Below, piece after piece: positions 1-36,764 of a DNA stretch of 36,764 bases. The position numbers and the translations under genes were made by a program. The stretch lies in the NCBI GenBank assembly GCA_031406795.1, contig JANOHV010000218.1:1-36764 (forward strand). Reading direction: 5' to 3'. This DNA is from DATDCY01 sp031406795 [NCBI: Candidatus Rokuibacteriota bacterium]. Lineage in GTDB: Bacteria > JAUVQV01. Numbering within the stretch: position 1 is the first letter of the stretch; each line of letters begins with the position of its first letter. The notes under the pieces were generated by a model. It was not told the origin of the DNA, did not search any database, and saw only the letters and a list, made by a program, of their open reading frames with translations.

Positions 1-1
1 G

Positions 2-280
2 TTCCGTGTTGGGGGGGCGCCCGGCCGGTCGCCCCTACACGAGCAATTTCCGAATCTGACGGTGAAGAAGATCCCGAAGGCCGTCCTTTCCCGCTGCGAA
101 TGGGGCCATGACGACTACAGCCTGGAGATCAAGAACCTGCCCATGAAAGCGCCGGAAGAAGATAGCGTTCCGGAGGCCCCGGCCACTGGCAAGAAGCCGC
201 GTACCAAAGAGGAACGGCGGGCCAGCGTTCAGCAGACCTCACTTTTCGATCCGCCCGCCGGGAAGGGAGGTGCGAAATGA
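2..280 (+). CDS. C-terminal end of a site-specific DNA methyltransferase (partial)
   Basis: Open reading frame entering from the left edge and ending at a TGA that overlaps the ATG of the next gene (ATGA). From about codon 14 it reads as the usual C-terminus of adenine-type DNA methyltransferases that pair with BPTD_3080-type helicase-nucleases: a KKIPK segment followed by RCEWG-DDYSL and a charged tail. The catalytic domain lies outside the window. The first 13 codons are encoded by a GC-rich imperfect palindrome (12-38) that does not look like methylase sequence, so this edge may be an inserted repeat or an assembly boundary. Family call rests on the C-terminal motif plus the partner gene. 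Confidence 0.6.
   Translation, partial: FRVGGAPGRSPLHEQFPNLTVKKIPKAVLSRCEWGHDDYSLEIKNLPMKAPEEDSVPEAPATGKKPRTKEERRASVQQTSLFDPPAGKGGAK
12..38. repeat. Imperfect GC palindrome ending in CCCCTAC
   Basis: The arms GGGCGCCCGG and CCGGTCGCCC pair with one mismatch around a CCGGCCGG centre, and the element ends in GCCCCTAC. The CCCCTAC end is shared with the two palindromes at 15900-15975, suggesting one dispersed family. It is read through in frame by the methylase fragment. Confidence 0.5.
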
Positions 281-2991
281 ACCCAAACCTCAGCACCATC
301 GCCAACCGCCTGAGCCTCCGTAAACCCCAGCGCGACTCGCTGGAGATTCTCGCCCGCCTCTGCGAGATCGTGTCGCTGCAGAAGAGCACCGACGTGGCCC
401 AGGCGCTCAAGACTATTCAGGCCGAGTACGCCACGGTCAGCGACTTCGAGCGCGATTTCCCGTCGCTCTGCTTTGCATTGGCGACCGGTGTGGGCAAGAC
501 GCGGCTCATGGGCGCGTTCATCGCCTACCTTTTCAAGGCCGAGGGTATCCGGCATTTCTTCGTGCTGGCGCCGAACCTGACCATCTATAACAAGCTCATT
601 GCCGACTTTACGCCCAACACGCCCAAATACGTCTTTCAGGGGATCTCCGAATTTGCCGTGGAACCGCCGGAAATCATCACCGGCGACAACTACGAGATCG
701 GGCGCGGCGTCCGCAAGAGGGACCTCTTCGGCGAATCGGCCGTCCACATCAACATCTTCAACATCTCGAAGATCACGAGTCTGGAGACGCCCAAGGGAGC
801 CGAGAAGACCACGATCCCCCGTTTTCGGCGGCTGCAGGAGTATATCGGAGAGAGTTACTTCGAGTACCTGTCGAAGCTCGACGACCTCGTGCTGCTTATG
901 GACGAGTCGCACCGCTACCGGGCATCGGCGGGCATGAGGGCGATCAGCGAATTGAAGCCCATTCTCGGCCTCGAACTGACCGCCACGCCGCATATGGAGC
1001 GCGGCGGCGGGACGCAGGTGTTCCAGAACGTCATCTATGCCTACCCGCTGTCGAGCGCCATGACGGACGGGTTCGTCAAGGAACCAGCCGTGGCGACTCG
1101 CGAGAATTTCAATCCGAAGAACTATGACGTGGCCGGTCTGGAGCGGCTGAAGCTGGAAGACGGCATCCGCATCCACGAGAACACCAAGGTCGAGTTGGAG
1201 GTCTACGCCCGCGAGAACGGCAAGTCGATCGTCAAGCCCTTCATGCTGGTGATCGCCAAGGATACCGATCACGCAAACGCCCTGGTGAAGGTCATTGAAG
1301 ACGAGGCGTTCTTCGAGGGGCGCTACAAGGGCAAGGTCATCCAGGTCCACTCGAAGCAGACCGGCGAGGAGCGGGACGAGACCGTTGAGCAGCTGATCAA
1401 CGTGGAGAAGGCAGACAACCCGACGGAGATCGTCATCCATGTGAACATGCTCAAGGAGGGTTGGGACGTCACCAATCTTTACACCATCGTCCCGCTCCGG
1501 GCGGCAAACTCGCAGACGCTGGTGGAGCAATCCATCGGCCGCGGGCTGCGCCTGCCCTACGGTAAAAGAACAGGCGTGGGCGCGGTGGACCGGCTGACCA
1601 TCGTGTCGCACGACAAGTTCCAGGAGATCGTGGACTACGCCAACAGTGCCGACTCCGTCATCCGGGGCGGGATGAGGATAGTCTATATCAGCGAAGAGCG
1701 TTCCAAGGTCGTGATCGCAGAGCCGGAGATTATGCAGCGACTTCAGGAACCGCTGATCGCTTCGGATAACATCAAGGGCGAGTACAAGGTTGTGCATCCC
1801 AAATTGCTGTTCGAGAACCCCAGGGAGCAGGAAGCGGCCAAGGCAACGCTCGAGGTCATCCGTCGGGAGTTCGAGCGCCTGCCAAGTTCCGCCGACCTCG
1901 CCAAGCCGGACATCCAGAAGCAGATTGTTGACAAGGTGAAGAAGATCATCACCCCGGTGCAGCCGGAGTTGGTAGGTGTCGCCGTGCCGGTGAACGTGGC
2001 CGAGGTGGTGGCCAAGACCATCACCCTGCGCAATGAACTGTCCATCGACATTCCCCGCATCACGATCCAGCCCGTGGGCGACGTGACGCGCGGGTTCCGG
2101 GAGTTCAATCTCGACCTGTCCAGCGTGCGACTACAGCCGGTGGACAACGAGATTCTCATTCAGGAGCTGCACCGCCGGGAACAGTTCCGGCTCATGAGCG
2201 GCACTGGCATTGTCCCGGAAGAGAAGCTCGAAGACTATCTCGTGCGCGGGCTGATCGACTTCAACGACATCTGCTACGACGACCATGCGGCGCTGCTCTA
2301 CAAACTGGCCGGGCAGGCCGTGACGCACCTGCGTAGCTACCTCAAGAACGAGGACGAGGTGCTGAATGTGCTTCAGTACCACCAGCAGGCGCTGGTGAAT
2401 CTGATTCATGCCCGGATGCAGGAGCACTACGAGGAGAAAGCGACCGCCTACGAGGCGCACGTGAGCAAGGGCTTCACGACGCTCCAACCCAATAACTACT
2501 CGGCTCCTTCCGGTGAAGGCGAGCGGGACTTCCGCGCCACGGTCGCCGACCTACAGGATATCCGCAAGATGCTTTTTGCCGGGTTCGGCAAGTGTCTCTA
2601 CCGCGTCCAGAAGTTCGATTCGGATTCGGAACGCCGCTTCGCCGTGGTACTGGAGAACGACAAGGAAGTCCTCAAGTGGTTCAAGCCCGCCAAGAGCGTC
2701 TTTCAGATCCACTACACCAGCGAGGCGTCCTACGAGCCGGACTTCGTGGTCGAGACCAGGACGGCTAAGTTCCTCTGCGAGCCCAAGGCCGCGAACGAGA
2801 TGACGGCGGGAGATGTGCTGGACAAAGCCAAAGCGGCGGCGGAATGGTGCGGCCATGCTACGGTGCACGAGAAGCAATACGGCGGCAAAACGTGGGCGTA
2901 CCTGCTCATTCCGCACGACGCGGTTGCGGACAACAAGACACTTCAGGGGCTGGCGGCAACCTACACCTATGGTGGGGCATCCAGAAGTTAA
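277..2991 (+). CDS. BPTD_3080-type restriction endonuclease, DEAD/DEAH helicase plus PD-(D/E)xK nuclease
   Basis: A 904-residue superfamily 2 helicase-nuclease. An N-terminal helicase core carries Walker A ATGVGKT (residues 69-75), a DESH box (209-212) and the SAT-like TATP motif near 235-238. The second RecA-like lobe has the conserved EGWDV region and a QSIGRGLR motif VI. The C-terminus has a PD-(D/E)xK-like nuclease: YEPDF with D822, then E835-P-K837. It overlaps the methyltransferase end by four bases, so the two are translationally coupled as a type III-like restriction-modification pair. ATP-driven translocation with cleavage of unmodified DNA is expected from the family. No disruption is visible. 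The start ATG follows AAGGGAGGTG, a strong ribosome binding site. Confidence 0.88.
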   Translation: MNPNLSTIANRLSLRKPQRDSLEILARLCEIVSLQKSTDVAQALKTIQAEYATVSDFERDFPSLCFALATGVGKTRLMGAFIAYLFKAEGIRHFFVLAPNLTIYNKLIADFTPNTPKYVFQGISEFAVEPPEIITGDNYEIGRGVRKRDLFGESAVHINIFNISKITSLETPKGAEKTTIPRFRRLQEYIGESYFEYLSKLDDLVLLMDESHRYRASAGMRAISELKPILGLELTATPHMERGGGTQVFQNVIYAYPLSSAMTDGFVKEPAVATRENFNPKNYDVAGLERLKLEDGIRIHENTKVELEVYARENGKSIVKPFMLVIAKDTDHANALVKVIEDEAFFEGRYKGKVIQVHSKQTGEERDETVEQLINVEKADNPTEIVIHVNMLKEGWDVTNLYTIVPLRAANSQTLVEQSIGRGLRLPYGKRTGVGAVDRLTIVSHDKFQEIVDYANSADSVIRGGMRIVYISEERSKVVIAEPEIMQRLQEPLIASDNIKGEYKVVHPKLLFENPREQEAAKATLEVIRREFERLPSSADLAKPDIQKQIVDKVKKIITPVQPELVGVAVPVNVAEVVAKTITLRNELSIDIPRITIQPVGDVTRGFREFNLDLSSVRLQPVDNEILIQELHRREQFRLMSGTGIVPEEKLEDYLVRGLIDFNDICYDDHAALLYKLAGQAVTHLRSYLKNEDEVLNVLQYHQQALVNLIHARMQEHYEEKATAYEAHVSKGFTTLQPNNYSAPSGEGERDFRATVADLQDIRKMLFAGFGKCLYRVQKFDSDSERRFAVVLENDKEVLKWFKPAKSVFQIHYTSEASYEPDFVVETRTAKFLCEPKAANEMTAGDVLDKAKAAAEWCGHATVHEKQYGGKTWAYLLIPHDAVADNKTLQGLAATYTYGGASRS

Positions 2992-3046
2992 TAGTGTTGG
3001 GGGCGCCGTCGTCATCAAACCGGAATCTGCTCGCTGAAATATCCTC

Positions 3047-3075
3047 TTGACACGATACAGTAGCGATGCTATCGT
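3047..3075 (+). promoter_or_regulatory. Sigma-70 promoter with overlapping dyad operator
   Basis: Perfect -35 TTGACA (3047-3052), 17-base spacer and -10 TATCGT (3070-3075). The core overlaps an inverted repeat: ACGATA (3052-3057) pairs with TATCGT (3070-3075), with an inner TAGC/GCTA pair at 3061-3064 and 3068-3071. A repressor bound here would block RNA polymerase. It points toward the sulfite-reductase-like gene, about 265 bases downstream. Confidence 0.55.
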
Positions 3076-3119
3076 AATAGTAGTAAATAAGAAACGAGCT
3101 ATCGAAAAGGGGTTCGAAT

Positions 3120-3197
3120 ATGAGCGAGGCCGTTGTTCCGACCAGCCGGAAGATGGGTCTCGCTCTGTCAGTCCGCCGCACGCTCATCTGTAGCTAG
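3120..3197 (+). CDS. Possible 25-codon leader peptide
   Basis: ATG preceded at good distance by AAAAGGGG, reading 25 codons to a TAG. The peptide begins MSEAVVPTSRK and ends RRTLICS. It lies 45 bases after the predicted -10 box and is followed at once by a hairpin (3195-3232) before the sulfite-reductase-like gene. It could be an attenuation leader with a Cys codon near its end, the stump of a truncated regulator, or chance. I do not recognise the peptide. Confidence 0.3.
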   Translation: MSEAVVPTSRKMGLALSVRRTLICS

Positions 3198-3232
3198 CCT
3201 GGCGCTCCGGCAGTCCCGCGGAATGCCAGGCT
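3195..3232 (+). promoter_or_regulatory. Leader hairpin upstream of the sulfite-reductase-like gene
   Basis: AGCCTGGC near 3196 pairs perfectly with GCCAGGCT near 3232 around a GC-rich 21-base loop. It is not followed by a T tract, so it is not a simple intrinsic terminator. Together with the short ORF ending on it, it may form an attenuator or mRNA-stabilising structure. Confidence 0.3.
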
Positions 3233-3339
3233 CTCCCCCAGTCGCATGCATTCATCTGACGACAACGCCATCACGTAGTCACAGAGTTGCTGGCGTTCCA
3301 CCAAGAAAGCGAGCGCGAAAGAACACGGGAGGTGATACG

Positions 3340-4218
3340 GTGAGCGAGATCGATTACCGGGAGTTGAAGCGCGGCGGCGTGATGCGCCAGCAGGGGGAAG
3401 ACCGCTTTCTGGTGCGGCTGCACCTGGTTGCCGGTGGACTAAGTAGCGGCCAGGCCCGTGTGGTGGCTGAGGCAGCGGACCAGTTCGGCAGCGGTGCACT
3501 GCACTTAACGAGCCGTCAGGGGATCGAGATCCCGGACGTCAGTTCCGGTGCGCTGACAGAGCTCAAAGAGTTCTTGGCATCCTCTGGGATAGGATTCGGG
3601 GTCAGCGGGCCGACCGTTCGCGGTGTCACTGCCTGCCAGGGCTGCCACGTCTGCCCGAATGGCGTCATCGACAGCCCGAGTCTGGCGGCGGAGGTTGATC
3701 GTGCGTTCTACGGAAAACATGCGCCCCACAAGTTCAAGGTCGGCATCAGCGGCTGCGCGAACAACTGCCTCAAAGCCGAGGAGAACGACCTCGGCGTCAA
3801 GGGGTGGATCGAGCCGCGCTGGAGCGGAGATGGTTGCACCGGCTGCGGTCTCTGCGTTGCAGTCTGCCCGGTGAAGGCGATTCGGATCGGCGGTGACAGC
3901 GGATCCGTCGAGATCGAGACCGCTCGCTGCATAGGATGCGGAGACTGCATTAACTCCTGCCCGACGACCGGCATGGTGGAGCAGACACGTGGTTACCGGA
4001 TCTACTTTGGGGGTAAACTGGGACGTGTACCTTACCTGGGGCAGCCGGTGTCCGGAGTGTTCACCGGTACCGCGGGTGTCCTCGGCGTCATCGCGGAGGC
4101 CCTGGAGTTCTTCCGACTTCACGGGCGTGCCCGCGAGCGCTTCGGCGACACGCTTCAGCGCGTGGGCTTCGAGACATTGGCGGCGCACATCGGCGCGCCG
4201 GCGAGGAGGGTCGCATGA
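3340..4218 (+). CDS. Small siroheme/4Fe-4S sulfite (nitrite) reductase-like protein with 2x[4Fe-4S] ferredoxin domain
   Basis: 292 residues from a GTG start with a strong GGGAGGTGAT ribosome binding site; a longer frame upstream has no good site. An N-terminal ferredoxin-like half-domain with LTSRQGIEIP is followed by the siroheme-4Fe4S pattern C99-x5-C105 and C139-x3-C143. An inserted ferredoxin has two full clusters, C166/169/172/176 and C197/200/203/207. The single-unit architecture matches AsrC and the small dissimilatory-sulfite-reductase-like proteins (Dsr-LP) of anaerobes and methanogens. Probable role: cytoplasmic reduction of sulfite to sulfide, supplying the sulfur carriers encoded nearby. 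Nitrite or another oxoanion is possible. It overlaps a truncated TusA-like frame by ATGA. Confidence 0.82.
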   Translation: MSEIDYRELKRGGVMRQQGEDRFLVRLHLVAGGLSSGQARVVAEAADQFGSGALHLTSRQGIEIPDVSSGALTELKEFLASSGIGFGVSGPTVRGVTACQGCHVCPNGVIDSPSLAAEVDRAFYGKHAPHKFKVGISGCANNCLKAEENDLGVKGWIEPRWSGDGCTGCGLCVAVCPVKAIRIGGDSGSVEIETARCIGCGDCINSCPTTGMVEQTRGYRIYFGGKLGRVPYLGQPVSGVFTGTAGVLGVIAEALEFFRLHGRARERFGDTLQRVGFETLAAHIGAPARRVA

Positions 4219-4280
4219 CACGGCGCCTGGACATTCAGCGCTACATCTGCCCGATGACCACCGTCAATCGACCACGATGA
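4215..4280 (+). pseudogene. Truncated TusA-like sulfur carrier
   Basis: The ATG overlaps the stop of the preceding gene (ATGA). It reads TRRLDIQRYICPMTTV, the N-terminal strand and CPM active-site motif of TusA-family carriers, then hits a stop after four unrelated codons. The remaining 50-60 residues expected for TusA are not found in any frame up to 4376. It is therefore the stump of a second tusA-like gene that was translationally coupled to the sulfite-reductase-like gene. Too short for an automatic caller. Confidence 0.5.
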
Positions 4281-4376
4281 TGCCGATGACCAACAGTGAG
4301 GAGAAGATAAAATCCCAGCGACGATCGGCGTCGTTATGTGGCTGTAGAGGTAAACTCCAACCGGTCGCAAGCCCTC

Positions 4377-4613
4377 TCAGGATTTCCTGATAAGAAACCG
4401 GAACAGGCCCTCGCTTCGGTTTGTTTCGATGATCGCGTGCCCGAGCCTCTGGACCAGTGCGCTGATGTCCGATTCCGATCCGAAGTCAGTGGCCATGACT
4501 TCCATGACCTGGCCGGAAAGGAGCCGGGCCAGGCCCCGCTTGGTGTTCAGCACCGGCATCGGGCAAGCTTGCCCTCGCGTGTCGACCACCAGATCGACTT
4601 TGATCTCAGGCAT
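4377..4613 (-). CDS. tusA: TusA-family sulfur carrier protein
   Basis: 78 residues from an ATG with AGGGAG upstream; longer upstream starts would read through the sigma-54 promoter. It carries the signature RGQACPMPVL with the persulfide-carrying C17, and the beta-alpha-beta-alpha-beta-beta pattern of TusA/SirA proteins. TusA relays persulfide sulfur between desulfurases, DsrE-like proteins and acceptors. It is transcribed divergently from the sigma-54 activator, and a consensus -24/-12 promoter lies 50-65 bases before its start, so it is a likely target of that activator. Family certain; exact partner unknown. Confidence 0.88.
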   Translation of the reverse strand: MPEIKVDLVVDTRGQACPMPVLNTKRGLARLLSGQVMEVMATDFGSESDISALVQRLGHAIIETNRSEGLFRFLIRKS

Positions 4614-4661
4614 CGTCTGCTCCCTTCGGTCAATGGTTTGACGCCACTCCTGGACTGGATA

Positions 4662-4679
4662 TTGCAAGAGGAGTGCCAG
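4662..4679 (-). promoter_or_regulatory. Consensus sigma-54 (-24/-12) promoter of tusA
   Basis: On the minus strand it reads TGGCACTCCTCTTGCA, an exact TGGCAC-N5-TTGCA match with GG and GC 12 bases apart. Predicted transcription starts near 4651, leaving a leader of about 38 bases before the tusA ATG. It sits in the 104-base divergent region shared with the activator gene. Confidence 0.8.
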
Positions 4680-4717
4680 CAACATCGCGTAATGCAAGGT
4701 GTTAAGATGATGACGTC

Positions 4718-6212
4718 ATGACGAGCCAGGCAACCCCTCCGCAGCCTCCGGGAGACCGGTTCTCGATCCTGTACGACATCGCCCTGACGGTCGGCAAGTC
4801 GCTCGATCTCAAGAGGATTCTGGACGATGTTCTCGACCGGATCATCCGTTTCATGGGCGTCGACGCCGGCGTCATTTATGTCGTCGACGACGCAACCATG
4901 GAGATGATACCCGTCTCGTTCAGGAATTTGTTGGAAGAGGTCGTCAGGGACCTCAGCGAAAAAAAGGTGAAAGTGGGCGAATGCATGTGCGGGACCATTG
5001 CACAATGCAATCAGGAGGTGATCATCACCGAACGGGCATACGAAGACCCGCGATTCACGCGTGGTGTGCTGAAGAAGGAGGGTATGGAGTTCTACGCCGG
5101 CCTCCCCATCCTCGCCAGAGGCAAGGTGGTGGGCGTGCTCTGCGTCATCAACCACACCCCCTACCAGCTCGACCGTGAACTTCTCGACATTCTCAGGGCT
5201 GCGACGCAGCCGATCGGCCTTGCCATCGAGAATGCCCGGATTTTCGAAACCGTCAGGAAGGAGGCGGACGCGAGGATTCGCTACTTCAACTTCGAGGGGA
5301 TTATCGCCAACAGCCCCAAAATGACCAGCATCCTCAGCCTCGTGCGGAAGATCACCGATGTGCCCACGAGCATCCTGATCTACGGGGAAAGCGGCACCGG
5401 CAAGGAATTGATCGCGCGGGCCATCCACTTCAACAGCATCCGCAAGGACCGGCCCTTCGTCGCCGTCAACTGCGCTGCCCTCCCGGAGAGCCTGCTGGAA
5501 TCGGAGCTCTTCGGTTACGTCAAGGGCGCTTTCACCAGGGGCCGGCGCCGACAAGAAGGGGCTCTTTGAGGCAGCCGACAACGGCACCATGTTTCTGGAC
5601 GAAGCGGAGGCAATGAGCGGCAATCTGCAGGTCAAGCTGTTGCGGGTCCTGCAGGATGGCGCTTTTCTCAAGGTCGGGGGCACGCAACCGTGCCAGGTGA
5701 ACGTGCGGATCATCGCGGCCTCGAACAGAAACCTCGAGGAGGCGATCCGGGAGAAACGCTTCAGGGAAGACCTCTACTATCGGCTGAACGTGATCCGTAT
5801 CGATCTGCCGCCGCTTCGGGACCGGCGCGAAGACATTCCCCTGCTGACGAGATACTTCATGGCAAAATACAGCAGGAAGATCGGAAAAAATGTTCGCAGA
5901 ATCGCCGACGACGCAATGCAGGCGCTGGTGTGGTATCCCTGGCCAGGCAATATCCGAGAGCTCGAGAACATGGTCGAACGCGCGCTGGTAGTGACCGAAA
6001 CCGACGAAATCAGAAAAGAAGACCTGCCTGTCGAACTGCTGGGCAGAGCGGACGATATGCACAAAGACCTCACCCTGAAGTCCATCGAGAAGGACCACAT
6101 CTTCCACGTACTGAAACTTACCGGGGGCAACAAGAAACTGGCGGCGCGAGAGTTGGGGGTGAATGCTGCCACCCTCTGGAGAAAATTGAAGTCGTTCGCT
6201 GAGGCCCACTGA
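4718..6212 (+). pseudogene. GAF-sensor sigma-54-dependent activator (NtrC family), one-base frameshift
   Basis: The gene reads as an N-terminal GAF sensor (about residues 15-185, with a Cys-containing GECMCGTIAQC stretch), an AAA+ domain and a Fis-type helix-turn-helix at the C-terminus (LAARELGVNAATLWRKL). Walker A is GESGTGKE; Walker B reads MFLDEAE. The frame breaks at 5537: one extra A after the codons for GAFT. Removing it restores GAFTGAGADKKGLFEAA and the frame to 6212. Read literally, the first product stops at 5569 after a normal GAF and partial AAA+ domain. The break lies in the GAFTGA loop that contacts sigma-54, so a true mutation would abolish activation. A sequencing error is equally possible. 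It lies between tusA and the osmC-like gene, both with -24/-12 sites, and is the natural activator of the cluster. Confidence 0.85.
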
Positions 6213-6223
6213 TTGCATTTTGC
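6210..6223. repeat. Putative activator-binding direct repeat, copy 1
   Basis: TGATTGCATTTTGC, identical to the copy exactly 90 bases downstream at 6300. It begins in the stop codon of the activator gene and lies upstream of the sigma-54-like site before the osmC-like gene, where enhancer sites would be expected. Confidence 0.4.
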
Positions 6224-6299
6224 CGAATCGCTGTATTTCGTATTATTTCAATAACTTATCGTGATTTTTCCTGGATCACCCGCAATTGACCCTTCGTTG

Positions 6300-6313
6300 T
6301 GATTGCATTTTGC
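6300..6313. repeat. Putative activator-binding direct repeat, copy 2
   Basis: TGATTGCATTTTGC followed by AA, giving a small dyad TTGCA-TTT-TGCAA. A related TTGCATTACGC lies on the minus strand just upstream of the tusA -24 box (4687-4697). Confidence 0.4.
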
Positions 6314-6435
6314 AAGACTGTTCGACTGCAAGGCCGCTGAGTGATCCTGTTCAAACTGACTCTTGCTGCCCAAATCCGGGCGCTTTGCCTTTCTTTCAGC
6401 TTGGGCAAACCATGAAAGACCGGTCTCGGTGATTA

Positions 6436-6450
6436 TGGCATGGCTCATGC
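6436..6450 (+). promoter_or_regulatory. Probable sigma-54 promoter of the osmC-dsrE pair
   Basis: TGGCATGGCTCATGC keeps the GG and GC 12 bases apart, with one deviation in each box (TGGCAT and ATGC). Predicted start near 6461, about 24 bases before the ATG and just before GGAGGA. The rest of the 6213-6484 gap has the two direct repeats and no gene. Confidence 0.5.
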
Positions 6451-6484
6451 AATTGCCCATGCAAACCTACACGGAGGAACGGCG

Positions 6485-7015
6485 ATGACGATGATCAACG
6501 GTCTCGAAGTGGACAACCTGGTCAAGGTAGTCGAGGCGGTCAAGCAGAAGTGGGAGATGGGCAAGACGGTCTGGAAGGCCTCAACCACATGGAAGGGCGG
6601 CTTCAAGGTCGAGACCTGTTCGCGCGACTTCACGCTGCTGGCGGACGAGCCGGAGATGCTCTGCGGCACCAACACGGCGGCCAACCCCGTCGAGATGGTC
6701 CTTCAGGCGTACGGCGCCTGCCTCTCGATCGGCTACGCGATGAATGCGGCGGTCCGCGGGATCAAGATTCATGACCTGAAGATCGATCTCGAAGGCGAGA
6801 TCGACCTTCCCGGCTTTCTCGGTCTCGAAGCACCCGAGAACCTGAAGATGGACAAGCTCCCCGGCTTCAAGACCATCGATGTGAAGGTAAAGATCAAGGC
6901 CGACGCCACTGCGGAGGCGCTTCGTCAGCTCCACGCGCACGTGGTGGGCACCTCTCCGGTCGGCGTTACGCTCGCGCGTCCGGTCAAGATCGTCACGGGC
7001 GTGGAGGTCTTGTGA
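6485..7015 (+). CDS. OsmC-family protein, sulfur-transfer type
   Basis: 176 residues starting at an ATG seven bases after GGAGGAACGGCG. The OsmC fold is recognisable by the GTNTAANPVE-YGACLSIGYA region with the conserved C79. In classical OsmC/Ohr peroxidases a second cysteine occurs in a C-P-V motif; here the equivalent reads TSPVGVTL with serine, so two-cysteine peroxidase chemistry is unlikely. Other cysteines are C45 and C60. Such OsmC-like proteins often accompany TusA and DsrE in sulfur-relay loci, and a persulfide carrier role is inferred. It overlaps the next gene by four bases (GTGA), so the two are co-translated. Confidence 0.8.
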   Translation: MTMINGLEVDNLVKVVEAVKQKWEMGKTVWKASTTWKGGFKVETCSRDFTLLADEPEMLCGTNTAANPVEMVLQAYGACLSIGYAMNAAVRGIKIHDLKIDLEGEIDLPGFLGLEAPENLKMDKLPGFKTIDVKVKIKADATAEALRQLHAHVVGTSPVGVTLARPVKIVTGVEVL

Positions 7016-7431
7016 TCCAGCTGCTCGGTCAGACGGCGACGGATGAGCGCCTCTCCTGTGCCGAGCAGCCGCACTATGCGATCGTCTGCGCCACCGGATT
7101 CGAGAACGAGGAGCGGGTCCGGTCGGCGCTGATGTTCGCGGCATTGGCGGCCTCGGCGGATTACCAGACCGTCCTGTACTGCATCCAGGGCGCGGTTGAA
7201 GTGATGGTGAAGGGTGCGATCGCAGCGCGCGAGACGCCGCGACCGGGCCTGCCATCGATCGCCCAGCGGCTGCAGGAGGCTTTGGAAATGGGGGTGACGA
7301 TTCAGTGCTGCACCCAGACCATGGCGAACAAGGGCATCTCCCCCGCTGATCTCGTGGACGGCGTGGCTCCAGCTGGGGCAATGAGCCTGATTGCATTGAC
7401 GACCCGCGCGAAGGGCACGATCAGCTTCTGA
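7012..7431 (+). CDS. DsrE/DsrF-like sulfur relay protein
   Basis: 139 residues from a GTG inside the stop of the osmC-like gene. The DsrE fold is indicated by strand VLYCIQGAVEVM and the conserved cysteine segment IQCCTQTMANKGI (C99, C100) followed by the LVDGV helix and a terminal IALTTRAKGTISF strand. DsrE-like proteins carry persulfide sulfur and exchange it with TusA. It is co-expressed with the OsmC-like protein and convergent with the next, minus-strand gene. It has no obvious separate partner equivalent to DsrF or DsrH, so it may act as a homo-oligomer. Confidence 0.8.
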   Translation: MIQLLGQTATDERLSCAEQPHYAIVCATGFENEERVRSALMFAALAASADYQTVLYCIQGAVEVMVKGAIAARETPRPGLPSIAQRLQEALEMGVTIQCCTQTMANKGISPADLVDGVAPAGAMSLIALTTRAKGTISF

Positions 7432-7440
7432 TTCTGAGCA

Positions 7441-7471
7441 CCGTCGGGGGAGGACAGCCCTCTCCCGGCGG
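7441..7471. terminator. Hairpin between convergent genes
   Basis: A GC-rich imperfect stem, CCGTCGGGGGAGG pairing with CCTCTCCCGGCGG around a short ACAG-type loop, sits 10 bases past the dsrE-like stop. No T tract follows on either strand, so termination efficiency is uncertain. Confidence 0.35.
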
Positions 7472-7535
7472 CGCTCCGAAATGCAAGAGGTACGATTGAT
7501 ATTGGAAAGCGCAAATATCATGACAGTCAAGCTGG

Positions 7536-8462
7536 TCAGCCGTGGTAATGATCGGGCTCCGGGTGGATCGAATCGATAAGGGTGCGGTCGAATATCTCCT
7601 GTTCTGCGACCTCGCGGCCGATGTAGCCGAGCCGCCTGAGCGCTCGTGCGAACGTCATCGTCGCGGCGACGTACGGTTCGGTCAGCCGGGCACAGTAGTG
7701 CGGCGAGACTTGAAGCGTCTCGAGGATAAAGTCCCTGTCGATGATCCCGACATGCGCCGCGATGTCCCTGGCGGCCGAATCCGGATCCGACCGAAAGACG
7801 GCAGTCGCTTCCTCGTGCAGCCGCAGGAACCGCTCCACACAAGAGCGGTGATCTTCGAGAAATGGTCGGGAGACAATGACCCCGTAGCTGGGATTGCCGG
7901 GCCAGAGCCGGGAGGGCGGATAGAGAATCCTGCCGCCGGCAAAGCGGCGGATCGCGACGGCGAGCGCCGGCGTCCCGACAGCGGCGGCCACTTCATTGTT
8001 GACAACGGCCTCGGTCACCAGATCGGCCCATGGGTAGTTCACGACCTCGATCTTGCCGGAGAGATCGTGTCGTTCAAGACAGTCCTTGAGGATGACGTCG
8101 TGTATCGACCCCGTACCCGGCACGCCGAGTTTCAAGCCATCGAACTGACGGAGAACGTCTCCGAGGTCGTCGAGTTCCGGGAAGCCCCGCCAGCAGTCCC
8201 TGCCGGCCATCACGGTGCCTTCGATGTGCCCGCCCGCCACACAGACCACGCTGCTCCCACGCTCGATGCCGATGATCGCGGGCGGCAACCCGATGTAGGC
8301 CAGATCGAGCTCGCCGCGGCCGAAAGACGCCATGATCGCGGGCCCCGTCCCCATGAGCCGCCACTCGACGCCGACGCCGAGCCGCTCCGGCACGGTGCCT
8401 CGAGCCATGAGCAGCACGGCGGTGTGGTAGAAGGTCGACAGGTGCCCGATTCGAACGATCAT
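7536..8462 (-). CDS. Solute-binding-fold (NMT1/SsuA/THI5-like) protein without signal peptide
   Basis: 308 residues starting MIVRIGHLSTFYHTAVLLMA, directly in the first strand of the periplasmic-binding-protein fold. Motifs typical of the sulfonate/taurine/HMP binding family follow: GELDLAYIGLPPAI, GLKLGVPGTGSIHDVIL, and a hinge near NEVAAAVGTPALAVAI. There is no signal peptide or lipobox, and no ABC permease or ATPase genes lie nearby. It may therefore be cytosolic: a binding sensor or, like THI5, MqnA and MqnD of the same fold, an enzyme. It is encoded opposite to the cluster, convergent with the dsrE-like gene and divergent from the cysteate-synthase-like gene. A start upstream at 8481 in another frame is not supported. 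Function unknown. Confidence 0.75.
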   Translation of the reverse strand: MIVRIGHLSTFYHTAVLLMARGTVPERLGVGVEWRLMGTGPAIMASFGRGELDLAYIGLPPAIIGIERGSSVVCVAGGHIEGTVMAGRDCWRGFPELDDLGDVLRQFDGLKLGVPGTGSIHDVILKDCLERHDLSGKIEVVNYPWADLVTEAVVNNEVAAAVGTPALAVAIRRFAGGRILYPPSRLWPGNPSYGVIVSRPFLEDHRSCVERFLRLHEEATAVFRSDPDSAARDIAAHVGIIDRDFILETLQVSPHYCARLTEPYVAATMTFARALRRLGYIGREVAEQEIFDRTLIDSIHPEPDHYHG

Positions 8463-8640
8463 GGGACTGTAGTAGCCTCATGCCGGGCCGGCGTCAAGGC
8501 GGGCGGGAGACTTGGCTGCCCCGCCCGGGGTTGCCGCGTTGCCGGCCGCTGTGATACGTATTTGCCATGAGAACCGCGTTCCGCTGCACGAGCGACAGTC
8601 GCCCCGCGCGTTGCGACGAGCGCGATACGGACAATCCCTC

Positions 8641-9900
8641 ATGAGCCACTTCGGACTGCGGTGCCGCAAATGCGCAAAGCTACTCCAGGACACCTACTGC
8701 GCGTTCTGCGAGCACTGCCGCGACGCGCTGCTCGTGAGCGACTACGGCGGCGCGCGGTTTTCGGAAATGAGCGGGGAGGGGATCTGGCGATTCAACTGGC
8801 TCCCGGTGCACGCGCCCTCCTTTGCGCAGCCGGGGCCCAGCGTCTACCGATCCCGCGGGCTCGCGATGCACTTCGGGCTCGAAAACCTCTCCGTGGTGTT
8901 CAATGGCTACTGGCCGGAGAAAGGCGCTTTTCTCGAGACCTGCACCTTCAAAGAGTTCGAAGCCTCGGTGGTGTTGCAGAACGCGCGGGAGAATGGCGTC
9001 GAGGGGCTGACCGTCGCATCGGCGGGAAACACAGCGCGATCTTTCGCGTACCTTTCGGCGCAGACCGGCTACCCGGTGGTCATCGTGGTGCCGGCGATGT
9101 GCCTGACCGAGATGTGGTACCACAAGCGATCAAAGGACGTCCCCACGGTTGTGGTCGCCGACGGCGACTACTCCGACTCGATCGACGTCGCCCGGCGGAT
9201 TGCGGCGACTCTCGGATTTCCGTTCGAAGGCGGCGTCAAGAATGTCGCCAAGCGTGACGGACTCGGCCTGGTGCTGCTCGAGGCGGTGGCTGCGCTGAAG
9301 AGCCTCCCGGGCCACTACTTCCAGGCGGTGGGAAGCGGCACGGGAGCCATCGGTGTCTGGGAGATGAGTGAGCGTTTTCTCGCCGATGGGCGGTTCGGCT
9401 CCCGGCTCCCGGTTCTGCACCTGGCGCAGAACCTGCCGTTTGCGCCGATGACAAAGGCCTGGGCGCGCCAGGAGCGGCACCTCGAGCCGGCGGATCTGTT
9501 GCCGGAGCTGATCCCCGAGATCACGACGAGAGTACTCTCCACGCGTTATCCGGCGTACACGATCGCAGGCGGCGTCTATGATGCCCTCACCGCCACCCGG
9601 GGGAGGATGTACGGCGTGCGCAATGGGGAGGTCTACGCGGCGATGGAGTTGTTCCGTCGGCTGGAGGGAGTCGATATCGTCCCCGCTGCCGGGGTTGCCG
9701 TTGCCGCGCTGGCGCAGGCAGTCGCCGCCGGCGTGCTGCGGCCGGACGAGACCGTGGTGCTGAACATCACCGGCGGCGGGGAAACGAACCTGGCGCCGGA
9801 GCTCATGACCCGGACGCTGCGCCAGCACATCGTGTCGAAGGCGATCACGCACAAGGAAATCAAGGAGCTGCTGTGTCCCGTCCTGAAGAAGAGCTGCTAG
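8641..9900 (+). CDS. Cysteate-synthase-like, threonine-synthase-family PLP enzyme
   Basis: 419 residues, close to the length of archaeal cysteate synthase. An N-terminal zinc-ribbon-like segment has C8-x2-C11, C20-x2-C23-x2-C26. The PLP lysine is K104 in CTFKEFEA, where true threonine synthases have SFKDRG. The phosphate-binding ASAGNTARS loop follows, then the GSGTGAIG glycine loop. In Methanosarcina this enzyme makes L-cysteate from O-phosphoserine and sulfite. The immediate overlap with a ComDE-type decarboxylase strongly supports that reading. Alternative: a PLP synthase using sulfide from the thiocarboxylate carrier encoded downstream. The ATG at 8641 is chosen because the Cys motif starts right after it; its ribosome binding site is weak. 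Confidence 0.78.
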   Translation: MSHFGLRCRKCAKLLQDTYCAFCEHCRDALLVSDYGGARFSEMSGEGIWRFNWLPVHAPSFAQPGPSVYRSRGLAMHFGLENLSVVFNGYWPEKGAFLETCTFKEFEASVVLQNARENGVEGLTVASAGNTARSFAYLSAQTGYPVVIVVPAMCLTEMWYHKRSKDVPTVVVADGDYSDSIDVARRIAATLGFPFEGGVKNVAKRDGLGLVLLEAVAALKSLPGHYFQAVGSGTGAIGVWEMSERFLADGRFGSRLPVLHLAQNLPFAPMTKAWARQERHLEPADLLPELIPEITTRVLSTRYPAYTIAGGVYDALTATRGRMYGVRNGEVYAAMELFRRLEGVDIVPAAGVAVAALAQAVAAGVLRPDETVVLNITGGGETNLAPELMTRTLRQHIVSKAITHKEIKELLCPVLKKSC

Positions 9901-11021
9901 GGATCCTCAGCGCAAACGGTACGGACTTCACGGCCTCGCTGCCCTGCGAGAAGATCAAAGTCCTGCTCGAGATGCTCGGCAGGACGTTTCCCCACGTGCC
10001 GCTCACGCGCGAAGAAGAGGGGGTGGGGATCTGCGCCGGCGCTTCCCTCGCGGGCCGCCGGCCGGCGATGTTCGTTCAAAGCTCCGGCATTGGCAACATG
10101 ATCAACGCGCTTCTCTCGTTGACCGATTTCTACGAGCTGCCGCTGGCGCTCTTCGTGAGCCGTCGCGGCGTTTACCAGGAGCGGATCGCCGCACAGCTGC
10201 CGATGGGTCTGCGGCTACCCGGCATGCTCGACGGCGCAGGGATTCCGTGGACAGAGGTCAACGTTCGCGGGGATCTTGCGGCGGTGGCGCGCATTTTGCC
10301 GCAGGTCTATGAACGCGGCGGCATTCACGCCTTTCTGATGAGTCCAGCGGTGTGGGAGGATTCCGAGTGCCAGGGTGGTGGTGCGCCAGCGATCGGTGCT
10401 CGGCGGTCGTGCCGGCCGGAATGCCCCGAACCGACCGGAGGGTGCCGCCGCCCGATCCCGGTACACACTCGTTTCGAGATCCTGCGGCTGATCGCCCCGC
10501 AGCTCGAGGGGAAGGTCGTCGTCTGCAACCTTGGCGCCCCCTCGAAGGAGTTGTACTCCCTGCGGCACCAGCCGTCGAATTTCTACATGCTCGGCAGCAT
10601 GGGCATGGTTACGCCGATCGGTCTCGGGGTGGCGCTCTCGACGCTGCGGGAGGTCGTGGTCATCGACGGCGACGGCAGCCTGCTGATGAACCCAGGCACG
10701 CTCGCGGTGTGCGCGGCCGCGGCGCCGAAGAATCTGACCATTCTCGCCATCGACAACGGGGCCTACGGTTCGACCGGCAGCCAGCCGACCCACGCGGCCA
10801 CCTGCGTCGACCTCGAGCAGGTGGCGCACGGGTTCGGCGTCGCGAATACCCTGAAGACGGCGGGGGGGGCGGATCTGATCGCGGCGATGGGCACGTGCGG
10901 GGAAGGCCCGCTGTTCGTTCACGCGCTTGCCGTGCCGGGAAATGCGGAGGTTCCGAATATTCCACTGGATCAACTGGAGAACAAGCGCCAGGTGATGGCA
11001 TTTCTTCACGCAGGCTGCTAG
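9873..11021 (+). CDS. comDE: Fused sulfopyruvate decarboxylase (ComD-ComE)
   Basis: 382 residues from a GTG with AAGGAG at 9862-9867, overlapping the cysteate-synthase-like gene by 28 bases. The N-terminal half matches ComD: ASLPCEKI, the TREEEGVGICAGASLAG catalytic-Glu region and QSSGIGNMINAL. The C-terminal half matches ComE: APSKELY, FYMLGSMGMVTPIGLG and the thiamine-diphosphate GDG motif (GDGSLLMNPG, then AIDNGAYGSTG). A Cys-rich linker (residues about 160-190) joins them. The reaction is sulfopyruvate to sulfoacetaldehyde plus CO2, the step before coenzyme M in archaea. Phosphonopyruvate decarboxylase is the closest alternative, but no PEP mutase or phosphonate gene is present. Confidence 0.88.
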   Translation: MSRPEEELLGILSANGTDFTASLPCEKIKVLLEMLGRTFPHVPLTREEEGVGICAGASLAGRRPAMFVQSSGIGNMINALLSLTDFYELPLALFVSRRGVYQERIAAQLPMGLRLPGMLDGAGIPWTEVNVRGDLAAVARILPQVYERGGIHAFLMSPAVWEDSECQGGGAPAIGARRSCRPECPEPTGGCRRPIPVHTRFEILRLIAPQLEGKVVVCNLGAPSKELYSLRHQPSNFYMLGSMGMVTPIGLGVALSTLREVVVIDGDGSLLMNPGTLAVCAAAAPKNLTILAIDNGAYGSTGSQPTHAATCVDLEQVAHGFGVANTLKTAGGADLIAAMGTCGEGPLFVHALAVPGNAEVPNIPLDQLENKRQVMAFLHAGC

Positions 11022-11055
11022 AGCCGACCGGTTTCCCGCCGGGGGCTCTTCCCCG

Positions 11056-11084
11056 TTGACAAGACTCATGCGGAAGATGATATT
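11056..11084 (+). promoter_or_regulatory. Possible sigma-70 promoter before the thiF-like gene
   Basis: Perfect -35 TTGACA (11056-11061), 17-base spacer and -10 GATATT (11079-11084). It lies in the 132-base gap between comDE and the thiF-like gene, so the sulfur-carrier genes may have their own promoter. Confidence 0.4.
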
Positions 11085-11153
11085 CACCGCCAGATGGTGG
11101 ACCAACAAGATCATTCAGGCGACAGGACGCTGGAGAAACCTCGGGTCTGAGTC

Positions 11154-11954
11154 ATGGAATTCACGGAAGAGCAGATCCTCCGCTACAGCCGTCACCTCAT
11201 TCTCCCCGAGGTCGGGGGCGATGGGCAGGAACGACTCCTGAACGCGAAGGTGGCGCTCGTGGGGGCCGGCGGTCTGGGCTCCCCGGTCGGGTATTATCTC
11301 GCCGCGGCGGGGGTCGGCACCATCGGCGTGATCGACGACGACCGGGTGGAATTCTCGAATCTCCAGCGCCAGATCGCCCACAGCACGCGGCAGGTCGGCA
11401 CGCTCAAAGCCGAGTCGGCCAAGACGACCTGGGAGGCGCTCAACGGCGACGTGCGAGTGATCGCCCACGCGACGCGGCTCACGGCCGCGAACATCCGCGA
11501 AATCATCGGGGAGTACGACATCGTCGCGGACGGCAGCGACAATTTCCCGACGCGCTACCTGGTGAACGACGCCTGTGTCATGATGAAAAAAACGCTGATC
11601 AGCGCCGCGGTCTTCCGCTTCGAGGGGCAGGTGATGGGGATTTACCCAGGAGAAGGTCCGTGCTACCGCTGTCTCTTCGAAACCCCGCCGCCGGCCGGCA
11701 TGGTGCCCTCCTGCCAGGAGGCCGGCGTTCTCGGCGTGGTGCCCGGCGTCATCGGCACGCTGCAGGCGACGGAAGTGCTCAAGGCGATCCTGGGCATCGG
11801 CGACCCGCTGCGCGGCCGTCTACTGATCTGGAACGCGCTTGAGATGAGCTTCACGACCGTGAATGTCCCGCGCAACCACGAGTGCCCGGTCTGCGGCGAC
11901 CACCCGACGATCATCAACCTGCTCGGCGGCGAACGCTCCTGCAGCATGGGATGA
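11154..11954 (+). CDS. ThiF/MoeB/HesA-family adenylyltransferase for a sulfur carrier
   Basis: 266 residues, full length for MoeB/ThiF without a rhodanese domain. The nucleotide-binding loop is GAGGLGS (37-43), followed by IDDDRVEFSNLQRQ. Zinc ligands are C170-x2-C173 and C244-x2-C247, and the Cys loop is C187 in SCQEAGVLG. It adenylates the C-terminal glycine of a ubiquitin-like carrier so that sulfide can be loaded as a thiocarboxylate. The adjacent JAMM protease and carrier make a HcyF/HcyD/HcyS- or CysO/Mec-type set rather than a Moco set; no moaE or thiG is near. Its stop overlaps the next start (ATGA). Confidence 0.9.
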   Translation: MEFTEEQILRYSRHLILPEVGGDGQERLLNAKVALVGAGGLGSPVGYYLAAAGVGTIGVIDDDRVEFSNLQRQIAHSTRQVGTLKAESAKTTWEALNGDVRVIAHATRLTAANIREIIGEYDIVADGSDNFPTRYLVNDACVMMKKTLISAAVFRFEGQVMGIYPGEGPCYRCLFETPPPAGMVPSCQEAGVLGVVPGVIGTLQATEVLKAILGIGDPLRGRLLIWNALEMSFTTVNVPRNHECPVCGDHPTIINLLGGERSCSMG

Positions 11955-12391
11955 GCACTGCCGCCCTGACGATGGCCGGTGATGTACTTGCGGCAATCCT
12001 CGAACATTGCCGCCGGGAACTGCCGAACGAGGCGTGCGGGATCCTCGGCGGCAGGGCCGGCAGGGTCGAGAGCGTCCATCCGGTGCAAAGTGCGCACCCG
12101 AGTCCTTCGCGTTTCGCTATGGAACCGACGGCGCAGTTCCTGGCGATGGACGAGGTGAGCCGCGCTGGCCGGGAACTGGTGGGGATCTATCACTCTCACC
12201 CGGGCGGGCCTGCCGTTCCGTCAACTACCGACCTGCAGGAGGCCTGCTGGCCGGGGACGACGTTGCCGAATTACCCCGAGGCAATTCAGGTGATTGTGTC
12301 GCTCCTGGAGCGCGCCGCACCGGTCGTGAGGGGGTACGCAGCGGATCGGGGGATGTTCGTTGAAGTGCCGATTATCATTGACGAACGATAA
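11951..12391 (+). CDS. JAMM/Mov34 metalloprotease (Mec+/HcyD-like)
   Basis: 146 residues. Complete JAMM zinc site: E27 in ELPNEACG, then HSH (H81, H83), x7, S91 and D94 in HSHPGGPAVPSTTD. Bacterial stand-alone JAMM proteins cleave the isopeptide-like bond between a ubiquitin-like sulfur carrier and newly made cysteine (Mec+), or trim extra residues from the carrier tail to expose Gly-Gly (HcyD type). The carrier encoded next ends in GG plus two residues, which favours a trimming role. It is translationally coupled to the ThiF-like gene by ATGA. Confidence 0.88.
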   Translation: MSTAALTMAGDVLAAILEHCRRELPNEACGILGGRAGRVESVHPVQSAHPSPSRFAMEPTAQFLAMDEVSRAGRELVGIYHSHPGGPAVPSTTDLQEACWPGTTLPNYPEAIQVIVSLLERAAPVVRGYAADRGMFVEVPIIIDER

Positions 12392-12421
12392 GCAGTTGGA
12401 TGACACAATGCGGAGGAGCTC

Positions 12422-12700
12422 ATGCCGGTCACCGTCAGGATTCCCACGCCGCTGCAGCGGTTCTCGGGTGGCAAGTTGAATGTGTCGTGCAGCGCGACGA
12501 GCATCGAGGGATTGTTGGAAGCCCTGGAGATGGCGCACCCGGGGATGAAGGAACGACTGACCGTTGGCGGTAAGGTTCGTCCCTTCATCAATATCTATGT
12601 CAACGGCGAGGACATCCGCACCCTTGACGCGGAGGCCAGTGTGCTCAAAGATGGCGACACAGTCGCGATCATTGCCGCCATTGCGGGTGGTCACGGATAG
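12422..12700 (+). CDS. ThiS/MoaD/CysO-like sulfur carrier with GGHG tail
   Basis: 92 residues, with an excellent GGAGGAG ribosome binding site. It has a beta-grasp fold with the usual features: VRIPTPLQRF start, SIEGLLEAL helix, INIYVNGEDIR and LKDGDTVAIIAAIAGG end. The C-terminus is GGHG rather than a bare GG, so the carrier must lose two residues before the ThiF-like enzyme can activate it. The JAMM protease next door is the obvious candidate. The likely product is a protein thiocarboxylate delivering sulfide to a biosynthetic PLP or reductive enzyme. It is the last gene of the sulfur cluster. Confidence 0.87.
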   Translation: MPVTVRIPTPLQRFSGGKLNVSCSATSIEGLLEALEMAHPGMKERLTVGGKVRPFINIYVNGEDIRTLDAEASVLKDGDTVAIIAAIAGGHG

Positions 12701-12715
12701 CGCCTCTTACGTTTA

Positions 12716-12739
12716 GCGACCGTCATCAAGGACCGTCGC
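12716..12739 (+). terminator. Weak hairpin after the sulfur-carrier gene
   Basis: GCGACCGTC pairs with GACCGTCGC (one mismatch) around ATCAAG, 16 bases after the stop. No T tract follows. It may mark the end of the sulfur operon. Confidence 0.3.
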
Positions 12740-12815
12740 ACTGAAGGGGCAGGCCTCAAAGTCGCGGGGGGGGTGATTGGAGGGTATAACCGGCAGGAGA
12801 GGCACTTCGATTGCG

Positions 12816-12850
12816 GAATAGTCTCCAGTACGCTGAAGAATAGTCTTCAG
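12816..12850. promoter_or_regulatory. Tandem enhancer sites for a sigma-54 activator
   Basis: GAATAGTCTCCAG at 12816-12828 and GAATAGTCTTCAG at 12838-12850, 22 bases apart, that is two helical turns on one DNA face. The second is part of a perfect dyad CTGAAGA-ATAG-TCTTCAG (12833-12850). They lie about 85-105 bases before the predicted start of the efflux operon, the usual place for NtrC-family enhancers. Confidence 0.6.
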
Positions 12851-12901
12851 CCCTCTTCGATCTGCCCTGACTTAAGTATCTTAATACTGATAGTTACCTG
12901 C

Positions 12902-12918
12902 TTGGCATCACAATTGCT
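12902..12918 (+). promoter_or_regulatory. Sigma-54 promoter of the metal efflux operon
   Basis: TTGGCATCACAATTGCT: TGGCAT-N5-TTGCT with GG and GC 12 bases apart, one mismatch from consensus. Transcription would start near 12928, just before AGGAGGAGGAAGGC and the ATG at 12947. Confidence 0.75.
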
Positions 12919-12946
12919 TTCCAGTAGATCACAGGAGGAGGAAGGC

Positions 12947-14317
12947 ATGACGAGCGACATCCGGAGCTGGACGACGGCAACAAGAACGGTCGCCATGATC
13001 GCCGGCGTCGCGCTGGTCGTGCTGGCGTGCTCGCCGACGGCGCGGGCGGAGACTCCCCCGGGAGCACCAGTTCACGTTGCGGAGGCGGCCGCCCTCGAAG
13101 CAAACCTGGCCGGGAAGGCGGCGCTGAGCGACCTCGTCGCCATCGCTTACCAATCCAATCCGATGATCCGCGCGGCGCGCGCCGAGTGGCGCGGCACCGT
13201 AGAGAAGTACCGCGTCGACACGTCCTGGCCCGAACCCGAGCTGATGGCGGAGGGGATGTACGCTGCGGACACCCTGGGCGAGACGACAAGACCGATGGGC
13301 TGGAGCCTCGGACTGACTCAGGCGATCCCGCTGTGGGGCCGTCAGGGGAGCGCCGGAAGACTGAGCAGCGCCGAAGCGAAAATCGCCAGGCTCAAGCTGG
13401 ACGCCACGCTCCGGGACGTCGTTGTCCAGATCCGCCAGTCTGCCGCCGAGCTGCGCTACCTCGAGACGGCCGTGGAAATCGTGCAGGGCCAGCAGTTGCT
13501 GCTCGGAAAACTGACGGCGGCGGGTGCCGCGGCCTACACCGCGGAGCGCGCCGGCCTCTACGAAGTGATGAAGGCGCGCGCGCAGTCCGGTCAACTCGAT
13601 TACGACGCCCTGCTCCTCGAGGAGTCGGCGCGCACGGAAAAGGCGCGGCTCAACGCCCTGCTCCATCGCGCCCCGGACGCGCCGATCGGGCCGATCACGG
13701 CGGAGCCGGCCCGGCCCGTGTTGTACGAGCTCCACGAAATCGATGCGTTGGCCGACGCCAACGCCGAGGACCTGCGGATCGCCCGCGCCGAGGTGGAGCG
13801 CAGCGAGGCGATGGCGGACCTCACGCAATACGAAACCCTCCCGGGATTCAAGCTCGGGCTCTCCTATGGACTGGCGAACGAGGTGAATCAGGTCGGGATT
13901 CAGGCCACCGTGATGCTGCCCCTGCGGCGGGGGAAGAACGCCGGGCTGCTCGGCGCGGCCCGGGCCGACAGCGACAAGATGCGGGCGATGTACGGCGCAA
14001 AGATGAATGACACCCGCACCGCGGTCCGGGATCTCGCTTTTCGGCTCAAGAACGCCGAGCGGCTCGTGAGCCTCTACCGTGACGACCTCACCCCGCAGGC
14101 CGAACGCGCCCTGCAAACGGCGCAGACCCGCCTCGCTCAGGGTCTCGGCGGCCTCGGCGACGCCGCGGAGGCGCAGAGCGCCTGGTACGGCTTCCGGCTG
14201 GCTCTTGCGCGCGCGGAGGCGGATCGCACCGTCATGCTGGCGAGACTCGAAGCGCTCGCGGGCCGCAGCCTGACCGAACGCGAGGACGCTGTCGTCCGCC
14301 CGGAGGAGGCGAAATGA
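12947..14317 (+). CDS. TolC/CusC-like outer-membrane efflux protein, first copy
   Basis: 456 residues starting after AGGAGGAGGAAGGC; a cleavable signal sequence covers about residues 1-35 (VAMIAGVALVVLACSPTARA). The body is alpha-helical with the OEP repeat pattern (ALSDLVAIAYQSNPMIRAARAEW near the N-terminus, then LGLTQAIPLWGRQ). A second half-repeat has NTRTAVRDLAF-type helices. It would form the trimeric outer-membrane duct for the RND pump encoded downstream. First gene of a sigma-54-driven operon, and it overlaps the next gene by ATGA. Metal specificity cannot be read from it. Confidence 0.85.
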   Translation: MTSDIRSWTTATRTVAMIAGVALVVLACSPTARAETPPGAPVHVAEAAALEANLAGKAALSDLVAIAYQSNPMIRAARAEWRGTVEKYRVDTSWPEPELMAEGMYAADTLGETTRPMGWSLGLTQAIPLWGRQGSAGRLSSAEAKIARLKLDATLRDVVVQIRQSAAELRYLETAVEIVQGQQLLLGKLTAAGAAAYTAERAGLYEVMKARAQSGQLDYDALLLEESARTEKARLNALLHRAPDAPIGPITAEPARPVLYELHEIDALADANAEDLRIARAEVERSEAMADLTQYETLPGFKLGLSYGLANEVNQVGIQATVMLPLRRGKNAGLLGAARADSDKMRAMYGAKMNDTRTAVRDLAFRLKNAERLVSLYRDDLTPQAERALQTAQTRLAQGLGGLGDAAEAQSAWYGFRLALARAEADRTVMLARLEALAGRSLTEREDAVVRPEEAK

Positions 14318-15876
14318 GCAAACGCATCGGGCTGCTGTTCGCGGCGCTGGCGCTGGCCGTCCAGCCGGCGTGCGCGTCGAAATACCGGACGCTCAAAGGC
14401 GAGGCGGACGCCTACACCCCATCCCCGTTGTATCTCGGCTTGGCGAGTGGGGCGCCTGCTCCGGCGGCGGCTCCGGCGACGCCGCTCGCGGAGGCGGGGG
14501 AATTCGCGGCGGCCTCCCTGCGCCTGGGGGATCTGGCCGCGCAGTGGGAGCTGACGCTTCAGCGTCCGGAGGCGGCGGATTCGTTCATCGTGCCCGAAGC
14601 CGACCTGCTGCGCGCGCTCGCCGGCGCCGCCGCCGACCCCGCCGTTGCCGGCCAGGCACTCGGCGACGGCTTCTCTCTGCAGACGCTGGAGACCTTGACG
14701 CTGCTGCGCAACCCGACGATCAGAACCCGGGAGGCCGAGGCGCGCGCCGCCATCGAGGTCTTCGGACAGGCGGAGCAGATCGATGCGGTTCTGCGCCGCT
14801 ACGCCGCCCTCACCGCAACCTCGATGGCCGGCGGCGGGATGGGTGCCCCGCCGGATTTCCCGTTCCCCGCAATCCTCGCTCTGAAGGGGCAGATCATCGA
14901 CCAGGAGCTGCGCAGCGCCCGCGAAATGTTCGAGGCGGCGAGGCGCGACACGGTCACCGCGGCGCGCACGGCGTACTGGGAACTGATCTACGTCGGCCAG
15001 GCCGCGGAGATCACCAGCCGCATGATCGATCTGCTCGAGAATCTGGACCGCTCGGTCGCCTCACGCTACGAGGCGGGCAAGACCAGCTTCCAGGACCTGG
15101 TCCGCATCCGCATCGAGCGCGAGAAAGCGCGGGAGGAACTCAAGACCCTGGCGGAGGAGCGCGCCAACCGGGCGGCCGAAATCCGCGGCCTTCTGGCGCT
15201 GCCGCCCGAAATCGTGGTGGGGACCCCGGCGTTTCGCGAGGACTGGGCGCCGCTCCCCGCGCAGGGAGAACTGGAGACGCTCGCCCTCGCGCGGCGTCAG
15301 GAAGTGCGGGCCGCCGACGCGATGATCGGCCGGATGGAGCGGATGCTGGAGATGGTCGAGACCATGACGTACCCGGGGTACGATCTCGGACTCTCGCCCT
15401 CGCCGCGCGGGCTGATCGCGCCGCCTGCCGACGGCCCCGGGATGGGAGCAGCGGCCGGGGGTCCCGGGGCGCGAGCCGCCGTCGCCGCGAGACCACCGGA
15501 GCGGCCGTTCTTCGCGGGTGACGAAGCGTATGTGCGCGAGATCCGCCAGCGAATTGCGGGTCTGAAGAGCGAACGTGAGGCGGTGCGCGCGGAGACGCTC
15601 GTCGGCGTGCGGGCCGCCTGGTTCGCCTCGGATCGCGCCCGGCGGGAAGAAGCGCTCTATGCGGCGAAAGTGCTCGGGCTCTCCCAGAGCGCCCTCGAAT
15701 CCTCCCTCCAGGGGTACTCGTCCGGGAGCGTGGGGTTCTCCGATCTTCTCGAATCCTACACGGGCTGGCTCGAGGCCAGCCTCGCTCGCCAGAGGGCGCG
15801 CGTCGACATCGGGATCGCCCGGTCCGGCCTCGAGGCGGCGGTCGGTGTCGCGAACCTCGAGGGGGCCGAAAATTAG
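14314..15876 (+). CDS. TolC-like outer-membrane efflux protein, second copy
   Basis: 520 residues, starting in the stop of the preceding gene. The N-terminal export signal ends near QPACAS, possibly a weak lipobox at the Cys. A low-complexity Ala/Pro stretch (residues about 45-70) precedes an OEP domain. Landmarks are LLRNPTIRTREAEARAA, long coiled helices, and a C-terminal repeat with SALESSLQGYSSGSVGFSDLLES. It is unlike the first copy in length and sequence, so it is not a recent duplication. Two outer-membrane factors in one RND operon is unusual; the second could replace the first, form a mixed duct or serve another adaptor. Confidence 0.83.
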   Translation: MSKRIGLLFAALALAVQPACASKYRTLKGEADAYTPSPLYLGLASGAPAPAAAPATPLAEAGEFAAASLRLGDLAAQWELTLQRPEAADSFIVPEADLLRALAGAAADPAVAGQALGDGFSLQTLETLTLLRNPTIRTREAEARAAIEVFGQAEQIDAVLRRYAALTATSMAGGGMGAPPDFPFPAILALKGQIIDQELRSAREMFEAARRDTVTAARTAYWELIYVGQAAEITSRMIDLLENLDRSVASRYEAGKTSFQDLVRIRIEREKAREELKTLAEERANRAAEIRGLLALPPEIVVGTPAFREDWAPLPAQGELETLALARRQEVRAADAMIGRMERMLEMVETMTYPGYDLGLSPSPRGLIAPPADGPGMGAAAGGPGARAAVAARPPERPFFAGDEAYVREIRQRIAGLKSEREAVRAETLVGVRAAWFASDRARREEALYAAKVLGLSQSALESSLQGYSSGSVGFSDLLESYTGWLEASLARQRARVDIGIARSGLEAAVGVANLEGAEN

Positions 15877-15899
15877 CAAAGACATTCGCGATCTGCCTC

Positions 15900-15975
15900 G
15901 GGAGGGTCTGAAACCCTCCCCTACATCCCGGATCGGGAACAACGTAGGGGCGGGATTTATTCCCGCCCGAAAGGC
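15900..15975. repeat. Pair of CCCCTAC-ended palindromes in inverted orientation
   Basis: Copy 1 (15900-15925): GGGAGGGT-CTGAA-ACCCTCCC then CTAC. Copy 2 (15944-15975): GTAGGGG then CGGGA-TTTAT-TCCCG-CCC. The two face each other across a TCCCGGATCGGGA centre. The CCCCTAC head also ends the palindrome at 12-38. This is REP/BIME-like and fills the 123-base gap inside the efflux operon, where it could shape mRNA stability between outer-membrane and adaptor genes. Confidence 0.65.
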
Positions 15976-15999
15976 ATAACCGCAGAAGGAGCGAGGATC

Positions 16000-17505
16000 A
16001 TGGTTGCTGACGAAGAGACGGTGGCGGGAAAGCGGCGTTCCCGGAAAGGGATCGTCATCGGGCTGATCGCGCTGCTGCTGATCGCGGGGGGCGGGGCCGC
16101 CTGGTACGGCGGGTTGTTCCACGAGCATGGCGCCGGCGAGAAAGCCACGGGCGAGAAGTACACCTGCGGCATGCACCCCTGGATCATTACGGACAAGCCC
16201 GGCGACTGCCCCATCTGCGGCATGAAGCTCACGAAGATCGAAAAGCAACCCGAAGCGGGCAAGGCGTCGGCGGGCGCGGCCGCGCCGAAGAAAGAGGCTG
16301 AGGATTTCTTCGCGGACATGAAGCCCGAAGGCGGCGCGAAGCGCAAAGTGCTCTTCTACCGCAACCCGATGGACCCGATGGTCACTTCGCCGACGCCGGC
16401 GAAGGACGACATGGGCATGGACTACGTGCCGGTCTACGAGGACGAGGCCGTGCCGCCGGCGGCGGGCGCCGCCGAGGGGCTGGCCACGGTGCGCGTGGGG
16501 GAGGACGTTTTGCGACGCTCGGGGGTGCAGACCGCGCCCGCCGTCCGCGCCACTGCCGGGAGGAGCATCCGCACGGTCGGGATCGTGGTCCCGGACGAGA
16601 CGCGGGTCCGCCACGTCCAGCCGAAGTTCGAGGGGTGGGTCGAGAAGCTGCACGTGAACTACACGGGCCAGTACGTCGCCGCCGGGGAGCCCCTGGCCTC
16701 GATCTACTCGCCCGAGCTGCTGGCGACCCAGGAGGAGTACCTGCGCGCGAAGAAGACCGCCGCGCAGTTCACCGCCTCGCCCGACCCGCAGGTCCGCAGC
16801 ATCGGCGAAGACCTCGTCCGGTCGGCACGGCGGCGCCTGGAGCTCTACGACGTCCCCGCGAGTTTCATCGCGGCGCTCGAAAAGCGGGGGACGCCGCAGA
16901 AGGCGGTGACCATCGTCGCCCCGTTCGCCGGCTACGTCACCGTGAAGGGCGTTTTCGAAGGGCACAAGGTCGATCCCGCCACCGAGTTGTTCGCGCTGAC
17001 GGACCTCTCGAAGGTCTGGATCGAGGCCTCGCTTTACGAGTACGAGGCCAGCGCCGCCGCGGTCGGCAAACAGGCGACCCTCACCATCGCCCAGCAGCCG
17101 GATCTCGCGCTCACCGGGCGGGTGACCTTCGTCAGCCCCGTCATCTCCCCCGACAGCCGGACGCTGACGGTGCGTTTCGAGTTCCCGAACCCGGGACTGG
17201 TGCTCAAGCCGCAGATGTACGTCGACGTCTCCCTCGCCCTCGAAGCCTCCGCGGGTGTCATCGTCCCGGACGCCGCACTGATGGACACGGGGCTGCGCAC
17301 CGTGGTCTTCGTGGAAACCGAGCCGGGCAGTTTCGAACCGCGCGCCGTCACCGTGGGGGTGCGCGGTGACGGCAAAGCCGAGATTCTCAGCGGGGTGCGC
17401 GAGGGCGAGCTGGTCGCCGTGAAGGCCAATTTTCTGCTGGACTCGGAATCCCGCCTCCGGGCCGCGATCGAGCGCATGACCACCGGCAAGGGCGCCGCGA
17501 AATGA
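16000..17505 (+). CDS. cusB: CusB-type periplasmic adaptor with two heavy-metal-binding motifs
   Basis: 501 residues; ribosome binding site AAGGAGCGAGG. One N-terminal membrane anchor (about residues 18-37). A heavy-metal-binding domain has C56-G-M-H-P and C70-PIC-G-M75, and a second degenerate NPMDPM...MGMDYVPVY motif lies around 122-146. The rest is the membrane-fusion-protein architecture: barrel, lipoyl halves flanking a hairpin (YTGQYVAAGEPLASIYSPEL, then VTIVAPFAGYVTVKG), and a beta-barrel ending LLDSESRLRAAIERM. It links pump to duct and hands Cu(I)/Ag(I)-type soft metals to the pump. It overlaps the pump gene by four bases (ATGA). Confidence 0.9.
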   Translation: MVADEETVAGKRRSRKGIVIGLIALLLIAGGGAAWYGGLFHEHGAGEKATGEKYTCGMHPWIITDKPGDCPICGMKLTKIEKQPEAGKASAGAAAPKKEAEDFFADMKPEGGAKRKVLFYRNPMDPMVTSPTPAKDDMGMDYVPVYEDEAVPPAAGAAEGLATVRVGEDVLRRSGVQTAPAVRATAGRSIRTVGIVVPDETRVRHVQPKFEGWVEKLHVNYTGQYVAAGEPLASIYSPELLATQEEYLRAKKTAAQFTASPDPQVRSIGEDLVRSARRRLELYDVPASFIAALEKRGTPQKAVTIVAPFAGYVTVKGVFEGHKVDPATELFALTDLSKVWIEASLYEYEASAAAVGKQATLTIAQQPDLALTGRVTFVSPVISPDSRTLTVRFEFPNPGLVLKPQMYVDVSLALEASAGVIVPDAALMDTGLRTVVFVETEPGSFEPRAVTVGVRGDGKAEILSGVREGELVAVKANFLLDSESRLRAAIERMTTGKGAAK

Positions 17506-20500
17506 TCCCCGCGCATCCGCCCGGCGGGAATCTCTCGCCCATCCAGCGCCTCATCAGGTTCTGCGCGCAGAACCGGGCGCTGACGCTCCTCGGCGTCGCC
17601 GTGCTCTGCGCGATGGCGTTCTACACGCTCAAGCAGATCCGCCTCGACGCGCTGCCCGATCTGTCGGACACCCAGGTCATTGTCTACTCGCGCTGGGACC
17701 GCTCCCCCGACATCATCGAGGACCAGGTCACCTACCCCATCGTCAGCGCGCTGCTCGGAGCGCCGCACGTCAAGGCGATCCGCGGCTTCTCGGACTTCGG
17801 CTTCTCCTATGTCTACGTGATCTTCGAGGACGGCACCGACATCTACTGGGCCCGCTCGCGCGTGCTGGAGTACCTCTCCAAGATCCTCTCGCGGCTGCCC
17901 GACGGGGTTCAGACCGAACTTGGCCCCGATGCGACGGGGGTCGGCTGGGTCTACCAGTACGCCCTCGTCGACCGCTCCGGCCGGCACTCCGCCGACGAGC
18001 TGCGCTCCTTCCAGGACTGGACGCTGCGCTATGCGCTCCAGGCGGTGCCGGGCGTCGCCGAGGTCGCCTCGATCGGAGGCTTCCAGAAGCAGTACCAGAT
18101 CACCGTCGACCCCAACCGCCTCGCCGCCTACGGCCTCTCGCTGGACATGGTCATGGATGCCGTGCGCGCCTCGAACAACGAGGTCGGCGGGCGGCTGATC
18201 GAGTTCGCCGGGGCCGAGTACATGGTGCGGGGCAAGGGCTACGCCCGCAAGCTCTCGGACTTCGAGCAGATCGTCGTCAAGATCGCGCCGGGCGGCGTGC
18301 CGGTGCTGCTCAGAGACATCGCCCGGGTCGAGATCGGGCCGGAGATCCGGCGCGGTGTCTCCGACCTCGACGGTCTCGGCGACCACGTCGGCGGCATCGT
18401 CGTGATGCGCCACGGCGAGAATGCGCTGAACGTGATCGAGCGCGTCCGCAAGCGGATGGAGGAACTCAAGCCCTCGCTCCCTGCCGGCGTGGAATTCGTC
18501 ACGACCTACGACCGCTCCGACCTGATCAACCGCGCGCTGGAGACCCTGAAACACGAGCTGGTGCAGGAGATGATCGTCGTCTCGCTGGTGATCATGCTCT
18601 TTCTCTGGCACATCCCGTCCGCGGTCGTGCCGATCGTCACGATCCCGATCTCGGTGCTCCTCTCCTTCATCCCGCTTTACTTCATGGGGGTGACGATCAA
18701 CATCATGAGCCTCGCGGGGATCGCGATCTCGATCGGGGTGCTCGTGGACGGCGCCATCGTCGAGGTCGAGAACGCCTACAACAAGATCCAGCGCTGGCAG
18801 GCGGCCGGCGGCAAAGGCGATTTCCACGCCGTGCGGCTGGAGGCGCTCATGGAGGTCGGCCCGTCGGTCTTTTTCTCGCTGCTGGTCATCGCCGTGGCCT
18901 TCCTGCCGATCTTCGTGCTCGTCGACCAGGAGGGGCGGCTCTTCAAGCCGCTCGCCTACTCGAAGAACCTGGCGATGGGGATCGCGGCGGTCCTGGCGGT
19001 CACGCTCGACCCGGCGCTGCGGATGATGTTCGCGCGGATCGAGCCTTACACTTTCCGTCCACGCTTCCTGGCCAAGATCGCGACCACCGTGCTCGTCGGG
19101 ACCTACCACCCCGAGGAGCGCCACCCGATCAGCCGGACGATCTTCCGCGTCTATTACCCGGCCTGCCGCTTCGTGCTGCGCCACCCGAAGGCGGTGATCG
19201 GCGCCGCGTTCGGGCTCGTGCTCGTGAGCCTGCCGGTCTACTTCAAGCTCGGCAGCGAGTTCATGCCGCCGCTGAACGAGGGGACGATTCTGTACATGCC
19301 GACCACGCTGCCGGGCATCTCGGTCGCGCAGGCGCAGGAGCTGCTGATCGCCCAGGACAAGGTGCTCAAGTCCTACCCCGAGGTGGAGCGGGTCTTCGGC
19401 AAGGCCGGCCGCGCCGACACCTCCACCGACCCGGCGCCTTTCTCGATGATGGAGACCACGGTCGTGCTCAAACCCCCGGATCAGTGGCGGGGGAAGGAGC
19501 AGTGGTACTCCTCGTGGGCGCCCGGCTGGGTCAAGGCCATACTCCGCCCGATCTGGCCGGACCGCATCTCCTGGGACGAGTTGATCACCGACATGGACGG
19601 CAAGATGCGCTTTCTCGGCAACACCAACGCCTGGACGATGCCGATCAAGGCGCGCATCGACATGCTCTCGACGGGCATGCGCACCCCGGTGGGCATCAAG
19701 ATCTCCGGGGCGGACCTCGGCGAGATCCAGAAGATCGGCGAGCAGCTCGAGGGGATCGTCGGCAAGGTCCCGGGCACCCGCAGCGTCTTCGCCGAGCGCG
19801 TTACCGGCGGCTACTTCGTGGACATCGAGCCGAAGCGCGACCAGATCGCCCGCTACGGCCTGACCATCGACGCGGTGCACCGCGTGATCATCACCGCGGT
19901 CGGCGGCGAGAACGTCACGACCACGATCGAGGGGCGCGAGCGCTACTCCGTCAACATCCGCTACCCGCGCGAACTGCGCGACGACCTCGGGCGGCTCGGG
20001 CGCGTGCTGGTCGCGGTCCCCGGGGCGGCCGGAATGGCCGCGCAGCAGGTGCCGCTCGCCCAGCTCGCGGACATCAAGCTCGTCTCCGGCCCGGCGATGA
20101 TCCGCAACGAGAACGGCTTCCTCTCGGGGTATGTCTACATCGACCTGGCCGGACGGGACATCGGCGGCTTTGTCGCGGCGGCCAAGCAGGCGGTCGATGC
20201 CCAGATCACGCTGCCGCAGGGGTACGTGCTCCAGTGGAGCGGGCAGTACGAGAACATGATGCGCGTGCGCGAGCGGCTGAAAGTCGTCGTGCCGATCACG
20301 CTCGTGCTGATCTTCGTGCTGCTCTACGCCAACACCCGCAGCGCCTTCAAGGCTTCGGTGGTGATGCTGGCGGTGCCCTTCTCGGCGATCGGCGCGATCT
20401 GGCTCTTCTACCTTCTCGACTACAACGTCTCGATCGCGGCCTGGGTCGGCATGATCGCGCTGCTCGGCCTCGACGCCGAGACCGGGGTCTTCATGCTGCT

Positions 20501-20846
20501 CTTCCTCGATCTGGCGTACGACGAAGCGAAGGCGGACGGGAAGCTCCGGACGCACGCCGAGCTCGACGAGGCGATCCTGCACGGCGCCGTCAAGCGCGCC
20601 CGCCCGAAGATGATGACCGTGGCCGCGGCCTTCATGGGCCTGCTGCCGATCATGTGGTCCACCTCCGCCGGCGCCGACGTCATGAAGCGCATCGCGGCGC
20701 CGATGATCGGCGGGCTGGTGACCTCGTTCATCCTCGAGCTGCTCGTCTACCCCGCCATCTACAAGCTCTGGAAACAGCGGGAGATCGGGAAGCACCCCGA
20801 GCCGCACACGGCCACGGACGCCGGGCTCGCCGGCGCCGAGGCATAG
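17502..20846 (+). CDS. cusA: CusA-type heavy-metal RND efflux pump
   Basis: 1114 residues, slightly longer than E. coli CusA. TM1 is ALTLLGVAVLCAMAFYTL; the porter domain follows (VIVYSRWDRSPDIIEDQVTYPI). TM4 carries the proton-relay motif GVLVDGAIVEVENAYNK typical of the heavy-metal subfamily, and a second periplasmic domain includes NAWTMPIKARIDMLSTGMRTP, whose methionines match the CusA metal path. C-terminal TM helices end in PAIYKLWKQREIG. It is a proton-driven trimer exporting monovalent Cu/Ag or related ions through the adaptor and duct encoded upstream. A 1274-residue antisense frame over it is a GC shadow. Confidence 0.93.
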   Translation: MIPAHPPGGNLSPIQRLIRFCAQNRALTLLGVAVLCAMAFYTLKQIRLDALPDLSDTQVIVYSRWDRSPDIIEDQVTYPIVSALLGAPHVKAIRGFSDFGFSYVYVIFEDGTDIYWARSRVLEYLSKILSRLPDGVQTELGPDATGVGWVYQYALVDRSGRHSADELRSFQDWTLRYALQAVPGVAEVASIGGFQKQYQITVDPNRLAAYGLSLDMVMDAVRASNNEVGGRLIEFAGAEYMVRGKGYARKLSDFEQIVVKIAPGGVPVLLRDIARVEIGPEIRRGVSDLDGLGDHVGGIVVMRHGENALNVIERVRKRMEELKPSLPAGVEFVTTYDRSDLINRALETLKHELVQEMIVVSLVIMLFLWHIPSAVVPIVTIPISVLLSFIPLYFMGVTINIMSLAGIAISIGVLVDGAIVEVENAYNKIQRWQAAGGKGDFHAVRLEALMEVGPSVFFSLLVIAVAFLPIFVLVDQEGRLFKPLAYSKNLAMGIAAVLAVTLDPALRMMFARIEPYTFRPRFLAKIATTVLVGTYHPEERHPISRTIFRVYYPACRFVLRHPKAVIGAAFGLVLVSLPVYFKLGSEFMPPLNEGTILYMPTTLPGISVAQAQELLIAQDKVLKSYPEVERVFGKAGRADTSTDPAPFSMMETTVVLKPPDQWRGKEQWYSSWAPGWVKAILRPIWPDRISWDELITDMDGKMRFLGNTNAWTMPIKARIDMLSTGMRTPVGIKISGADLGEIQKIGEQLEGIVGKVPGTRSVFAERVTGGYFVDIEPKRDQIARYGLTIDAVHRVIITAVGGENVTTTIEGRERYSVNIRYPRELRDDLGRLGRVLVAVPGAAGMAAQQVPLAQLADIKLVSGPAMIRNENGFLSGYVYIDLAGRDIGGFVAAAKQAVDAQITLPQGYVLQWSGQYENMMRVRERLKVVVPITLVLIFVLLYANTRSAFKASVVMLAVPFSAIGAIWLFYLLDYNVSIAAWVGMIALLGLDAETGVFMLLFLDLAYDEAKADGKLRTHAELDEAILHGAVKRARPKMMTVAAAFMGLLPIMWSTSAGADVMKRIAAPMIGGLVTSFILELLVYPAIYKLWKQREIGKHPEPHTATDAGLAGAEA

Positions 20847-20878
20847 ACGAACAACCAAACGACAGGAAAGGGAACACG

Positions 20879-21388
20879 ATGAACACGAAGCTGCTGCACA
20901 CCGTCACGCTTGGGGCTCTGCTCACCCTCACGACCGGCCCGTACGCCGCCGCTCTCGACCACGCGCAGATGGATCACTCGAAGATGGGACACGGGACGGC
21001 GGCCGCCGCGACGACGCAGCCCGTGAGCACGGACGTGGAGATTCGCACGGCCGTCGTCAAGGGGTACACCTTGACCTACACCCTCATCGACGTGAAAAAG
21101 CAGATGGCGGCCTCGCCCACGCCGATGACCCACGACATGTCGAAGATCAAGTCGCACCACCTGATGGTCAACCCCGTGGCACCCGACCGCAAACCGGTGA
21201 CCGGCGGCAAAGCCGGGTTCCTCGTCGTGCAGCCGGACAAAGTCGAGGTCAAGGCGATGGCGATGCTGATGGAAGGCGGCTTCGGCGCCGACGTGGATCT
21301 TGTCGCCAAGGGGGACTACAAGATCACGACCAAGATCTCCCTCGGGGACACGACGCTGGTCGACGAGTTCGTCTACACGGTGAAGTAA
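20879..21388 (+). CDS. Met/His-rich periplasmic protein of the efflux operon
   Basis: 169 residues, 32 bases after cusA, with a GGAAAGGGAAC ribosome binding site. A signal peptide covers about residues 1-25. The mature N-terminus is a metal-binding stretch (DHAQMDHSKMGHG), followed by a beta-rich domain of about 120 residues. That domain contains YTLTYTLIDVKKQM, further Met and His residues (MTHDMSKIKSHHLM, KAMAMLMEGG) and a final VDEFVYTVK strand. It resembles a small beta-barrel or beta-sandwich metal carrier and probably plays the CusF role of bringing copper or silver to CusB, although it does not look like CusF itself. Last gene of the operon, convergent with the kinase genes. Confidence 0.75.
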   Translation: MNTKLLHTVTLGALLTLTTGPYAAALDHAQMDHSKMGHGTAAAATTQPVSTDVEIRTAVVKGYTLTYTLIDVKKQMAASPTPMTHDMSKIKSHHLMVNPVAPDRKPVTGGKAGFLVVQPDKVEVKAMAMLMEGGFGADVDLVAKGDYKITTKISLGDTTLVDEFVYTVK

Positions 21389-21418
21389 ACCGGCGGCACG
21401 CGGCGCAGCCCCCGGTGG

Positions 21419-22855
21419 TCACGGATCGGCGGCTGGCGCCGCGCTCCCCTCGCGGTGCGTGATGCCACGGTGCGCGCGGACGACGGTGACGGTGCAGGGC
21501 GCCTCGGCGACGACCCGCGCGGAGACGCTGCCGAGGAGCCGCCGCAGCGAGGAGCTGCCGCGGGCGCCGATCACGACGTGGTCGACGCCGTTCTCCCGGG
21601 CGTACTCGATGAGCGCGTCCGCCGGGTCGTCGGCCTCGAGAACATGGAAGGAAACCAGTTCGGGGGGCAGGCCGAGGGGCTGCGCCCAGTGTTTGAGTTC
21701 CGCGAGCCGCTGAACTCGCAGGTTGCGACCGTCCTGATCGACATTGGCCTCGACCACGCCGATCTTGAGCAGGGAGCGGACCGTGACGCACGCCAGGCGG
21801 ATGGCGCGACGGTATTCGTAGGTCCGGCGCACGGCGGCGCGCAACGCCTCGGCGAGCGGCTCAGCGCCGGGAGACAGATCGACCGCGGCCATCACGGTCG
21901 GTACCCTCTCCCGCCGCGGCGCGGCCGCCGCGGCCGCGGCCGGCCCGGCCCCCGGCGAGGAGAACTTCCGCGCCAACGCGGCGAAGAACCCGCCCGGCTT
22001 GGCGCAAACGGCTCGCGTAAGCTGAATCTTCCCGGGATCCTTCAGCAGGACTGCGATCTGATCCGCATCCTGATAGCGGCGAGCCGGGTCGACTTCGAGG
22101 CACCCGAGGATCACCTCCTGCAGCCAGTGGGGGCAGGAAGGGCTCACGCGCCGCGGCGGCGCGGGGTCGTGGTAGAGCCGCCGGCGCAGCCCCTCGGTGC
22201 TGGCCGGGTTGCCGAACGGAGGCCGTCCCGTGATCAGGTGGTACAAGATCGCCCCGAGTGCGAAGAGGTCGCTGCGGCTGTCCGTGCGCACCCCCAGCAC
22301 CTGCTCCGGAGCCATGTAGGCCGCGGTTCCCAACGGCGCCCGGAATTGCTCGGCGATGAGATCCGGCAACTGCGCATGGTGCGCGAGGCCGAAGTCGACC
22401 AGGACCACCTCGCCGCTCTTGCGGAAGATCACCGATCGCGGTTTCAGATCCAGATGGACGACCTGCTGGCGATGAATTTCGCGCAGCGCCACGGCGATCT
22501 TCGCCCCCAGGTGCGCCACATCGTCGGCCGCGAACATCACGGCACCAAACCGGTTGTGCAGCGAGGCGCCCGCGACCAGTTCCGTGACGAGGTACGCCCG
22601 GGCCGTGAAATCCCCCGCCGCGACGAAACGCGGAACGTGCGGCCCCGTCAGCCTCGGCAGCACGCGCTGCTCGACCTCGAAGCGGACGATTTCGCTGGCG
22701 TCGTCCCCGCCGACCCGCGGCACCTTGAGCACCAGCGGAAAGTCGATGTCCGGGCGCGTCACCCGCCAGAGCGAGGCCGCGGCCCCGCCGGGAAGCTCGG
22801 CCTCGAGACGAAAGCCCTCGAAGATTGCGCCGGGGGCGAGTTGCTGCGGACCCAT
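21419..22855 (-). CDS. Ser/Thr protein kinase-UspA fusion, paralogue 1 (catalytic Asn replaced)
   Basis: 478 residues from ATG 22855; a longer frame upstream overlaps the neighbouring gene and is not used. The Hanks-type kinase domain (about 10-290) has ATP lysine K44 in LVLKVP, catalytic loop HLDLKPRS (134-141) and DFG (154-156). The activation segment reads GTAAYMAPEQ and is followed by RSDLFALG. The loop keeps Asp136 and Lys138 but has Ser141 where kinases have the Mg-binding Asn. The C-terminal UspA domain (about 325-470) has the ATP-binding pattern GARG...LLGS. It lies five bases after its paralogue in a three-gene minus-strand operon. Stress or energy signalling is inferred; activity could be reduced. 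Confidence 0.85.
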   Translation of the reverse strand: MGPQQLAPGAIFEGFRLEAELPGGAAASLWRVTRPDIDFPLVLKVPRVGGDDASEIVRFEVEQRVLPRLTGPHVPRFVAAGDFTARAYLVTELVAGASLHNRFGAVMFAADDVAHLGAKIAVALREIHRQQVVHLDLKPRSVIFRKSGEVVLVDFGLAHHAQLPDLIAEQFRAPLGTAAYMAPEQVLGVRTDSRSDLFALGAILYHLITGRPPFGNPASTEGLRRRLYHDPAPPRRVSPSCPHWLQEVILGCLEVDPARRYQDADQIAVLLKDPGKIQLTRAVCAKPGGFFAALARKFSSPGAGPAAAAAAAPRRERVPTVMAAVDLSPGAEPLAEALRAAVRRTYEYRRAIRLACVTVRSLLKIGVVEANVDQDGRNLRVQRLAELKHWAQPLGLPPELVSFHVLEADDPADALIEYARENGVDHVVIGARGSSSLRRLLGSVSARVVAEAPCTVTVVRAHRGITHREGSAAPAADP

Positions 22856-22860
22856 CGCGC

Positions 22861-24318
22861 TCACGCGCCCTGTGGCTCGGGCCGACCGTCGGCTGCGACG
22901 CCAGGTGTTTGCCCGGTTTCCGGGGTGCGCACAACGGTGACGGTGCAGGGCGACTCGGCGGCGACGTGGGCCGAAACGCTGCCGATCAGGCGGCGCATCG
23001 TGGAGCTGCCGCGCGCGCCGATGACGATGTGCTCGACCTCGTTGGCACGCGCGTAGTCGACGAGCGCCGCCGCCGGGTCCGGCGACTCGAGGACGTGAAA
23101 CGAGATCTTGCCCGCCGGCAGCTCCAGAGCGTGCGCCCAACGCTTGAGAGCCGTCAGCTGCTGCATGTGAAGGCTTTCCCCGTTTTCATCGACGGCCGGA
23201 TCGAGAGTGACCAGAGAGGTCTTGCGCACGGTGACGCAGGTGAGCCGGGCGCTCTTCTCCGACAGGAAGATGCGCTGCGTCGCAAGGCGCAGCTCCTGCG
23301 ACAGGGCGTCCTCGCCGGGGGAGAGGTCGACGGCAACCATGAGGATCGGCACGGCGTCCAGGTGCCGGGAAACGGCCCAGGCGGCGACCGGGCCTGAGGT
23401 CGCGTACCGCATCCACCCACCCACCGCGCTGAAGAAACCGGCGCGCTCGCTGCGCTCGGCGCGCTCGGTGAGCACGACCTGGCCGGGGTTCTGAAGGGCA
23501 AAGGCGAGTTGCGCCGCGCTGCTGAACCGCCGCGCCGGATCCGCCTCCAGGCAGCGCAGGATGATCTCCTGCAGCCAGTCCGGACAATCCGCGTTGAGGG
23601 ACCGGGGAGGATCGGGCGCGGCGTACAGCCGCCGCCTGAGTCCGGCCTGGCTGGAGTCGCCGCCGAAGGGCAGCTCGCCGGTGACCAGCTCGTACATGAT
23701 CACCCCGAGCGAGAAGATGTCGCTCCGCGGGTCGCTGCGCACCCGCAGCACCTGTTCGGGGGAGATGTAGGCGTCCGTGCCCATCGGCTGGGTGATGACC
23801 TCGGCCATCAGGTCGGGGAGCTGATCGTGCCGCGAGAGGCCGAAATCGATGAACACCGCCTCGCCGCTCTCGCGGAAGAGGATGTTCCCCGGCGTGACGT
23901 CCAGGTGGATGACGTGTTGTCGGTGCAGGTCGTGCAGCGCCGTGGCCACGCGGGCGCCGATGCCGGCGACCTGCTCCGGCTCGAGCGGTCCGCTGCCGAG
24001 CCGGGCTTCGAGGGACGCGCCGGGGACGCGCTCCATGACGATATAGGGCTGGCCGTCCGCATCGCCGGCGGCGACGAAGCGGGGAACGTGCGGCCCTGCG
24101 AGCCGCGGCATGATCATCTGCTCGACCTCGAAACTGACGATCGGCCCCGGCTCGTCGAGGTCGCGCAGCTGGGGGAGCTTCATGAGCATCGGCAGGTCGG
24201 TCCCCTCCCGCGTCACCCGCCAGAGGGTCGCCATCCCGCCCTGGTGAACCTGCTCCTCGAGCGTGAAGCCGTCCAGCGATCCGCCGGGCGCCGGGGCCGT
24301 GCGCGCGCTGCCCGTCAT
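22861..24318 (-). CDS. Ser/Thr protein kinase-UspA fusion, paralogue 2 (catalytic Lys replaced)
   Basis: 485 residues; its ATG overlaps the phosphoesterase stop (TGATG). Same layout as paralogue 1: kinase domain with K47 in LMKLP, catalytic loop HLDVTPGN (138-145), DFG (158-160) and GTDAYISPEQ. A UspA domain follows, with GARG and LIGS. Here the loop keeps Asn145 but has Thr142 in place of the usual catalytic-loop Lys, the opposite loss from paralogue 1. No membrane segment is present, so both are soluble. Tandem duplication is clear from shared stretches such as GPHVPRFVAAGD and FHVLE. Partners or heterodimerisation are inference. Confidence 0.85.
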   Translation of the reverse strand: MTGSARTAPAPGGSLDGFTLEEQVHQGGMATLWRVTREGTDLPMLMKLPQLRDLDEPGPIVSFEVEQMIMPRLAGPHVPRFVAAGDADGQPYIVMERVPGASLEARLGSGPLEPEQVAGIGARVATALHDLHRQHVIHLDVTPGNILFRESGEAVFIDFGLSRHDQLPDLMAEVITQPMGTDAYISPEQVLRVRSDPRSDIFSLGVIMYELVTGELPFGGDSSQAGLRRRLYAAPDPPRSLNADCPDWLQEIILRCLEADPARRFSSAAQLAFALQNPGQVVLTERAERSERAGFFSAVGGWMRYATSGPVAAWAVSRHLDAVPILMVAVDLSPGEDALSQELRLATQRIFLSEKSARLTCVTVRKTSLVTLDPAVDENGESLHMQQLTALKRWAHALELPAGKISFHVLESPDPAAALVDYARANEVEHIVIGARGSSTMRRLIGSVSAHVAAESPCTVTVVRTPETGQTPGVAADGRPEPQGA

Positions 24319-25061
24319 CAGACCCCCGTCTCCAGCCGCGTGCCGAGCCAGGCCGGCAGCCCGGCCTCGATGATCTTGCGGGAAGCGGTCCCCACGTCGA
24401 ACGGCACGCGATGAAAGGTCAGCTGCCTGCGGGCCAGATCGTGGATCGCATAGCAGGCTGCCGGATTCCCGTCGCGCGGCTGCCCGACGGCTCCCAGCAC
24501 CGCGAGCCAGCGGTGGTGAGCGCCGAGCGGGATGCCGACACCGGCCACCGGGGCGAAATGGGCCACTCTTCCGAGCGATCCCTGGTGAAAAAGCGCGGGC
24601 ACGTGCAGGTGCCCGCAGAACGTGAAGCGCGACAGCGTCGCGTCCAGGCTCCGCCGGGCGTCGGTGGTCGTCGCGACATATTCCCACCCCTCCGGCTTCC
24701 AGGCGTTGGCGTGCACGTACAGGCTGTCCGCGCCCTCGCAGGAGCGGGGCAGACCGGCCAGGAACTCCCGCTGTCCCGGCGTGATGCGCGAGCGCGTCCA
24801 GGCGATGGCGGCCTGCGCATCCTCGCGCATCGTCCGCTCCGCGCCATCGAGCACCGCCGCGTCGTGGTTCCCGATCACGGCGAGGGCGCCCTGCCGCGTG
24901 AGGTCGAGGACGGTATCGAGCACCCACGCGGGGTCCGCGCCGTAGCCGACCAGATCACCGAGAAAGACATACCTTTCGACACCGCTGAACCGGGCGTGGT
25001 GAAGGCAGGCCTCCAGGGCCTCCCGGTTGGCGTGAACGTCGGCGAGCAACGCTATGCGCAT
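24318..25061 (-). CDS. Calcineurin-like metallophosphoesterase
   Basis: 247 residues from MRIALLADVHANREAL; a start 21 codons upstream would run through the terminator and is rejected. Metal-site motifs are complete: D8-x-H10, GDLVGYG (35-41), GNHD (64-67) and CGHLHVP. This is the YfcE/PrpE-like group of binuclear phosphatases. It is the first gene of the operon with the two kinase-Usp fusions and overlaps paralogue 2 by one base, so it is a plausible phosphatase counterpart. Substrate could equally be a phosphodiester or dinucleotide. Confidence 0.85.
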   Translation of the reverse strand: MRIALLADVHANREALEACLHHARFSGVERYVFLGDLVGYGADPAWVLDTVLDLTRQGALAVIGNHDAAVLDGAERTMREDAQAAIAWTRSRITPGQREFLAGLPRSCEGADSLYVHANAWKPEGWEYVATTTDARRSLDATLSRFTFCGHLHVPALFHQGSLGRVAHFAPVAGVGIPLGAHHRWLAVLGAVGQPRDGNPAACYAIHDLARRQLTFHRVPFDVGTASRKIIEAGLPAWLGTRLETGV

Positions 25062-25062
25062 G

Positions 25063-25111
25063 CGCCCAAAATAACAGAAGATCCGGCGGATGACTTCCTT
25101 CCCGCCGGATC
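25063..25111 (-). terminator. Intrinsic terminator after the 48-residue peptide gene
   Basis: On the minus strand GATCCGGCGG (25111-25102) pairs with CCGCCGGATC (25089-25080), followed by TTCTGTTATTTT. It lies just before the phosphoesterase start and separates that operon from the upstream gene. Confidence 0.65.
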
Positions 25112-25152
25112 CAGGCCAATCCAACCCTCGGGAGGTCGCACCCGCCCCGGAA

Positions 25153-25299
25153 CTACTTCTTCGGCTCGCCCGCGGGGGGGTGGGCCGGCATCTCGACCGC
25201 GTGTTCCGGCTGCATCTCGAGCGCGCCGCCGTGCGTCAGCACATAGTACGACCCGCCGATGAGCAACCCGGCTCCGAGGATAATGTATACCCATTTCAT
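25153..25299 (-). CDS. Small membrane peptide, 48 residues
   Basis: ATG preceded by AAAGGAGGTGAC, about the best ribosome binding site in the window. The peptide MKWVYIILGAGLLIGGSYYVL forms one membrane helix, followed by a short hydrophilic tail with His, Glu and Pro (EMQPEHAVEMPAHPP) ending KK. It lies between the terminator of the MFS gene and its own terminator. Unknown function; it may assist the transporter. Not large enough for most gene callers. Confidence 0.65.
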   Translation of the reverse strand: MKWVYIILGAGLLIGGSYYVLTHGGALEMQPEHAVEMPAHPPAGEPKK

Positions 25300-25331
25300 G
25301 ACCTGTCACCTCCTTTGCTCTCTTGATGATG

Positions 25332-25364
25332 AAAAACCGGCGGGTGGCACTCGCCACCCGCCGG
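25332..25364 (-). terminator. Strong intrinsic terminator of the MFS transporter gene
   Basis: A perfect 12-base stem, CCGGCGGGTGGC with GCCACCCGCCGG around a 4-base loop (25337-25364), followed on the minus strand by TTTTT (25336-25332). Confidence 0.85.
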
Positions 25365-25401
25365 CCTGGTCGGTCAACAATAACCGTTCAACAACCCGCG
25401 A

Positions 25402-27033
25402 TCAATGGGCTCCGTGCTCGTGCGTCGTGATGTCGCGGTCCTTGGTCTCCTTGAGGAAGAGGAAGCCCACGACCACCGTGATCAGCGAGACGATGATCGG
25501 GTACCAGAGGCCGTAGTAGATGTCCCCCTTCATAGCGACCATAGCCGTCGCCGTCAGCGGCAACATGCCGCCGAACCAGCCGTTGCCGATGTGGTACGGC
25601 AGCGACATCGACGTGTAGCGGATCCGGGTCGGGAAGAGCTCGACCAGGAACGCCGCGATCGGACCGTAGACCATCGTCACGTAGATCAGGAAGATGAAGA
25701 GGATGAGCAGGGTCATCGGGTAGTTGATCTTGCTCTTGTCGGCGGCGGCAGGATACCCCTTGGCCTTCAGGGTTTCCTTGACCAGGGCGTCATTGAAGCC
25801 CTCGATCTTGACGTCGTTGATCTGGGTAGTGACCTTCGTGCCCGCCGGGGCGTCGATGGCCGTGAAGTTCAGACCCAGCTTCGTCAGGGAGTCCTTCGTC
25901 TTGTCGCACTCCGTGAACTTGCTCCACGGCCCGACGAAGAGGTGGAACTGACAGTCGTTCGGGTCGGCGGTGACGGAGATCTGCGTGTTCTTATGGAAGG
26001 CCTCGAGGTCCGGGTTGACGTAGTGGGTCAGCGCCCCGAACAGCGGAAAGTACGTCAGCGCGGCGATCAGACAACCGGCGAGGATGATCTTGAGGCGGCC
26101 GATCTTGTCCGAGAGCCAGCCGAAGAAGATGAAGAACGGCGTGCCGAGCAGCAGCGAGGAGCCGATCAGCATGTAGGTCGTCAGGAAGTCGAGCTTGAGG
26201 GTGATCTGCATGAAGAACAGCGCGTAGAACTGCCCGGTGTACCAGACGACGCCTTGGCCCATCGTCGCGCCGAGCAGCGAGAGCAGCACGTACTTGTTGT
26301 TCGGGTAGCGCAGGAAGCTGTCGGTGAGCGGCGCCTTGGAGCCCTTGCCCTCTTCCTTCATCTTCTTGAAGAGCGGCGACTCGTGCAGCTTGAGCCGGAT
26401 CCAGATCGAGACGCCGAGCAGGACGATCGAGAGCCAGAACGGGATGCGCCAGCCCCAGGTCGCGAAGACCTCCTTGGGCAGCAGCGTGCGGGAGAGGCCG
26501 ATGACCAGCAGCGCCAGGAAGAAGCCGACCGTGGCCGTGGTCTGGATCCAGCTGGTGTTGTAGCCGCGCCGACCGTGCGCGGAGTGCTCGGCAACGTAGG
26601 TCGCCGCGCCGCCGTACTCGCCGCCGAGCGCGAGGCCCTGCAGCAGGCGCAGCGTCACGAGGATGATCGGGGCCACCCAACCGATGCTCTCGAAGGTCGG
26701 CAGCAGACCGACGCAGAAGGTCGCGAGACCCATGACGACGATGGTAACGAGGAACGTGTACTTGCGGCCGATCAGGTCGCCGATGCGGCCGAAGACCAGC
26801 GCGCCGAAGGGCCGGACGAGGAAGCCTGCCGCGTAGGTCGCGAAGGCCGACATCAGGGCCGCGGTCTCGTTCCCCTTCGGGAAGAAGAGAACGGCGAAGA
26901 ACGGGGCCAGCGTGGCGTACAGGTAGAAATCGTACCACTCGAAGACGGTACCGACCGACGAAGCAACGATAACCAGCTTTTCTTCCTGGCTGATCGGCGC
27001 TTTTGTGACTACTGCTTCTGTTGCTACGGCCAT
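25402..27033 (-). CDS. MFS transporter, metabolite:H+ symporter type, with large periplasmic insertion
   Basis: 543 residues; start after AAGGAGGTAG. MHS-family features include the N-terminal GTVFEWYDFYLYATLAPFF, the loop GRIGDLIGRKYTF, LRLLQGLALGGEYGGAATYVAEH and the mirrored loop GWLSDKIGRLK, with 12 predicted TM helices. Between TM9 and TM10, about residues 339-437 form an extra hydrophilic periplasmic domain with two cysteines (C361, C376) that could make a disulfide. The C-terminus ends THEHGAH. Relatives move organic acids such as acetate, alpha-ketoglutarate, shikimate or proline. It has its own sigma-54 promoter and terminator. Substrate unknown. Confidence 0.85.
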   Translation of the reverse strand: MAVATEAVVTKAPISQEEKLVIVASSVGTVFEWYDFYLYATLAPFFAVLFFPKGNETAALMSAFATYAAGFLVRPFGALVFGRIGDLIGRKYTFLVTIVVMGLATFCVGLLPTFESIGWVAPIILVTLRLLQGLALGGEYGGAATYVAEHSAHGRRGYNTSWIQTTATVGFFLALLVIGLSRTLLPKEVFATWGWRIPFWLSIVLLGVSIWIRLKLHESPLFKKMKEEGKGSKAPLTDSFLRYPNNKYVLLSLLGATMGQGVVWYTGQFYALFFMQITLKLDFLTTYMLIGSSLLLGTPFFIFFGWLSDKIGRLKIILAGCLIAALTYFPLFGALTHYVNPDLEAFHKNTQISVTADPNDCQFHLFVGPWSKFTECDKTKDSLTKLGLNFTAIDAPAGTKVTTQINDVKIEGFNDALVKETLKAKGYPAAADKSKINYPMTLLILFIFLIYVTMVYGPIAAFLVELFPTRIRYTSMSLPYHIGNGWFGGMLPLTATAMVAMKGDIYYGLWYPIIVSLITVVVGFLFLKETKDRDITTHEHGAH

Positions 27034-27231
27034 TGTGCACTACCTCCTTGTTGAGCGACCATGCCCTACATGCGACAGGGAGCGGTGTGTGTCATCGGTA
27101 ATCCGGTGGTTCTCGATGAACATGGCGTCTACTGCGGTACAGACACAGGTGCCACCAACAAACACCTCCCTCCCTGTTTGAGCCTCGAGCGTTTCATGCG
27201 CCATGTGCGGTATCATTGCTATTGCTTTGAT

Positions 27232-27248
27232 AGCAAATGCCGTGCCAA
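27232..27248 (-). promoter_or_regulatory. Consensus sigma-54 promoter of the MFS transporter
   Basis: On the minus strand TTGGCACGGCATTTGCT: TGGCAC-N5-TTGCT, fully consensus. Start near 27221, giving a leader of about 190 bases. Confidence 0.8.
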
Positions 27249-27279
27249 ATCCACGCGCAGGAATCGACAGATAATTTTG

Positions 27280-27301
27280 CTGCAATAACAAAGAATTGCA
27301 G
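27280..27301. promoter_or_regulatory. Candidate activator site upstream of the MFS sigma-54 promoter
   Basis: An inverted repeat CTGCAAT-N8-ATTGCAG, centred about 70 bases before the predicted start. The remainder of the 27034-27438 gap is AT-richer than the genes and shows no convincing gene. Confidence 0.4.
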
Positions 27302-27438
27302 ATAGAACAGGATTTCACTAATGCGGCCGCTCTATCAGCAGTGAATCAAACGTAACCGCGGGTAATTACAGACAAACAATTGTTACCGATAGTAGCATCA
27401 ACCACACTCGGCGCAGAGTTCTGCCCCGAAGAGCTCCT

Positions 27439-28722
27439 CTAGTGCATCAGGCGGTACTGAACGACATAGACGGCGGCGCCAGCGAAATAGCCGACCAGGG
27501 CCAGGCCGCTGATACGCCTCACGTACCAGAAGAAGTGGATCTTCTCCAGACCCATCGCGGCGACCCCGGCCGCGGAACCGATGATCAGGATCGATCCGCC
27601 GGTGCCGGCGCAGTAGGCGATGAACTCCCAAAGGAAGGAGTCGGTCGGAAACTGCGCCAGCTCGTACATCCCCATGGAAGCGGCCACCAGCGGCACGTTG
27701 TCCACGATCGCGCTGACCAGGCCGATGATCATGACGATGATGTCCTGCCGGCCGACCGTCTTGTCGAGCATCGCGGCCAGAGAGGAGAGGATGTGGCTGT
27801 GCTCCAGGGTGGCCACCGCGAGCAGGATGCCGATGAAGAAGACGATCGAGCTCATGTCGATCCGCACCAGGGCCCGCGCCAGCGTCAGGTGCTCCTTCTC
27901 GCTGTCCTCCTTGCCGCGGTGAACCAGTTCCCCGGTCAGCCAGAGAATGCCGAGCCCGAACAGGATCCCCATGAACGGCGGCAGGTGGGTCACTGTCTTG
28001 AAGATGGGCACGGCGACCAGCGTACCGATCCCCATGAAGAACATCAGGTTGCGCTCGAAGGCAGTGCAGCTCGAGGAGTCGCCGTTCTCGACCCGGACGG
28101 GCGAGGACACCGCTCGCCCCCTGAGCAGGTAGCCGGTGATCGCCAGAGGAACAAGCAGGTTGACGATCGAGGCGAGAAAGACCGCCTTCATGATGCCGAG
28201 CGACGAGATCTGGCCGCCGATCCAGAGCATCGTCGTGGTCACGTCGCCGATCGGCGACCAGGCGCCCCCGGCGTTGGCGGCGATGACGATCATGCCGGCG
28301 AAGAAAAGCCGGTCCTCCTGCTGGTCGAGGAGCTTCTTCATCAGCGAGATCATGACGATCGTGGTGGTCAGGTTGTCCAGCACGGAGCTCAGGAAGAACG
28401 TGACGAAGCCGACCAGCCACATCAGCGAGGAGAGCTTCGTCGTCTTGATCCGGCTGGTGATGACCTCGAAGCCGTTGTGGGCGTCGACCACCTCGACAAT
28501 GGTCATCGCCCCCATCAGGAAGAACACGATCTGCGCGGTCGCGGCCAGCGATTCGTTCAACTGCTCCCCGACGAGGTGGTGGGCTCCGCTCGCCATGGCG
28601 AAGAGGGTCCAGAGCAGACCCGCGCCGATGAGCGCCGAGGCGGACTTGTTGACTCGCAGCTGATGCTCAAGGGCAATTGCAGCGTAGGCAACGACGAAGA
28701 CAGCGACCAGCGCGGTGACCAT
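27439..28722 (-). CDS. nhaD: NhaD-type sodium/proton antiporter
   Basis: 427 residues from ATG 28722 (a longer upstream frame starts with Arg-rich sequence and is rejected). Ion-transporter superfamily features: many TM helices, QIVFFLMGAMTIVEVVDAHNGFEVI, SSVLDNLTTTIVMISLM (the conserved DN(L/V)TT motif), NAGGAWSPIGDVTTTMLW and the second-half counterpart SAIVDNVPLVAASMGM. NhaD exchanges Na+ or Li+ for H+ at the inner membrane. It lies 405 bases upstream of the MFS gene on the same strand but with a separate promoter region. No terminator is obvious after its stop. Confidence 0.88.
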   Translation of the reverse strand: MVTALVAVFVVAYAAIALEHQLRVNKSASALIGAGLLWTLFAMASGAHHLVGEQLNESLAATAQIVFFLMGAMTIVEVVDAHNGFEVITSRIKTTKLSSLMWLVGFVTFFLSSVLDNLTTTIVMISLMKKLLDQQEDRLFFAGMIVIAANAGGAWSPIGDVTTTMLWIGGQISSLGIMKAVFLASIVNLLVPLAITGYLLRGRAVSSPVRVENGDSSSCTAFERNLMFFMGIGTLVAVPIFKTVTHLPPFMGILFGLGILWLTGELVHRGKEDSEKEHLTLARALVRIDMSSIVFFIGILLAVATLEHSHILSSLAAMLDKTVGRQDIIVMIIGLVSAIVDNVPLVAASMGMYELAQFPTDSFLWEFIAYCAGTGGSILIIGSAAGVAAMGLEKIHFFWYVRRISGLALVGYFAGAAVYVVQYRLMH

Positions 28723-28819
28723 GCCCCCCCTACGCGACTTCGCGGAAGATCTTCTCCACGTCTGCCGCAAACATACAGGTCGTATTTCTTGCCTGTCAAG
28801 TTGCGGCACGACGGCTTTC

Positions 28820-28848
28820 TTGACACTTCCCCGGGGCCGGGGGAGAAT
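28820..28848 (+). promoter_or_regulatory. Possible sigma-70 promoter of the small membrane protein
   Basis: TTGACA (28820-28825), 17-base GC-rich spacer and GAGAAT (28843-28848). The start of transcription would fall almost on the ATG at 28857, implying a very short or absent leader. Confidence 0.4.
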
Positions 28849-28856
28849 GCGCCGCA

Positions 28857-29060
28857 ATGGGAAACGATCTCGCCGGGTTCCTCCGTTCGCTGACGGCCGC
28901 CAGCGCGTTTCGTCTTGTCCTGACTGTCGCCCTGACCACCGGGAGCGTGCTGCTGGCCTATCGGGACGCGGTGACCCCGGTCCTGCTGGTCGCGTGCAAC
29001 GCCTTCACGATCGCCGGGACCATTTACATGGAGTACCGGAACTACCTGGCGCGGCGGTGA
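28857..29060 (+). CDS. Small hydrophobic protein, 67 residues
   Basis: MGNDLAGFLRSLTAASAFRL opening with two likely membrane helices (LVLTVALTTGSVLLAY and VTPVLLVACNAFTIAGTIYM) and a basic tail YRNYLARR. No ribosome binding site is obvious, in line with a near-leaderless transcript. The 22-base gap to the phosphatidyltransferase gene suggests co-transcription and a possible accessory role in membrane lipid synthesis. I do not recognise a family. Confidence 0.6.
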   Translation: MGNDLAGFLRSLTAASAFRLVLTVALTTGSVLLAYRDAVTPVLLVACNAFTIAGTIYMEYRNYLARR

Positions 29061-29082
29061 GAGCTGCCGTGCGGACGAGCCG

Positions 29083-29772
29083 ATGACCGCACCTTCTGCG
29101 GCCCCTGGCGGCTTCGACTTCGACGCGGCCCAGAAGACGCAGCGTTCCGCGTTCATGGCGAGCATCGGTTTCGTCGACCGCCAGGTGAACCGTCGCGCGG
29201 CGGCGCTGCTGGTCAAGGCCGTCTACCGCACGAGCATCACGCCAAACCAGCTGACCTGGGTCTCGGCCGTCTTCGGCTGGGCCGCCGGCGGACTGTTCGC
29301 CCAAGGCGAGACGACCGCCTTCGTCCTGGCCGGTGTCGCCGCGCAACTTTCCTCGATCATCGACGGCGCCGACGGGATGCTGGCCCGCGCAAAGGGACTG
29401 AGTTCGCCGTTCGGGTCGCACCTGGACCTTTTCCTGGACCGCGTCATCGACTTCGCCATCTTCGCGGGGATCGCGGTGGGGGCGAGCCGGCACTTCCAGG
29501 CGCCGCACCTGCTCGCGCTGGGGCTCCTGGCAACGGGCCTCTACCAGCTCCAGATCATTCTCTTCTACCTGACGAAGAGCTACCTGAAGTCCGAAGAGCG
29601 TGGCGACACCGGCGAAGCGCGGGCGGTGCTCTACTGGCTGGTGCTGATCTTCGCCGTGACGAGCCGGCTGGACTTCTTCATCTACCTGCTGCTTGCCGAG
29701 ACGGTCGTTCTCGTCACCTTCCGGCTGGGGTACTTCGTCAGCCTCGGCAGCCGGGAGCCCGGGAGATCCTGA
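29083..29772 (+). CDS. CDP-alcohol phosphatidyltransferase
   Basis: 229 residues. The full family motif D-x2-DG-x2-AR-x8-G-x3-D-x3-D is present: D94, D97-G98, A101-R102, G111, D115, D119. Several TM helices follow. The enzyme transfers a phosphatidyl group (or a related phospho-alcohol) from a CDP-linked donor to an alcohol at the inner membrane. An extended soluble N-terminus (about 55 residues, QKTQRSAFMASIGFVDRQVNRR) resembles inositol-type family members more than PgsA. The acceptor cannot be decided from sequence. Convergent with a DUF3943 gene, ending nine bases from it. Confidence 0.85.
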   Translation: MTAPSAAPGGFDFDAAQKTQRSAFMASIGFVDRQVNRRAAALLVKAVYRTSITPNQLTWVSAVFGWAAGGLFAQGETTAFVLAGVAAQLSSIIDGADGMLARAKGLSSPFGSHLDLFLDRVIDFAIFAGIAVGASRHFQAPHLLALGLLATGLYQLQIILFYLTKSYLKSEERGDTGEARAVLYWLVLIFAVTSRLDFFIYLLLAETVVLVTFRLGYFVSLGSREPGRS

Positions 29773-29781
29773 GGCTCGCAA

Positions 29782-31365
29782 TCACAGGCGGTAAGTGACC
29801 CCGACGGAGTAGCGCGACTCCGTCCCCCGGCTGACCGTGTCCCGGATGGCACCACGACGACTTGACCAGCCGGCCGACGCCTCCACGGCCAGGGGCGTTC
29901 CGGGAATGGGCACCCCGAGATTGGCGTCGACCCGGAACCAGGTGTCCGCAGCGTGCACGTCGCCGGCGAGCTTGTCCTCGAATCGATCGAGACCCTCGAT
30001 CGATTCGTGATAGTGCAGAGCGGCCGCCGTGCCGATCGTCACTGGGCCGGCGCTGACTTCGACCCGGGCCTTGATGCTCGCCCCGTAGCCGTAGTAGTAG
30101 CCGTCGTAGAGCAGCGTGGTCTTCACGCCGGCGATGTCGCGATCCGCCGAGTAGTCGTTCAGAGCGTAAGCGTTGACGATCGCGAAGTCCGGATAGGCCT
30201 CCAGCGCCCAGGTGACGCCGAGCGCCGCGCCGCGCCAGTACCCCTCGTACACCGGCCCGAAGAGATGGACGATCGAATACTTGTCGCGGAAGTCCCGGGG
30301 CTCTTCCAGGTGCAGATCGGCTCCGGGGAGGACCTTGACTTTCCCGGCATCGTAGTCGGTGACCGGCGCCTTGCGAAGAAGCGTGAACGCGGAGCCGAAG
30401 CCGAGGATCGAGGCGCTGCCCCGGCCGTCCTCCCGCACCCGGCGCTCGAGCTGGCCGTAGAAGACCGCCCGGCTGAAGACGTCGAACTCCCGGACCGTTT
30501 CGCCATCGAGGCCCGCGCTGAGATTGAGGGTGCTCGAGAGCACCTCCCACCCCCGCCGGCTCTCGCTTCCCGGCGCGGTGAACCCGGGGGCGAGCGCCAG
30601 CCGCGAGCGCAGTCCGACGGTCGCGAAGCCGCCGGTGTCGGAGGCGTAGTGCGAGTCGACGCTCGCGGCGCCGAGCGAGAGATAGACGCCGTACCCGGGC
30701 AGCGTCTGGCGGTCGGTGGGGAGGGGACGGGAGGCGGGGTCGAGCAGCGCGTGCAGTCCCAGCACCGGGTGGATGAAGCCAAGAGTTCGCGCCACCGGAC
30801 CTGGCCGGGTGATGAGATAGCGCGAGAGCTGATACCAGGGTTCGCCGATGGAGAGCCCGCCGAACACCGACATGAACATGTCGTTGACGGAGACGACTTC
30901 CCGCCATTCGACGATGAGCTCCCAGTAGAGGGACGCGAATGTCGAGAGCAGGAATGAATCCTTCACCCCGAGGTTGTTGGCCCGCCCCAGCGAGTAGTAC
31001 ACGCCGCCGGCGGGGGCGTGGGTCCAGTTGGTCTTGAAGCCGTTGGAGTCGAAACGCACTCCCTCGAGTTCCAGCAGCCTTCTCTTCTGGTCCTCCCCCG
31101 TGAGTTCGAATTGCCAGTCCTCGACGAAGCCGGCAGCGACCCAGTAGCGGATGTTCTCGTACAGCAGGACCGTGGAGAACTCCAGCAGGGCCCGCTGTCC
31201 CTGAGGAGACGGCGCGCTCTGGGCGGTGGCCGGTGGGCGGTAGACGAGCTGCACCTCCCGGCCGACGTCTACGTCCACGTCTGCGGCGGGGGCGGCCGCG
31301 CAGGGGACTGCGGCGGCAGCAAGCCCCAGCGCAGCCGCGCCGAGGAGAGCGGCCGCAGGCCTCAT
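29782..31365 (-). CDS. DUF3943 outer-membrane protein
   Basis: 527 residues from ATG 31365, giving a normal signal peptide (RPAAALLGAAALGLAAAAVPCAAA). An upstream ATG at 31440 would overlap the neighbouring gene and bury the signal. DUF3943 signature: NGFKTNWTHAPAGGVYYSLGR, WELIVEWREVVSVNDM and FGGLSIGEPWYQLSRYL. The C-terminal half has alternating amphipathic strands and ends in YSVGVTYRL, an aromatic/hydrophobic barrel terminus. It is probably an outer-membrane beta-barrel with unknown function. Encoded 44 bases after a PAP2 phosphatase and likely co-transcribed with it. Confidence 0.8.
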   Translation of the reverse strand: MRPAAALLGAAALGLAAAAVPCAAAPAADVDVDVGREVQLVYRPPATAQSAPSPQGQRALLEFSTVLLYENIRYWVAAGFVEDWQFELTGEDQKRRLLELEGVRFDSNGFKTNWTHAPAGGVYYSLGRANNLGVKDSFLLSTFASLYWELIVEWREVVSVNDMFMSVFGGLSIGEPWYQLSRYLITRPGPVARTLGFIHPVLGLHALLDPASRPLPTDRQTLPGYGVYLSLGAASVDSHYASDTGGFATVGLRSRLALAPGFTAPGSESRRGWEVLSSTLNLSAGLDGETVREFDVFSRAVFYGQLERRVREDGRGSASILGFGSAFTLLRKAPVTDYDAGKVKVLPGADLHLEEPRDFRDKYSIVHLFGPVYEGYWRGAALGVTWALEAYPDFAIVNAYALNDYSADRDIAGVKTTLLYDGYYYGYGASIKARVEVSAGPVTIGTAAALHYHESIEGLDRFEDKLAGDVHAADTWFRVDANLGVPIPGTPLAVEASAGWSSRRGAIRDTVSRGTESRYSVGVTYRL

Positions 31366-31409
31366 CCGCCTCCGCCACACGGCGACCGGATCCCCGGACA
31401 GCGCCGCAG

Positions 31410-32423
31410 TCACGGGGCAGTTTCGAATGCCGCGGCGCACGCACCCTGCGCCGCCCGCGGTTCGTGATAGCGGTTGAACAGCCGGTTGCCCAGCGGCACC
31501 AGCACGGCCACGGCCACCAGGCCGGCCAGCACGTCGATCACATAGTGATAGCGGCAGTAGATGGTCGAGAGGCAGAGCAGAACCACCATGACCAGGTGGA
31601 GGTAGCGGATGCGCAGCCGGTAGCGAAAGGAGAACCAGAGAGTGCAGATCGACGCCGCCACGTGACTGCTCGGCAGGGCCGCGCCGGGCGCCTCGAACAC
31701 GTCATAGATCAGGGCCATGATGCGGAAGAACGGGCCGCGGGTCACCTGCGGCGGAAAGGAAAGCAGCTCCGGCGCGACGAGCGCCAGGATGTCGGGGGGG
31801 AGCGTGAAGCCGCCGAGACTGCGGGAGAACAGCCGCGGCCCGATCACGGGCAGAAAGATGTAGATCAGGTAGCAGACATAGAACACGAAGGAGAGCACGC
31901 TCACGTAATGGAAGAATGCCTCGCGGCGGCGCAAGAACAACGCGATCCCGACCCCCGCGATCATCACGTAGTAGGAGAAGTAGGCGGCGTAGAACATCTC
32001 GCTCACCGGCAGCCAGGGCAGGCTGGCCATGAACTGCATGCTCGGCTGGAAGCCGAAGAGCGCCTGCTCCCAGCGGATGACCACCGGGTCCAGGCAGCCG
32101 GAGACGAACATCTGGCTGAGCATGCCGGACTCGCGGTAGAATGCCGCATACAGCAGGACTGGGTAGAAGTGGCGCAGAAAATCGACGACGCCCCCGCCTC
32201 TGCCGCGTTCGCCGGCGCGGACCAGCAGATGAACCAGCAGCAGGACTGCGGCGTGCGCCACGATCAGCCAGCCCCAGCCCGGCACCGTCTGGTTGTGGAA
32301 GAGCAGGACGAGCAGCCCCACCACCAGGATGTAGCCCTGGGTCACGTAATCGATGAATAGGTAGTGCTTGATCATGGTTTCGGCCTGGCTGCTCCATAAC
32401 GCCTCTGCTGCTCGGGCGCTCAT
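31410..32423 (-). CDS. PAP2-family membrane phosphatase/transferase, inositol-phosphorylceramide-synthase-like
   Basis: 337 residues, multi-spanning. Catalytic motifs: PSSH (251-254) within GAALPSSHVAAS, and RYHYVIDVLAG with H293 and D297. The YRYHY-x2-D form and the extra N-terminal helices resemble the AUR1-like branch of PAP2 rather than undecaprenyl-diphosphate phosphatases. It could dephosphorylate lipid phosphates or transfer a phospho-headgroup. The nearby CDP-alcohol phosphatidyltransferase supports a lipid role. An internal ATG (codon 17, 32375) also has GGAG upstream, so the start is uncertain. Confidence 0.82.
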   Translation of the reverse strand: MSARAAEALWSSQAETMIKHYLFIDYVTQGYILVVGLLVLLFHNQTVPGWGWLIVAHAAVLLLVHLLVRAGERGRGGGVVDFLRHFYPVLLYAAFYRESGMLSQMFVSGCLDPVVIRWEQALFGFQPSMQFMASLPWLPVSEMFYAAYFSYYVMIAGVGIALFLRRREAFFHYVSVLSFVFYVCYLIYIFLPVIGPRLFSRSLGGFTLPPDILALVAPELLSFPPQVTRGPFFRIMALIYDVFEAPGAALPSSHVAASICTLWFSFRYRLRIRYLHLVMVVLLCLSTIYCRYHYVIDVLAGLVAVAVLVPLGNRLFNRYHEPRAAQGACAAAFETAP

Positions 32424-32481
32424 TGCTGCGGTTACTCCCGGCTCACGGGAGCGTGATTTTCAGGCCTTGGGCCATCCGTGT

Positions 32482-32712
32482 CAAGCTCTTGCGGACGACC
32501 CAGATCCGCGCGTACGCGCGGATCCAGCAGGAGAGGAGACATTTCAACCGCCGAAAAAGCAGGATTTCTTGCAGGTAGCACGGTGTGCCAGAGGTCAAGC
32601 ATCCCTTGCGATTAGATATGAGCAACGACTTGGATGAACCGGACCAGGTGACAAGCCTGACTCTCCTGATCCGCGCGTTACGCGCGGATTTGGGGACGCC
32701 GCTTTGACAAAC
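32482..32712. repeat. Two palindromic elements in inverted orientation (REP/MITE-like)
   Basis: Left element: a perfect 22-base palindrome (32503-32524, GATCCGCGCG and its complement) flanked by CCCA and CAGCAGGAGAG. Right element: ATCCGCGCG-TTA-CGCGCGGAT (32669-32689), flanked in the opposite order by CTCTCCTG and TTTGGGGA. The flanks match as reverse complements, so about 50 bases are repeated inverted with about 125 bases between them. This 357-base gap (32424-32780) has no convincing gene; a 108-codon minus-strand frame across it has no recognisable content. Confidence 0.65.
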
Positions 32713-32780
32713 TTCCGCCCTTGCCCGTAGAATCGCCGCCATCGCGATCGAAAACCCACGGATGGGCAACCCGACGGAAC

Positions 32781-33998
32781 ATGAGAATCCTCTACAGCTA
32801 CGACCGGCCGCTGCCCAACACCGGCGCCGACGCCGAGCAGGTGGTCAACACGCTCTCGTCGCTGGCGCGCCGTGGCCACCGCACCGCGCTGCTGATACCC
32901 GGCCCCGTGGGCGGCCCCGGCGACGCCGAGGCGATCCGCGCCTATTTTCAGGTGAGCGGCGATCTCGCGGTCCACGTGCTCAGGTGGCGCTACCACCGGA
33001 TTCGCGCGCTCGAGAAGTGGTCGCATGCATTTCGGGCTCCGCGGCACGCCGCGGTCGCCGCTGCGGATCTGGTCTACACGCGTAATCTTCCCGGCGCGTG
33101 GAGCTTTCTCCGCGCCGGCCGGCGGGTGGTGTACGAACACTTTCGCCCCTGGGGCGACCAGTTCCCGCCGCTGCAACCGTTCTTGCGGGGCATCCTCCGG
33201 CACCCGAACCTGGCCGGCGCGATTTTCCACTCCCGCCACTGCCTCGAGAGCTACCGCCGCATCGGCGTGCCCGGAGAACGGCTGCTCGTCGCCCACAACG
33301 GCTGGGACCCCGGCCGGATCGATCCGCGGCTCACCCGCGCCGAAGCGCGGTCGCGGCTCGGCCTGGAGCCGAATCGCTTCACCGTCGTCTACAGCGGCCG
33401 GCTGAACACCCGCAAGGGGCTCGACATCATTCTCGCGGCCGCGCGCGAGGCCCCGGAGATCGCCTTCGTACTCGTTGGATCCGAGGGCGAGGGGCCGATC
33501 GAAGCGCACGCGAAGACGCTCGCCAACGTGCGCGTCGTCGGGTGGCAGAAGTTCAAGGACATCTCGCCCTGGCTCCACGCCGCCGACGTGCTGGTGCTCC
33601 CGCCGAGCCTCGAGCCGCTCCAGAAGCACGGCAACACGGTGCTGCCGATCAAACTCTTTCTCTACCTCGCCGCGGGGCGCGTCGTTCTCGCCCCGATCGC
33701 GCCCGACACCGCGGAGCTTCTCACCGACGAGGTGAACGCCGCCCTCGTGCCGGCCGGCGATCTGGCGGCAACGATTCGGACGTTGCGCGCACTCGCGGCC
33801 GACCCGGCGCGGGCGGCGCGGCTGGCCGCCGGCGCGCTGCGCACAGCGCAGGGGTTGACCTGGGACGCGCGGGCCGCGCGGATCGAGCGCTTCCTGCTGG
33901 AGCGCCTCGCGGCCGCACCAGAGGTTCGCCCGGCCGCCGATCCGTGGACGGCGCGCTGCTGGGCGGGGGAGGTCGGGCGCTGGCTGCTTCGCCGCTGA
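32781..33998 (+). CDS. GT4-family glycosyltransferase
   Basis: 405 residues from MRILYSYDRPLPNTGADAEQV; 20 upstream in-frame codons are dropped because the N-terminal strand begins here. It has a GT-B fold: TGADAEQVVNTLSSLARRGH loop, VYSGRLNTRKGLDIILAAA at the start of the C-terminal domain and VVGWQKFKDISPWLHAADVLVLPPS. The retaining-GT E-x7-E region is degenerate (SLEPLQKHGNTVLPIKLFLYLAAG). A nucleotide-sugar donor and an envelope glycan acceptor are expected. First of a three-gene polysaccharide operon. Confidence 0.85.
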   Translation: MRILYSYDRPLPNTGADAEQVVNTLSSLARRGHRTALLIPGPVGGPGDAEAIRAYFQVSGDLAVHVLRWRYHRIRALEKWSHAFRAPRHAAVAAADLVYTRNLPGAWSFLRAGRRVVYEHFRPWGDQFPPLQPFLRGILRHPNLAGAIFHSRHCLESYRRIGVPGERLLVAHNGWDPGRIDPRLTRAEARSRLGLEPNRFTVVYSGRLNTRKGLDIILAAAREAPEIAFVLVGSEGEGPIEAHAKTLANVRVVGWQKFKDISPWLHAADVLVLPPSLEPLQKHGNTVLPIKLFLYLAAGRVVLAPIAPDTAELLTDEVNAALVPAGDLAATIRTLRALAADPARAARLAAGALRTAQGLTWDARAARIERFLLERLAAAPEVRPAADPWTARCWAGEVGRWLLRR

Positions 33999-34075
33999 CG
34001 GTCGGGATAGCCGGCGGCCGCGAAGCTGCTGCCGGGAGCGGCCGGTCTTCGCTCACGGCGAAGAACGGGACCGGC

Positions 34076-35266
34076 TTGACCGAACCGCGCCGCGATCCCG
34101 ACGGCAAGCCATCCGCCGCGCTGTGGCGAAATAATTTTCTCCCGTATTCGGAAACCTTCATCCATGACCAGCTCCGCTTCCATGAACGCTACCGCGCCGT
34201 CGTCTTCTGCCGCCTGCGGCTCAACGCGGAGCTCTTTCCCCACGAACCGACCGTTGCGCTCGAAGAGATCCCGCGCGGCGGCTCGAAGCTCGCAGCGCTG
34301 GGGTACGGCCTGTTCGGCGTGTCGCCCCGCTTCGACCGCGAGCTTGAACGATACCGCGTGAAGATCTGCCACGCCCACTTCGGCCACAACGGCGCATTCG
34401 CGCTGCCCTTCGCGAAGCGGCATCGCCTGCCGCTCGTCGTCTCGCTGCACGCGCACGACGTCACGGTGCTCGGCAGCACGGAGCGGTTCCGGCCGGCCTG
34501 GTGGCGGTACACGCTGCGGCTCAAAGCGTTGTTCGACTACACCGCGGCGTTCCTCGCCACATCGGCCGAGATCAGGGAGCTGATCGTTGCCGCTGGTTGC
34601 CCGCCCGCGAAGGTCCGCGTCCACCACCTGGGGATCGACCTCGACCAGTTCGCACCGCGAACCCGGCGGACCGAAGGCGACAGCGCGCCTCTCGTCGTCA
34701 TGGTCGGGCGCTTCGTCGAGAAGAAGGGGCACGAGTACGGACTGCGCGCCTTCGCCGCGGCCCGGCGCCGCGGGCTGAACCCGCGTCTGGTGATCGCCGG
34801 CGACGGGCCGCTCAGAGACCGCTACGAGCGGCTCATCGCCGAACTCGGGCTCGGCGGATCGGTCGAGCTCCCCGGCGCCCTCCGCCACGAACAGATCCGC
34901 GCCCTGCTCGCCGCCGCCGCCGTCGTCCTGACGCCGAGCGTCGTCGCGCGAACGGGGGACCGCGAGGGCGGACTCACGTTCGCGAAAGAGGCGTCCGCCT
35001 GTGCGGTCCCGGTCGTCGGCACGCACCACGGCGGAATTCGAGAAATCATCGACGACGGCGTGACCGGGTACCTCGTCGCGGAGCGCGACGCCGAAGCGCT
35101 CGGCGAGCGCTTGTGCGCGATTCTTCAGAACCCGACGCTCGGAAATCGCCTCGGAGCCGCCGCGCGAGCGAAGATGGAGCGGGAGTACGATATCGTGAAG
35201 CAGATGCGGGAGCTCGAGGCGATCTATGACGAGGTGATCGCCGCCCGCCGGTGTAATCTCCCCTGA
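34076..35266 (+). CDS. GT4-family glycosyltransferase, colanic/exopolysaccharide type
   Basis: About 396 residues. The N-terminus RNNFLPYSETFIHDQLRFH is typical of exopolysaccharide glycosyltransferases of the WcaL/AmsK kind. Then come HAHFGHNGAFALPFAKRH, SLHAHDVTVLG, MVGRFVEKKGHEYGLRAF, the GDGPLRDRYERLI loop, and the catalytic region REGGLTFAKEASACAVPVVGTHHGGIREII. The frame is open far upstream; TTG 34076, nine bases after ACGGGA, is the best start, but later ones are possible. It follows the first transferase by 77 bases and precedes the flippase by two. Confidence 0.82.
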   Translation: MTEPRRDPDGKPSAALWRNNFLPYSETFIHDQLRFHERYRAVVFCRLRLNAELFPHEPTVALEEIPRGGSKLAALGYGLFGVSPRFDRELERYRVKICHAHFGHNGAFALPFAKRHRLPLVVSLHAHDVTVLGSTERFRPAWWRYTLRLKALFDYTAAFLATSAEIRELIVAAGCPPAKVRVHHLGIDLDQFAPRTRRTEGDSAPLVVMVGRFVEKKGHEYGLRAFAAARRRGLNPRLVIAGDGPLRDRYERLIAELGLGGSVELPGALRHEQIRALLAAAAVVLTPSVVARTGDREGGLTFAKEASACAVPVVGTHHGGIREIIDDGVTGYLVAERDAEALGERLCAILQNPTLGNRLGAAARAKMEREYDIVKQMRELEAIYDEVIAARRCNLP

Positions 35267-35268
35267 CC

Positions 35269-36764
35269 ATGGAAGAGAGCCGGCCGGTGTCCACGCTTTC
35301 CGAAAGCCAGCGCGCCATCGCCCGGGGCGCCGGCGTCAACATCCTCGGGACCATCGGCAAGGCGCTGACCCCGGTCTTCTTCATCCTCGTCACCCGGCTC
35401 TACGGCCCGCACGACATGGGCCTCTTCTATCTGGCATTCGTCTTCCTCGACAGCCTGGTCACCAGCCTGACCGTGAGCGGGTTCAACGACGGGGTGCTGA
35501 TCTACGCCTCGCAGTGGGCCGACAAGCCCGAGCGGGAGGCGGAGTTCTACCGCGTTCTCGCCAATGGCCTGGTGCTGACCCTGAGCATCGCCGGCGGGGT
35601 GCTGCTTCTCGTGCACTTCGGCGGGCTGGGGTGGCTGCTCGCCCGGTACGGGCAGCCGCAGATCGCGGAGTCGGTGCTGTTCATGGCCTGGGCGCTGCCG
35701 TTCGTCTGCATCCCGATCATCGTGGTCGCCGCCACGAAATCCCTGATGATCATGAAGTGGGACGCCCTGGTCTACGGATTCTGCAAGCCCGCCCTGCTGA
35801 TCGCCACCACGGTCGGCTTCCGATTCTTCGACGCTGGCCTGCCGGGGCTCTGGCGCAGCTACGTGCTCACCCATGTCGCGCTGACCGGCATCGCGCTGTA
35901 CATCTTCCGGCGCCACTTCTCCTTCCGCAAGCTGTTCCGCCAGATCCGCCGCTTCCGCTATCTCCCCGCGCTCGTTGGCTACGCCGTCCCGCAGAATCTC
36001 AACATGACCTTCAACTCCTTCATCAACAACCTCGACGTCATGATGCTGGGTTACTACGGCGTGAGCCCGGAACTCATCGGCTTCTACGGCATGGGCGCCC
36101 AGATCGTGATCAACCTGCGCCAGGTCCGGCTGGTCTTCTCCGGTGCCTATGCCCCCGTCATCTCCCGCCTCTGGGCCGAGCGCAACCGCGAGGAGATGAA
36201 CCGCTCTTTCTCCATGGTCTTTCGCTGGACGACGACGTTCGCCTTCCCGGTCGCGCTGCTGATCCTCGTCTTCCGGCAGGATCTGCTGCGGCTCTTCCAC
36301 AGCAGCTACACCAGCGACACGACGTTCATGATCCTGCTGTTGATTCCGGCGCTGCTGAACTGTTCCATCGGCCTCGCCGGCAATCTGATGGCGATGACCG
36401 GGCACTCCCTCTGGAACCTGACCAACTCCCTGTCCATCGCCGGCGCCAGCGTGCTGTTCAACGCGCTGCTCATCCCGCGGTACGGCATCCTGGGCGCGGC
36501 CGGCGCGTCGGCGCTGGCCGGCACGCTGATCTATTCCCTGGTGCTCCTCGAGGCCCGACTCGTCCTGGGGGCCTCGCTGGCCTGGAGGCGCATCTACAAG
36601 CCGCTGGTGGCCATCGTCCCGGCCCTCGTGTTCACGCTGGTCTTCACCAGCCAGGGCTTCGCGACGCACCTGTCGCTGCGGGTGGTGCTGGCGCTGCTGA
36701 ACACGCTGTCGTTCGCGGCCGTTTTGGCGGCGCTCAAGCTGGACCCGGGCGACCGGGAAGCGCT
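35269..36764 (+). CDS. Polysaccharide flippase, Wzx/MATE-like (truncated by window end)
   Basis: ATG two bases after the preceding stop; the frame stays open for 498 codons to the window edge, so the C-terminus is missing. It has about 12-14 TM helices starting GVNILGTIGKALTPVFFILVTRLYG, the polysaccharide-synthesis-protein N-terminus. Further landmarks are PQNLNMTFNSFINNLDVMMLGYYG, a QVRLVFSGAYAPVISRLW helix, and PRYGILGAAGASALAGTLIY late in the frame. It would flip lipid-linked glycan made by the two glycosyltransferases across the inner membrane. A 481-residue antisense frame over it is a shadow. Confidence 0.88.
   Translation, partial: MEESRPVSTLSESQRAIARGAGVNILGTIGKALTPVFFILVTRLYGPHDMGLFYLAFVFLDSLVTSLTVSGFNDGVLIYASQWADKPEREAEFYRVLANGLVLTLSIAGGVLLLVHFGGLGWLLARYGQPQIAESVLFMAWALPFVCIPIIVVAATKSLMIMKWDALVYGFCKPALLIATTVGFRFFDAGLPGLWRSYVLTHVALTGIALYIFRRHFSFRKLFRQIRRFRYLPALVGYAVPQNLNMTFNSFINNLDVMMLGYYGVSPELIGFYGMGAQIVINLRQVRLVFSGAYAPVISRLWAERNREEMNRSFSMVFRWTTTFAFPVALLILVFRQDLLRLFHSSYTSDTTFMILLLIPALLNCSIGLAGNLMAMTGHSLWNLTNSLSIAGASVLFNALLIPRYGILGAAGASALAGTLIYSLVLLEARLVLGASLAWRRIYKPLVAIVPALVFTLVFTSQGFATHLSLRVVLALLNTLSFAAVLAALKLDPGDREA

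What the first reader, a model, noticed from the sequence alone, without database searches (positions are those of the whole stretch)
3340..12700. Bacterial sulfonate/thiol cluster that could make coenzyme M or a relative
Seen: a cysteate-synthase-like enzyme overlapping a fused ComDE, a ThiF/JAMM/ThiS sulfide-delivery set, TusA, OsmC-like and DsrE-like carriers and a small sulfite-reductase-like protein, in about 9 kb. Known: archaeal cysteate synthase and ComDE convert phosphoserine + sulfite to cysteate, and sulfopyruvate to sulfoacetaldehyde. Thiocarboxylate carriers supply sulfide to biosynthesis. Inference: sulfite is split between the sulfonate sulfur and, after reduction, the thiol sulfur of one product such as coenzyme M. 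Neither the cysteate aminotransferase nor a final thiol-forming enzyme is in the window. The known Xanthobacter coenzyme M route is not seen here, as no ComA or Xcb-type gene was found.
Basis: partly seen in the sequence, partly recalled or inferred. Interest (0 to 1): 0.92.

Follow-up and report, generated by a model that had tools for sequence, protein, structure and literature searches.

The report
Archaeal-type coenzyme M pathway in bacteria
This stretch of bacterial DNA carries the two signature genes that methane-making archaea use to build coenzyme M; relatives show the pair linked to genes for moving methyl groups, and an overlooked neighbouring gene is a candidate for the missing last step.

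Summary
The PLP enzyme passes the cysteate-synthase cut-off (455 bits against 325), a fused ComDE overlaps it, and the other named genes are present. The sequence groups with Nitrospirota. Of 395 genomes of that phylum, 59 carry cysteate synthase over the cut-off. All 59 carry one MtaA-type methyltransferase ortholog; 0 of 21 cs-negative genomes do. Where the flank could be read, cs-comDE usually ends an operon of two MtaA-like enzymes, MtrH, a corrinoid protein, its activator and HdrDE-like genes. That makes coenzyme M the likeliest product, although no MCR was found (0 of 59).

I propose it as the missing thiol-forming enzyme. Against exclusivity: 27 of 118 MMP16-positive archaea also have it, some beside sulfate-assimilation, ThiS and ThiF genes. 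Nothing is biochemically shown.

The parts
3340..4218 (+). small sulfite-reductase-like protein (SiR ferredoxin-like half domain, 4Fe-4S siroheme domain, inserted 2x[4Fe-4S])
   Evidence: Pfam NIR_SIR 97 bits, NIR_SIR_ferr 58.6; 39% identical to a protein in the archaeal SsuA-like island L168
4377..4613 (-). TusA-like persulfide carrier; exact sigma-54-type promoter match at 4664-4678 on the same strand, about 50 bases upstream of the likely start
   Evidence: PF01206 74.8 bits; exact promoter pattern 2 found, 0.05 expected, 0 of 100 shuffles reach 2
4718..6212 (+). GAF/sigma-54 enhancer-binding regulator, read in two frames (4718-5569 and 5589-6212)
   Evidence: Sigma54_activat, GAF, HTH_8; open without a stop for 489 codons from the match start in the relative L192
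6440..7015 (+). OsmC-like protein
   Evidence: PF02566 65.3 bits; 69-79% identical in L190, L191, L192 beside DsrE
7012..7431 (+). DsrE-like sulfur carrier
   Evidence: PF02635 54.8 bits; ortholog between cs and comDE in L118
7536..8462 (-). SsuA-fold protein without visible signal peptide; proposed coenzyme M synthase or another step acting on a sulfonate
   Evidence: PF13379 64.7 bits; profile over phylum and archaea; predicted fold Z 31 to SsuA
8641..9900 (+). cysteate synthase (open frame from 8512)
   Evidence: TIGR03844 455.1 bits over cut-off 324.9; PDB 9k3c 286.7 bits; tree
9873..11021 (+). fused sulfopyruvate decarboxylase ComDE, overlapping cysteate synthase
   Evidence: TIGR03845 over cut-off; TIGR03846 213.1 against 221.5; next to cs in 50 of 52 genomes that could be judged
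11154..11954 (+). ThiF/MoeB-like E1 adenylyltransferase
   Evidence: PF00899 273.9 bits
11882..12391 (+). JAMM (Prok-JAB) metalloprotease
   Evidence: PF14464 85.5 bits
12422..12700 (+). ThiS/MoaD-like carrier ending ...AGGHG, i.e. Gly-Gly plus a two-residue tail
   Evidence: PF02597 50.4 bits; tail read

Best explanation
The core is a bacterial coenzyme M biosynthesis locus of the archaeal phosphoserine type. Cysteate synthase adds sulfite to phosphoserine to give cysteate; an unlinked aminotransferase gives sulfopyruvate; ComDE decarboxylates it to sulfoacetaldehyde (these steps are inferred from family membership). The thiol is then put in without MMP16. My candidate is the SsuA-fold protein encoded divergently from cysteate synthase: it would hold sulfoacetaldehyde by its sulfonate and receive sulfur from a carrier (ThiS thiocarboxylate, TusA or DsrE persulfide). 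This last step is inference, about 0.4 likely. In Nitrospirota relatives coenzyme M would serve a corrinoid methyl-transfer operon (two MtaA-like enzymes, MtrH, corrinoid protein, RACo-like activator) with an HdrDE-like membrane disulfide reductase, and no methyl-coenzyme M reductase.
For: Equivalog-level cysteate synthase overlapping ComDE. 59 of 395 phylum genomes carry cs over the cut-off. The MtaA2 ortholog, with HxC...C invariant in the 9 aligned, is in 59 of 59 cs-positive and 0 of 21 cs-negative genomes. Operon: comDE next to cs 50 of 52; HdrD-like upstream 47 of 52; activator 32 of 34; corrinoid protein 31 of 33; mtaA2, mtrH, mtaA1 29 of 29 judged, 24 of 53 not judgeable. In L011 the second MtaA-like protein passes the methylcobalamin:CoM methyltransferase subfamily cut-off (278.9 against 244) and MtrH passes that of the MtrH family protein. 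SsuA-like: 56 of 59 cs-positive (325 bits or more), 0 of 60 cs-negative. No MMP16 over the cut-off in 26 Nitrospirota genomes with cs (one a fragment) and 3 genomes of the Hydrothermarchaeota group. Among 14 archaeal cs genomes with no COG1900 match at 1e-25, 11 have the SsuA-like protein. It follows comDE directly in the three Hydrothermarchaeota-group loci and precedes cs-comDE in L216. Predicted fold: SsuA Z 31.1, TauA Z 29.8, and the same fold as the enzymes Thi5, MqnD and DszB. His13, Cys74, His79, His121, His216 invariant in 57 of 57; His7, Cys257, His300 in 56.
Against: No chemistry is shown. The window's genome is not held, so its methyltransferase operon is assumed from relatives. The SsuA-like protein does not replace MMP16 strictly: in a class sample 27 of 118 MMP16-positive cs genomes also carry it, 6 of 20 MMP16-negative cs genomes do not, and 3 of 11 cs-negative ones do. 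In 10 archaeal loci from MMP16-positive genomes it lies beside ThiS and ThiF with sulfite reductase or CysH mostly in reach, and in L228 beside CysK-like and CysE-like genes (named by eye), which also fits a role in sulfur assimilation. Three cs-positive Nitrospirota lack a high-scoring copy (G001 none, G019 95 bits, G228 55 bits). The HdrD-like and HdrE-like proteins of L011 pass no NCBIfam cut-off. MtaA-like enzymes can serve folate rather than coenzyme M in acetogens (recalled). Fisher values treat related genomes as independent. TIGR03846 misses its cut-off for the window ComDE.
Confidence: 0.7

Rival explanations
1. The pathway stops at another sulfonate: cysteate, sulfoacetaldehyde, taurine or isethionate is the product, and the methyltransferase operon uses folate or another acceptor.
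For: Bacteria outside Nitrospirota have cs without a ComDE match in the locus fetched (cyanobacteria, Bacteroidales, Aminicenantes, Lentisphaeria, Spirochaetales). No MMP16 over the cut-off and no MCR in the Nitrospirota tested.
Against: Each of the 59 cs-positive Nitrospirota genomes carries the MtaA2 ortholog, and cs usually shares an operon with it and an HdrDE-like pair where flanks allow; such a set is expected for coenzyme M, not for an osmolyte.
Confidence: 0.2
2. The SsuA-like protein is not the coenzyme M synthase but serves sulfur assimilation: a cytosolic sulfite or sulfonate binding protein, a sensor, or a homocysteine or cysteine sulfur-transfer enzyme.
For: In 10 archaeal loci it is beside ThiS with ThiF near (sulfite reductase in reach in 7, CysH in 9 of the 10), and in L228 a CysK-like gene follows it directly. 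In the class sample it is found in 28 MMP16-positive genomes and in 3 without cs.
Against: Near-perfect pairing with cs in Nitrospirota (56 of 59 against 0 of 60), runs with cs-comDE in Hydrothermarchaeota-group loci and in L216, and enrichment where MMP16 is missing (14 of 20 against 27 of 118 cs genomes).
Confidence: 0.4
3. The ThiF/JAMM/ThiS, TusA and sulfite-reductase genes of the window are an ordinary sulfide-assimilation neighbour with no part in this pathway; they resemble the HcyF/HcyD/HcyS methionine system.
For: None found within 9 kb of cs in 53 relatives, on the flank that could be read. The ThiS tail AGGHG with a JAMM protease fits trimming as recalled for HcyS/HcyD of Wolinella.
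Against: The same gene types (JAMM not sought) are clustered with the SsuA-like gene in distant archaea, and ThiF begins 132 bases after comDE on the same strand.
Confidence: 0.45
4. Misassignment: threonine synthase and phosphonopyruvate decarboxylase.
For: Both belong to the same superfamilies.
Against: Threonine synthase models score at most 85 bits against cut-offs of 167-421; the phosphonopyruvate decarboxylase score is 120 bits under its cut-off; the best PDB match is a cysteate synthase; in the tree the sequence lies among archaeal and Nitrospirota cs.
Confidence: 0.03

Closest known systems
Type 2 coenzyme M pathway of Methanosarcina acetivorans (cysteate synthase MA3297, ComDE MA3298, MMP16 MA3299; PMC12068725, abstract, passages and sections 6 and 12 seen)
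   Same: cysteate synthase followed by fused ComDE; the aminotransferase is unlinked
   Different: bacterial; no MMP16 over the cut-off in the relatives tested; the SsuA-like protein is present instead; linked in relatives to a methyltransferase/HdrDE-like operon
Bacterial coenzyme M pathway of Xanthobacter autotrophicus Py2 (Wu et al. 2022, not held; known here through passages of PMC12068725)
   Same: bacterial coenzyme M
   Different: that route starts from phosphoenolpyruvate through ComA; here cysteate synthase and ComDE; no ComA-type family was hit by the window proteins scanned, the rest of the genome untested
SsuA/TauA sulfonate-binding proteins of ABC importers
   Same: predicted fold, Z about 30 over some 280 residues; Pfam NMT1_2
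   Different: no visible signal peptide, no transporter genes beside it in the window, invariant His and Cys set
Thi5, MqnD, MqnA and DszB: enzymes with the same fold (names from the hit list; MqnA recalled for the entries titled Enzyme of biosynthetic pathway)
   Same: enzymes built on a binding-protein fold
   Different: other substrates; 10-15% identity in the alignments
HcyF/HcyD/HcyS and CysO thiocarboxylate systems (recalled)
   Same: E1, JAMM protease and a carrier with Gly-Gly and a C-terminal tail
   Different: target enzyme unknown here

Membership tests
Cysteate synthase | equivalog model TIGR03844 over cut-off | tested here: met
   455.1 bits, cut-off 324.9
Cysteate synthase | TCTFKE lysine and SAGNTA stretch shared with PDB 9k3c | tested here: met
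   K147 and N173 invariant in alignment A1 of 4; the role of the lysine is recalled
Cysteate synthase | makes cysteate from phosphoserine and sulfite | not testable with these tools
   needs enzyme assay
Sulfopyruvate decarboxylase ComDE | both subunit models over cut-off in one chain | tested here: inconclusive
   alpha 165.3 over 147.95; beta 213.1 under 221.5; 7 of 16 aligned proteins pass beta, the window not among them
Archaeal type 2 coenzyme M pathway | cs and ComDE together | tested here: met
   overlapping genes; adjacent in 50 of 52 relatives judged
Archaeal type 2 coenzyme M pathway | MMP16 (ComF) | tested here: not met
   0 of 26 Nitrospirota genomes with cs over cut-off; tested in relatives only, own genome not held
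Xanthobacter-type bacterial pathway | ComA and Xcb genes | not tested
   own genome not held; no such family among the window proteins scanned
ABC-importer sulfonate-binding protein | fold and Pfam family | tested here: met
   Pfam; predicted fold Z 31
ABC-importer sulfonate-binding protein | export signal and partner permease/ATPase | tested here: not met
   window frame and 13 of 16 relatives have one start codon, at or a few residues before the first strand; L017, L119 and L023 allow longer starts (read by eye, no signal predictor run); no transporter gene among the window proteins of 3.3-12.7 kb scanned
Coenzyme M synthase | forms coenzyme M from sulfoacetaldehyde | not testable with these tools
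   inference from profile, neighbourhood and fold only
MtaA-type methylcobamide:thiol methyltransferase (relatives, not the window) | family cut-off and HxC...C zinc motif | tested here: met
   L011 second MtaA-like protein 278.9 over 244; H242, C244, C320 invariant in 9

The most novel reading that the evidence does not exclude
A cytosolic sulfonate-binding-fold protein is a second, non-COG1900 coenzyme M synthase, used by Nitrospirota bacteria, Hydrothermarchaeota and the methane oxidiser Methanoperedens and fed by thiocarboxylate or persulfide carriers; and a branch of Nitrospirota runs a coenzyme M-based methyl and disulfide metabolism (soluble Mtr-like system plus HdrDE-like reductase) without methyl-coenzyme M reductase.
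Probability: 0.35. Interest if true: 0.95.

Novelty: new variant of a known kind. Interest (0 to 1): 0.85.

Why it matters
Coenzyme M is known in archaea and in some alkene-using bacteria (PMC12068725, passages); an archaeal-type pathway in a branch of Nitrospirota, tied to a corrinoid methyltransferase and HdrDE-like operon but without MCR, would point to an undescribed coenzyme M-dependent metabolism in bacteria. The conserved SsuA-fold protein gives a concrete candidate for how organisms without MMP16, including Methanoperedens, put the thiol into coenzyme M. PMC12068725 (discussion) says that its data do not rule out a non-orthologous enzyme. Both claims can be tested with single genes.

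Tried and rejected
Threonine synthase and phosphonopyruvate decarboxylase readings: rejected on curated cut-offs. MCR: none in 59 cs-positive Nitrospirota or 3 Hydrothermarchaeota-group genomes. Further out there are weak leads not pursued: a TusA-like match about 9.6 kb from cs in L126 and an OsmC match (29%) about 11 kb away in L125. Strict exclusion between MMP16 and the SsuA-like protein: it appeared in the 43 archaeal genomes found through cs (1 both, 14 and 23 single, 5 neither), but an independent class sample gave 27 cs genomes with both, so I dropped it and speak of enrichment. The 5 with neither include G416, which has an MMP16 fragment at a contig edge. A conserved neighbour of the SsuA-like gene that would name its reaction: none over 57 loci beyond cs-comDE and its operon, a 198-residue unknown protein (22 loci), a nitroreductase-like gene (8) and regulators. 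DsrE ortholog: 24 of 59 cs-positive at 150 bits or more, 0 of 13 cs-negative, 0 of 3 archaea, so linked but not general. SsuA-type binding proteins followed by permease and ATPase come after comDE in L048, L059 and L034; they have hydrophobic N termini and are a different thing. Paper searches (capped listings only, except the abstract, passages and two sections of PMC12068725 and passages of PMC4683180 and PMC6286981): no listed title or abstract start describes coenzyme M synthesis in Nitrospirota; the library lacks most subscription journals and preprints, and the papers were not opened.

Full report
Observation. The gene set is real. The PLP enzyme scores 455.1 bits against TIGR03844 (cut-off 324.9), and by far its best match among solved chains is a cysteate synthase, 9k3c (286.7 bits; the next is a threonine synthase at 50.8). 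ComDE passes the alpha model and misses the beta cut-off by 8 bits; 7 of 16 proteins in an alignment of window and relatives pass it. Two genes in the same range were not reported: a sigma-54 regulator in two frames, and an SsuA-like protein divergent from cysteate synthase.

Where it comes from. No genome is held for the window. A tree of 75 cysteate synthases puts it inside a fully supported Nitrospirota group, beside L003 (96/90). The Hydrothermarchaeota group (L027-L029, one of them filed as Euryarchaeota) comes next, weakly supported (86/71); cyanobacterial and other bacterial enzymes form a separate group.

Neighbourhood in relatives. One search returned 80 loci (limit reached), 25 of them in Nitrospirota. 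In a phylum sample 59 of 395 genomes exceed the cs cut-off. I read the cs locus of 53 Nitrospirota genomes: comDE adjacent 50 of 52; HdrD-like upstream 47 of 52; HdrE-like 40 of 46; RACo-like activator 32 of 34; corrinoid protein 31 of 33; mtaA2, mtrH and mtaA1 29 of 29, the rest having too little flank. An SsuA-like hit lies within 9 kb of cs in 14 of the 53, one of them a 74-bit paralog. Families by Pfam and NCBIfam on L011: two URO-D/MtaA-like proteins (the second over the methylcobalamin:CoM methyltransferase cut-off), MtrH family (over cut-off), a methyltransferase cognate corrinoid protein (216.6 against 215.3), RACo-type activator, DUF6951, a DsrM-like membrane protein (70 bits, under cut-off) and a TfrB/DsrK/HdrD-like protein (177 bits, under cut-off). 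The MtaA2 ortholog is in 59 of 59 cs-positive and 0 of 21 cs-negative genomes, also where it lies on another contig than cs (G223, G250, G358). MCR alpha is in 0 of 59. So coenzyme M made here would not go to methane by MCR.

The missing step. [quoted passage not shown] None passes the cut-off in 26 Nitrospirota genomes with cs. The SsuA-like protein (7536-8462) has orthologs of 325 bits or more in 56 of 59 cs-positive and in 0 of 60 cs-negative phylum genomes, and in none of three cs-bearing bacteria without a ComDE match in the locus (G030-G032); Methanoperedens nitroreducens has it at 416.8 bits. Among 43 archaeal genomes found through cs, 15 have it (228 bits or more; the others at most 106), 24 have MMP16, 1 has both and 5 have neither (p 1.9e-6, relatedness ignored). 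Of 14 in which no COG1900 protein reached 1e-25 (at most 30 candidates a genome were scored), 11 have it; the others are G417 (1.2 Mb), G453 (1.9 Mb) and the Heimdallarchaeota genome G430. In an independent sample of 149 genomes of the class of Methanoperedens, 138 with cs, it is in 14 of 20 without MMP16 and 27 of 118 with it (p 6.5e-5, relatedness ignored). That is compensation-like, not exclusive. Three of the 11 cs-negative genomes in that sample have it too.

Its context. It follows comDE directly in L027-L029 and precedes cs-comDE in L216, from a genome without MMP16. L233 has ThiS 2.2 kb away and L235 has ThiF and sulfite reductase; in L228 a CysK-like gene (by eye) follows it directly, and in L234 such a gene lies within 3 kb. 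None of the loci read from MMP16-less archaea (L165-L167, L169-L172, L204, L216-L222) shows ThiS or ThiF near it. The window combines both settings: cs-comDE on one side, and sulfite reductase, TusA, ThiF, JAMM and ThiS around. The window's sigma-54, OsmC, DsrE cassette is conserved in L190 and L192 (in L191 OsmC and DsrE are in reach), and in L192 and, with a gap of about 1.2 kb, in L190 it faces an SsuA-like gene as here. In L118, whose genome lacks a high-scoring SsuA-like gene, a DsrE ortholog sits between cs and comDE.

Fold. AlphaFold2 on ten sequences gave pLDDT 90.8 and pTM 0.89. Best matches are SsuA (3e4r, Z 31.1, 2.6 A, 282 residues) and TauA (Z 29.8); Thi5, MqnD and DszB share the fold at Z 26, 22.5 and 18. 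No signal peptide is visible in the window protein or in the aligned relatives with the starts I chose; three relatives allow longer starts. In 57 sequences His13, Cys74, His79, His121 and His216 never vary; His7, Cys257 and His300 vary once. A protein that keeps a sulfonate-binding fold, appears to stay in the cytosol and has fixed His and Cys residues fits an enzyme acting on sulfoacetaldehyde. This is inference; I could not inspect the pocket.

Sulfur donor. The window ThiS ends AGGHG and has a JAMM protease beside it, which fits trimming to Gly-Gly (recalled from HcyS/HcyD); the archaeal L168 carrier already ends in GG. The small sulfite reductase could make sulfide from sulfite; PMC6286981 (passages) suggests for archaeal small sulfite reductases the reverse, sulfite for coenzyme M.

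What is shown and what is inferred. Shown: family membership, gene order, co-occurrence, absence of MMP16 and MCR matches in the genomes tested, a predicted fold. Inferred: all reactions, coenzyme M as product, the SsuA-like protein as synthase, the presence of the methyltransferase operon in the window's organism. The cs-negative genomes were drawn across the phylum and may belong to other classes, so co-occurrence is partly phylogeny.

Verdict. Coenzyme M (or a very close thiol) at about 0.7; the SsuA-like synthase at about 0.4.

Noticed in passing
window 5540-5620: The sigma-54 regulator is broken into two frames; the ortholog in L192 runs 489 codons from the match start without a stop. Sequencing error or decay cannot be told.
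   Followed up: partly
window 4664-4678 (-) and 27233-27247 (-): Two exact sigma-54 promoter patterns, 0.05 expected; the first lies about 50 bases upstream of the likely TusA start, beside the sigma-54 regulator. No exact match in L118, L190, L191 or L192.
   Followed up: partly
window 6210 and 6300: A 14-base repeat TGATTGCATTTTGC stands twice upstream of OsmC; a shorter or close form stands upstream of OsmC in L192 (6357), not in L190 or L191.
   Followed up: partly
L048, L059, L034: ANME-1-type loci have an MMP16-like gene, cs, comDE, then SsuA-, permease- and ATPase-like transporter genes (by eye), perhaps for a sulfonate such as coenzyme M.
   Followed up: no
L001, L002: Streptomyces plasmid records carry a cs relative (36-38% identity); in L001 it directly follows a giant gene that looks like a nonribosomal peptide synthetase (by eye), suggesting a sulfonate-bearing natural product.
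   Followed up: no
L064 12469-13209: In a Thermoplasmata genome cs-comDE is followed by a gene that looks like the COG2122/UPF0280 family (named by eye), recalled in connection with homocysteine synthesis.
   Followed up: no
L011 14833-15429 and relatives: A conserved protein of about 198 residues, not scanned against families, stands near the SsuA-like gene in 22 of 57 loci.
   Followed up: no
window 12773-20846: A CusC/CusB/CusA-like metal efflux set follows directly; 277-2991 looks like a type III restriction-type helicase (read by eye, not scanned).
   Followed up: no
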